64,000 bases of DNA from Coptis chinensis (taxonomy: Eukaryota; Streptophyta; Magnoliopsida; Ranunculales; Ranunculaceae): the NCBI GenBank assembly GCA_015680905.1, contig JADFTS010000044.1:124001-188000 (forward strand). Direction: 5' to 3'. Positions 1 through 64,000 of the stretch are shown here, one piece after another. The position numbers and the translations under genes are program-made. A model generated the notes under the pieces. That model did not search any database, was not told the DNA's origin, and saw nothing but the letters and a program-made list of their open reading frames with translations. Every line of letters begins with the position of its first letter. Position 1 is the stretch's first letter.

Positions 1-251
1 TGAGTATCTTTACTGGCCTTTTTTTAGGAGAATATTAATAGAGAAGATGGTGATATTGTCATTGGGGATACCTTCACTTAAGTTATAAATATAACATAAA
101 TAGAGGCTTTCATCGAATTCTCTATATCTTTCTCATTTTTTCCTCTCCTCTTCTTCTCTGAGGACAAGAATTAATTGATTTTAAAAGGTACAAAGACCAT
201 AAAGTATGGGAAAAAAAAAATGGAAAAACTATTAATATGTTGAACATTAAC

Positions 252-1697
252 CTGGACTTCCCGATAGTGGACAAGAACAATGTGCATGTAATCCCTGCAG
301 CATCAGAAAACTCAGTAAGAACTAAGAAGAATGGAGAAAAAGAAACAACCCATGGTTACTACAAAAATGAGCACTTCATAGAACTACAGATAGCCAAAAA
401 AAAAAAAGAAAAACGTTGTTCAAAAGAAGTACTCCTCTCAAGATAATGGATTTAGCCATAGGACTACATATAATAAAGCCAACTAACATACGCCAACATA
501 ACAGCAAGAAATAAAAGTGAAACAATGGTTAAACTATATCAAGAGCTCATCAAATTTATACTCCCCAAAATTTAATTACCAATACGATTCTTGGAAAAAC
601 TATCAGATGGATGGCACCACATAACCGCTCAAGTTAACAATAAACATTTCATCAGTTTCACATTTAAAAAAATCTTACTCGAAAACACGGAAACTCATTG
701 ATGAGATACAAAGTCTCACTATTTAAAAACAGAATGTCCATCAGATGAAGGAGCACAACAGTTTAACAAAACAACTTGTGCATTTAATATTTATTTGTCT
801 TCACCACTAAAGGGTGGCTTATTTTCTTCATTTTGCAAATATTTCAATGAACTGAAAAAAATGTTATAAGGGGGAATTCTTCATGAGGCCATGTGGCTAA
901 GGTTCACAAAAGACAGGGATTTCAAAAAGAAAGCATTCGGAAACTTGGAAGGAGGGGGGAAAGAATGATATTTAAAAAATTAAAACAAAAATAAGACTAA
1001 TAATAAAGTTCTGATTCTTACTCTTCAAGCATCCAATAACTGCGTCTTTGAAAATATTCATTCTCTTCACCGTGGGCATAGTAGCAGTGTAACACATCAA
1101 TGCTTCCAGCCTAAAAATGCAAAGATTATGACTAACCGAAAAGTGCAATCGGGTTCCAATCAAGTCTATCCTTAACTTATATAAAAGAAGCACACTTTAT
1201 CAACATAAAAAGTCATATATATTGTTGTAAAAGTAAAGCATTGCGAAAAACACTAACCTTTAATCTTTCATGAGCTTCCTTGACAGTCTTTCCATCTTTT
1301 TTCTTCCGCCAGTTATGTCCATCCTTCCGAAAGTATCTCAATACTTTCCGGTCAAAAAGGAAAAGTGACCCGTCTAAGAAGAAGAAAAAAATGGTAATAA
1401 GGTTGTATGAAAAGGAAATGAAAGAAATATATATAGGAAAAGAAGAGATTTTTATACTAGGAGGCTTATTAGGGGGCACTGGAGCAATATGAAAGTTGCG
1501 ATAGTTGCGAAGAATTTCACAAATTTCAGCAGGGCGTAACCATCTCGTTTGTGCTTCCAAAAGTATCTGCTCAATGTCTGCAAAGAGGAAGGACTAGTAG
1601 TAGTTGTGATGGATGGGCAAATAAAAAAAAAAACAACAAAAACAGGAGGTGTCTCACCTAATTGATTACCCAAGCCACACCGCCGATGCTCTGCCAT
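252..1697 (-). CDS. CAMTA2: CAMTA-type calmodulin-binding transcription activator, N-terminal exons (partial)
   Basis: Five exons on the minus strand splice in frame: 1697-1658, 1577-1458, 1373-1258, 1110-1022 and 294-252, giving 136 residues before the gene leaves the window at its left edge. The product begins MAEHRRCGLGNQLDIEQILL and contains nearly the whole CG-1 DNA-binding domain (about residues 13-136), with RWLRPAEICEILRNY, GSLFLFDRKVLRYFRKDGHN, WRKKKDGKTVKEAHERLK, IDVLHCYYAHGEENE and HIVLVHYREV. In this family CG-1 binds CGCG-box promoters; the TIG, ankyrin and IQ parts would lie further left and are not seen. Donors and acceptors are consensus (for example GTAAGA after 1022). The intron between 1021 and 295 is AT-rich and unremarkable. 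The family is certain. The CAMTA2 name rests on the neighbourhood (AOX2, SC35), since CAMTA1/2/3 are alike in this domain. Confidence 0.9.
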
Positions 1698-3109
1698 CAA
1701 CAAACAACACAAAGTCCAAGTGATCTGCTGCCTTTTCCAATTCGATCCGCGTTCTCTCTCACAGAGTTGAGTTTAGTTTACACGACACAGAACAAAAGCC
1801 GCCCTTTTAGCAGCAGTAGTACAGTTCCAATGTTCCACGAAATCAAACATGTGCTCATTTCTTCTTAGTAAATGTCTACATTACCTTCTTTTTCTCTTAC
1901 CACACTATTTATTCTTTAATTTGTTACAAGGACACTGACTGAACTGTCCAATCATTCATTCTTAAATCTTTTACTAACTAACAATCGTCAGCCTCACCTA
2001 ATTAACACGGCAGCTTGTTTGAACGGAATGTTTTATTCCGTCTCGTGTGTTTTTTTTAAATTTTTTTGATTTTTTTTTTTTGAACAGAATGTTTCATTAC
2101 GTTTCGTGTGTTTTTTCGATTTGTTTTTTTTAATTTCAAATGAAATATTTCATTTTGTCCGAAGCTTTTTTTCGATTTTTATACCAAATCAAACATTATT
2201 AATATTTTTTCATTTTTTCAAAATCAAACATTCCGCAGTCTATTCACCTTACATCTTTTCACCAAAATAGTAGAAAAGAGGATAAATTGAGCCTATGTGG
2301 AAGTGAATTGGGAATGCTCTTACTTACTTGCTTGCTACTGACCTCATATCGTTACTGTGATCCCACTATAAAATCAATCTAATTTTGTCTTTCTTTTCTT
2401 TTTTTCTTTTGATAGTTTGGAGATGTATTATGAAAAACAATCATGTCTTTAGCCAATTACTGCATTCTGTAATTTCTGATTTGCACATTGTAATTCTCAT
2501 CCATCCAGATAAGGGATTACAATGTGAGCTGTAAGCACAATCTGTACTTCCGACTGACCTTTGACCTACACATTTGGCTATGATTCTTGTACAAGTGCAA
2601 GACTCAACCTTAACCTTAATTAAGGACGACTTAATGTGGTCCTGTATTTGTTCTTCAACGCCGGAAAAGGACTACTAGACTTTTAAAAAAGGTGTATGCG
2701 TGTAACCTTGAGTGTCAAGACTGGAGGGGCCAAAACTAGCCAGCCTTTCATATGCTGGGTCAAGTGGTCAACAACCAATACAATCTCATTCAAGCATTAA
2801 TGTCTCTAAAATGTATACTATTAAAGATTCATAAATCAGTGGAAACATGGAAGAACCCAAACCACAATTTATATTACTGCAACATCTTATATTTTGAGTG
2901 TGTTTTCAAGTTTTCAACCAGTGGTATCAAATCAAAATAGAACCGAGTACTCCCTGTCATGGATTAGTATACTTATTTCTGAAACTGTGTGGCTGGTACA
3001 GGGACTGATTGATGGATGAATTCCTACAGTGCTGGACCAAATTGCTTTACAGACCTTTATTAGCCTCCACATTGTAGCATGCTCTAACGTGTTTTTTTAC
3101 CTTGTACGA
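1698..3109. other. Intergenic: CAMTA upstream region and BTL3 3' flank
   Basis: No convincing gene. The left part is the promoter and 5' leader side of the CAMTA gene. The right part is 3' flank of the BTL3-type gene. A dispersed repeat copy sits at about 2008-2322. Confidence 0.6.
2008..2322 (-). repeat. Dispersed ~300-bp repeat, copy A
   Basis: Read on the minus strand it starts GTAAGAGCATTCCCAAT, passes CTCTTTTC...ACTATTTTGGTGAAAAG and ends with CGAGACGGAATAAAACATTC followed by CGTTC. The same order of motifs appears on the plus strand at 52806-53090. The GGAAT...ATTCC motifs near the distal end can pair as a short hairpin. No terminal inverted repeat or target duplication was found, so the class is open (decayed MITE or SINE-like). 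Confidence 0.55.
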
Positions 3110-5367
3110 TCATTCAACTTTGAGAACAATCTTCATAAATTCGTAGACAAAATAACTTATAGCAGCCGATGGTAAAACCTGAGAAAGACAAAAGGATGAA
3201 GAATTAAGAGATAAACAAAAACTAATATTCGATATCGTTACAACTTTATAAGTACTGACATACTAGTTGCTGATTTAGCCACTACTTAAAGGAGGAACTG
3301 CCAACCAGCATAGCAACAGAAAGAAATGTAGCACAATGAAGCTGCTAATTAATTATGTTAAATAAATTACCAAAATCCACATAAGAGACGCATTAGGTAT
3401 AGAGGTGATACTCCTTGGACATACTGGACAAATGCAACAGTGAAGTCCCACAAGCCAAGTCCAAAGAGGGACGACTCAGTTGAAATTCCATAAACCATGC
3501 CTCGGAATAATAAGAAATCTTCAAGCTAATTCTCAATTTAGTTATCCTCTGGATTTATGACTGCTATAACAGTCAGAGGCATGTTGTCGCTTCATATATT
3601 CCAGGTTAAGAATACAGTTTGATTTGCTTGTTCAGCTCACATTAGTGAGTTTTCAGTATCAAGAGATGAGTAGGTCTTAGTGTTATCAATAAGACTTCCA
3701 GAATCTGATAAAGAACAGTCTGGACAATGCAGGGATCATCTTCTACATACCTGTAATAAGCTAGGAACAAGTCCTGCATAGAGTGCAGGAATGCCTCTTT
3801 GTTCCACTATCTTGGCGCAAGTCGCCAATGCGCTTAACTTTGTAGCCTGAACTTGCATTTGGAGCTGTCTCCTCACAACTTCAAATGGATAAGTGGCAGC
3901 TTCAGCACAAGTGCCAGCAATAGCCCCATAGAGCAACGTTCTCATGGGACCCAACTCCATTTGTTCCAAAGCATTTAGCTCTTGACCTTGTTCATTCATT
4001 TGTTGAATCCTCATCTTTCCCTCAGGTGAATGGAGATAAGCTGACTTCAGCATATCATATACACCATAGAAAACTGCACCTGACGGAGCCATGCTTATAA
4101 TAGAGGGGACTAAACCCTTGTAAAGTGAGAAGAACCCTTCCATGTGAATCATGTGACTGAACGCACCAATAACGCCACCCAAGGCTTCCCCACCAGGAGC
4201 CACCATCTTTGTACGAATCTGATATTTTAGCATGTAACAACTTATAAGCAATCACATTACGTTAACAAACAAATATTTGAAAGACTCGGCATGGAAGAAG
4301 TTGTAAGGGAGCCAGTTCAATTATGTCAGTTGGCCCTACAACAATAATCTCAACTCAACACAATCTGGTCTGACAAACAAGACACAGAATATTTGAACAT
4401 ATATACCGTGTCCATTGGTAAGCAAAGTATGGTAGCAGTAATCCCAGCAGCAGCTCCAGCAAGGAACCTTTCAAAATTTGTGGTTTCCTCATTCCTAGAT
4501 ACTCTGAGCAGCTGCTTTCTATATGTGTCATAAGCGTAGAAGTTTACTGCTTTGAATGGAGCTGTTCGAAGAATGTTGACAAAGTTTCCCTTCCAGAAGC
4601 CTTTCAAGCCTTGATTAGCAGCAATTGTCTTGATGAGCTCACATAGATTCTTCTTCTCCCCAAGTACTATATATTCCAGCTTAAGTCTCTCAAGCGGAGC
4701 AACAATACTTCTGATACAGCAACATGCATTTCCAAAGTGAGACACAACGTTGTGGAATTTGAGATGAACGTACATTTGCACAATTGCTTCATTAAATCCA
4801 ATGTAAGACACCAACCAATCTTGACAACAAGATAAAACAAGATGACTTTGTTGGACACTTGGGTGTTCTGTTCAGTTATAAATTCTAATTAAAAGACAAG
4901 AGAAACATGACAACAACCAAAGAGAAAACATACCTTGAAACCGCTGCAGCTATGGCTCCACACCATAGATGCTTTGTGGTGTTCAATGCACCATGTGATC
5001 GAACCACCGTGTTTGGTTCCTCCAAACTCTTGTCCTCTGTTGATTCCTGAACAAACCCTTGATCACATCCTTTAATAGACAGACTCACTGATAGAAACCC
5101 ATTACCATACAGAGCTGAGCCTCCCTTCTTCTCTATCCAAGAACTCCCCAAAACAGCAGGTTTCCAGCTAGTGAGAGATGAAGAAGAGCAGCAAGGAAAT
5201 GAAGATGATGACTCAAACGAATTCGAAACACCCCAAGTGGTAGAAGAAATCAATAAAACAAAGGAAGTGGGAAGAGATGTTCCAAGAAACAATCCACCAC
5301 CATTTGGAAATGGAACTTCATCAGATATTGCTATACAATCTCTGAACCAAAGTTGTATCCCATGCAT
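3110..5367 (-). CDS. BTL3: Mitochondrial-carrier-family adenine nucleotide transporter, BTL3-like
   Basis: Four exons (5367-4934, 4710-4407, 4218-3751, 3178-3110) join with consistent phases to 424 residues, close to what I recall for Arabidopsis BTL3. The first ~110 residues are a poorly conserved leader. GALNTTKHLWCGAIAAAVSR then opens the first of three Solcar repeats. Carrier signatures are PLERLKLEYI, LPMDTIRTKM and YPFEVVRRQL; other family landmarks are FWKGNFVNILRTAPFKAVNF, YKGLVPSIISMAPSGAVFYG and the last exon VLPSAAISYFVYEFMKIVLK. Such proteins have six membrane spans and exchange adenine nucleotides across an organelle inner membrane; plant BTL members are reported or predicted in mitochondria or plastids. 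The start was chosen as the first ATG of the exon carrying the conserved leader. The AOX gene ends about 600 bp upstream on the same strand. No coding damage is seen. Confidence 0.93.
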
Positions 5368-5966
5368 TGTGAGTGTAAGTGAAGTAAGTGGAGATGGAGT
5401 TGATTGCGAAAATGAGAGCGAAGTCTGTAAAAGTGTGGAAAGGGAATTGTTTCGACAGATATTAGGTAGGTAGACTCTAGCTCTAGCTTTGTTGCCATCG
5501 CCAAACTGCTTTTTGGTTTCTGTTTTTTAAGTAAAGGACTGTTGTTGCATGTTGAAAACTAGGAATGATCTCATGTCAAGCCATCTTTCCTGGTCGTGTT
5601 ATGTACTTATGTCACATCTCTTTGTCCTTTTACCAATTTCCTGTTTCTAACATTTTTCATGTTTTTAGGTTGTAGCAAAACTACAAAACAAAATATGTAG
5701 CTGCGATGTTAGTAGGCAGGTAAAAGCAACTTCCACAAGTACAGAATGTTGATGGCTCCTGCGTCAATTACACACACAAATTAACCATGATTTACAACTT
5801 ACAAAATGTGGAACAGGCAATAGATTATCCACATTAAGTACAAAAAGTCCAACTTATCTCATAAATGTTTGCATTGGCTGTGTAGATTATTTAAAGGTTC
5901 TTGTAAGGTTACAATAAGGAGATACATACATACAAAGAAATTACAAAATCAAGTGTGACGATTATA
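5368..5966. other. Intergenic: BTL3 promoter and AOX 3' flank
   Basis: A 0.6-kb spacer between two minus-strand genes. It must hold the 3' UTR of the oxidase gene and the promoter and leader of the carrier. I see no other gene. Confidence 0.6.
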
Positions 5967-8900
5967 CTAATGGTATCCAATAGGAGCTGGAGCCTCCCTC
6001 AATTCCTTTCCATGGAAATGAATATCCTGCATGACAAAATAAGGTTGTTAGACACAGAGCAAAATGAGTCTAAAATGTGTAAACTAAGTTGCTTCCAAGA
6101 TGCATGATACTCCCCGACCAAGATATTAGAGCAGATATCAAAGTAAAAAGTTAAACACTGGATATTTCAGATATTGGAAAAGGTAGCAATGCTTACAGAA
6201 GCAAAGTGGTTGACATCTCGATGGTGAGCTTCATCAGCTCGGATCACTGTAATAACATCCTTCAGAGTGGCATCCTTGGGCAGCCTCCAGTAGTCTATAG
6301 CAATAGCAGGAGCAGGAACATTTTCAATTGCACCACTTTCAATATCCTTTAAGAATTCGGTATATGAATGTATTGCCTCCTCTTCCAGATACCCAACAAC
6401 TCTATGCGCCACTTTGGGGAAAGTAAATAGAGCACAAAGAAGGCATTGAAAAAAACTCCCTGCACGGTGAGAACAAGTACTCTCTCGTACCATTTTGGTT
6501 TCACAAGCTCTACCATCGTCATTAAGTGCATTCTTTCATTTTCTGCTTCCTCAAGTAAAGCCTTGATCCAACCACCACTTTGCTGGAACTTGCGGAGTGA
6601 CCTAAGGTGCAGCAACATACCTCCCACCATTCCTGGAACAGCCGCCACTGTTTCCAGCATCATTGCACGACATCCATACCGTCTCTGCATCATAAATGCT
6701 AAAATCAGAGCCAGAGACTAGTAACAGCAATACTATACTATGTGACTTGTAGAATTGAATGTCCAGTATGTCTGGAATAGCAACAATCAAATGTAGTATT
6801 TGGGAGACTGGGTCAACAACAAAGAGAAGATATGATCCAGAGTTAAAATTAAGAATTCATGATACCCAAAAGAACCTTTTTCTAAAGCAATGTACAAGTA
6901 TCCCAACTACAGTTTTTCAATGATAGAACTTGGAAATATGAGCAAAACTTAAGGTCTTCATTTCTCTTTCTTGGAACCCTCTGAGTTTTTCTGTTCAGTA
7001 TTATACTCTTAGGTTTGCATACCATCAAATCCCAGTCAAAAACTCCATCCGTGGTCACATTGCTTCAATCGAACACTTTGTTAGAAAAATGATTTGCTCA
7101 AATCCATTTGAGATATGAATGAGTAATTTGTCTCCCAAGTTATCCCATATTGTGATGAAATGGGTTTATCTTGAAACAGTACGTAAAGTGAGAAAAATCT
7201 TTTCGAAATGGTGCACTAGTTCGAAACAGTGTATCATGCCGAAAAGGTGTGACCTTTCGAAATGTGCACTGGTTCGAAACAGTGCATCATGCCGAAAAAG
7301 TGCGACCTTTCGAAATGTACACTGGTTCGAAACAGTGCATCATGCCGAAAAGGTGTGATATTTCGAAATAGACACTGGTTCGAGACAGTGCTTTATACCG
7401 AAATGGTGTGTCTTTTCGAAACATGTGACTTTTCAAAGAGTTGCTTACTTTTTCTCAAGAGTCACTGTGTTGTTTCGAAGAGGCACCACTCACCTATAAA
7501 TAGTAGATGAATTTGAAAAGAAAGATACACCAGATCACATAGAGTTCTGATCTTTCTCTTTTCCCTCTGTTCTTAGTCAAATACTATGTTGTGTTCGCTG
7601 AGTCTATAGAATTGAAGTGCTAGCTTTCCATAGAAGAAAATTCATTCTATCTTGGGAGACAGTTTCTCATCAACCTTCAAGCACCGTGAGGGAGAAAATC
7701 TGTCTTAAGGACATAGTGAATCTTCACTAGACTCGGATTTAATAATTGGTAAATTAAGTTCATTAGTTGAACTAAAAGTTTTTTCATGATATATTTGTTA
7801 TATCAATTTGATTTTCTTGTTTACTTAACAATAAATATATTTTTGGAATAAATTTCCTACACACTTCGGATGACAGAAGAGGCATTATCTTTTATCAGTT
7901 TATTTCCAATCAATCACAGTCCACCTCAGAGAACCCGTTACAGGCTGAAGCTATGATGCACAAATACTCCTAAAATGTCACTGCACCCGTATTGGTCGGG
8001 TATGATACTGATACGGGTATTGGATACTTTTAGGATACTGGAATCCCTGAAATAAACCTGCTCTGATAGTTCTACTCCATTGAAATGTAAAATGTTCTTG
8101 AGGCTTAAGATGTATTGACTTTGACATGTGTTATAATAGTTTTTCGCATGTTCTTGACTAACTTTACTCAAAGAACTACTAACATAATTTTCAGAATACA
8201 CATATTTTAAAATATTCATATTAATTAGTCGTATCCATAGGCCGTACCCATATCCTAATATTTCAAAAAAAACCGTATCGTACCACGTACCGGTGTCACT
8301 GTATCGGTACCTAGGGCAGTCAATAGATCGATTTGGGTTGGGTTCTGAAAAATCCGAACCCGAACCGATAAGAAAGTTAGGAATCTGAAACCGAACCAAA
8401 CCGATAAAAAAATTGAGAACCCAAAACCGAACTGAACTAAACTGAACCGATAAAAAAATTGGGAACCCAAAACCGAACCAAACCGATAAGAAATATTGAA
8501 AACCGAACCCGAACCGAAAACTATAAAATCAATTAAATCTTAAATTAAATCAATTAATTTCAACTACACAATTGATAAACATATACAAAATTAATCATAA
8601 ATATTACTAAAATGTCATCTTATTGGTTCAGGTTCATATCGTTTCGGTGGAGGGCAAACCCGAAACCAAACCAATATCTTATCGGTTCGGTTTCAGATCG
8701 GTAGAAAATAAATCAAATTATTAAAACCCAAACCGTTTTTTATCGGTTTGGTTCGGGTCGGTTATCGGGTTATCGAAACCCATTGACAGCCCTATCGATA
8801 CCCATACCCTAACCGTGCATCATAGGGCTGAAGCAATAAAAGAAATCAATGATAGAAAAGGTGTATCATTTGAATTTGATTTGGAACTTTAGTTAACGGT

Positions 8901-10774
8901 TTGGGCATCAAGGAGTCAGTAACTTCAGCCTCTGCGAAAATTCTTGGTGCTTAAGAGGGAAAATCCTTACAGGAGGTTGTGCACATCTAGGATGTACTTG
9001 TATAAAAGATTGACTGGCCCAACAACTCAGAAACCAGGGAAAAGAATGCTATTCAAGTAAACTAATCATATTCGTTCAAATACTTGCCACCAGAAAAATA
9101 ACTGCAAAACACGATCAGGAGTGCAGTACAGTCAATCCTTTAAGGCACCCAACTCTTTGACCAAGAATAACTTCAATCACATATAATGAGGCCTTCTATA
9201 ATGATATTAATGGGGGCTGAAAGTTTTTTGTAAATAGCATGCATGAATGAACTAAGAAAATAAAGTCCTACCTGAAAGAAGACATCCGTTGGAATTCTAA
9301 GAAGTTTCACTGTCCTATAAGCAACCTTGTCAAGGAATGTCTTAGGTACATGGTGCTTGCTTAGATCAATGGACACATCAGCCCTGTATGTGTCCCACGG
9401 CTGTCAAATGAACAATATACTAGTTAAATCAAACGCCACAACAAATAATAAAAATTCATGTTTGTTAATCTAATGTTTTTCATGGAGAATGATGATTTTC
9501 AAGTTCCAAGTATAGTCCGTAAAGGCATCTAATTAAGTGTTTGAGAGAGCGTATTTAGTACCAACAAGAAGGTTTTACGGATTTAAGAAGTCCAACATTT
9601 CAGTCACTAAAGTTTGGAGCAATCACAAGAACATAAGATAAGTTGCTCTTTGATTAAATGGCAATAATGATAAGCTCCTAGGAAATGGACCATAATCACC
9701 ATATCTACATTTATAAAATCTCATGGATACATTTGTATGGGTACAGCTACCTTATGTCATAGTGTTCTATACGTATAGCTTGGTGTATCAATTATTGTTG
9801 CACATGGTACTTTAGTCGATATGTGATTTCTACTTAAGGAATCAGTTTCTTCACTAACTACAAAGCATACATGGCTTCCTTAGTCGTCATTCACAATAGC
9901 CATGCTTCCAAGTTCCATTAATTAGAAGTTCCATTGAGGTCCGTGCAACAACTGATAAGCAAGTCTCTAGTATACAAACATACTATCAATTTTCATTTCA
10001 CTTGTTTGCAGATAGAGTAATATGATATTACACGATTGGTTATTAAGGGTTATATTGTAGGAGACAAGCTTTTCCTAAACAAATAAAAATCTAAATCACT
10101 GTACTTAGCTTGCACACTGTTTTACAAAGAAGGATGAAATGTTAGGAACCAACTAATACTCCTCGAACGAGTTCGTTGCCATGGAGCTCAAAACTAATTA
10201 TAGGATGATGTACGTTGAAAAAAAAAATTAAATTTTATAGAAAGAGCAACAGAGAGTCCAAAACCAGTAAAGCAACTATGATATCATCTAAATTCCCTTT
10301 ATTTAGTAGCACCAAATAAATTCAATGCGTTAAATATATAAGTAAAATAAAGCTACTTGTAATTACAACATAATTAAAGATGGGTTTTTAATTATTTCTC
10401 AAGACAATAAAGTAAAGTAGTGAGAATTGGATTCTTTGGCTTACATTGAAGCAATTCCAAGGCCAGACGGTGCCATCTTCCTTGGTAATACTCGGCCTCG
10501 AAACTCCCCAATAGCTGGAAACAACCACTTGTGGCCGCTCTATGCCCTTATGATCATCAGGAACAACCAATTTCTCCTCCTTGGTAGTAGTCTTCTCTGG
10601 AGAAGAAGAGAAAGAACGAGTGAAGAACAAGTAAGTGGGTTGCACCACTGGGGCAGCTCTAGTGTCACTGACAATTCCAGACAAAGAAGAAGAGATGAAA
10701 GCTGATGATGAGTTTTGAGTTTTGAGTAGACATCTAAGCAAGGAAGAGGATCTACTACTGAATACTCGATTCAT
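5967..10774 (-). CDS. AOX2: Mitochondrial alternative oxidase, AOX2-like, with an apparent frameshift in exon 3
   Basis: Four exons: 10774-10445, 9400-9272, 6684-6197 and 6026-5967. The four-exon layout is the standard AOX one: exon 2 is exactly 129 nt, while exon 3 is 488 nt instead of the usual 489. The product (about 335 residues if read in frame) starts with a mitochondrial presequence ([18 protein letters not shown]), then WPWNCF (regulatory Cys I, residue 108), RRYGC (Cys II, residue 158), the di-iron motifs [23 protein letters not shown] and [11 protein letters not shown], and the end [12 protein letters not shown] oxidises ubiquinol at the inner mitochondrial membrane and bypasses complexes III and IV. 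Near 6415, after YLLSPK, the frame shifts by one base and resumes as [12 protein letters not shown]. Intron 2 carries a solo LTR and two nested transposons, and a transposon dimer begins 66 bp upstream of the ATG. WPWNCF and the neighbours favour AOX2 over AOX1. Confidence 0.93.
7079..7861. mobile_element. Solo LTR of an LTR retrotransposon in AOX intron 2
   Basis: A 783-bp segment starts TGTTAG, ends CCTACA and is flanked by the perfect 5-bp target duplication CACTT (7074-7078 and 7862-7866). No internal retroelement sequence lies next to it, so it is a solo LTR left by recombination between two LTRs. The perfect duplication suggests a moderately young insertion. The superfamily (copia or gypsy) cannot be told from the LTR alone. 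Confidence 0.8.
7195..7425. repeat. 53-bp tandem repeat inside the solo LTR
   Basis: About four units with a 53-bp period. The motif TCGAAACAGTG recurs at about 7221, 7274 and 7327, with GCATCATGCCGAAAA and CCTTTCGAAAT between. TTCGAA palindromes recur throughout. Such arrays are common in the U3 part of plant LTRs. Confidence 0.85.
7951..8825. mobile_element. hAT-type non-autonomous element with a second element inserted in it
   Basis: The termini are an 11-bp inverted repeat CTATGATGCAC / GTGCATCATAG flanked by the perfect 8-bp duplication GGCTGAAG (7943-7950 and 8826-8833), which is the hAT hallmark. Without the nested insertion the element is about 384 bp. It is rich in GTATC/GATAC words and has no coding capacity. 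It lies in AOX intron 2. Confidence 0.82.
8312..8794. mobile_element. hAT-type MITE (TAGGGCNGTCAAT family) nested in 7951-8825
   Basis: 483 bp bounded by TAGGGCAGTCAAT and its imperfect inverted copy ATTGACAGCCCTA. It is flanked by 8-bp duplications TCGGTACC (8304-8311) and TCGATACC (8795-8802), with one mismatch. The interior is made of repeated AACCGAACC / GGTTCGGTT words that fold back on themselves. It is younger than its host element because it interrupts it. Confidence 0.85.
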
Positions 10775-10805
10775 TTTCAGACAAACTACGTTAGATTAAC
10801 AGGGT

Positions 10806-10808
<3 letters not shown>
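10766..10808. repeat. AOX leader segment duplicated on the far side of the transposon dimer (left copy)
   Basis: TTTTCAGACAAACTACGTTA followed by GATTAACAGGGTTG here is repeated with small changes at about 24246-24285 (TTTTCAGACAAAGTACGTTA, then GATTAA and GATTAACAGGATTG). The two copies bracket both microsatellites and the whole transposon dimer. Confidence 0.7.

Positions 10809-10839
<31 letters not shown>
10808..10839. repeat. (AT)n microsatellite at the left edge of the transposon
   Basis: About 16 TA dinucleotides directly abut the first terminal inverted repeat. The right edge of the dimer abuts another TA run, so the element appears to have gone into, or carried, a TA microsatellite. 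Confidence 0.95.
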
Positions 10840-10843
<4 letters not shown>

Positions 10844-11292
10844 TTGTCTAGAGTGCCACTCTTATAGTGACACTCTTATCTCACACTCCTCTTGAACCGT
10901 CAGATCTCAAGATGAAATCATCAGATCTAATTCTGATAAAAACGCGAAATTTCAAATTATTTCGGAAACCTAAAAACAAAAAAATGCGAAATTTTTGATT
11001 ATCTCTCATGGTCTTCTTCTCCACTCCAGAAATTTTTGAATCTACAAAAAAGTGAACCATCTCCGAGAAATTCAACCCCCATTCAAGTCTTGTGAAGAAG
11101 GATTCAAATAGGTGCGGTTTCTCTCTCGATCTATTTTTTTTTCTATCTCTCTCTTGAATTTCCAAGCCTTTTAAATTAAAACATCTCTCTAAATTAATTA
11201 TTTATTTATTACACACAAATTCCACTCCCATTACTTATTTCTATTCAATTTTTAAGTTCCAAATCTTGTTTACGAGCCTACTTGATTAGATA

Positions 11293-12079
11293 ATGGCGAA
11301 GGCGGTGGATGACATATGAAGAAGCGTGCAATGTTGCTCTTCCTGTGTATGCTCTTCACTTCCGATATGGAACTCAATTTACTCGTTTTACATTTTATAT
11401 ACTAATTTTCCAATATTTATTTGTTGTAGACTTTGGAATAACTTGAGAAAACACAATGGAGAGCGTTATGCATATTCAAGTCATTCACAAGCTGTTCTTG
11501 ATTGTTTTTGAAAACAGAAATGAATGGGCTCAATTGGTTGATCGTGGTCCCAAGGTATACAAACGAAAATCAATGTGAAACTTTCTATTTCTTTGGTGTT
11601 CAATGAAAAGTTATTTCTTTTTTGAAGATATGGCCTACAGCATCAATAGTAATAGAATAGTGGTATTCCTAGTAGACAATTAACTATTAGAGCATAAACA
11701 ATTGACTTCCCGATCAATTAAAAGCAAGAGGCCGACAAGTAACACACGAGATATTTATATATCCTAATATGTTATGGTACAAGTTCTTTCTAAGCATGAA
11801 AATCCGTTAGAAAAATTGTTGAATGGTGTCTTGTATTTTTTGCATCGAATGGTGGAAGGAAGAAACGCATGAAGCCTAACTCGAGTCACCTCTAGTTGAA
11901 ACAGGAGGAGATTGAATATGCCAAGGGGAGAACCACAAAGGAGCTAGAAAGTAAAATTGTTGGGTCACCTGAGAAGACTTCCCTAAAGGCAAGAGGAAAG
12001 CTTGAAAGCAATCGATTGGCCTTTGCAAGGAAAAGGAGTATGAGAGGCCGGGGAAGGGGCGAAAAAGCAAATCTTTATT
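11293..12079 (+). pseudogene. Captured fragment of an unidentified host gene (copy 1)
   Basis: This corresponds to the better-read version at 17957-18740. Frames here are interrupted, but they show NNLRKHNGERYAYSSHSQAV and ESPLVETEEIEYAKGRTTK, followed by ELESKIVGSPEKTSLKARGK. The last part becomes basic (RKRSMRGRGRGEKA). I do not recognise the family. Introns with GT..AG borders are kept, so the capture was of genomic DNA and not of cDNA. Confidence 0.6.
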
Positions 12080-12776
12080 CGGATGAACTCATTGCCAATG
12101 TACACCCCTGGAAGGGTATCCTTCTTCTTGATGAGTCTCTTTGGAACAATTGGGAAGCGTCTATCCAAAGATCAATTAATGAGAATGCTAATGGTTTGGC
12201 GGGTATGCCATCATCCGTCAAGAAAATGGTTTTAGTTCAATCGTTGAGCGAGAGATCTTGGTTGATGGATCTCATGACATTGACCGTTGTGTTGATGTGG
12301 ATGGCGAGTACTTGCTGCTGCCTGTTACAAGGCATTGAATGACCACAAGGTTACGCTCAAGGAACTCTATTGAAGCCCAACATGGTGACTCAATGCCAAG
12401 AAGGTAGCCCGGAGGTCATTCCCGAATACACGGTGTGTGCCTTTGCGACAAACAATGCCCCGGTACCGTTCTTGCGGTGGTGTTCTTGTCGGTGTGAATG
12501 AATGAAGAAGCGAGGCCACAATTAACCTTAATGCAATGAACCCGCTCAAAGGAAAGAAGCCATGGTCACTCTCATTCTCCTTTGGGCGTGCTCTCCAGTA
12601 GAGTACTCTCAAGGCATGGTGCGGAAAAGTGGAAAATGTGGAGAAGGCGCAGTCTGCCTTCCTCGCAAAGGTGTAAGGCAAACTCAAAGGCCACCCTTGG
12701 TACCTACAAAGGGTGATGCATTTGTTGGAGATGGTGCTTGAAAGGCCTTCATGTCAAGGATTACAAGTCTCTTGAT
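12080..12776 (+). pseudogene. Captured cytosolic fructose-bisphosphate aldolase fragment (copy 1)
   Basis: Same captured gene as at 18741-19415. In changing frames one reads [34 protein letters not shown] and LLKPNMVTQCQEGSPEV, which are aldolase signatures, then AQSAFLA-like and LHVKDYK near the end. Several small indels break the frame. Many lie at CAG/CTG positions where the other copy reads differently. Confidence 0.75.
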
Positions 12777-13734
12777 GAAGTTTTGTGTTTTAGTATTGCG
12801 ATTTTATGAGTAGATCTGAGGGAAAAATTTGGAGATAAAGTCCGCGTCTTTAAGGCTTAATGTTTAGATCTTTTTTCTGCGTAGTTGAGTGAGGCTGATT
12901 TAATAATTTTGGGGGCATGTTTGTTGAGTTCGAATGTTTCTCTCCAAGTGATTTGTCTTGTTTTAATGCTTTCTCGATGAATTTTATGTTTTGCTCTTTT
13001 TTTTGAACCTCTTTATAGTGTATGTGTTGACTTGTTGTATTTTTTCGCCATTTTCATTTGGATTAGGCTTCATGCTAATGTCAATGAGAGTTTAGGTGGT
13101 GTATACAACTCCCTATATTTTTCCCTGGATTCATCTTTGATTCTATTTGACATAACGATTGAATTTGGACTCTAATAGAGGATCTCATTCTTCTTCTAAA
13201 GAAACTCTACGACCATCACCGTCACTCTCCTTTATAGCTCCCATTGTTACAAATCTTGGAGACTTCTTATGACTAGCGACAAAGCTTTGAAGCTCAATTC
13301 TTCCACCGAAGTCACACCACCAAAAAAAGAAGTTTAATAAGAAGGATTAGCACAACGGTTGTAACCATTGGGATTGTGAGAGAGAGTAATCATTAGCCGA
13401 ACGCCGAAAGACACATCGACTACCCAATGGAGTCGAAGAAGCCGCCCATGGACTAAGCGGCCGCACCGGATCATTACGACCATCTTGCCACCCCATCGGT
13501 TCAAAGGTCCATGAAATTTCACCTTGCCATGACATATCATCATTGCTACCCAAATGGAGTGATTGGAGATGGATGGTATCTCACCCCACGGAATACCTCC
13601 GACTTTTCTTGAATAGCAAGACACTGAAAACTCCCAAAGCCCCCACAAAATATCGATGCCGATGCCATGCCAATATAAAACCAACTCATTTTGATTTGAA
13701 CTTGGATCGAAAAAAAGCGGTGTATTAATGCTGT

Positions 13735-14490
13735 TTGGACTTTGTCCCCAACGGCATGGCCACACCGTTTGGCCTTAGTACCAAACGGTGTGGCCATGCC
13801 GTTTGGGACTAAGGCAAACAAACGTAACCATGCCGTTTGGGACAAAGTCCAAACAGACACACCATTTTTTTCAAGTTCAAATCCAAAGGATATGGCCACA
13901 CCGTTTGGACTTAGTTCCAACGGCATGGCCACACCGTTTGAGACTAAGGCCAAAGCGGTGTGGCCATGCCGTTGAACTTTGAACTTGCAAAAATGGCGGT
14001 GTCTGTTTTTGGACTTTGTCCCCAAGCGGCATAGCCACACCGTTTGGACTTAGTCCCAAGCGGCATGGCCACACCGTTTGGTACTAAAAGGCCAAACGGT
14101 GTGGCCATGCCGTTTGGGACTAAGTCCAAACGGTGTGGCCATTATAGTTTGGCCTTAGTACCAAGCGGCATGGCCACCCGTTTGGCCTTAGTACCAAACG
14201 GTGTGGCCATGTCGTTGGGGACTAAGTCCAAACAGACACGCCATTTTTGCAAGTTCAAAGTCAAACGGCATGGCCACATCGTTTGGCCTTAGTCCCCAAA
14301 CGGCATGGCCACACCGTTTGGTACTAAGGCCAAACGGTGTATGCCGCTTGGGGGACTAAGTCCAAACGGTGTGGCCATGCCGTTTGGGACAAAGTCCAAA
14401 CAGACACACGCCATTTTTTGCAAGTTCAAATCCAAACGATATGGCCACACCGTTTGGACTTAGTCCCAAACGGTGTGACCACACCGTTCA
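13735..14490. repeat. Palindromic tandem array, copy 1
   Basis: About 750 bp built from one near-palindrome: CAAACGG, then CA or TG, the core TGGCCA, CA or TG, then CCGTTTG. It is spaced by GGACTTAGTCC (itself a palindrome) or GCCTTAGTACC. The block appears in both orientations, so the array is a chain of potential hairpins. Spacers containing AAACAGACAC...CCATTTTT and CAAGTTCAAA recur every few units. The repeat length keeps long frames open on both strands; I regard them as by-products. Confidence 0.9.
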
Positions 14491-16309
14491 AGAGGCAAAA
14501 AAACAGATCTTTTGTGTTTTGGCAAAAACATTGCGTACTGCATTAGATTTTTGTGTTTTGGTAAATAACATTGGGATTTTTGTTGATAACATTGGGATTT
14601 TTGTGTTCTGCATTAGATTATTAATAGAGATACTTCGCTGTGACAAATTAAAATGCGCAAATTGTCGGAGAGCACAAGAAGAGCCATTGAATGGATATAA
14701 ACTGAGATCTAAGCAAAGCACATACGCTGACCACGTAAATAGTATAACTGTTTACTCCACTGACAGCAGACGTCCTATTAAAATCAATGCCTGCTAATAG
14801 CAGAAACATAACCAAAGGCAATGTGACATGAAATAGATGAAACCTAGGATCTTAGGTGAACATGAAAAGAATGACAAGTCCAAAGCAAGATCACTATCAT
14901 TTCATATTTCAACAATGTGACACCATGTGAAATACATTGTCCGAATTTATCGAACATAAAGCTAAGTTGCTACATATCAACAACTTGCACTTACAAAAGA
15001 GTCCTAACATAACATTTTTTGACTACAAAGAGATTTCCAATCTAACTTTCTGACTTTAGTTGTATATCTAACTCTTTGTTCTTTATCTCCTTCCTGCAAA
15101 ACAAAAAAATTGAATAAACAGATCAGTCAAGCAAAGTTAAATCAAACTGCTTTATTAAGGTCTGACAAAAAAACTAACCTCTCCACTTGCTTCCTCATGT
15201 TCACCATCTTCCGCCACCACCATTTGCCTAATTACCCCCCAATAAAAACACATGAATAAGTATAAATACTACCACATATGTCAAATCCAACACCAAATCT
15301 AGAAACCTCATGAATCGGTGGGATTTGTTTTCGGGGGCAAGATGATGACCATGTGTAAGAGTTAATAATGGTCTTGTATGATTATTTGATTCTTTTGTTG
15401 AGAACTTGAATTTAGAATGACCTTTCATTTTGATTGTTATGATTGTCACATAAACTTTTCAATGAAATCCTTCAGTATAAGTTTTGTAAGTTTAAGTTGA
15501 TTCTTCTTGTAGTACATGGTACTATGGTAGTGGTGGGAGGCGAACCAAATTAATGACCACGAATAGGCGGCAATCTCCGCCCGTTATGCAATATCCCTCA
15601 AGCTTCATCCACGTTTTACTTAGTAACTAGTTTTGTAAGGACCGATAACTATCGAGAATATAATAATCGGTTTATAAGTAACTTTCCCACAATACCGGAT
15701 AGATCACTTGATCGAGACATCCTATGGGTTTGGAGCGAGTCAAAATGCAGACCTGCATTTCAGCTTTTTCACTATCCCATCATAGTATCTTTGTTTTAGA
15801 AGCGTTGGCGTCTGAAGGAGTTGTATTCCTTATTGTTCCGAAAGCATGAAGTAGTAGGATTATTACCTCGACCATGCACAAGTAATTACTACCTCAAGCT
15901 AGATCATACAAGTAGTAGGATCACTATTATAAGGTTTTACATGCCACCGAGCACTATCCATATATACACACCACAAGTAATATATACATTTGTATGTCCT
16001 TCAACCTCAAATTCTTAAGACCTCACCATTTGTCGCTGCCCTTCTTACCATCTCTCTCTCAAGAATGACCACCACCCTTCACGGCTGACCTTGGTTTACT
16101 AGAAACCTCACAAAGGCATGATATCCGATATTTTCAATAGCTCCAAATGTTTTGAACAATCTAAACTTGTCATTTCTTCCATCAAAGATCTATGCAACAA
16201 CCGGCTCTGGGGCGTCTACCGGTGAATTCATCCCCTTAACGAGAATGATTGGTTCTATTGTGATAGTTTATTGGAACTAGAAGCTCCTTTGGAGTGTGAA
16301 TAATCCTTA
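14491..16309. other. Unassigned interior of transposon copy 1
   Basis: No recognised gene. Duplicate words TTTGTGTTTTGG and AACATTGGGATTTTTGT occur near 14510-14600. On the minus strand around 15228-15449 a short frame has a hydrophobic stretch (FLDLVLDLTYVVVFILIHVF) and may be another captured exon. Near 16150-16300 the words KLVISSIKDLCNNRLWGVYR and NENDWFYCDSLLELEAPLEC can be read, which look like coding remnants of unknown origin. Confidence 0.45.
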
Positions 16310-16955
16310 CCAGTGAATTCAAAACTCTGACAGAGTTGAAAGCTCTGATAGAGTTCACCGAACTCTGACAGAGTTCAAAACTCTGACAGAGTTCACCGAA
16401 CTCTAACAGAGTTCAAAACTCTAACAGAATACGGCATGAAGAATACGACAGAGTTCAAAGCTCTGGCAGAGTTCACCGAACTTCGGCGAGTTCAAAGCTC
16501 GGCGAGTTCAAAACTTCGGCGAATACGGCATGAAGAATACGGACGAGTTCACGAACTCCCGGCGAGTTAAAGCTCGGCGAGTTCAAAACTCGACGAGAAT
16601 CGACTGAAGAATACGACGAGTTCAAAACTTCGGCGAGTTAAAAGCTTCGGCGAGTTCACCGAACTTCGGCGAGTTCAAAACTCGGCGAGAATCACGGCAT
16701 GAAGAATATGACAGAGTTCAAAACTCGACCTCGTCTCCGAAACTTCGGCCGAGGTCACCGAACTCGACGAGTTCAAAACTCTGACGAGAATCTGGCATGA
16801 AGAATACGACACGAGTTCAAAACTCGGCGAGTTCACCGAACTTTGAGAATCACGACATGAAGAATACGGCGAGTTGAAAGCTCGACGAGTTCACCGAACT
16901 CGGCGAGAATCTGACAAAGTTTACTTCCAATCTGAGAATCTGACGAGTTCACCGA
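16310..16955. repeat. CTCTGACAGAG palindrome array, copy 1
   Basis: Tandem units of the palindrome GAACTCTGACAGAGTTC alternate with AAA-linked half sites and a longer phrase ending GGCATGAAGAATACGACAG. The first ~130 bp is regular. Later units read CTCGACGAG or CTCGGCGAG, losing the T of CTG and the A of CAG. I think this is reading error rather than divergence. Confidence 0.85.
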
Positions 16956-17230
16956 ACTATATCGCGTTTTAAACAACAATATAAACAATTTCATACCCAA
17001 TTCATACTTGTTTACTTGTCTAAGTTCATAAACAATTGAACCAAAGCGTTTTAAACTTGTTTACTTGTCTAAGTTCATACCCAATTTTATGTTTTAAACA
17101 ACAATATAAACAACATCCAAGAATAAAGTTTACTAGGTTAGTTCATACCCAATTTGGCGTTTTAAACAACAATATAAACAACATCCAAGAATAAAGTTTA
17201 CTAGGTTTATTTCAAAACGAATCCAAGCTA
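16956..17230. repeat. TTTTAAACAACAATATAAAC tandem repeats, copy 1
   Basis: Three to four repeats of the phrase GCGTTTTAAACAACAATATA plus AACAACATCCAAGAATAAAG or CTTGTTTACTTGTCTAAG, with AAGTTCATACCCAATT between them. Non-coding subterminal region of the transposon. Confidence 0.75.
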
Positions 17231-17956
17231 ATTAAATAACAAATCAAAGCGAATTAAAAGTGGAAAAATACCTTAATCCATAAGCTTGGTTCAAACCGAG
17301 AAGAAGAAGAAGAGAGAGAGAGAGAGAGAGAGTTTTGAATTTAAGTGATTTTTGTGATTTTCGTTTTTTTATTTTGAAATACCGCGAAATATTGAAATAT
17401 CGGTTTTATCGATGGTTTTAGATCTTCGATCTTGAGGCGAATCCGACGGCTCAAGAGGAGTGTGAGATAAAGAGTGTCACTATAAGAGTGGCACTCTAGA
17501 CAAACCGTCGGTTTGTCTAGAGTGCCACTCTTATAGTGACACTCTTATCTCACACTCCTCTTGAACCGTCGAGATCTCAAGATGAAATCATCGGATCTAA
17601 TTACGATAAAAACGCCAAATTTCAAATTATTTGGAAACCTAAAACAAAAAATCGAAATTTTTTGATTATCTCTCATGGTCTTCTTCTCCACTCCGAAATT
17701 TTTGAATCTACAAAACTGAACCATCTCCGGAAATTCAACCCCCATTCAAGTGTTGACGAAGAAGGATTCAAATAGGTACGGTTTCTCTCTCGATCTATTT
17801 TTTCTCTATCTCTCTCTTGAATTTCCAAGCCTTTTAAATTAAAACATCTCTCTAAATTAATTATTTATTTATTACACACAAATTCCACTCCCATTACTTA
17901 TTTCTATTCAGAATTTTAAGTTCCAAATCTTGTTTACAGGCCTACTTGATTAGATA

Positions 17957-18740
17957 ATGAGCGAAGGCAGGTGGATGACATATGAAGAACTGTGCAATGT
18001 TGCTCTTCCGGTATGTGTATGCTCTTCACTTCTGATATGGAACTCAATTTACTCTGTTTTACATTTTATATACTAATTTTCCAATATTTCGCTGTTGTAG
18101 CACTGGAATAACTTGAGAAAACACAATGGAGAGCGTTATGCATATTCAAGTCATTCACAAGCTGTTCTTGATTGTTTGCGAAACAGAAATGAATGGGCTC
18201 AGCTGGTTGATCGTGGTCCCAAGGTATACAAACGAAAATCAATGTGAAACTTTCTATTTCTTTGGTGTTCAATGAAAAGTTATTTCTTTTGAAAGATATG
18301 GCTGCGATCAATAGTAATAGAATAGTGGTATTCCTAGTAGACAATTAACTATTAGAGCATAAACAATTGACTTCCCGATCAATTAAAAGCAAGAGGCCAA
18401 CAAGTAACACCGAGATATTTATATATCCTAATATGTTATGGTACAAGTTCTTTCTAAGCATGAAAATCCGTTAGAAAAATTGTTGAATGGTGTACTGTAT
18501 TTTTCAGACGAATGGTGGAAGGAAGAAACGCAAGCCTAACTCTGAGTCACCTCTAGTTGAAACAGAGGAGATTGAATATGCCAAGGGAGAACCACAAAGG
18601 AGCTAGAAAGTAAAATTGTTGGGTCACCTGAGAGAAGACTTCCCTAAAGGCAAGAGGAAAGCGAAAAAGCAATCGATTTAACAATTTGCAAAGGAAAAGG
18701 AGTATGAGAGGCCGGAAGGGGCGAAAAGCAAATCTTTATT
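17957..18740 (+). pseudogene. Captured spliced fragment of an unidentified host gene (copy 2)
   Basis: Three exons with consensus borders: 17957-18010 (MSEGRWMTYEELCNVALP), 18101-18223 (HWNNLRKHNGERYAYSSHSQ, then AVLDCLRNRNEWAQLVDRGP, K) and one from 18508 (TNGGRKKRKPNSESPLVETE, then EIEYAKG). The first two are in phase and open. The third continues as a Lys/Arg-rich tail and runs into aldolase sequence, making a chimeric gene. The N-terminal block looks like a conserved plant nuclear protein, but I cannot name it. A transcript from the element would read away from AOX. Confidence 0.65.
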
Positions 18741-19415
18741 ACGGATGAACTCATTGCCAATGTACACCCTGGAAGGGGTATCCTTCTTCTGATGAGTCTC
18801 GGAACAATTGGGAAGCGTCTATCCAAAGATCAATTAATGAGAATGCTAATGGTTTGGCCGGGTATGCCATCATCATCAAGAAAATGGTTTCGTTCAATCG
18901 TTGAGCGAGAGATCTTGGTTGATGGATCTCATGACATTGACCGTTGTGTTGATGTGGCGGCGAGTACTTGCTGCACTGTTACAAGGCATTGAATGACCAC
19001 AAGGTTCTGCTCAAGGGAACTCTATTGAAGCCCAACATGGTGACTCAATGCCAAGAAGGTAGCCCGGAGGTCATTCCTCAATACGCGTGTGTGCCTTGCG
19101 ACAAACAATGCCCCCTGTTTCTTGCGGTGGTGTTCTTGTCGGTGACGGATGAAGAAGCGGCCACAATTAACCTTAATGCAATGAACCACTCAAAGGAAAG
19201 AAGCCATGGTCACTCTCATTCTCCTTTGGACGTGCTCTCCAGAGTACTACTCAAGGCATGGTGCGGAAAAGTGGAAAATGTGGAGAAAGCGCGCAGTCGC
19301 CTTCCTCGCAAGGTGTAAGGCAAACTCAAAGGCCACCCTTGGTACCTACAAGGGTGATGCAACTGTTGGAGATGGTGCTTCAGAAGGCCTTCATGTCAAG
19401 GATTACAAGTACTGA
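18741..19415 (+). pseudogene. Captured, internally deleted cytosolic fructose-bisphosphate aldolase (copy 2)
   Basis: Class I aldolase signatures occur in the right order across nearby frames: [70 protein letters not shown] (with the Schiff-base Lys of LLKP), [39 protein letters not shown] and the native C-terminus LHVKDYKY followed by its own stop at 19415. About 120 residues between GKRLS and NENANG are missing, so the fragment cannot be a working enzyme. The HVKDYKY ending marks the cytosolic plant isoform. The following ~400 bp (to about 19800) is probably captured aldolase 3' UTR and flank. Confidence 0.88.
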
Positions 19416-20339
19416 TGAAGTTTTGTGTTTTAGTATTGCGATTTTATGAGTAGATACGAGGGAAAAATTTGGAGATAAAGTCTGTCTTTAAGGCTTAATG
19501 TTTAGATCTTTTTTCCTGCGTAGTTGAGTGAGGCTGATTTAATAATTTTGGGGGGCATGTTTGTTGAGTTCGAATGTTTCTCTCCAAGTGATTTGTCTTG
19601 TTTTAATGCTTTCTCTGATGAATTTTATGTTTTGCTCTTTTTTGAACCTCTTTATAGTGTATGTGTTGACTGTTGTATTTTTCGCCATTTTCATTTGGAT
19701 TAGGCTTCATGCTAATGTCAATGAGAGTTTAGGTGGTGTATACAACTCCCTATATTTTTCCCCTGGATTCATCTTTGATTCTATTTGACATAACGATTGA
19801 ATTTGGACTCTAATAGAGGATCTCATTCTTCAGCTAAAGAAACTCTACGACCATCACCGTCACTCTCCTTTATAGCTCCCATTGTTACAAATCTTGGAGA
19901 CTTCTTATGACTAGCGACAAAGCTTTGAAGCTCAATTCTTCCACCAGAAGTCACACCACCAAAAAAAGAAGTTTAATAAGAAGGATTAGCACAACGGTTG
20001 TAACCATTGGGATTGTGAGAGAGAGTAATCATTAGCGAGCGCCGAAAGACACATCGACTACCCAATGGAGTCGAAGAAGCCGCCATGGACTAAAGCTGCG
20101 CACCCAGATCATTACGACCATCTTGCCACCCCATCGGTTCAAAGGTCCATGAAATTTCACCTTGCCATGACATATCATCATTGCTACCCAAATGGAGTGA
20201 TTGGAGATGGATGGTATCTACGCCCACCTGGAATACCTCCAGCTTTTCTTGAATAGCAAGACACTGAAAACTCCCAAAGCCCCCACAAAATATCCTCTGA
20301 TGCCATGCCAATATAAAACCAACTCATTTTGATTTGAAC
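19416..20339 (+). other. Aldolase 3' flank and further unassigned capture in copy 2
   Basis: The part after the aldolase stop is T-rich and non-coding. At 20065-20256 an open frame reads [20 protein letters not shown], then [20 protein letters not shown] and [10 protein letters not shown]. It has no homologue I recognise. The same stretch in copy 1 (near 13410-13600) is interrupted. It could be a third captured exon. Confidence 0.4.
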
Positions 20340-21130
20340 TTGGATCGAAAAAACGGTGTGTCTGTTTGGACTTTGTCCCAAACGGCATGGCCACACCGTT
20401 TGGCCTTAGTACCAAACGGTGTGGCCATGCCGTTTGGGACTAAAACAAACGGTAATAACCATGCCGTTTGGGACAAAGTCCAAACAGACACACCATTTTT
20501 TTTTTCAAGTTCAAATCCAAAGGATATGGCCACACCGTTTGGACTTAGTTCCAAACGGCATGGCCACACCGTTTGAGACTAAGGCCAAACGGTGTGGCCA
20601 TCTTGAACTTGAACTTTGAACTTTGCAAAAATGGCGTGTCTGTTTGGACTTTGTCCCCAAACGGCATGGCCACCCGTTGGACTTAGTCCCCAAACGGCAT
20701 GGCCACACCCGTTTGGTACTAAGGCCAAACGGTGTAACCATGCCGTTTGGGACTAAGTCCAAACGGTGTGGCCACATAGTTTGGCCTTAGTACCAAAGCG
20801 GCATGGCCACACCGTTTGGCCTTAGTACCAAAGCGGTGTGGCCATGTCGTTGGGGACTAAGTCCAAACAGACACTCGCCATTTTTTGCAAGTTCAAAGTT
20901 CAAACGGCATGGCCATACATCGTTTGGCCTTAGTCCCAAACGGCATGGCCACACCGTTTGGTACTAAGGCCAAACGGTGTGCCATGCCGTTGGGACTAAG
21001 TCCAAACGGTGTGGCCATGCCGTTTTCAGGACAAAGTCCAAACATTAACCGCATTTTTTTTTGCAAGTTCAAATCCAAAGCGATATGGCCACACCGTTTG
21101 GACTTAGTCCCAAACGGTGTGACCACACCG
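20340..21130. repeat. Palindromic tandem array, copy 2
   Basis: The same CAAACGG...TGGCCA...CCGTTTG chain as in copy 1, in the same order, with scattered one- and two-base differences. Confidence 0.9.
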
Positions 21131-22964
21131 CTCAAGAGGCAAAAAAAACAGATCTTTTGTGTTTTGGCAAAAACATTGCGTCTTGCATTAGATTTTTGTG
21201 TTTTGGTAAAATAACATTGGGATTTTTGTTGATAACATTGGGATTTTTGTGTTCTCGCATTAGATTATTAATAGAGATGCTTATTTGTGACAAATTAAAA
21301 TCAAATTGTCCGAGAGCACAAGAAGAGCCATTGAATGGATATAAACCGAGATCTAAGCAAAGCACATATCGCAGCACTGGTAAGTAGTATAACTGCTGTT
21401 TACTCCAATCGACAGCGAGACGTCCTATTAAAATCAATGCCTCGCTAATAGCGAAACATAACCAAAGGCAATGTGACATGAAATAGATGAAACCTAGGAT
21501 CTTAGGTGAACATGAAAAGAATGACAAGTCCAAAGCAAGATCACTATCATTTCATATTTCAACAATGTGACACCATGTGAAATACATTGTGCGAATTATT
21601 GAACATAAAGCTAAGTTGCTACATATCAACAACTTGCACTTACAAAAGAGTCCTAACATAACATTTTTGACTACAAAGAGATTTCCAATCTAACTTTCTC
21701 GACTTTAGTTGTATATCTAACTCTTTGTTCTTTTTATCTCCTTCCCCAAAACAAAAAAATTGAATAAACGGATCATCGGTCAAGCAAAGTTAAATCAAAC
21801 CGCTTTATTAAGGTCCCACGGAAAAACTAACCTCTCCACTTGCTTCCTCATGTTCACCATCTTCCGCCACCACCATTTGCCTAATTACCCCCAATAAAAA
21901 CACATGAATAAGTATAAATACTACCACATATGTCAAATCCAACACCAAATCTAGAAACCTCATGAATCGGGGATTTGTTTTCGGGGCAAGATGATGACCA
22001 TGTGTAAGAGTTAATAATGGTCTTGTATGATTATTTGATTCTTTTGTTGAGAACTTGAATTTAGAATGACCTTTCATTTTGATTGTTATGATTGTCACAT
22101 AAACTTTTCAATGAAATCCTTCAAGATAAGTTTTGTAAGTTTAAGTTGATTCTTCTTGTAGTACATGGTACTATGGTAGTGGTGGGAGCGAACCAAATTA
22201 ATGACACGAATAGGACCGGCAATCTCCGCCCGTTATGCAATATCCCGAAGCTTCATCCACGTTTTACTTAGTAACTAGTTTTGTAAGGACTGATAACTAT
22301 CGAGAATATAATAATCGGTTTATAAGTAACTTTCCCTGTACCAGCATAGATCACTTGATCGAGACATCCTATGGGTTTGGAGCGAGTCAAAATGCAGACT
22401 GCATTTCAGCTTTTTCACTATCCCATCATAGTATCTTTGTTTTAGAAGCGTTGGCGTCCTGAAGGAGTTGTATTCCTTATTGTTCTGAGCATGAAGTAGT
22501 AGGATTATTACCTCGACCATGCACAAGTAATTACTACCTCAAGCTAGATCATACAAGTAGTAGGATCACTATTATAAGGTTTTACATGCCACTGAGCACT
22601 ATCCATATATACACACCACAAGTAATATATACATTTGTATGTCCTTCGAACCTCAAATTCTTAAGACCTCACCATTTGTCGCCTGCCTTCTTACCATCTC
22701 TCTCTCAAAGAATGACCACCACCCTTCACGGCTGACCTTGGTTTACTAGAAACCTCACAAGGCGCATGATATCCGATATTTTCAATAGCTCCAAATGTTT
22801 TTGAACAATCTAAACGTCATTTCTTCCATCAAAGATCTATGCAACAACCGGCTACGGGGCGTCTACCGGTGAATTCATCCCGCTTAACGAGAATGATTGG
22901 TTCTATTGTGATAGTTTATTGGAACTAGAAGCTCCTTTGGAGTGTGAATAATCCTTACCGGTGA
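21131..22964. other. Unassigned interior of transposon copy 2
   Basis: Counterpart of 14491-16309. A minus-strand frame at 21808-22098 reads MTIITIKMKGHSKFKF and later FMRFLDLVLDLTYVVVFILI, with EDGEHEEASGEV at its end. It is a possible captured membrane-protein exon with no family identified. Confidence 0.4.
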
Positions 22965-23600
22965 ATTCAAAACTCGGCGAGTTGAAAGCTCGATAGAGTT
23001 CACGAAACTCGACGAGTTCAAAACTCGACAGAGTTCACCGAACTCTAACGAGTTCAAAACTCTAACGTAATCACGGCATGAAGAATACGACCAGAGTTCA
23101 AAGCTCGGCAGAGTTCACCGAACTTCGGCCGAGTTCAAAGCTCGACGAGTTCAAAACTCGACGAGAATCGGCATGAAGAATACGACGAGTTCACGAACTC
23201 GACAGAGTTAAAGCTCGGCGAGTTCAAAACTCCCCACGAATCGACGACTGAAGAATCTGACCGAGTTCAAAACTCGACGAGTTAAAAGCTCGGCGAGTTC
23301 ACCGAACTTCGGCGAGTTCAAAACTCGGCGAATCGGCATGAAGAATATGACAGTTCAAAACTCGACCTCGTCTCCAGAACTCGGCGAGAGGTCACCCAAC
23401 TCGACAGAGTTCAAAACTCCTCGACGAGAATCACGGCATGAAGAATCTGACGAGTTCAAAACTTCGGCGAGTTCACCGAACTTTGGAGAATCGACATGAA
23501 GAATACGACGAGTTGAAAAGCTCGGCAGAGTTCACCGAACTCGGCGAGAATCTGACAAAGTTTACTTCAATCTGAGAATCTGACCCGAGTTCACCGAACT
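22965..23600. repeat. CTCTGACAGAG palindrome array, copy 2
   Basis: Counterpart of 16310-16955. Here almost all units are in the shortened CTCGACGAG or CTCGGCGAG form, including units that read CTCTGACAGAG in copy 1. Confidence 0.85.
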
Positions 23601-24148
23601 ATATCGCGTTTTAAACAACAATATAAACAATTTCATACCCAATTCATACTTGTTTACTTGTCTAAGTTCATAAACAATTGAACCAAGCGTTTTAAACTTG
23701 TTTACTTGTCTAAGTTCATACCCAATTTTGCGTTTTAAACAACAATATAAACAACATCCAAGAATAAAGTTTACTAGGTTAGTTCATACCCAATTTCGCG
23801 TTTTAAACAACAATATAAACAACATCCAAGAATAAAGTTTACTAGGTTTATTTCAAACGAATCCAAGCTAATTAAATAACAAATCAAACGAATTAAAAGT
23901 GGAAAAATACCTTAATCCATAAGCTTGGTTCAAACTGGAGAAGAAGAAGCTGAGAGAGAGAGAGAGAGAGTTTTGAATTTAATTGATTTTTTTGTGATTT
24001 TCGTTTTTTATTTTGAAATACCGCCAAAATATTGAAATATCGGTTTTATCGATTGGTTTAGATCTTCGATCTTGAGGCTTAGATCCGACGGCTCAAGAGG
24101 AGTGTGAGATAAGAGTGTCACTATAAGAGTGGCACTCTAGACAAACCG

Positions 24149-24199
<51 letters not shown>
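24149..24199. repeat. (TA)n(TG)n microsatellite at the right edge of the dimer
   Basis: About 14 TA units followed by about 11 TG units directly abut the right terminal inverted repeat. Confidence 0.95.
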
Positions 24200-25007
24200 T
24201 TTTTAAATAATAATAATAGAGTGAATCGGGTATTTATATGTATATTTTCAGACAAAGTACGTTAGATTAATAATAGATTAACAGGATTGTACATTTGTTT
24301 TTTGTCATGGTTTTATAGTTTTAGTGTTATTTTTGGAGTGTATAAATAAACTTTAAAGAATAAAATGAGATATTTATATGTCCTGTGTGTTCAATAGGCA
24401 AAATTTAAAATGAAAAAAAAAAACAAAAAATACAAAAAAAATATATGTTGCGGCAAATGTGGGATATGAGATCTCGTGATAACCAGATACCGTGGATTGT
24501 GTGATCTTGCGGCAACTGCCGTAGAATATGAGATCTCGCATTAACTGTCTACCGTAGAATTATGAACATATGGGGTGTAAAAAGACATATAAGAAATAAC
24601 CATTATTATTTTATTTTTTGTCAAAATAGTGCTAGTCCTATTTATAGAGTGTCAGTGGGGCGTTTCTATATTTATATGTATATATTTATGTTTTTTAAAT
24701 AATAATAATAGAGTGAAGTTTCCCCAGCTTTTCGGAGGAAAGAACGGACACAGAGACAGGTTGATGCATGTGGTTCGGTGTCTAAAATAAAATTAGAAGC
24801 GGGTTCGGTGTATCTCATTGTGATTGGTTGGCCTAACTCATTCTGAAGTTCCTAACAAAGACAAACAGCACTGTCCTTTTAGTATTACCAATAATGAAAG
24901 AGATTGCCTCGTCCAGAATAACAGAAGATCTTTGAACTTGGCCCATCTAGGATTTGAGGACCGGCAAAATTATTAAAGGCGGTTCGGATGTTGGGTAAGA
25001 CCCAATG
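24200..25007. other. Displaced AOX upstream region
   Basis: No gene is seen. The ~50-bp phrase TTTTTTAAATAATAATAATA GAGTGAA with neighbouring ATTTATATGTATAT occurs twice (near 24200 and 24695), a local duplication. Short repeats with GAGATCTCG and TGCGGCAA lie at 24445-24560. The copy of the AOX leader at about 24246-24285 suggests the original AOX promoter continues to the right of it. Confidence 0.5.
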
Positions 25008-25662
25008 TAGTGGAGTCAAATGGGTCAAACAATGAAGCCCTCATGCTTTGAGGGCCGAGCCAGTCCTACTCTCATTTATCTTGAGGGCCAAGTCGGGTCG
25101 AGTCAATGCTTAAATCTCGAAGTCTTTATTCCACTCGAAAAATAAAATTTCATAAGGGCTTGAATATAGAGGAATAAGAAACGCGTGATTCAAATCTTAT
25201 CTTTAAACATTTGATTTACAAAATAAATTTAAAACATTAGTTAAAAATGATAAAATCGAATCGATTTCACAATTAAACCTTCAAACTACTAAAAAAGATA
25301 AAAAGTTGTATTAGTCAATTAAGATTAGTTAAATTCATTTCATAAAAATATTATAATGAAATTATAAGGTTGGCAAACTTAATAGATAAACGTTCTTTTT
25401 AAGTGATTTTTAGCATATTAATGCTAAAATAAAATATATTGTAAAAAAATTTATTAAAATTTATGTAATAAATGTTGAGGGCCTAATGAGGGTCAGGCTT
25501 AAGAGAGGGCTTAAGTTTCAAAGTCTAGGCCCTTACCCTCCCCTTAAATGCTTGAGGGCCGGGTAGGCTCAACCCACGAATATGTGAAGGCCTCATTTTG
25601 AGGGTTTTTTCGGCCCATGGGCCGGGTGGGCAGAAGGTTTGAGGGCCATTTTGACACCCCTA
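25008..25662. mobile_element. hAT-type non-autonomous element, 655 bp
   Basis: The ends TAGTGGAGTCAAATGG and CCATTTTGACACCCCTA are imperfect inverted repeats. Perfect 8-bp duplications ACCCAATG stand at 25000-25007 and 25663-25670. The interior is rich in GAGGGCC words and has no coding capacity. Confidence 0.85.
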
Positions 25663-25763
25663 ACCCAATGTGCCGGCCAAAATCTTGAGGGCTCCATTTA
25701 ATAGCCAATTACTTTATATTTTTTTTAGTAACCATTATTAGATGTAGGACTCCGTGTTGTAAT

Positions 25764-26374
25764 CATAGTCCGTGATTTTGGAATTATAGAAAATATTTCT
25801 GTTTTTGAGAAGTTTAAAATTCCGATTCAAAAGTCGAAAAATGTAAAATTTCATAATACACTCTGAATATAGCGGATTATATTGTACGGATGCTGACGCG
25901 ACGACTCGGCTATATCTCAAAAAAGTAGGACGCGGACGCGGCAAATGACGCATAAATTAATTAATATTTATAATTTTATTTTATATAAATTAAATATTAA
26001 AAACTAAATTAAATGTATCAATGTTCATAAATTCAAAGCTATTAAAGATAAATAGTCACAAAATTAAGTTTAATATTTCCTAATCAAACTTTAAAAACAT
26101 GTCATAAGTCTTAACAAAACAAATAAAGTGAAAAAAAAACGTCATAAGTCTTAACAAAACAAATAAAATGAAAAAAATTTGTTTTTTAATATTATTTTGA
26201 TTTATTTTTTTATTTTTTTAGGTCAAAATCCGCGTCCTGACCATGTTGACCGTGTCCGCGTCTGAAACAGACACAGCCTATTAGGAGGTGCGTCTGTGCT
26301 TTAGAGATAGCGGAATAAGAGCCGAAATTTTGATTTTTGGATTTAACGGAATTCCGACAATTCCAAAATCTATG
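25764..26374. mobile_element. hAT-type non-autonomous element, 611 bp
   Basis: Ends CATAG...ATTTTGGAATT and AATTCCAAAATCTATG with the perfect 8-bp duplication GTTGTAAT at 25756-25763 and 26375-26382. The left inverted repeat carries a six-base insertion relative to the right one. The interior is AT-rich with GACGCGGACGCGG-type words near both ends. Confidence 0.75.
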
Positions 26375-26382
26375 GTTGTAAT

Positions 26383-27329
26383 TTAGGGGTGGGTTCTTCA
26401 TTTGTAAAATAGAGCTTGGAGTGAAGTAATACGAGTGTGTGTACTCATTCATACTCCTTGTTCTCTTTTGTGCTCTCTTGCATGCTCCTTGTACTAGTGT
26501 TGGTTTGTGCTGTTACCAAATTCCCTAAAATCAAATAGTGAATAGATTTTAGATTGCTAAGTGTTCATTAGGCACAAAATCTCGCTGAACCTGTGTTATC
26601 ATAACTTGAATGTTCTTGGTCGTGTATTGCTCTATTTTTTTCCCCAATAATTTAAGACTTATTCGACATATATTTTGATATTCTTGACATTCTTATCATA
26701 CCTATTACGCTACATTATTGACATTTTTTTTTTATCAAAAATCCATTGTTACAAAGAAAACAAAACAAATATTAGTAATCTGAAAATACTCCGGATTAAG
26801 ACTACAAGATTACTGCGTGTTCACACACGAATAAGTTAAAGAATCATCGGTTTGTACCAATCCAACAGAATGTACCAATGACCCAATTCCAAGTCATCCC
26901 AACCATCAGTTACAGCTATATATGAGAGCAAATCGTCTAGCGCAAGCTCAGTCAACGCACCAATCAGAGAGATATTTACTTTGTAACATCAGAATAATGA
27001 CGGATCATCAAGATAACATATAATGTGGATCTACACTTCATAACAGCCTGAAGCAAATAAAGAAAGTCAACTCAAACATCTATAACTAAAAAGATATGAA
27101 TTATGTAAAACTTGATTCAAATTTAAACTTGATATGTAGGCAACTCTTATCTCAAGAAAGAATACAATCATCTCGGTAGAAGATGAAAACGATTTTGCTA
27201 CAATGATTTCTCAAGGGATAACAATGCCAGTTGCCCAACCTCAAATTAGACGAGGCCAACAGTAATGTAACTGGACTCTCTTTTTTTCTGAGGTGACTCT
27301 GTTTTTCTGAGGAGGTGTAACTGGACTCT
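26383..27329. other. Intergenic, no gene seen
   Basis: AT-rich spacer. About 90 bp near 26550-26640 (GATTGCTAAGTGTTCATTAG onward) is similar to 38438-38520 inside the CCR4 gene, so it includes part of a dispersed repeat. Confidence 0.5.
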
Positions 27330-27369
27330 CTTGGTTGGACTCGTTATTGGGCTTGGAAAAAGACTCCAT

Positions 27370-28538
27370 TACACCTCTCTCTCTCTCTTCCTCCCTCACC
27401 CCACTCTCCGTCTCACACACACAGGTAAGAACAAGTTAAAGTTTAGACCTTTAATTGATAACCTTTGTTTTACATATGACATCTCTTTGATACTGATTTG
27501 TTTACTTTTTCAGGGAAAGTGGAACTACTTCGTCTGTTTGGAGATAAAAGTTGCAACCCATCTGGAAAAGGTAATTTTTTTTCCCTTTTCTATGATTTTG
27601 GAGGCCTATTGTATTGAGAGAATAACAATAGTTATTACTGGAATTGAGTGTTTTAGTGAGTCAAGTTCAGAGACCTTGGCATATAAATAGTGGCCTACTA
27701 TTCATCTAAAGGATTGAAGGAAGATGAAACCATAAATAATCTGGTTGGTATAGTAGTCTAGCTAATGCAAGTGAATTAAGGAGCCAATTAAAAGCAGGTT
27801 GTCATTCAAAGGTAGTTCTCACGGTCCATCTTGTTGTTCTCCTAGTGCATAAATTCATCCATAGGTAAGGGTGGAATTTGAGCCGAGGGCTCGGAGCTCG
27901 GCTTGGGATTGGCTCGTTTAAGCTCGGCTCGAGCTCGCTCGGTTACTATATGAGCCGAGCTCGAGCTCAAATAAAAGCTCGTGTAACAAATGAGCTTGAT
28001 GAAGCTCGGCTCGTTTAGTTCAAATATCATATTTATAGTGTAAAATAACCGAGGGCTCGGAGCTCGGCTTGGGCTTGGCTCGTTTAAGTTCAGCTCGAGC
28101 TCACTCGTTTAACTATATGAGCCGAGCTCGAGCTCAAATAAAAGCTCGTGTAATTAGCGAGCCGAGCTTGAGCATGGTAAAGCTCGGCTTGTTTAGCTCG
28201 AATTCCACCCTTATCCATAGGCTTTTGACTGTTCACTACCTGTTCTGTCAAGCTATCTTGTTGACTGTATGCCTCCAAACATTTCATCCGTAGGCTTGTA
28301 GTCTGTCTCAGCAGTCCTTCCCTGTTGGACTTTCTTGCTTCAAACTTTACTTTATTTCTTAGTGTCCATATTTGATGCAGTAGGATGCAAGCAAATGAAC
28401 ATCAGCCAATTGGCAGCAAGGTCAAGTTTCCAAATTATTTTAATAGATTTGAATTTCGTTTTTATTTTCAGGAAAAAAAACGTTTGTCAAAGACCGGCCA
28501 AGTGCTCTTTTGCTGAAGACCAAGCTCTCCTGCTTTAG
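27370..28538 (+). ncRNA. Possible 5' leader exons of RDM4, or a separate short transcript
   Basis: A pyrimidine-rich stretch ending CACACACAG|GTAAGA (27424), then candidate exons 27514-27570 (…CAG|GGAAAG to GAAAAG|GTAATT) and 28472-28538 (TTTTCAG|GAAAA to CTTTAG|GTAAGT), all with good splice borders but no convincing protein. They could be spliced 5' UTR of the RDM4 gene. A hAT-type element sits in the second intron. I cannot tell which without transcripts. Confidence 0.35.
27866..28213. mobile_element. hAT-type MITE rich in GAGCTCGGCTC, 348 bp
   Basis: Ends TAAGGGTGGAATTTGAG and CTCGAATTCCACCCTTA with the perfect 8-bp duplication TCCATAGG at 27858-27865 and 28214-28221. The inside is two similar halves of about 150 bp, each with TTTAAG..CTCGAGCTC and AGCTCGAGCTCAAATAAAAG, giving strong fold-back potential. 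Confidence 0.9.
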
Positions 28539-28908
28539 GTAAGTCAATCTAGTCTACTTTGTGAAACAGATGTCTTACAGAGTATATCCCTCCCTCCATT
28601 CCGCTTTCGCATTATTGCATATATACCAGATCCCTACCTTGCATCCACTCCGATATCATACACTCCTACAATACATGAATTATGTGCAAGATTGCTCACT
28701 AGGAAGTAGACTAATCATTGATTGACACCTTCACATGCTCATACTTTTTCCAACTATAAGTTTGTCCCGTAGAAGGAATAGTTCAAGCAGTGAAGAATTG
28801 TGCTAAAGCGAGAGTTGGGTCTCTTCGCACTTGCGTCTTACAAGACGACAGCTTACACGTCTTAGCCTTTTTACCGTTTGGTCCTCATTCTTTTACTCGT
28901 CATATTTT

Positions 28909-28917
28909 AAACCCTAG
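28909..28917 (+). promoter_or_regulatory. Telo-box AAACCCTAG upstream of RDM4
   Basis: A perfect AAACCCTAG lies 57 bp before the RDM4 start codon, a place where plant housekeeping genes often carry this element. It suggests a transcription start just upstream of the coding exon. Function is inferred from position only. Confidence 0.4.
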
Positions 28918-28973
28918 AATTTGGTGTTTAAAAAAAATTATCTATCTGAAGATTCTGGTGAAAGAAAAGTTGT

Positions 28974-31900
28974 ATGGCAGATACTGGTGAGAGCTCAAAT
29001 AAGGTGAAGCCGGTGGTTGTTAGGGTCAAAAGGAAGGCTTTTCAATCTCCGCTTGAAGCATTTTGTGAGTCTAACTTGTTCATTACTTTATTGACTTTTA
29101 TAGGTTTTTTACTGAGCATCCATTTTACGCAGGGTTAGAAATCAATGAAAAAAGACCTTTGAAGCGACCTATGTTGGATTTTGGAAAGCTTTCACTTAAT
29201 GATTCATCCAAAAAAGGTAATGAAGAAGCATTTGTTTTTTTTTTACGAGTATGAGTTATGAATTGTGTGTTTTTTTTTGTTTGGGTTTATTAGAGGAACT
29301 GAAGAACAAAAAGTTTTTGGTCCAGCATTTAGAGACAGTCAGCAGCTCAGATGTCACCGTTGATATACTGCAATCTTTTGTGGTCAGCAATAACTTCTTT
29401 TCTAGTAAAGTATTTTTCACTTTTTCATTTCTAGCAGAACAAAACTGCAAATATTTTAAATATTTTTTGCAGTCTGGTTCCTCTGAAGTCAGAACAAAGT
29501 TCGTGGAACGAAAACGCATATTTAAAGAAGGGATTGTAAGTCCAGTCTTTATTTAAGTCATCAAGTGTTTGAATTTCACATACTCTTTTGTTTCTTAATT
29601 GGTTTTGGAGGTTGATGAAACAAAGCTGTACACTGGCTAAATGATTTTATAACCTTTACGTAAATATATTTTGTCAGCTGTGTACTAATTTAGTTTGCAG
29701 ATTTCTAATTAACTACCTCTACATCCATCTAGAAAACATTGTTTAAGTGTTACTATTCTTGTTAAATCATGTGAACGTATATTCCTTGTTGTTTGTATTT
29801 CAATTGAAGTATATAGTGGGTTTCCCTGTTTCTTTGCAGCTGTAATTGATAATTTGGTGATGATCGGCATAATCAATTCATGGTTTATGTATCATTTTTC
29901 TTATTTACGAGACCTAGAATGGGAGTGAATGAGTTAAGCTTATTATCACGTTACATTATGGGGATTTATGGCTTAATGATCTGAATTTGACAATTGGCAC
30001 AGTTTATTGGTTTATTTCCTTTGATGGGAATACAGACTTTACAGAGCATTACACCTTTTTCTCTTAGCTCAAGTGTGTGATGTTTATTAGGAGGCAATCT
30101 GGTAGTACAAAATTTTCTCTTATCCCCAAAGTAATGCTTATTTTGATTTGGTGTCTTTAAGTTGCGATCAAAATGTGTTTAGCTTTCTTGTGATAACACT
30201 TGTATATATTCTGTCTTGATTCCTGCAGAAACAAGATCGGCTTCTGTCGAAATCCAGAGAAAAACACGAGGTACGTACATTATTGTAAAATTTTATTTGA
30301 ATGGTGTAAGTCTAATTTTATATTAAAATCTTTCATTAGGAAACATTGTCCTTGGACATCCTGGTCAGATGGTACAAGTAAAGTGGTCATGAACTTGTTA
30401 TTGTAGTGATAGATCCCAAGGGTTGCGGGTAAAAGTCTCCACTCTCTAGTCCAACCCGAGCTTTGAAAGGGAGTGTTGTGTAGTCTGTGTTACCCTTGGG
30501 GTATTCTGGTGTGTACTTCACTAATTTATGCCTTTTGTAAGATCAATTTCATTTTTGGCATATGTTATTGTGCCTCCATCAGCTTGGGCTTTTGGAGTAA
30601 AGTGTTCCTAAACACTGTCCACAGGCATGAGATTTTGGCGAAGTTAATCTTAGAGAGTCAAAGTTCTCTTTGCTTTACTTTTCCCCTTTAACCCATGAGC
30701 TGGGATTGTTACTGCATTAAGCTACCCATTTTCTTTTATGCTCCTTACAATTTCAATGTTCGTATTATTGCCTGTCAAACACATTTTTTAATGACCAATA
30801 TGATATACATGTTTACAATTGGTTTTAATCTTTTAGGATGCACAAAGTTTACAGGTGCATTAGTGGCAGGTATATGCCTGAGTGCAAGTATCATCGTGTA
30901 TATATTGGACTATTTGTACAAGTGTTGTTTGGTCATTTATGCTTCGTGTTCCTCACTCTGCAATCTGTGGATCATTTGGAGACAGGCTTATTGTCTCTAA
31001 ACTGTAATACATATAGATAACTAAATAAGAATCAATTGTAACAGATTTCCTGGGTTAGGGTCTTTTTTCAGACCTGCATATTACAATATCCTGAGACTTG
31101 AACGGTTCCACTTGTTTCTGGGTAGTTTCTGGCAAATAGTGCTCGATTTGAACAAATATGGAGCAATCGAAAAGGAAGCAAAGAGACGATTGATGATGGT
31201 TTACGTGAAATTTTTCATCTTTATGATGTTGTTCGTGTTGATGGTGAAGAAGAAAAATCCCACCAGATGGGAGAGCCAAAGTATGGGAATTATTTTTCTT
31301 ATCTTCTTTCTCTTTCCTTTTCTTTCTTTTTTCTTCTTTCCAGCTTCACAGTGTTCATTTATGATTTGTCCACTATTGATGATGCAGAGATATGTCTATG
31401 GAGGAGAGCACAATTCTCTGTAATTATTTGCCTCTAATAAGAGAGTTTCTTCCAAGCGTTGCAGAAGAGATTCAGTCTGATATGCAGTCTTACTTGTCTA
31501 ATCAAGGTCCTCACTCTATCATTTGAATTATTGTAGGAGCGTGTCTTATCTTTATTCCTAAGTTACATTTACACTGATAGGTGTGTCTGTCTTGGACACG
31601 GATATGAAGTGTCCGACACGGCGAAATAGCAAAATTTGAGATAAATCACATACAATGTGTCTTATATGTGTCCGACACGGACACGTGGATGCGTAATCCG
31701 ACACAGATTTTTTTCAAAATATGGCATGTCCATGTAACCTAGCTTTATACAAATTTGTTTTTCTGCATTTTCTTAAACACTGGTACTAGACTGCTTCTAA
31801 TATAGTTTATATTTGTAATGGCAATGTTCTTCCATCAGATTAACTGTCAACTAGGATTAAGTTATTTATCATGTCATAGTGGAACAGATAGGAGTTATCA

Positions 31901-32992
31901 GGCGTTTATGATATCTTCATTGAATGCTTTTGTGTCCTCCATAGTTGGTGTTTTTGGCTAATATGGAAATGCACTTACTTTGGCTCCCTCCTTGGGTAGG
32001 ATAGAAAATGATAAATGACCTAAGCATGGTGTACCTAGGCATGTTTTAGGCTGTGTATGTCTTAGGTTTCTGAGTTTTATTTTATAAAGAAGAAAAAACA
32101 AAAGTAAATTACAGACATATTGGTTAAGGAAAAATCCTCAATAGAGACTTGAAAGATTGCAATTTTGCATGTTCTTGTTACAAAAGTTAATTTTTCGTCT
32201 GATCAAGTTAGTGAGGGAGGACTTGCAGGCATCTTATGTAGTTATATTGGCATTGTATTGGAAGTTTTAGTAGACCATAAACTGCCAAGACATGTCTGTC
32301 GTGTCTTATAAGCATCTAAGCATCTTTATATTTATGTACTTATTGTGCTGTTTTTGATCTGTAAGATGGTCTTGGGATTTAGTTTACTTTAGGGAAATTT
32401 TTAATGGATGTCAATGGCTGCAGGATCTACCGATGACTATGTTTATGACATGTATATGGTGCAGGATGAATTGAACAGCACTGATGAAAATTCTTTAAAC
32501 ACATTTCCGCTGTAAGAGTTTAATATTTTTTTCTTCTATTTCTCTAATTGGTTATGGATTGTTGTTAATACCGGTTGTTCTGATCCAGAGTGCAAGTAAA
32601 TGAGGATGATGATTTCTATGATGGACCAATGCAATCTGATTATGAAAGTGACGATTCAAATGGTATTAATAATCAACTATGTTTATTATCTCATGTAAAA
32701 ATTCAAGATCCTGTACTAATACTTTATACTTTTGATCTGCTATGGAATTTAGCTGAAGATAATCCACTGAATGAATATCCTGATGACGAAACTTCTGAAG
32801 ATGAAGATGAAGATGATGGAGACAAGAGCAGAACATCCTGTGAAGAATCTGAGATTGGAAGTTCCGATGATCAATCTGATGAACCCATATGATAATCTCG
32901 GATACGAATTCGGAAATGAAGACTTGTTATATGAAGAAGAGGTTAGTGGTGATGATGATTATGACGGGGATGGAGGACATGACTGCAGATGA
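28974..32992 (+). CDS. RDM4: RDM4/DMS4 (IWR1-family) RNA polymerase assembly factor, with an apparent late frameshift
   Basis: Ten coding exons: 28974-29064, 29133-29216, 29294-29382, 29473-29535, 30229-30270, 31126-31280, 31388-31506, 32424-32511, 32589-32662 and 32753 onward. The protein opens MADTGESSNKVKPVVVRVKR and has LEINEKRPLKRPMLDF, ARFEQIW, IFHLYDVVRVD, YLPLIREFLPSVAEEI and an acidic tail (DDYVYDMYMVQDE, NEDDDFYDGPMQSDYESDDS). IWR1-type proteins help import or assemble RNA polymerase II, and in plants also Pol IV and Pol V for RNA-directed DNA methylation. The frame as written stops at 32892 (about 314 residues). Acidic coding-like sequence (NPYDNLGYEFGNEDLLYEEE) continues in another frame to a stop at 32992, implying a single-base indel near 32880. 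The GTCAGC donor after 29382 and the acceptor at 31125 are the weakest joins. Confidence 0.87.
31570..31740. repeat. Decayed repeat with GTGTCCGACACGG words in RDM4 intron 7
   Basis: GTGTCCGACACGG recurs in direct and inverted senses and the right edge reads GGCATGTCCATGTAAC. It resembles a small fold-back transposon, but I could not define both ends or a target duplication. Confidence 0.45.
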
Positions 32993-33492
32993 TTTTTGTT
33001 GGGCATCGTCTCCGTGGTATAATTATATATTTTGAGTTGTACCTCTTCTTCTGGAACCTGTATATTCTTTGGAAATCTATTGGCAGATTAATGATACTTA
33101 TTCATAGGTACCATAATATTACGGACTCATTTGTAGCATCTAATACTAGACTTTATATGTGTACTTTCTCATTTTCAATAGCCTGAATGGAACTTGGCAC
33201 TAGATATTGGTCAAGCATATTGTTTCTACAGTGTTACTAACCTTAAAGATTGCTCAGGGTTCAGAAGCTAAATGTGTTCCAATGAACACGCCTGAGTTCT
33301 ATAATGTCTGCAAATCATAGAGAACTTAGTCACAAGTTTTAGATACACGCCATGCACTGAAAACATAATTTTTGTCTTGAGATTGTAAAGTGTGTGTACT
33401 CAATTGCTATAGAACAGAATACTATCAAGTATCAACACCCATTATTTCAACCATCTCAACTGGGCTGCTTGCTGTTGTCATTTAATGAAAGC

Positions 33493-36400
33493 ATGGAACC
33501 TAATTTGAGACTGAGACTAGATCTTCCCTCTCTTACTCCCGTCGTCGGCGTCCCAATCCAACCATCCGTCCACCTCCTTGGTGCTCCAAACCATTCTCTC
33601 CTCTTCAACTGGTCCGTTTCTTCAATGCCTATCTGTTCAATGCTTTTAAACTCATTATAGTTGATGTAGATTTCTTTTATTTTGAGGCTTTTCAATTTGC
33701 TTTGTATTTAGGTACCGACTCTGGAATGATAGAGAGTTTTACTGTTCTGTGCACCATTTCAAGAAAGCTACTTTACAATGCACCACTTGTCTTAGCTTCA
33801 ATGTACTCGATAACCTGACTTACCATTGCACTGCAAAGTGTTACCATGATTCTTGGGATATTCACCGAGCACGTCATCACCAGGTAGCTACTAATTTAAA
33901 TACCACTACCACATTGGATCTTGATGATTCTTGGAAATCCATTGATTACAACTATGTTGTTAAAAAGGATCCCTCACCTGACATGGTTGACCAACAAGGC
34001 AAATCATGGATTACTCTAGCCTCTTCAAAGATTTACACACCCTCAATGGATGATCTTGGATGCATTTTGAGATTGGATTATCAAGTCATCCATTTTCCCT
34101 CAACAAAACAGTCCTTGGTCACTGATCGTGTGCTTGGATTCCCTGTTCCTCGTCCTCGTTGTATGATTAAAGTCAACCATCAACCCCAGGATTCTTTTCA
34201 TGCGCCATTTAGAGTGCTATCATATAATATTCTTGCTGATATGTATGCTACTGTTGTCAAGTATAGTTACTGCCCCACATGGGCTCTTACATGGGAATAC
34301 CGCAAAAAGAATTTACTCCGTGAGATTCTTGGATATGAAGCTGATATCCTCTGTCTTCAGGAGGTAAATTCTTGTGTCTTCTAAATAACAATTTCCACAC
34401 AAGTCTATTGCTGTATTGTGAGTAGTATCCTCATTGTTGGTTTGACAGGTACAATCTGATCATTTCAGGATGTTTTTGCAACCTCGGCTTGAAGAACGTG
34501 GCTATACTGTAATTTACGAAGGCAAGAAAAACAAGGTACAGTTTTCTTTGTCGTAAGTAATGTGTTTCGATTTGTAAACAGTAAGCTTTATTAATCTTCT
34601 TTTTTTTAGTCTCAAGTCCCAGTACCTACTATATAATGTCCTGAAACGGTTCTGATCTGATAATGCCTCAATAAAGCTGTATATTAATTACTGTTCTTCT
34701 ATATTGAAATAGTAGATTAGTGCTTCTCTAGAGTCTCACAACTAGTTTGAGCAAACTGCTTTGTTGCCACTTGATTCAGTTAATTGTTATTTTAAATGAA
34801 TGGAAATTCAAGGGCTACGCCTATTATAGAAAAATACAGAAACAGGTTCAGTCACTTTCATTTTCTAGAAGTAAAACTGAAGCTGCTGGCTGCAGTCCCT
34901 GAGCCCAACTTGTAGCAAGCCAAAAGTGTGACTTGAGCCTACTTTGCTAAGAGAAGAGAAAGAAGGAAAAGACAGACGGAAGAAACTCAAGAAAGCAATC
35001 CTTCCAACCCGAGACATAGACAAAGACAAGTATAATCTTTCTAAAAGAGACTCTAAAAGACCTGATGTACAAATAAACATAAAGGATCTGTTTTGACATG
35101 AAATGGATATATCCTTATATCTCTGACTCATATTTATTAGATGATCAAATATGGCAAAAGCTATACCAAGAATTGGTTCACGTAGAGTTCTTCTGTAATT
35201 ATAATGGAAATTTTGTTATAAATCCAAGCTCAATAATCAATAAACCATGCTGCTTAACCAATATGCCCAAAGATCAAAACTCAAAAGTAACCTCAAGTCT
35301 AGTTGTTTTGCATAGGGAAAGAAAAATCCAAAGCTTCAAATATATTCTGTTCCAAACTTGTCTGCCTTCTGGTGATAAGCCCTCTCTTCTGTTCTGTAAG
35401 TCTTAGTCACAACACCACTCCCCCCCCCCCCCCTTCCAAAAAGAAAGAAAGAAATATGATTGTGGATTTTACCTGGGTGAATCAGCTTAGCAGTTGTGAT
35501 TGGCATATTTGAACCTTAACAAACAAACAATAAATATTTTCTTGATGGTGAACTGTCTTACTTGGTGACTTTAAGGTGGCACATTCTTATTACATGTGTG
35601 AACGAAACAATTTCAGAACTTCTTGTGCTATCATCATGCACCTCCTTTTAACCAGACATGCTTCAACTGAATGTTTTGCAGGTGTTTACAAGTAATGGAC
35701 CTGTAGTTGATGGGTGTGTGACATGTTACCGTTGCAATAGATTTAGGGAAGTTTGTCATTATCAGGTAATCTGCCTTCACACATACTGAACCTCGACTCT
35801 GGACGCTGCATGGGATCTAAGTTATTGTTTTTTTTTCCATTTTTAGCTTGTATTCAGTGAAATTGCACAAGAAGTAATTGTTGCACTACAACCAAGTGAG
35901 AGACTACAATTAACTGAGAAGAAAATTGATCCCATTCGCTTGACTAAGGTATTGGCTTTATCTCTGTTTTTTGGTCGTTGTTACGAACACAGAACATTAG
36001 ATGACTGTGTGGCTGTTAAAGCTGAATGCTTATTCCGCCATTCTATTATTGAATCTGATTATGTCTTCCCTGTCTTCAACCAATGGTTATCTCACAGTGT
36101 TTTGTTTTGCCCCTTTTTTTTCTTTTCCTTTCAGGACAATGTTGCAATTGTTACGATATTGGAGTTTGTGGATAATACTGATTTTCCTGATAAATTGAGT
36201 TATAGATTTTGTGTGGTACTCCATTCAATGTCACTTTATTCTGTTATCCACTTTCCTGAGCAAGAATCTACTTCTAGATGAGTGACATGGTTTGGCTAAT
36301 ATCCTCAGGTAAATACTCATGTACATGCCAACGAAGATTTTAAGGATGTAAAGCTCTGGCAGGTACTTGCTAATCACATCCGTTTTCATTAAACTAGTAT

Positions 36401-38737
36401 AGTGGAGTTCTAGACTAATTTGCCTCTGTCTTGTTCGAACATTAGGTTGCAACTCTTGTTGGTGAATTAGAGAAGATTGATTGTTTACGTATTCCTGTAT
36501 TGGTTTGTGGGGATTTCAACTCTCTTCCGGGAAGGTTATTGCTTCCTTTTAACTACCAATAAAGTTCTTATTTTGAGATACTTATTTCAGTTGCTGAGCA
36601 CCGATCCACCTTCTCCGACCCCTTTTCTGTTTGTGGATGTACGTCATCTCAGTGGCTGAACATTCTATCTTGTCTTACAGTTTCTTGGTTCCTTTACTGA
36701 CATAATATACATGAACGTGTACTGTTCTGGTTCTATAGTGCTGCTCATGATCTCCTACTCAAAGCAAAAGTTGATCTTAATCTTGTCGATTTGGCAAATG
36801 ATCCCCTTGGCCTCTGTAGACGTATGAAGCTTTCCCATGACATGCCTCTGGTTGGTCTCTCTCTCTCTCTCTCACACACACACATGTGCATTACTTCTTT
36901 TGACAATATACAAGTGTGTAGTTTAATTCTTCTATAACTGTGTGTTTAGGTCAAATAGGTTGTTTCTTTCTTGCCATCATCAACTCCCTGTCTAGTGTAA
37001 GCATCAGATAAATACTAGTATACTACGGTACATATTGCAGTAGCTTCAGCGTATGAAAACTCATGGCTTCTAGTATCAAAGGGATATTAATCTATGGTAC
37101 TATATGTATTTCGAAAGACTTTTTCTTTATAATTCTTGATGCTAGTTTTTTTTCTTTCAGGTGAGTGCATATGCATCCTTTCTAACGGCAGATAGCAGTG
37201 ATCCATTATTGGAAAAGCAACGTGAAAATATGAACTCCGAATCTGGTGAACCTCGGTTTACCAATTTTACTAAGGCTTTCTCAGGAACATTAGATTACAT
37301 ATTTTACACAGGTATTGTTGTCTCTTGTGTCAATGGTTTTTCTTCATCAATTATTTTGTTCATGACTTTTATTATCAATTTTATATCTTCTTTACATAGT
37401 TCTGAAGCATGCAATTTTTACTATTAAATTATTTAAGCTGTTATGTTAGTCGAATGTGTCACGAACATTATCTACTAAGTGGATGTTCTTTTTTTGATGA
37501 TGGAATGCACCGTGGCTTTGTGGTTGATTAATGATCTGTTAATTATATTTTTCTTGTTTTCCGGTGATACATAATTGTTAGTTATGGACTTGTGGTTCTT
37601 CGATAGTGCTGATATCTTGAACTTTCTTTTTGTGATGTTAGTGAGCACATTAGTTTCCAAAGCATTTGATGTCATGTGTACAACCTTTAAACCAGTGGAT
37701 GTCTAGCATATACTGGATATTCCAAAAATGACGAGGTTACGCTAGTTCAGTCCTAGTATCAAACGACACTGTTTCTTTTTTAAGTCAATGGTTTTAAGTG
37801 GGACGTATATGGGAGTTAGTCCGCTCCTTGTGATCATCACATGTCAGAAACCAATTTTTTCAGAACCTTGCACAAGTTTTATAGTCTTTGCAGTGGGTGT
37901 CATCTTTGAAATACTTTTATTTGGTCGAAAGAATAGTTGAATAGACAAATTGGATGAAGTGGACGGATGAACAATGAAGATTTAGCATCTACCCTTGGTA
38001 GGAGTAGATGAAGCTCTAGGTTATATTTTACTCAATGTGCATGATACATTCAGCTTCATCGTGCTTAGTTTAGTCCTAGTAATCTGGTCTCAATCCCATG
38101 AAAGAGATTAAATGAGAAAAGAAACTGGATGGATTATAAAATGTACTTTTATCTTAAAAATTCATCAAACTGAGCACGTTTTCATAGCCTTTAGAGACAA
38201 TTAGCTGGATGTCATCTGATTAGGTTTTGAATAGGCAGGATCCAACAAATGGTCTCTCTACACAATCTTGATGCAACTAATTTTTTTTTTTTTTAAATTT
38301 GGTTCTTTTATATGTGTGCGTTGCGCATGTTTTAATTCTTAATCATGTTAAGTTTTGTTTCAAGGGAAATTATTTCTCATTTACTGTGAAACTGAAATTG
38401 AGTTTTATTACATATAAGCATGTTTCCCAGTTCCGTCTCGATTGCTACGTGTTCATTAGGCATGCAGTCTCACTGAACCTACTTATCATAATTTGAATGT
38501 TCTTGGTCATATGTCACTTTTTCATTTATTTTAGTGGTTTGATGCTATGAAACAGCAAATAGATTCACGGTGAAAGGTCTTCTCGAACTTCTAGCTTTGG
38601 AATCTGTGGAGAACACAGCCCTTCCATCACCTGAGTGGTCATCAGATCATGTTGCGCTCGTGGCAGACTTCTGGTTTAGGCCGTCCCCACATGGTGGAGA
38701 AGAAGCCAATTGTCCACTTCCAGATCAGCTCTTGTGA
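33493..38737 (+). CDS. CCR4: CCR4-type poly(A)-specific deadenylase (carbon catabolite repressor 4 homolog)
   Basis: Eleven exons (33493-33611, 33712-34363, 34449-34535, 35682-35765, 35847-35948, 36135-36215, 36309-36362, 36446-36534, 36739-36850, 37161-37311, 38556-38737) join without a break to 570 residues. The N-terminal third has the plant CCR4a/b module with a Cys/His cluster (CSVHHFKKATLQCTTC … YHCTAKCYHDSWDIHRARHH) that may bind zinc. The exonuclease-endonuclease-phosphatase domain follows: FRVLSYNILADMYA, CPTWALTWEYRKKNLLREIL, CLQEVQSDHF (metal-binding Glu, about residue 257), VLVCGDFNSLPGS, FSGTLDYIFYT and LPSPEWSSDHVALVADF. As in other plant CCR4s there is no leucine-rich repeat region. 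It shortens mRNA poly(A) tails as part of the CCR4-NOT complex. I chose the ATG at 33493 because the conserved LPSLTPVVG segment follows it closely. The sequence diverges noticeably from the CCR4a/b that I recall. Confidence 0.93.
35420..35433. repeat. Poly-C tract of 14 in CCR4 intron 3
   Basis: An unusual C14 homopolymer in an AT-rich intron. Its length is likely uncertain. Confidence 0.9.
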
Positions 38738-39814
38738 TTTTAAGACGCCTTGTCAGTAATTATAAATGTATACATGGATGAGAGTCAAATTGTGTGCAAG
38801 GCAAACTCTTATCAGAATACCATTTTGTTAGTGGGAGTAGATTTTTCTTTTTTCTGGTAAAGTTTTCAGTTTGAGAGGACATTGGAATGTTTGGGCATCC
38901 TTTTTTTTTTATATTGGAGTGCTTGGGCATACCTGACTACTTGTAAACTGTGAGAAGATGGTTTAGTTTGTTCTATAGTTCTACTTGTACATTGCAGTGT
39001 CTCAGACTCGTGATTGTAAACTGTGAAAAGATGGTTTAGCTTGGTCTGTAGTTGTACAGTGTCTCAGATTCGTCAAATTCAATTTTGACTTGCAAAAGAA
39101 TGTATCTTTTTTATATGTACCTTTAAGCAAGTTTTGTGATAATCAGGAATACTGTTAAGCAATCCTTTCAATAATTTAATATGCCAAATGGAATTTATCA
39201 TATTGAGAGATGCTCTCAATATTGGTAGTATACTTTTCAAATTTTGAAGAAGAAATTAGGAGAAACTGGTCGCAAATTTTAATAGACTCTAACCAAATTC
39301 GCAAATATCGACCCGGTTATCATCTTTATTTATCTTGTGGCGCGCCCAATATTATTATTGTGCAACATTACCATTGTATTAAATCCCAATTGGAAAAAAA
39401 ACTCAAACGACATTCCCACTGTCAATCAAAAAATTGAAAAGTAAAAAACAAATAACTCGCGGCGACATTAGTAGTGGCGGCGATCTCTGCATCCGCGATC
39501 AAATTGCAAAATTCAAAAAATTTGGACGACATTTGCAATGGTGAGCGAATTTGATGCCACCTATCCAAATTGGAATTCCGGAAAATTCCGAAGTATTTCT
39601 ACCAATTTTAAGATTTTGACAGGTTATAGTGTTACAGTAGTACATTATTACTAAAATACATATACCTCTTTCAGAATACATAACTGGTTATTGACACACA
39701 CGCACAGAGAGAAAAGGCAGTTGGGTGCCCGTAACGTAGTGGGGGTGCAAATAATCTGATGATATATCTATCAAGTTGATTCATTGAGCAGAAAGCCAGA
39801 GAGTGGTTTTGAGG
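38738..39814. other. Intergenic: CCR4 3' flank and TLDc gene promoter
   Basis: A roughly 72-bp tandem duplication (TTGTAAACTGTGAGAAGATGG at 38941, repeated at 39013) lies in the probable CCR4 3' UTR. The rest is AT-rich, with a GC-richer patch at 39340-39560 (GCGGCGACATTAGTAGTGGC). No gene seen. Confidence 0.6.
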
Positions 39815-42710
39815 ATGGGTCATGAAGAAGAAGAAGTAAAAGAAGCCTCTTTTCGAAGTAAAGCAGTTCACTTCGTCTCTGATCATCTCCCTACTGTTAT
39901 CTTGAACCCCATATCTGATGATGAACCTTCCAAGTCTTATCATTTTGCTGTAAGAAGTCACTTTCCACCAACTTTGCTTAATTTGTAATATATGTATTTT
40001 TCTGATATGGACTCCTTTGCTTAATAATACTAAATAGCTTTAATAAGCCTGTGAATGAATAACTATTCAACGCTTAACTATGTATTTATATTGATATTAG
40101 TACATAACAAAAATAACAAGGAAGAATGTAAAATGCCCAAGTCAAAAGTACCATTGGGAACATATAAAGACATAAATTTATAATTTGTATAAAACCATAT
40201 GAGCCATTGTATACCATATTAATGATTGCATCATGTTTAAAAAACAATCTTTAATTAATTTTACACATACTTGTGTTTGTTTAGGATGATATAAAGGAGA
40301 TGGATAGAACTCATCAAGAAACAATCACAGAAGAGGATTCTGAGGTTGCTATGTATGGCCCTGATACATCATCTTTTACGGCCTTTCTCTATTCCCTACT
40401 ATCATTATCAGAATCAGGGAATTGTTCAAAAGTGGAGGAGCAGAGTCAGTGTCACGTTGATAGAAATGAGTTGGCGTCTGAACCAGGAATTAAAGGAAGC
40501 AGCAGAAGAAAATCTTTATTATCTTGGGGGAAACAATCGCTTGGAAGAGCTATCAATCAGGCGGTCAGAACTAATGGGTATAAAAATCAAACTCCAAAAG
40601 GCAATTCAAATCATGGTGCTTTGGAAATGGAGACTTTGCATCCTCCGGTGGAGTCTGTGTCACAAATTTGGCTGCCAGAGATTTCAGAACCTTCATTACT
40701 TCTTTCAGAGAAGGCACGTTGTTCTCTATATGCTTCCCTTCCTGTGGTAGTTCAAGGGAGAAAGTGGGGGTTACTCTACAGGTGCAGAATCACATCTGTT
40801 TTAGTTTATGAAGAATTAGTTTTTTCCTGCAAAGTGTGATTAGTGAGTTTCATTACATGCACAGAATTAGAATTATATATCCATTAAGCTTTTTATTATT
40901 TATTAATTGTTTGTTACTTGCAGCACTTGGAGGCATGGCATATCTCTCTCAACCATGTATAGAAGAAGCATGCTTTGCCCTGGTTTCAGTCTCTTGGTAT
41001 GGTTTTCAAATTCTCTATTGTCAAAAACAACTGCGTTCTCTTGTCAAATTTTCTGTCAATAAGTCTGAAATTCTTGATATGCGTTAGTTAAAACAATGGT
41101 TCTAATAGTGTTTTGAAGATTGAAATGTTAGTTAATTATTCTCCTAATAGTAATTAGCACTGCTCTTGTTACAACTGTATATGTGGTGTTTTTATTGGAA
41201 GGGAACACAATCATTGTTGATTAGAGTTTCTTTATTATTTTCAAAATTTTCCAATTAATTGTGATTGCTATATTTTCAGGTTGTTGGGGATCGGAAAGGT
41301 GCCGTATTTGGTGGCTTAGTTGAGTCACCTCTGCAACCAACCAATAAGAGAAAATATCAGGTAGTTGATGTATGTAATGATTTTGTACCATGGTTTCCTC
41401 ACAATTTTCTCACTGAGAGTTTGTGGTTCAAGCAGGGTACTAATAACTCGTTTGTTTTCACCAACACCTCTGGCGCACCTGTCGTATTTCGTCCCACAGG
41501 TATTGACTATTCCCTTATCTTTCCGCTTGTCTCATATTATTCTAGAAATAACGCCTGCTAACTTCAAGCTGTACTGCATTCATGGTACTGCTAACTTCAA
41601 TCTGTACTAGAAATCTCTTCTAATAGTTTGAATCAAATAAACCTATTGCCAACTCTGAAGCCACGCCTAAATAATCTGCTTACTGCAATAAGATAGTAAT
41701 CATTTTTGCATGGGCATTTGAATATCTATGGCTCTTGTCTGAAGATTTTATTTGTATCAATTCTTAGGTTTGATATTCACAGGGACCAACCGTATGCAAT
41801 CACAATTTTAATGAACATGATTCTACATTTTCTAGTTGATCTGATTGGTTTCATAGTATTTAAGCGGTTTCATTCAGGTACTCTTGGTTCGCACATTGTG
41901 CATGGTTTGGAATTTGATTTAGTTGAATATATAAACTTGAAGAGATACTTTGTATTATGTAAAGCATTAGACCCTGGCAGTGATTGCTTTACCCATAATT
42001 TTATGTGAATATTTTTTGTTGATATGTTGGACTTGAAGTTAATGAAATCAAAACAAAGCAAACAGTGAAGTGAAAGATCATGGTTTGTTTGGGATGCCAG
42101 ATTTAGTGGAATCTCACTACAGAATAACAAGGTGTTTCAACTAATGATGAGGATAATGACAACGATTAGGAGTAACGATATTGCAAATTCTCAGATATTT
42201 TTGTATTGTATAATTGGTTTTAATACTCAAAATATTTGCAGGTGCTAACCGTTATTTTACTCTTTGTTCCACTGACTTTTTGGCATTGGGTGGTGGTGGT
42301 CATTTTGCGCTTTATTTGGATGGAGATCTGTGAGTTATATCCTCCTTTCATTTCACTTCACATTTTCCTTTTGTGCAATAGTTACTATATGGCGCATAAT
42401 AAATATGATAAAATAGTATTATCATTCCGTACTGGAATCTCCCTTATCATTTTGTTTGTTTCTGAAAGATTGAGTGGGTCAAGTTCGGTTTCGGAAACCT
42501 TTGGGAACCCCGGTCTTGCACACACAGAAGACTTCACAGTGAAGGAGGTTGAGGTATGTTTGAAGCAACTCCGAAACTTGCGTTAATCAATCCCAGTAAC
42601 AAACTTTATTTTCATCTCCAACACAGCTGTGGAGCTTTAACTATACTCCTTCAAAATATGCGGAAACAATTTCTTCATGGCGGACAGAAGAACCTGAGAT
42701 ATGCAGATAA
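39815..42710 (+). CDS. TLDc-domain protein (oxidation-resistance-like)
   Basis: Eight exons (39815-39949, 40285-40781, 40924-40996, 41280-41360, 41436-41499, 42242-42329, 42469-42553, 42627-42710) join in frame to 368 residues. The first half is polar and low in motifs (MGHEEEEVKEASFRSKAVHF). The TLDc domain follows in the second half: PEISEPSLLLSEKARCSLYA, LYRSTWRHGISLSTMYRRS, VVGDRKGAVFGGLVESPLQP, GTNNSFVFTNTSG, RYFTLCSTDFLALGGGGHFA, LYLDGDLLSGSSSVSETFGN and the ending VELWSFNYTPSKYAE. TLDc proteins are linked to oxidative-stress protection in animals, and plant members are little studied. The cellular site is unknown; no signal peptide or membrane span is visible. It converges with SC35. 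Confidence 0.9.
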
Positions 42711-44345
42711 TCAACATCCTTAAAACGTGACACAGCTTTAACCGACATGGTTGCATGACAAGTACCAAGGACTGATGAAGAACTAGTGTACATATATGGA
42801 ATTCCCAAACAGTGTTTTTATGTAAATGCTCTATGCATTTGTGAAGAGAGCTTTTAAGTAGCCTCTCACTTTGACTCAATAGAGAAAGTCTACGAGGTCC
42901 TAGTACCTGTGAGTTTAGTAACAATGTACACATTGTAATCTGCAATAGCTACGAACAAAACCTGTGTTAGAGATGCTGGGTTAAGATTTTGTGAAGTAGT
43001 ACTAATGCAAGGAAGAAAAGCTACCGAAGATGAACCCGATGCACGTATTCCAGTCATTTGCTCCATTTTACATAGGCTTTCAAGCCCCATTAAAAATTTG
43101 CAAACATTTCTACATGCCCCGTACTTGTAACGCATCCCTCAACTGGGGCTCATCTTTAGTTCGAAGGCTTGTATGGAAATCTCGAAGATTATGAATACCG
43201 CCAAGCGCCAATGCTAGGCAAAACCCTTGCTATTGTACATTTGTACCTAAAATATAAGGGCAAGGGCACGAGTTTTAATGGCTGCTCAGCATTTGAACAA
43301 TTCAAACTTGGACACTACGGCATAAATCCAAACACAGGCACTGACTACAAGTTCTTACCTCCAAAGCTAAATTGACAGTCAAAGACCCGCGTTGCCTCAA
43401 GGACTCAAATATGTATGCCATCAGTGTGAAAATAAAAACATTTAGAGGATTCTTATGAAACGCCCTAAATGCAATAAAAAATGGTGCTGCACAACCTCTA
43501 AATTTGTCATAATTTCCATGGCTCCCAAATATATGTCGCAATATTGCCGACGCAGTACATAAATTCCACAATAATGTTGCACTTGCATATAACATTTTCC
43601 TCCCTGTTCGCACCCCAACTGTGAGACACTACACTTGCATTTCAAGAGCAACAAATCATCTGCTTAAATAGCTTAGAAAGTGCTTCCAGCTGAACAAGTT
43701 CTTTCCTTAGGGCGCATTGGACATTATATGTAAAAAATCAATTATTCTGCAAGAGACTATTCTTTAATATGTAGAGATCTTTGAGCAAAGGAGAGAATAT
43801 TCAATGTGCACAATGGCACACATCTAAATGCTGCTACGAATGAATGGGGTAAGCATTTGCACTTTCCCCCGTTCAAGAGAACAGCAATGTTTGCCCAAGA
43901 ACTGCAACCGAGTTACATTGATCTTCCCATGACAAGAGATCAACAAATCTCATCTTAATTGAACTCGAGTTACATCAATGCTAAGACAATTACCAAGTAC
44001 ACACTGGTTTATCGAATAAGACGCAAAATATAATTGGGCTGCATCAACAAAGGGTAACTAGCGATTAAATAAGTAGCATGATTCCAATTTCCATCCGCCT
44101 TCAGCAGAGTAGGAAATTAATTAGGTAGTGTAAGAACATGTATGTGACGAGGAAATTAGCTAGTACATGTTATTAAAAACCCCGTCCAAAATAAAACACA
44201 TAGCAGCAACAGACCATGCATCATCAGTTCATCACGTCCGCCATTGATGTGCAATCAATTGTCACCGAACAAAACTGAAGATAAAACACCCATCACCAAT
44301 AAATCACAAATCAGCAACAGACCATGCAACATAACGTCCATCATC

Positions 44346-44622
44346 AATGCCTGGGTGAAATTCAACCTACTCTGCCAAAAAGCCATATTTATGCTATCCC
44401 TGCACAACAGCTACAATCACCAACCTCTGTTATCACCAACACCTGGGTTAATTCAACCTACACTGCCAAAAAGCCATATTTACGCTATCCCTGCACAACA
44501 GCTACAATCACCAACCTCTTTTATCACCAACACCCGGGTTAATTCAACCTACTCCGCCAAAAAGCCATATTTACGCTATCCCTGCACAGCTAGAGTCACC
44601 AACCTCTGTTATCACCTCACTG
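44346..44622. repeat. ~92-bp tandem repeat, three copies
   Basis: The phrase AAGCCATATTTACGCTATCC recurs at about 44380, 44471 and 44562, with TTAATTCAACCTACTC and CTACAATCACCAACCTCTGT between. Copies are 90% or more alike by eye. Confidence 0.88.
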
Positions 44623-45149
44623 CTACCGTCACCTCTACTTTTTGGTGCTAAACAACAATGTTCAGGCAAGGGGCGCCTCGCATCATTCCACAGCAAACTC
44701 ACAACCTTAATCTATATATCAAATCTCTATAAAAGAACAAAATAAAAAAGCTCAAAACAATCAAAGGAGGAAAAGAAAAAAACAAATGAAAATAAGGAAA
44801 AATATTTGCAACCATGCCCCATCTGAGAATGACACTGTCTATTATGCATCTAGATGCATCTAAGTGTAACTGAAATATCCTGACTAGTCCATGAGGATGA
44901 AGGATGCATCATGCAAGACATCTCAGCTCTACAACTGCTGCTGCCATCAAGATCCAAGTTGCCAAACCACCCAGTTGGCAAACATGGCCAGGACAAAAGT
45001 CAGACTCCTGAAGGATGTTTATATGATTATTATTCAAGAGATGTGAGGTAAAGATCTAACCAATTATGAGCTCATCATCGTATATTAACTATGTTTATAA
45101 ATGTGGTAAAAACAACATACTGTTTGCAACCAGCATCAAACCAAACACC

Positions 45150-45562
45150 AACCAATTAGAACAATCACCACCAACATATCGAACATCAACACATCTAGGA
45201 AAATCAGCACATCATCGGTGACAATCGATCAGCCACGTTCAATCATTCACGAACGTAGCTATAAAAAACCCACATATGTTCCAGTTTAAGTCAGAATTCC
45301 AATTAACTAAAGTAACCAACAAAAACCAAAGCTCAAAAAGAAATGTTAACATTAACCAATTAGGACAATCACCACCAACACATCGAACATCAACACATCT
45401 AGGAAAATCAGCACACCATTGGTCACAAGTCACAACATCTTGTTGATCAGCCACATTCAATCATTCACGAACGTAGCTATAAAAACCCAATATATGTTCC
45501 AGTTCAAGTCAGAATTCCAATTAACTAAAGCAACCAACGTAAACCAAAGCTCAAAAAGAAAT
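45150..45562. repeat. ~205-217-bp tandem duplication
   Basis: Two copies, each running from ACCAATTAG.ACAATCACCAC through CGAACATCAACACATCTAGG and TTCACGAACGTAGCTATAAA to CAAAGCTCAAAAAGAAATGT. The second copy has a short insertion (near 45422-45445). Confidence 0.88.
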
Positions 45563-45884
45563 GTTACCTACAAAGCAGAACATACAAAGGTACCATTAAG
45601 TCTACTACAAGCAGTATGGATCATGCCATCATTTGTCTTGGATGTTTCAACCACGTACTATCCTTAATACCATAAAAACCTACAGAAACTCCAAAAACTA
45701 GACACCACCCAAATGAAACCATGAAAAGTTGAACAACAAAATAGTTAACCTTCGAATAAAACCCATGAACACCAAAGTAGCCTCTCGAACTATAACGATG
45801 ACGTGCAAAACACAAGACTGCCCCCAAGAAGCGAACCCCTACATGATAACTAAAGATCTATCCTCACATGCTGTGCCCTAGCCA

Positions 45885-47828
45885 TCAATCCTGCAAAACA
45901 AACATATACAGGTGCCAATTTAATTATCTATTTAGGCCAATCAAATTCACAACATCCAGAATACCGATAGTTGGATACTTACATCAGCATCTGAATTACG
46001 AGGAGATGGGCTACGAGAATCAGCACATCTATTCCGCGGCGAAACACTTTTTGGACTTGGTGATCTTTCATCCCTGCTGCGTTTATCTGGACTATCACCT
46101 CCATAAGGTGGAGTCACACGTGGGGATGGGCTCTTCCTAGGACTAAGACCTAGCTGAGGGGAGGCACTGGATGGTGATCAGGAAGAAAAAAACATAAGAA
46201 AGACAGTAACACAACAGAACGCGCTCAGCCATCTCTGCAAACTAGGTACCTGTCGTATGAGCGGCTCCTACTTCTTCGTCGATAATCATCATCATACCTT
46301 CCCCGACTACGGCTTTTGTGGTGATCAGGAGACAGACTGCGGCTCCTGCTTCGATGATAGCGATCTCTTTCCCTTCCTCGATACCTGTCCCTGCTTCTGC
46401 TACGACTTCTCCTGTAATCCCTGTCACGGTATTCATCTCTGTTCCTGGCATCATGAAATATTTGAGTAATCCATAACAATACAAAGGACCTTGCCCAATA
46501 CCAGCAGTTTTATAACTACAATATTGACAGCTTAGTCAGCCAACCCATGAATAGGGTTCCTTTCAACTATTTCCATCTTCATATAACCTGTCACTAGCTA
46601 AAATAAAATAGAAGTGTTGTGGTAGTGGAGAAGTATAACTATTTTTCACATTGCATTCTTAATTGCAAACTTAAAAGGTTAACTTTTTGATCGGAAAACT
46701 TAAAAAGTTTACATTATCAACAAATTGATAAGCAGACATCACAGGTCCCATCTGGCAAACTGACATATTTAAAAATCTGACATTCCTCGAGTGAGCTATT
46801 AAATGTAACAGCTTAGCATTATCAGCTACGTCATAAGACAACACAAAGAAATTCCTCGTATTATGCAACAAGAGATGAGACACTGAAATAACTCCTAATG
46901 TCAGAAAGGAGTTGGATTTTCCTAAATGCAAGATTACTGGAGGGGAATTCTTCTGAACAGTTTTTTTTTGGCTACAGATAAAACAAAATTTTCAATTCAC
47001 CGCATCATCCACGTCCTGAACAATTCATCACTTGGCACATAAATAAAATAAAATAAATAAAAAAAATCCCGCTTACCACACTATGAACTGAAATCAAGCT
47101 CGTAAAGATGTTAGGGGGTATGAAGGTTCAGTTCAACATCTTCCTTAAGAACAAAAATTTTAAAGAAAGTAAAACAATACATTCAACTAAGGTGATTACC
47201 TAGAATGACGAGGACTTGTGCTTCGTGACCTGCCTCTAGTTTTCGCAATTTTTTCTATTATTCTTCCCTTGTGACTGAAATTGGAGAACACAATACAGCC
47301 TTTAATGAGAATAGGGAAAAGATACTAAACATTGGGCTAATAAAATCGTAATCGTATTTCCAGTTCATCCTCATAAATGATTGACTATCAACTTTTATGT
47401 TAAACGTTTTCATTGAGCTATTAAGATATTAATATATAGATTGAAACAAAATTCTTACATCTTTTCAGCATTGGGCCCATACTTGGCGAATTGAACCATA
47501 ATATCTCTGCCATCAACATTTCTTCCTGAGAAAATTTAACAACAGATAATAAGATTAATATATAGATTGAAACAAAAATCTATTCTTTATTACCATCAAG
47601 CTTATCCACCGCCTTTTGGGCCTCGTGAGCATACTTGTAACGAACAAAAGCAAAGCCACGAGAATCACCAGTCCTTCTATCTCTTGGGATGAAAATATCA
47701 ACAACCTTTCCATACTTGTCGAAAAGAGGGAACAAATCATCTGAACTCGTACGGAAGGTGATGTTGAGGACGAGAAGAGAGTAGGTGTCTCTGATGTCTG
47801 GAGGACCGGATCTTCCGAAGTGAGACAT
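45885..47828 (-). CDS. SC35: SC35-type serine/arginine-rich splicing factor
   Basis: Six exons (47828-47594, 47525-47459, 47274-47200, 46444-46250, 46166-45983, 45890-45885) join to 253 residues. The last exon contributes only one Asp codon and the stop. The N-terminus MSHFGRSGPPDIRDTYSLLV leads an RRM (about residues 14-92) with RNP2 LLVLNITF and RNP1 RGFAFVRYK, followed by a linker (VDGRDIMVQFAKYGPNAEKI) and an RS domain (YRRSRSRSRDRYRGRER, SRSRSLSPDHHKSRSR, YRRRSRSRSYDS) that ends in SP-rich sequence. It acts in the nucleus in spliceosome assembly and splice-site choice. Its start codon is 1.08 kb from that of ROCK1 on the opposite strand. Spliced long introns around the RS exons are typical of SR genes with alternative splicing, though none can be proved here. 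Confidence 0.94.
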
Positions 47829-48910
47829 TCCAGCTAGGGTCTGAACTTTGATGATGATCAGCAGAGAAAATGAGAAGAAAGACAACTGTGTTTCTTCTTA
47901 TATACAAATTTCTAAACAGGCCCACTTTAAGCCCACCAATATGGAACCTTGGGCCTCCTTCTTCTTTAGGGCATTCAGCCCTATCTAACGGAGAATTGGA
48001 AGAGCCTGGAGAGTGAAATCCCTCCACGGCCTAGAAAGTATAAATTTAGCCCCAAACACTTAAATTGACCAATAATTTCGGTTTTAGAACAAAAACGAGT
48101 TATTTTTTATTAATACCAATTATGACATTCTCTAATATACATGCAAACACCACTGTAAATTATGTTTTGGTAATCCTTATAAATATAGTTTTAGCGAATG
48201 GATTGGGATGATTAGATAGGGTTGACCGAGTTCGTATGGACTAACTGCCTACGTATCAAGTTCTCTTTGGGAAAACTTGAATCAGGTTAGACGTAGTTTA
48301 TTATCCTCTTTATATAGGCAAAGGGTTGTGCCTTTGGCTATCGCACGTCAGGTCATATTCAGGTCTTTAGGTCACTCCCGAGCCATGATGACGAGTTATA
48401 TTACGAAGTGTGCCTAAAGTTTTGGTCTTTATTGTAGTAATAAAGACATACATTTACCGACCGTTGAGATGAGAGAGAGTCTAGGAGATCGCTACAATGA
48501 GAAGTCGTTCGTGTGTAGCAAGTTACTATGAAGTGAGCTCGTGTGACGAAGACTTTCGGGTCGATTAACTACAAATTAGTCAAATCGCTTGCCATAGTTA
48601 AGTCGCTATGAGGACGAGGATCGAGAGTCGATCTGCATTCATATTTGTGTTGGATGATATTCATTGGATGTGAATATTACTTCTTCACAATGTATATACC
48701 AACACGCACACACCATTACACATGTGTATAACACACATACAAATATTATTATATATATCTGTATATATGTGCATAATACACATGCAAACACGTATAATTT
48801 GATGATCAAAGTGTCCACTGGTTGACACATGTATGGGGGGAGCAGCAGATCACACAGTTGGGGGATCCGAATATCATTTGTTTTGAGTCTCTTCATCTCC
48901 ATTATCCTCA
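47829..48910. promoter_or_regulatory. Shared head-to-head intergenic region of SC35 and ROCK1
   Basis: Both start codons face away from this 1.08-kb spacer, so it must contain both promoters. A pyrimidine-rich leader lies just before SC35. Near 48700-48790 there is an alternating ATATAT/ACACAC stretch. The middle part (48180-48640) is less AT-rich and may be old transposon sequence, but I could not define ends. Confidence 0.55.
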
Positions 48911-51900
48911 ATGGCGGTGATGAAGGCGAACAAAGCTGAACCACCGCCGCCGCCGAGAACAAAGAAGGTCTGGCTCTATCTCTTACTGCTCACCCTCCAA
49001 TACGGAGCTCAACCCTTACTTTCCAGACGTTGCATCAGGTCCGTCTCTCCTCGTCAATTAGACCCCGCCCATTTTCGTAATTGAACATCTGAAAACATCA
49101 ATTAGAATATCATTTCTTGTCAATTGTTATTTAGGGAAATTACTTTTAAGTAATTGCACACCTGAAAAAGATAAACTTTATGATTTCTATCAACTTGTTT
49201 GAAATTCATGGTCTATATTGTCATTGTAAGTGAATGTTTTCAAAATGCCTTATTAACATGCATGGACTACTTATTGCGTAGTAAACATTTATATATTGAT
49301 GACTAGCTTTAGTTCATTCATAGAGTACTAGTGACTACTTCTTGCACACATTCTCTTAATCGATGCTTGCCACAGGAAAGAAGTTATCGTGACCTCATCT
49401 GTTCTGGCATGTGAAATGGCAAAGGTGATCTCATACACTACAATGCTTTAAATACGAAAGTTTGATTTCATTTATAAGTTGAGATATTAATTAATTCTAT
49501 TTCTGTTTCTGTTTCACAGGTTATCTGTGCATTGTTTCTCCTAGCAAAGGAAGGCCGTTTGATTTATTTATGCAATGAGTGGACTTTGATGGGCTCCTTA
49601 ACTGCATCAGTCCTTCCAGCTGCTATATACGCACTCCAAAATAGCTTGTTGCAGATTTCTTACAGGAACCTTGATTCCCTTAACATTCTCAATACTCAAC
49701 CAGACCAAGCTATTGTTTACTGCTTTCTTTACCTATCTTATCTTGCGGTATGTGAAAGGCTATGATCCTACATTATTCATCTAACAGCAATGTAGGCCAA
49801 ATATAAGATCAAATGTTAGATTGTAAGAGCTATTGCATAGACCTAGTGCCTTATGAGAGCAATAGTTACATAAATTTGGTAGGTCATCAGCTACATTCAC
49901 TTAATCAGACCTTCAGCCCCTATATGAAGCTAATCTACTGGTGGAGCATCAAAATCAACGTGTTGGTGATTAACGATTTAGCAAGAATCCACTGAAGTTG
50001 ACATGCCTAAAGTCCATAGATAATTTACCTGTGGCTGCATCAACTATTACTTTTTCACCGATTGCATAATATCTTCTGTGCCCCATTTGGCATTGCTGTT
50101 ATTTGAAGTGTTGTTTTCTTTGATTTCATAGCTTAAACCTTGCTGTTCAATCTCCATAACTTACTTTGAACATGTAAATTGCACTTAATTGTTAAGTCTA
50201 TAACAATGACTAAGTTTAAAACCAGAGACTATAAAAAAGTGTGAGCTACAAATTAGAGACTATAACTTATTACTGATTCTTCTCTGGTTCCAATATGCAG
50301 GAAAAAGCAATCACCTGAACAGGTCGGGGCTCTGTTATTATTGATACTCGCTGCTGTTCTCCTAAGCCTTGGCGAGGGCTCTGGCGAAGGTTCTAGCGGC
50401 AGTGATCCCGATCGGATTATGTTTCAGGGCATTATTCCTGTTTTAGTTGCATCAGTACTCTCAGGCTTGGCTTCTGCTCTCTGTCAATGGGCTTCTCAAG
50501 TTAGTTGTACTCTATACCTCTATGTAGCTCACACTCCAAGATGTCCATTGACTATCCTTTCCAATTTTCCACTTCGTTTACTATGTTATTGCAGGTGAAA
50601 AGTCGCACCTCTTATCTGATGACTGTAGAAATGTCAATTGTTGGAAGCTTGTGCTTGTTGGCGAGTACCTACAAGTCTCCTGATGGAGAGGCAATCAAAC
50701 AGCATGGCTTTTTCTACGGTTGGACTGCAATTACTTGGGTACTGATGCCCTTCTCAGCCTACTTATACCTTATTAATGAAATTTCACTTTACTGAAAAAA
50801 AAAAAAAAAAAAACCCCGAAAAAATAACTTGGGTATTGATGCAAAAAATTATTTGATACTCCTCCATTGAATATAACAAGGATCGTGGTAGTTTGATGAC
50901 AATGGTTTTTCAATCCTTAACGCACCATTGTACGTACTGGGGCTGTGTCTCATAGTTAGTAGTTCCAACCTAGGATGTGCGTACACTTTGTATCATAGTA
51001 CTTTTAATTGTATGCATAGAAAATATGTTGATTTAGACATCAAAATCTCCTAGGCCAAAGTTGAACCCTTCTTTATGGGAAACATCAGTGTTGATCTATC
51101 AACCCCAAATATTTGACATGTGTTCCAGTTTAGTAGTCTGGCATGGTTGTCCTTTCAGCAATTCATTGTTGAGAGTTTTTCTCTATCTTTCTTCTTTTCT
51201 TATGGTTTACCCATACTTTAGTTGCGAAGTTGCACCATGATGGATTGTTAGTCTCCTTTCAATCCCAATAAAAGGGTGTTGTGTTTGGTTTCTTGATTAT
51301 AAAATTATAATGGTACTCTTGACTACTAACAAAGTTTTGTAAGAAAAAGCAATTTCGCCCATTTGCCATCACCTCCAATTCGAAGTAATTCGTTAGATAG
51401 CAGTAACCCTTAAAAATGTGTACCAGTTTCAAGTAATTACAGTTGGAGTCTTGGAGAGTGTCTACAATGCATTTTCTTCTGGTAGTGAATATTTGATGTT
51501 ATTCTGTATCACCTTCAGTTATCTTTTTTGTTTGTCAGTTGTATATTACTTATTACTGTTTGTTAGTCACTTAGCCTCAATCCTCAGTTCTTTATTGATA
51601 AATGTTCTGATGCTGTGTATATACATTAGTTATTGAACTGCTGTAAATTGTACTTTGTCTCAGATTCCAGTCATATCTAATGCAGTCGGAGGCATCCTTG
51701 TTGGACTTGTTACAGCTCACGCCGGAGGTGTCCGAAAGGTAAGTGAAACTTGGGACATAAAAGTAATATTCAGGATGTGGGGGTATGGAAGATCAGAGCT
51801 TCCTGCACGAGGGAGCATGTGGGCTGTTTATGGCCATCATGCAGGTGGTTGAGAACACTGATTTATTAGCGTCGACTTAGATCTCACCTAGCCCAACAGT

Positions 51901-52312
51901 TATGGTGTCTGATATATCAGCGCTGAGTCTATACTCGCTGTTTTGGAGAACTACAGATGTGAATCCTGATTAGAGGAAGAAAGCACAAAAGAAAAAAAGA
52001 AAGAAAAAAGAATATTGGTAGACTAGAGAAATGGACTAGTCCAAACTTGAAGTTTATATTTGCAAAGAGAGGCTGAGTGGTTTTAAATAATCAGAAGTAT
52101 TTGTCTCTCTGCTTCAGTAGTATTATCTAATTTCCTTCATGTATGTGCAGGGATTTGTCATCGTTTCAGCACTTCTTGTGACGGCCATGCTGCAATTTGT
52201 TTTTGATGGAAAACCACCTTCATCGTATTGCCTTCTAGCACTGCCTTTTGTGATTAGTAGCATTTGCATATACCAGAAGTTCCCTTACAGAATTAAGAAG
52301 AAGGAATCCTAA
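48911..52312 (+). CDS. ROCK1: ER nucleotide-sugar transporter ROCK1 (CMP-sialic acid transporter-like), with an apparent frameshift in exon 3
   Basis: Seven exons: 48911-49038, 49376-49424, 49520-49747, 50301-50499, 50595-50738, 51664-51738 and 52151-52312. Read in frame the product is about 327 residues of the NST family (Pfam Nuc_sug_transp) with roughly ten membrane spans: LYLLLLTLQYGAQPLLSRRC, EVIVTSSVLACEMAKVICAL, ASVLPAAIYALQNSLLQISY, IPVLVASVLSGLASALCQWA, LMTVEMSIVGSLCLLAS, NAVGGILVGLVTAHAGGVRK and a lysine-containing C-terminus (YRIKKKES), as in ER-retained members. Arabidopsis ROCK1 carries UDP-GlcNAc and UDP-GalNAc into the ER and affects cytokinin responses. At about 49681 (CTTAACATTC) there is one extra base. 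Dropping it restores DSLTFSILNQTKLLFTAFFT, the family sequence, up to the donor after 49747. Confidence 0.92.
50796..50814. repeat. Poly-A tract in ROCK1 intron 5
   Basis: A run of about 19 A just after GAAATTTCACTTTACTG. It is a possible retroposed-copy tail, but nothing recognisable precedes it. Confidence 0.7.
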
Positions 52313-52759
52313 AAGTACTCGTCACCACTATAAGGGAAGATAAAGCAGTTGTAATCTTCCTCCTGAGGAGGAACTGTAATTGGTTTAGTGCGTACCATTT
52401 TCTCTTGGAAATTAGGGATAGGAGATATTAATTCAAAGGTGTAAATCAGCCCTGGATCACAATGGAGTAGTGGCTGTAGTTTGTAGACTGACCTAGGTGT
52501 ATGAACTTTAATCACTGGTTAATTGTGTTCTCATCAGTCAGGTTTTATACCATGGTGAACAGAGCTTCAAATCAGGCATCTCAGATATTTGAAAAACAAT
52601 CAGGAGTTGATGAATATATTTGTAGTCTGAATTCAGATTGAAGCTTGAAATATTTACGTTTGAAATGTATTTGTAGTCTTGAATTCAGACATCCATCAAC
52701 TTTTGTTTGTCACCAATCTGTACTTTCTTTGATGTGTGCAAAATCTCGGAGGTTTATTA

Positions 52760-52804
52760 TGTGGCTTGTCTAGATAAGTAGTGAATAGAGAGAATGGTGT
52801 TACT
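52760..52804. repeat. ~43-bp direct repeat (left copy)
   Basis: TGTGGCTTGTCTAG followed by ATAAGTAGTGAATAGAGAGA and ATGGTGTTA. The second copy begins at about 53116, is split by the Tourist-like element after CTAG (53129) and resumes at 53783-53815. Confidence 0.85.
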
Positions 52805-52805
52805 A

Positions 52806-53090
52806 GTTAGAGCATTTCCAATGCAAGTCAAAATAATCCCCTTTATCACCTCCATGATGGCAGTTATTCTCTCTCTTTTCACCGTTTTGGTGAAAAACAA
52901 GATGAAGCTGAAGCTGTGCAATGTAAAGGTGAAAAAATATCTCGGACGGGATGTTGGATTCCGTTTGGACGTAAAAATCGAAAAAATACACTCGGACGGA
53001 ATGAAACATCTCGTTTGAAATTTTAAAAAAACCCGAAAAAAAATCGAAAAATTATGCGAGACGGAATCAAACATTCCGTTCGAAGTTAAC
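52806..53090 (+). repeat. Dispersed ~300-bp repeat, copy B
   Basis: Begins TTAGAGCATTTCCAATG, contains CTCTTTTCACCGTTTTGGTG and ends GCGAGACGGAATCAAACATT CCGTTCG. It matches 2008-2322 in the opposite orientation. It lies between the two copies of the 43-bp direct repeat. Confidence 0.6.
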
Positions 53091-53129
53091 CAGTCAGCCA
53101 CAATTTGGCAATATTTGTGGCTTGTCTAG

Positions 53130-53782
53130 GGCTCTGTTTGGCTGCAAGAGATATTGTATTATTTAACTATGATTAGGTGATACAAGTCATGAGATGAAAT
53201 ACTTGTGTATTTGCCTTTTATCCTGTCACATATTTTATTTGGCTACTGTTTAGTTGACATTCACAACTATATACTCATTTTTTATATTATACAAGAAAAA
53301 AACTAAAAAAAAAAAAAATATACAAAATTTGCAAATAAAAACTTAAAAACAAAAAAACTTGTAAAAAAAATATAAAATTGAATACAATAACCCCTAAAAA
53401 AAGAAAGTCCCAATTTGATAAATAATTGAAGATTTAAACACCACTTTTTTGAGAAAATAAAAAAAGTGGAGAGAGAAAAATACATAAGGTTTATGGTTCT
53501 ATTACTATGATTTCCATGAAGGAGAAAGAGAGAAAGGAGGAAAAAAAGATACGGAGAACATTTTTTATGTGTTTTTATTATTATTTTTTTTTCTCTCATG
53601 GATAGAAAACACGTTTTTCTTTGGATTTGTTTATTCACACTTTTGTATTTCTACAATTCAAAGGACTTACTAGAGTATCTACGTTTTAAACAGACCAAAT
53701 ATCTATACAAAATAAACATGACTACTACGTCACCAATTCCTGAATATAGACTCTCTATTCACACTGCAATGCAAACAGAGCC
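53130..53782. mobile_element. Tourist-like (PIF/Harbinger-type) MITE, 653 bp
   Basis: Ends GGCTCTGTTTGGCTGC and GCAATGCAAACAGAGCC (inverted repeats of about 11-14 bp) with a 3-bp duplication TAG on both sides (53127-53129 and 53783-53785). The GGCTCTGTTTGG end is typical of Tourist-like elements. The duplication is TAG rather than the usual TAA/TTA, so the class is likely but not certain. The interior is AT-rich and non-coding. Confidence 0.75.
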
Positions 53783-54016
53783 TAGATAAGTAGTGAATAG
53801 AGAGAATGGTGTTACAAATAGGTGCCTAACTGTCTAATGTGTTGTCCAATCAGAAAAACACACAAATTTATAACCAATTAACAAAAAAAAATTCAAAGAA
53901 AAATATATATTGTAATAATAAACACTTAAATATATATAAAGAACTGATTTTTATTTGATTTATTATGGTTTTCGTTCAGACAAGATCATAAGTTTTGATG
54001 GGTGTTTGAGAATCGA

Positions 54017-57000
54017 ATGGCGGAAGAAGGTTTATTATCATTATCATTAGATAGAGAATCAAATGGTGCAACGGATTCATCTGAATCGAGATGGGTGTTT
54101 CAGAAGGATGACGACTCAGATTTCGATGACGACGAAGAAGAAGAAGATGAAGATGAAGATTTGCCTCGGAGAATGAGTATGGATTCTGAGGAAGACGATA
54201 GTGGTGAGCAGAGGCTGATTCGCACCGGTCCTCGTATTGATTCCTTCGATGTTGAAGCTCTCGAAGTTCCTGGTGCTCATAGAAATGATTACGAGGTACA
54301 TTTTCCATTATTGAATTAATACTGTCAATTAAAATTTATGGAAATTCAATTAACAATGACTCAGCTTTTTTTACTAGTGATTGTGTTACTGTTAAATCTG
54401 TACAGTGAGGAGATATTTCATACTAGGAAATAAATGGAGTTTATAGTAGAACACTTATGCTAGTCTTGATATCTATAGACATTTAAGAGAGGTGATACAT
54501 ATTGGGTATCGTGTTTGACACCGCAGGAAAATGCACTAGACATGTGACGAAATTAAATTGAGAGTTTACTCTCTGAATTCTTCAGATATAATTGCAGGAA
54601 TTTACTCTGGGAAAGAACATCATGCTTGCTTTCCAGACACTTGCGGTCGTATTTGGTGATGTTGGAACTAGTCCGCTGTACACCTTCAGTGTAATGTTCA
54701 GCAAATCTCCTATTAATGGGAAGGAAGATGTCCTTGGAGCGTTATCACTAGTCTTATATACTTTAATATTGGTACCACTGATCAAATACATATTTATTGT
54801 TCTTTGGGCTAATGACGATGGTGAAGGTACGCTGGTGATTTTATGGCCATTTTTTTTTTTTTACAGATATACAAGCACACATGCACACACTCACTCACAC
54901 CTGTATGGTGGGATCTAATTGAAGTCCTATGGTTCCACATGTAACTGCTGCAGGTGGTACATTTGCGGTGTATTCATTGATCTGTAGGCATGCAAAAGTC
55001 AGTCTTCTCCCAAACCAGCTACCTTCTGATACCCGCATATCTAGCTTCAGGCTGAAGGTTCCATCACCGGAACTTGAGAGGTCTTTAAAAATTAAGGAGT
55101 GCCTTGAGACTTCACTGACACTGAAAAAGCTTCTTCTGATGCTAGTACTGGCTGGTACTTCTATGGTAATAGCTGATGGAGTTGTTACCCCAGCGATGTC
55201 AGGTTTTGAAATCTATTTAAATATGCCCTTCTGTTGTTTGGATCAATCATTTATGAAACAATGCTAGAACTAGAGTTGATATTAGTTATGTAGGACACTT
55301 TAGTGGAATATGAAGAATGGTTTTTTGATGCACAAATATGAGTTAGAATTTTTCTCATGGTCTTCTATTAATGGATGGTGCAGTCATGTCAGCTGTGGGC
55401 GGTTTAAAGGTTGGAATAGCAGGAGTTACGCAAGGTACATGCTTCGTTTGCCAAGTGTGTCAGTCAATGAAGTCTTCATAGATAATTCTCTTTCGTATCA
55501 TAATTCTTTTTGGCAATGGTCAGAGACAAGATAGATAGCATACAAAATAACGGTTTCCTCTGTTCTTTTGCAGACCAGGTAGCGATGATTTCGGCTGCTT
55601 TTCTTGTAATTTTGTTCTGTGTACAGAAGTATGGGACAAGCAAAGTGGGACTCGTAGTAGGTCCTGCTTTGTTCATTTGGTTTTGTTCCATTGGGGGCAT
55701 TGGGATCTATAACCTAATAAAATACGACAGAGGGGTATTAAGGGCTTTCAACCCAGTACACATCTATTACTATTTCAAAAGGAATTCAACACAGGCTTGG
55801 TTTTCTCTTGGTGGCTGTCTTCTGTGTGCAACAGGTCAAGTCACTTTGAAATTTTGGATTCCGTGAATTTCATATCCATTTCTCTAGTAAATAGTATCTG
55901 AATTTGACTCTATGAGTATGTTTATTTTATTCGGAGTTTTAAGTGTTAGACTGTGTGTCCTATTTTCTTAAAAATTTATTTGCCTGTATAGGGTCACGGG
56001 TCACCATTGGTTTAGTCTATCAGCCAGGTTTTTTTTATACACACATATTCTTCTCTTTATCATAACTTAATAATGACTGTACAAATAGTGTAGGGATAAT
56101 GGTCAAACATGCAACATGATAACCTAAGCCTTTCATCGAAACTGTGAATCATAATTTTGGAGACATTAGTAACTATTTGCCCTACTTCTTTTGGGGATCT
56201 TACTTGCCTGAATGTGGTCCTCACTCCTCACTCCTCCTCCTCACTCCTCACCTGTTTAGTCTGTCGGTCAGGGTTTTGTACACACCTAGCGCTTTATTAT
56301 AACTCAGTTTTCACTACACATAGTGAGACAATGTCAGGCATGCAATTTGATTTCCTCAGTAGTTCATGTGAAACCATCTGGAGAAATAGTTCATCATCTT
56401 CAAGACCAATCTCTCTCTCTCTTTGTGGAATACTAATATCCACTTACGTTCAGGTTCCGAGGCGATGTTTGCAGACCTTTGCTACTTTCCTGTCAGGTTG
56501 ATTCAGGTAAAGAAAAATTAAAATATGTGCAGGATTAGCTATTCCATACGTCCAAAGTGGCTAATTATTTGCTTGTTATTGGTCATTGCAGGTCACATTT
56601 GTGTTTCTGGTTCTGCCTTGCCTTCTCCTAGGATATCTTGGTCAAGCTGCATACTTGATGGAAAACCTAGGCAACTATGAGCAAGTTTTCTTTTCTTCTA
56701 TTCCAAGTAAGCTCTAAAATGTTTGTAGATTGAATGTGTTAATATTTTGGCAAATTTTGAAATGTGAATTGTCATGTAGTGAACACGATTAATTATTTTG
56801 GTTTTTTAGAATACTATACCCGTAGTGTATGTGCTAAGAGCTTACGAGTTCTCCCCATTATATAAAATCTTGGATTCGATGTTTGCTGTTTACAGGTGGC
56901 ATGTTCTGGCCAGTGTTGTTCATAGCTAATATTGCTGCATTGATCGCCAGTCGGACAATGACAACAGCCACATTTTCATGCATTAAACAATCAACAGCAC

Positions 57001-59303
57001 TTGGTTGTTTTCCTCGCCTAAAAATCATTCACACATCTCGAAAATTTATGGGTCAGATCTATATTCCAGTCATCAACTGGTTTCTGCTGGTACTTTGTTT
57101 GGTGTTTGTTAAAACCTTCGCATCCATAAATGAGATGGGGACTGCGTATGGTAACTCTTCAATATCTCAACTAGTTCCTTTTTTGTACATTTACATTGCC
57201 TTGAACCAACATAAAAATACTTTATTGAGTTGCTTTTACATTGCTTTGAATCAACATATAAGTCCTTCATTGAGATGCGTAATAAGCGGAGTCCTTCATT
57301 GAGAGCTTCTTAAAAGTGATTGAAACATCACCTCCCTAAACATGAATTTTTCTGCCTATCAAGTCGTTCATATGCTTTTGGAAGAGTATAAAGTGGTGAA
57401 GTGAGGAAAAAGGATGAGGTGTAATATCACACTGTGCAAGTGAACAAGTTTCAGTGTGAATCAGGGGTTATCCCTATATCTAAAAATACAGGGTAACTTG
57501 ACTTTCAAAAAAAGGATGGAATGAAAAATGAGAACCGTCTTTGGGAAATTTTCTGCTGATTCCGGGTCCATAACATAGTATCACATGGTCGTAGGGCCCT
57601 TAATTTAAGAATTAAATATCCTATATCAGAATCAAGAATATTAAAACAAGCTATTACGCTAGCTAGGCAATATATCCACACCTACATAGAATAAGTTTGC
57701 AGTTATGCCTCGCATAATCTTCTCGTATTGATTCGGCAAAGATAATCACTTAAAGCTTTTTATTGACCACCATAAACTTCTGGCCATATATGATTACTTT
57801 TGTATGAATTATTATTTGTTGCTCTATTTAACCCTTATTCCACCGATTTTGTGGTTGTCTTATATGAGGTGTGTTATGCAGGCATTGCTGAGCTCGGAGT
57901 GATGATGATGACAACAATTTTAGTAACCATTGTTATGCTTCTTGTATGGCAGATAAACATCATCACTGTGCTATGTTTTCTGGTTTTTTTCTTGGGTTTA
58001 GAATTGACCTTTTTCTCATCAGTTTTGTGGAGTGTGGGAGATGGAAGTTGGGTCATATTGGTTTTAGCTGTAGTTCTCTTTTTCATTATGTATATCTGGA
58101 ATTACGGAAGCAAGCTTAAGTATGAGACTGAAGTCAAGCAGAAGCTCTCAATGGACTTAGTGCGGGAACTAGGTTGCAATCTTGGGACGATAAGAGCTCC
58201 TGGCATTGGATTGCTTTACAATGAATTGGTGAAGGGAGTGCCAGCAATTTTCGGCCATTTCCTCACCACTCTTCCTGCTATCCACTCTATGATAATATTT
58301 GTGTGCATAAAATACGTTCCTGTTCCTGTCGTACCTCAAAGTGAGAGATTTCTATTCCGGCGGGTCTGTCCAAAGAGCTATCACATATTCCGTTGCATTG
58401 CCAGGTACCTAAAATGAATTATATGTTATTGCATAAACTTATTACCTTGGCAATCCGAACATTATCTGAATTTCATTCTGTATTGGTTTAATTGAGAACC
58501 CGTGAATGTTAAATTCGATATTTGTTGCAAATCCATTCTGGGACAAAAATTGGAGAGACTTGAACTCCATTTTTTTTTTCAAATGTGTAATTCCTAATTA
58601 TCAAAAAATAAATAAAATCCTAGTTATAGCTCATCTTTATATGTTTCCCCTAATTACAGTCAAATTTGTTTGTTGCTGTGCTTTCTAAGACTCCAATCAC
58701 CAGTTGAACAATGTAAAAATAAATTTATTGATTGGAAATCTACCTTATTGCTGTGTGCATATCTTCAGGTATGGCTATAAGGATGTGCGGAAAGAGAATC
58801 ACCAGACATTTGAGCAGCTCCTGATTGAAAGCCTTGAGAAGTTCATCCGACGGGAAGCTCAGGAACGGTCATTAGAGAGCGATGGGGATGAAGACACAGA
58901 GTCTGACAATGAGGCATCTTTTTCTAGGGTGCTCATTGCACCGAATGGAAGTGTTTATTCACTTGGTGTCCCACTGTTGGCAGATTTTAGGTGCAATGAC
59001 AAACCTACTTCAGAAGCAAGCACTTCAGGTGAGGTGAAGCCTGTTCCGGCGGACCAGGCTGTATTTGATGCAGAGCAAAGTTTTGAGAGGGAGCTCTCTT
59101 TCATTCGAAAAGCCAAAGAGTCCGGAGTCGTTTATCTTCTTGGTCACGGAGATATAAGAGCAAGGAAGGACTCTTGGTTTATCAAGAAATTGGCTATAAA
59201 CTACTTTTATGCGTTCTTGAGAAAGAACTGCAGGAGGGGAATTGCAAATCTGAGTGTACCGCACTCTAATCTGATGCAAGTTGGCATGACATACATGGTC
59301 TGA
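54017..59303 (+). CDS. KUP7: KUP/HAK/KT potassium transporter, KUP7 (POT7)-like
   Basis: Ten exons (54017-54295, 54598-54826, 54954-55202, 55384-55434, 55574-55834, 56454-56506, 56592-56706, 56896-57150, 57882-58404, 58769-59303) join without a break to 849 residues, close to KUP7. An acidic N-terminus (ESRWVFQKDDDSDFDDDEEE) and RLIRTGPRIDSFDVEALEVP precede twelve or so membrane spans, including the family signature GDVGTSPLYTFSVMF, and GTSMVIADGVVTPAMSVMSA, ATGSEAMFADLCYFPVR, FIANIAALIASRTMTTATFS and YVPVPVVPQSERFLFRRVCP. The cytosolic C-terminus ends ANLSVPHSNLMQVGMTYMV. It moves K+ across the plasma membrane (proton-coupled in this family); Arabidopsis KUP7 works in K+ uptake and xylem loading. 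The start is the first ATG of the acidic leader. The intron before exon 6 contains an imperfect internal duplication (about 55990-56130 against 56250-56345). Confidence 0.96.
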
Positions 59304-60254
59304 AGCTGATTTTCCACCCAACTAAAGGCCTTTTCTTCTCGTTTCATTTTATTTGGTGTCGAAGTTTACATTTGCAGTTGGATTGAAAGACCGTGTTTGA
59401 GCTGGGAATATTGTTAAACGAGGCCAAAACACCGAGAACACTGATTGTTCACACGGAAGTGAAGGCAACAACAGCTGGGATACTTGGCAAAGAATAGCTG
59501 CTGCATTTGATGCTTTAACTGATTAACTCAATTACTTCTGCTCCCAGTTCACGCTAACAGACAGAAACTTTTACTAATCTTTTGTAGGTTTTTTTTTTAT
59601 AACTGGGTATGCGTTTCCGTTGTCACGATGGATATCAGTTGAACAGACTCCTGTGATTGCATTTCTGTTGAAAGGAAATAGAAGAATGTGATTCTTTGTG
59701 GTTGTAGCTCATACTGACAGTGCTAATACGTTCTAGGTGATAACTAATAATGTTGTAAGCTGAGTCATAGCATCACAGTTACCTCATCTCAGGTATCCAT
59801 ATTTGATAAACTGAAGCACATGTTGCCTAGTACATTGTTTGTTGTGTATGAAAAGTGTTGATATTGATTTTTGTTTTGTCAAATTGTTTTACCTTTCCTG
59901 CAAATTTTATTTTTGAATATTAGTCTGTCGTTGTTTTATTATTGAAGATGGACATCTTAAAACCAATTGGTGAAAACCAGTATGATGTTGAAGGTGAAAA
60001 TTGGGAGTAAAAGCAGGTATCTGAACCGAAAGAAGGAACAAACGGGCTTTTGTGAAGGCCCAGTAGTAGTAGTTGTTGGGAAAAAAAGATAAAAGAAAAT
60101 AGTCGGCGCGGGCTTGTTGTTGTTGTCTATAGCCGACCAAAACATCATTATCGATTTATTATCAACATTTGAATTGATTATTATTATTAAAAACGGGATC
60201 TTTTTGTTTGTTAGTTTTGTTGTCCTCAAAAGATTTGATCGGAGGAGGGTTTAT
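59304..60254. other. Intergenic: KUP7 3' flank and SOV promoter
   Basis: The KUP7 3' UTR probably reaches beyond 59800. The remaining part contains the SOV promoter and leader. GTAGTAGTAGTTGTTGG and TTGTTGTTGTTG runs near 60063-60126 are microsatellite-like. No other gene seen. Confidence 0.6.
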
Positions 60255-63200
60255 ATGATGATGGAAGAGCCCCAACAAGTTATGATGAACTTGGAGAGAA
60301 GCAGCACCAACGACTACAAGAAGAAGCGTCGACCCAATAGACGTACTTGTTCTAAACAACAACAACAAATCATAAACAATTCTTCTTCAGGTATACAAAC
60401 TAATAACTAGTTCAACTCTCAAATTGTTATTTCTATCATTGATAAAAAACAGTTCTTTCAGCCACAGTTTATTCAACCAACGGGGACCCAACTCCTCTTG
60501 ATCTTGTTGCTTCCACTTCTCTCCCACACTTGCATGTTCTTAGATCTTCTCCTCCCCCAAATGGATACGCAAATCACCTGGAAGCCCACACGCCTAGGAT
60601 TTGTTTTGAGCCTCATTGGTCACCTCAACTTGTCAATGCTGCTATACAGGTTACTGTTATTACCGACCTTAAATATATCTTATCACATGCTCCTAGAATT
60701 TGTTTTACCACTCTTTTCTTTTCTGCAGAATGCCCATGTCTTCGTAGCAGCGTTTCGTGTGAATGCTCACAATCGCCTTGAGGTGTCTATCTTATCTTTT
60801 TACTCCGCTAGTATAAAACTAACTTTCTTATTCTGTAGATTACTAAGTTTTTGTATTGCAGGCTTACTGTACAATAGATGGGCTGCCCATAGATGTTCTT
60901 ATTAGCGGAGGTGCAGCTCAAAACAGAGCTGTAAGGAGTGTTTTTTTTTATCTTTCATTTTGTTTTTAGACTTTTCGCCTCCCCTACCATGCACGAAAGA
61001 GTTTTCAAAGTTGAATTCTGTTTGATGCAATTTGTTGTTGCAGGTGGAAGGAGACCTTGTAGCAGTTCAATTGGATTCTTTATCATTGTGGACAAGGCTG
61101 AAAGGGTCTGCTGGCCACACTAAAAATTGCACCCCTTTGGATGGTTTGGTCTTACTCGCCAAAGAGGTCCAAGGGGTTGGTGATAACTGCAACCTGAAGG
61201 AAAAAGTAGATGATTGCAATGACGACCCTAACAAAAATAGCTCTTCGTCTTCAGATCCCTCAAGCCCAATAGGAAAGATTTGTGCCTTAGTTAGTGCTTT
61301 TCCATCTAAGCGTCCGACCGGCAGAGTTGTAGCTATCATTCAAAAGTCGCCTCGCCGTGATGCCCTTGTTGGCTTTCTTGGTGTTAGCCAATGGCGGCCT
61401 TCTGGCGGAGAAGGCTTTCAGAAGGAGACGAACCAAAATAAGACTTTTGTCTCATATTCCAATCAGGAATTCATTGAATTGATACCAAATGATGCAAAGT
61501 TTCCTAAAATGTTGGTTTGTTTGAGAGACTTACCAGAATACATCAAGAAAAGATTGATGAAGAGTGACGCGATGGAGTTAGTGGGTGTTCGGATTGAAAA
61601 TTGGAGGGAAGACAGTCTTTTACCGCATGCCTGTGTTATGCATAGTTTTGGGCGAGGGGGAGAAATTGAGCCACATCTTGCAGCAATCCTATTTGAAAAT
61701 TCAATTTGCGTTACTGAGTTTTCTCCTGAATCACTTTCCAACCTTCCAAAATTCCCGTGGGAAGTGCCTGCCGAGGAGTTAGAAAGAAGAAAAGATCTTA
61801 GACATCTTTGCACACTTACAATTGACCCTTCTACAGCTACTGATCTTGATGATGCTCTATCAGTTCAAAGAGTCTCTGATAGCATTTTCAGAATTGGTGT
61901 GCACATTGCTGATGTTTCATATTTTGTTTTACCGGATACTCCATTGGACATAGAAGCCCAAACCCGATCTACGAGTGTCTATCTCCGACGTCAGAAGATT
62001 CCTATGCTGCCAGCTCTTCTTTCAGAAAACATTGGTTCACTTGTTCCTGGTGTAGATAGGCTTGCCTATTCTATCATGTTTGATTGCAACCTTGCTGGGG
62101 ACGTTGTTGATCGCTGGATTGGTCGCACTGTCATTCGTTCATGTTGTAAACTGTCCTACCAGCATGCTCAGTACATCATCGACGGGTTGATGGATGTTGA
62201 GAGGCATGATACAGTAGTTAGTCAGTTTCCTGAGGTATACGGTCAGTTTGGAAAGGTAGATGTAATTGGGTCTGTCAAAATCCTTACTGAAATTTCTAAG
62301 AGGTTGAAAGAGAACAGGTATAGAGATGGTGCTGTTTATTTAGAAAGCTCCAAGCCATTTTGCTTGTTTGATGAATGCGGAATTCCATACGACAGTAGGC
62401 TATCTCAGCAGACAGAGTCTGACTTTCTTGTTGAAGAATTCATGCTTTTGGCAAATAAAACTGCAGCAGAAATCATATCTAGAGCATATCCTGATTGTGC
62501 ATTATTGCGTAGGCACCCAGAACCTAATGCACGCAAGCTCAAAGAGTTTGAAGTATTTTGGCTTAAGCACGGTTTAGAGTTGGATACTTCTTCTTCCGGC
62601 CAGTTTAACCTTTCGTTGGGAAAGGTTAAAGAAAAGCTCAAGAATGATCCTGTGTTATATGATATTCTTATATCATATGCTTCAAGGCCAATGAATTCAG
62701 CAGCGTACTTCTGTACTGGTGATTTTAGAGACAGAGAGAATGAGTGGGCTCATTATGCTTTAGCAATGCCTCTCTATACACATTTTACTTCACCACTCCG
62801 AAGGTACCCTGACATTGTAGTGCAGCGGACATTGTCTGCTGCCATTGAAGCTGAAGAAAGATATCTTCAGCAACAAACAGCGATGTCTAAATGTATCAAT
62901 GGGGAGGATATAGGGAGAAAATGTTTCAGCAGCCTTTACTTTGATACACATAGTGCTAACTCCAAAGAATGTAGGGAAGCATTGGCTGCTACTGCTTTGA
63001 ACCACAGAGTTCCTGGTATGGAAAAAATTGCAGAAATTGCTGCTTATTGCAATGAGAGAAGACAGGTAATCAGGCATGCTGAGGATGCTGGTGCAAAACT
63101 CTACATGTGGGCGCTTTTGAAAAAGAAAGAGGTATATCTTCTTTTCTGTCCCGCATTCTTCATTTTCTTCTGATGGATTCTTTGAATTATTTCCACAATT

Positions 63201-63911
63201 TTATTCTCATGATTTGGTTGAAATGGAATTTTTTTTGCTGTACCTGTTATATAGATTTTCTTTGGTCTGGTTCTTGCATCTAAGCTTCTTCTTGATCTAA
63301 AATTTAAACTATCAGAACATGGTCAGCCTTCACTGCAAATGATATAGTTTATAGCCAACTCAATAGGAGATGCCCCATATAGCCATATAGGTGTTCCGTT
63401 CAGGTTTCCAAGTGGGTGTTTGGGTTCGTTTGTATTTGACGGTTTTGTATTTTAATCATAAAATGTGATGTCCCTGATTTAGCTGCTGGAACAGGAAAAA
63501 TTGTGGTGTATTCTCGTTGACTAATTACTTTACTCGTTAGGAGATGCAAACCTCTACTACATTTATTTATTACAGCATATGGTGTTTGGTTACTCAATTT
63601 GAATTCCACACCTTTTACATAAATACACTAACCTAGAGGGTGAAGGAGTAATGTTTGGTATAAAAACTACTTTTTATTTTTCTTGTCACTAAATGTTTTA
63701 TTATTCTGTAGTCTTTGTCCATATAGATAGAAGCAAAGAACTTCGGAAATGGACGTTCTGTACGGATTGAAATGTATCAATCCCTAATATGTTTATTCGA
63801 GCATCTGGTGGAATTCTCATGTTTTTTTTTCTCAAACAGACTTTAGTAGCGGAAGCTCGAGTTTTGGGTCTCGGCCCTAAGTTCATGTCTATCTACATTC
63901 ACAACCTCGCA
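60255..63911 (+). CDS. SOV: DIS3L2-type 3'-5' exoribonuclease, SUPPRESSOR OF VARICOSE (partial, continues right)
   Basis: Six exons are in the window: 60255-60390, 60453-60649, 60729-60782, 60862-60930, 61044-63131 and 63840-63911. All are in phase, giving 872 residues before the edge. Order: a basic low-complexity N-terminus (YKKKRRPNRRTCSKQQQQ), cold-shock-like OB domains (VFVAAFRVNAHNRLEAYCTI, VEGDLVAVQLDSL … GRVVAIIQKSPRRDALVGFL), then the RNB catalytic domain starting PWEVPAEELERRKDLR, with DPSTATDLDDALSV (metal-binding aspartates, about residue 415), FRIGVHIADVSYFV, YLRRQKIPMLPALLSENIGS and FTSPLRRYPDIVVQRTL. There is no PIN domain in the visible N-terminus, as expected of DIS3L2. It degrades cytoplasmic RNA from the 3' end and acts in mRNA decay parallel to decapping. 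The missing part is the end of RNB and the S1 domain. One exon of 2.1 kb carries most of the gene. Confidence 0.95.
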
Positions 63912-64000
63912 GTAAGGAATTGTTTACCACTCTTTTTCTTATTATTTATGTGAATTGAATAACACCTTTAATTGACAGCTCTTGTTATATGCATATAGAT

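Follow-up and report, generated by a model that had tools for sequence, protein, structure and literature searches.

Two full-length copies of a transposon with terminal inverted repeats (TIRs), here called A and B, stand head to tail in the genome of Coptis chinensis with a single T between them. They lie in the window, the 64-kb stretch of DNA analysed here (positions 124001-188000 of a 310,763-bp contig, C101, in an assembly of 935.6 Mb and 116 contigs). We read A and B as large non-autonomous Mutator-like elements (MULEs) of the Pack-MULE type, which carry a gene fragment and prefer TA microsatellites; a sister copy would have inserted at the end of the first, after which the spacer shrank. 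We give this reading a probability of about 0.5.

Structure and cargo of the pair

Comparison of the window with itself recovers one long direct repeat of 93.7% identity (10839-17508 against 17508-24149), and both copies open with CGGTTTGTCTAG and close with CTAGACAAACCG. This confirms the tandem described in an earlier note on this DNA. The main features, in window coordinates, are as follows.

10808..10839, no strand: (AT)16 array, 32 bp, abutting the left end of A
10840..17507, + strand: copy A, TIR element, 6668 bp
10840..10902, + strand: left TIR of A, near-identical core of ~63 bp
17445..17507, - strand: right TIR of A
17508..17508, no strand: spacer T, 1 base, centre of a perfect 38-T-38 palindrome
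17509..24148, + strand: copy B, TIR element in the orientation of A, 6640 bp
17509..17571, + strand: left TIR of B
24087..24148, - strand: right TIR of B
24149..24177, no strand: (TA)14T array, 29 bp, abutting the right end of B and followed by a GT run

All four element ends begin with the letters CGGTTTGTCTAGAGTGCCACTCTTATAGTGACACTC. The four TIRs agree over 63 aligned columns except for one indel, an extra T in the right end of A, and one A/G column that separates left from right TIRs. The BLAST match reaches 67 bp, the length given in the earlier note, and weaker similarity continues to about 125 bp; these are the long inverted repeats characteristic of MULEs, near-identical over about 63-67 bp. 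The palindrome at the joint is perfect for 38 bp on either side of the T; if one indel and one mismatch are allowed, it reaches ~63 bp. As the note had observed, there is no host DNA at the junction, where T 17508 alone parts A from B, and no second target duplication: the joint has no 9-bp duplication, and the outer flanks of the pair share 9 bp or more of TA. The two outer TA arrays are the only ones of at least eight units in the 64-kb window. In pairwise alignment, A and B are separated by 336 mismatches and 138 gap events.

The description of the element as gene-carrying is correct in that a piece of an aldolase gene is carried, but this is only a fragment with a broken frame.

11320..11508, + strand: short frame in A with a match to DUF7648 (PF24659, E 3.8e-10)
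12082..13694, + strand: block in A homologous to the aldolase block of B and other copies
18708..19446, + strand: aldolase matches in B in several frames, frame broken
18953..19315, + strand: class I fructose-bisphosphate aldolase fragment in B (Pfam PF00274, E 2.4e-19)

Further aldolase pieces in B lie at 18708-18989 (E 8.8e-6), 19177-19446 (E 8e-5) and 19185-19412 (E 1.4e-4), the last two just under the curated cut-off. The scanned frames of A itself give no aldolase match, and a relative (L063) has a longer stretch (E 2.9e-38). The aldolase-homologous block is found in nine of the ten compared units; C3 is without it, in C7a it is doubled, and in C2a and C6 it spans only about 950 bp. We regard the aldolase as carried debris because its frame is broken. 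The DUF7648 piece is possibly a second captured fragment. A MULE-like element with a piece of a host gene is called a Pack-MULE, and the class I aldolase domain is such a piece. Our literature search found no paper on a Mutator element or Pack-MULE with fructose-bisphosphate aldolase.

A family in TA microsatellites, with further end-to-end junctions

Among 37 listed element ends, which come from a non-random set of loci (many chosen for high similarity or a junction-like look), 31 touch A/T repeats; in two of these cases, one at L012 and one at L028, a pair of other bases intervenes. Most copies at these loci are thus microsatellite-flanked, as in SaTar and other (TA)n-targeting MULEs. The six ends without an A/T repeat come in pairs: both in L016, both of L025 and the two that meet at the T of the window.

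The target site duplication of MULEs is 8-11 bp long, usually 9 bp. Copy L025 (C2:105815383-105822048) sits in ordinary AT-rich DNA with CTATATAAA on both sides, a duplication of exactly 9 bp; no other length from 2 to 15 fits. Six units had both flanks read for the fit of a duplication. The window pair, L021 and the 12-kb unit on C5, all in TA arrays, fit odd lengths including 9, L024 is compatible with even lengths only, and L012 with no length at all. A similar misfit is described for SaTars (PMC5907723).

The combination of long TIRs with a 9-bp duplication and a preference for TA microsatellites points to the Mutator superfamily. This rule is backed by descriptions in PMC4486113 and PMC5907723. 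By these features of its sequence, the element is most likely a non-autonomous MULE, since the family lies mostly in (TA)n and one copy in non-repeat DNA has a clean 9-bp duplication. The superfamily assignment rests on duplication length, TIRs and insertion habit because no transposase domain was found in the frames scanned, namely 66 of the 67 stop-free frames of at least 60 aa in A and B and 8 of the 13 frames of L065, part of the 12-kb relative. The latter contains a Plant mobile domain (PF10536, E 1.1e-17). At L021, a MULE transposase fragment (PF10551, E 1.8e-17) lies outside the element.

The assembly was searched with two specific versions of the pattern CAAACCG-spacer-CGGTTTG. They matched 15 places, and the reversed-pattern control gave 0 for each. 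Three of the places, which have one other spacer in common (ATATTATTTTAGCTTA), were dropped, leaving 12 candidate junctions besides the window, with A/T-rich spacers of 5, 6, 9, 11, 12 (four), 21 (two), 25 and 30 bp; the 30-bp spacer contains a damaged end. End-to-end arrays joined by microsatellite, the other mark of SaTar and (TA)n-targeting MULEs, recur in this genome.

Ten of these candidates, all but C6:90721605 and C7:3919685, were read as loci. TIR similarity to A was found on both sides in six of the ten (L013/L062, L017, L054, L058, L060 and L061) and on one side in L015. L059 has another TIR, with no similarity to A, and L050 and L051 are two junctions flanking one 15-bp remnant. In four further loci, found by similarity, related TIRs stand on either side of the junction: L014, L016, which lacks a TA spacer, and L010 and L018, each with a clipped end; in L019 and L020 neighbouring elements stand at longer or damaged spacing. 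Judged by eye from the letters, L010, L014, L054, L058 and L061 join ends of different subfamilies. This suggests that separate insertions do meet end to end, as such junctions are otherwise hard to explain. The premise that independent insertions rarely do so is therefore wrong here: the family lies mostly in (TA)n, more TIR-spacer-TIR junctions occur across the genome, and some of them unite different subfamilies.

Several spacers have the form (TA)nT, with n = 2 (C8), 6 (C4, L014), 10 (C1) and 12 (C7), and the T of the window corresponds to n = 0. The form is not the rule, because even (6, 12) and irregular spacers also occur. The strict junction pattern has no match besides the window joint. 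The loosest pattern matched 185 places against 205 in the control and so counts for nothing by itself; the places listed for it are its first ones, on C1 and C2. Chance meeting of random insertions was rejected as a source of the junctions: about 0.01 pairs within 25 bp are predicted, against 12 candidates with six confirmed on both sides. This estimate takes 703 first-look candidates as a rough count of ends and places them at random in 935.6 Mb; tenfold more ends would give about 1 pair.

Relationship of the copies and origin of the pair

Aligned in full with C5, C20 and C2b, A and B differ by 340 mismatches in 6543 positions. The values for other pairs are close: 385/6536 for A-C5, 393/6509 for A-C20, 343/6495 for B-C20 and 329/6498 for C20-C5. 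A recent duplication, or one element assembled twice, is rejected by this comparison. The alignment places 154 gap events between A and B, of which 108 are of 1 bp. Such frequent indels may be residual sequence error, and the A-B divergence is for this reason an upper bound.

A and B group together in the trees of three of four segments (0.962, 0.996 and 0.995, the first with four copies only), and B groups with C20 in the fourth (0.885); the segments lie outside most internal repeats. The combined tree of seven copies, which omits the partial C3, C2a and C6 and the second C7a stretch, joins A and B at 92/99, below the starred level. Site patterns that divide A, B, C5 and C20 two against two favour A with B at 34 sites, with 19 and 13 for the alternatives. 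The p-AU values reject A+C5 (0.0002), A+C20 (0.004) and B+C5 (0.015), and B+C20 is not rejected (0.12). These sequence comparisons make A and B probable sisters, dating from about when the family spread. If they are sisters, the difference of about 5% implies that the event is old or that the sequences carry errors.

The sequence of events that we favour would begin with a first copy already sitting in a TA array. A sister copy, probably mobilised nearby, would have inserted into a TA duplication at the end of the first. The product would have been element-TATATATAT-element, as a 9-bp duplication in TA would leave, and the spacer, at the centre of a long palindrome, would then have shortened to the single T as slippage or a deletion at the centre removed TA units. 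The grouping of A with B is as a local copy would give, and the parity of the outer flanks is as expected for a 9-bp duplication. The loss of at least 8 bp must be assumed, because the joint has no 9-bp duplication. We favour insertion because the mixed-subfamily junctions point to insertion at element ends in this genome.

Insertion beside an end had been among the causes suggested for the dimer. Unequal exchange, another of them, is a less probable but serious rival as the source of this pair. It would start from one element with a TA array on each side. Sister chromatids paired out of register would recombine between the left TA array of one and the right TA array of the other and yield element-(TA)kT-element, with the spacer later reduced to T. 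We give it this weight because it accounts in one step for the copies being head to tail and for the lack of host DNA between them. It further predicts A and B to be sisters. The window has no long TA arrays other than the two outer ones, and a (TA)kT spacer is what their phase yields. However, exchange is unable to make junctions of mixed subfamilies, so that insertion at ends must also occur, and the A-B divergence nearly equals that to copies elsewhere. Long terminal repeats (LTRs) recombine in a comparable way. Tentatively, the TA arrays around a cut-and-paste element may act like LTRs, exchange between them multiplying the element head to tail or removing it cleanly without a transposase; A-T-B might then be such a product, with its spacer worn to one base.

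The other two suggested causes, a circle and an artefact, are less likely. An improbable course would involve a circular intermediate, in which an excised element had its ends joined by T and gave rise to the dimer through recombination or copying. The one-base spacer looks like a circle joint, and circles with microsatellite filler are offered as a speculative model for SaTar (PMC5907723). Elsewhere, however, the spacers measure 5-30 bp, so that the T seems to be the end of a series and not a distinct kind, and our analysis gave no sign of a circle.

It is similarly improbable that the assembly joined distant copies at their near-identical TIRs or collapsed a TA spacer within the palindrome. 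Contig C101, of 310,763 bp, is separate from the large contigs (at least eight measure 90-125 Mb and a ninth at least 72 Mb), the many 1-bp indels among copies hint at residual error in repeats, and the palindromic joint is difficult for reads. Against this, A and B differ throughout and so are not one copy assembled twice, a false join would have only about 63 bp of TIR identity to work with, and comparable junctions occur on large contigs. The left flank (9700-10790) is unique in the assembly, which also leaves no second allele to compare; the right flank (24210-25400) matches itself in full and, in parts at about 80%, many other places.

The pair is flanked by two copies of a short host sequence, X, in direct orientation, one on either side.

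10773..10812, + strand: X, left flank, with a 26-bp core at 10773-10798
24244..24296, + strand: X, second copy, right flank, with its core at 24244-24269

The core, ATTTTCAGACAAA(C/G)TACGTTAGATTA, occurs at these two places only in the assembly with up to 3 mismatches. On the left it ends 9 bp ahead of the TA array. The alignment extends to about 40 bp, with an 11-bp extra piece in the right copy. X is too long for a MULE duplication, and it may be an older local duplication entered by the elements or a mark of break repair. It is very unlikely that the pair arose at another site and came in as a single 13.3-kb unit, X being duplicated in the event (by staggered-break repair, for example). This would account for direct flanking repeats found nowhere else, but the second X lies 66 bp past the right TA array, behind the GT run and other DNA, about 27-40 bp exceeds a MULE duplication, and the doubling of X may be older than any insertion.

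Known counterparts and meaning

End-to-end stacking has already been described in other plants, and the closest counterparts are SaTar of guayule and rice and MuTAnT of Medicago. SaTars (gSaTar in guayule, rSaTar in rice) are non-autonomous MULEs flanked by microsatellites, often (TA)n; some members have 9-10 bp duplications in non-repeat DNA, and they stack end to end without nesting, with fusions that lost the linking satellite (PMC5907723). The family of A and B resembles them in its mostly (TA)n flanks, in the 9-bp duplication of a relative in non-repeat DNA and in end-to-end stacking. In contrast, the non-autonomous SaTars listed in PMC5907723 measure 380-1900 bp and the autonomous one 5.3 kb, whereas A and B have 6.6 kb and a gene fragment. 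That paper stresses clusters of different families and mentions single-type clusters in rice, whereas A and B belong to the same subfamily; the fusions it describes also lost element ends, whereas the ends in A-T-B are complete around the T. The terms 'head-to-tail' and 'unequal' are absent from its main text.

MuTAnT of Medicago truncatula, as described in PMC4486113, shares the TA-microsatellite target and the 9-nt duplication, and its TIR search mask, GGGGTTTGCTAGAACA, resembles CGGTTTGTCTAGAGTG of A and B. Unlike A and B, 90% of MuTAnT elements are 200-300 bp long. A putative autonomous partner of MuTAnT has a mudrA-like transposase; for A and B, none was found in the frames scanned. Micron of rice and TAFT of maize are (TA)n-associated and treated as MULE-like, and expansion of TA after insertion is reported for maize elements (as cited in PMC5907723 and PMC4486113); their likeness to A and B is judged from the descriptions in these two papers. 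The name Pack-MULE occurs in PMC5907723; like Pack-MULEs, the element of A and B holds a piece of a host gene, the aldolase, here with its frame broken.

What remains special here is a large pair of the same subfamily whose spacer is a single T; the two are probably sister copies, although they differ by about 5%. The finding extends the stacking of microsatellite-targeted MULEs to large carriers of gene fragments and to an essentially spacer-free pair. It also advises caution, in that tandem TIR dimers in plant assemblies are not necessarily artefacts or circles. If such pairs come from exchange between TA arrays, gene fragments could multiply without transposition.

Host DNA on either side of the pair

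The tandem pair, formed by copy A (10840-17507) and copy B (17509-24148), is bracketed by a direct duplication of host sequence, with one copy on either side (10773-10812 and 24244-24296). The 26-bp core of this duplication has no further site in the assembly at up to three mismatches. To the left of copy A lies a gene-like stretch:

9176-10774, minus strand: exons resembling those of an alternative oxidase (a weak hit in Pfam at E 8e-4, below the curated cut-off)

The first exon of this stretch is putative, and 65 bp separate the presumed start codon from copy A. The long later exon was not recognised within 8301-9450.

Internal make-up of the copies and their differences

Both copies contain repetitive stretches, and copy A also carries a short frame with a domain match:

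11320-11508, plus strand: frame matching DUF7648 (E 3.8e-10)
13731-14488 and 20324-21130: inner block of each copy, a short unit repeated in direct and inverted orientations
about 16315-16958 and 22963-23557: further internally repetitive stretches

The DUF7648-matching frame is possibly a second captured gene piece.

The differences between A and B comprise 154 gap events versus 340 mismatches. Indels of 1 bp are abundant among the differences between A, B and their relatives on several contigs, and may reflect residual sequence error in repeats. In contrast to the indel-rich copies, the stretch 61026-63170 keeps an unbroken frame of 715 aa.

Related elements and a possible longer parent

Related elements elsewhere in the assembly take several forms. 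At one locus (G000:C1:23584078-23584130), a 15-bp remnant, CGGTTTGACAAACCG, is bordered on each side by an (AT)6 spacer and then an outer TIR, as though deletion had left only the tips of an element. Another (C7:83896902-83906128) is an apparent inverted fusion of two copies, with the outer TIRs retained and the inner ends gone, resembling fusions described for SaTars, the microsatellite-flanked MULEs of guayule and rice (PMC5907723). A 12-kb element (G000:C5:66203077-66215073) shares its TIRs and TA flanks with A and B, and contains a Plant mobile domain fragment.

The 312-bp block at 15000-15312 matches by itself, at 97-99% identity, at least 24 places among the matches listed, with 40 of the 204 candidates scored. 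On contigs C2 and C7 this block and its adjoining block stand 5-6 kb apart, a spacing that hints at a longer parent element.
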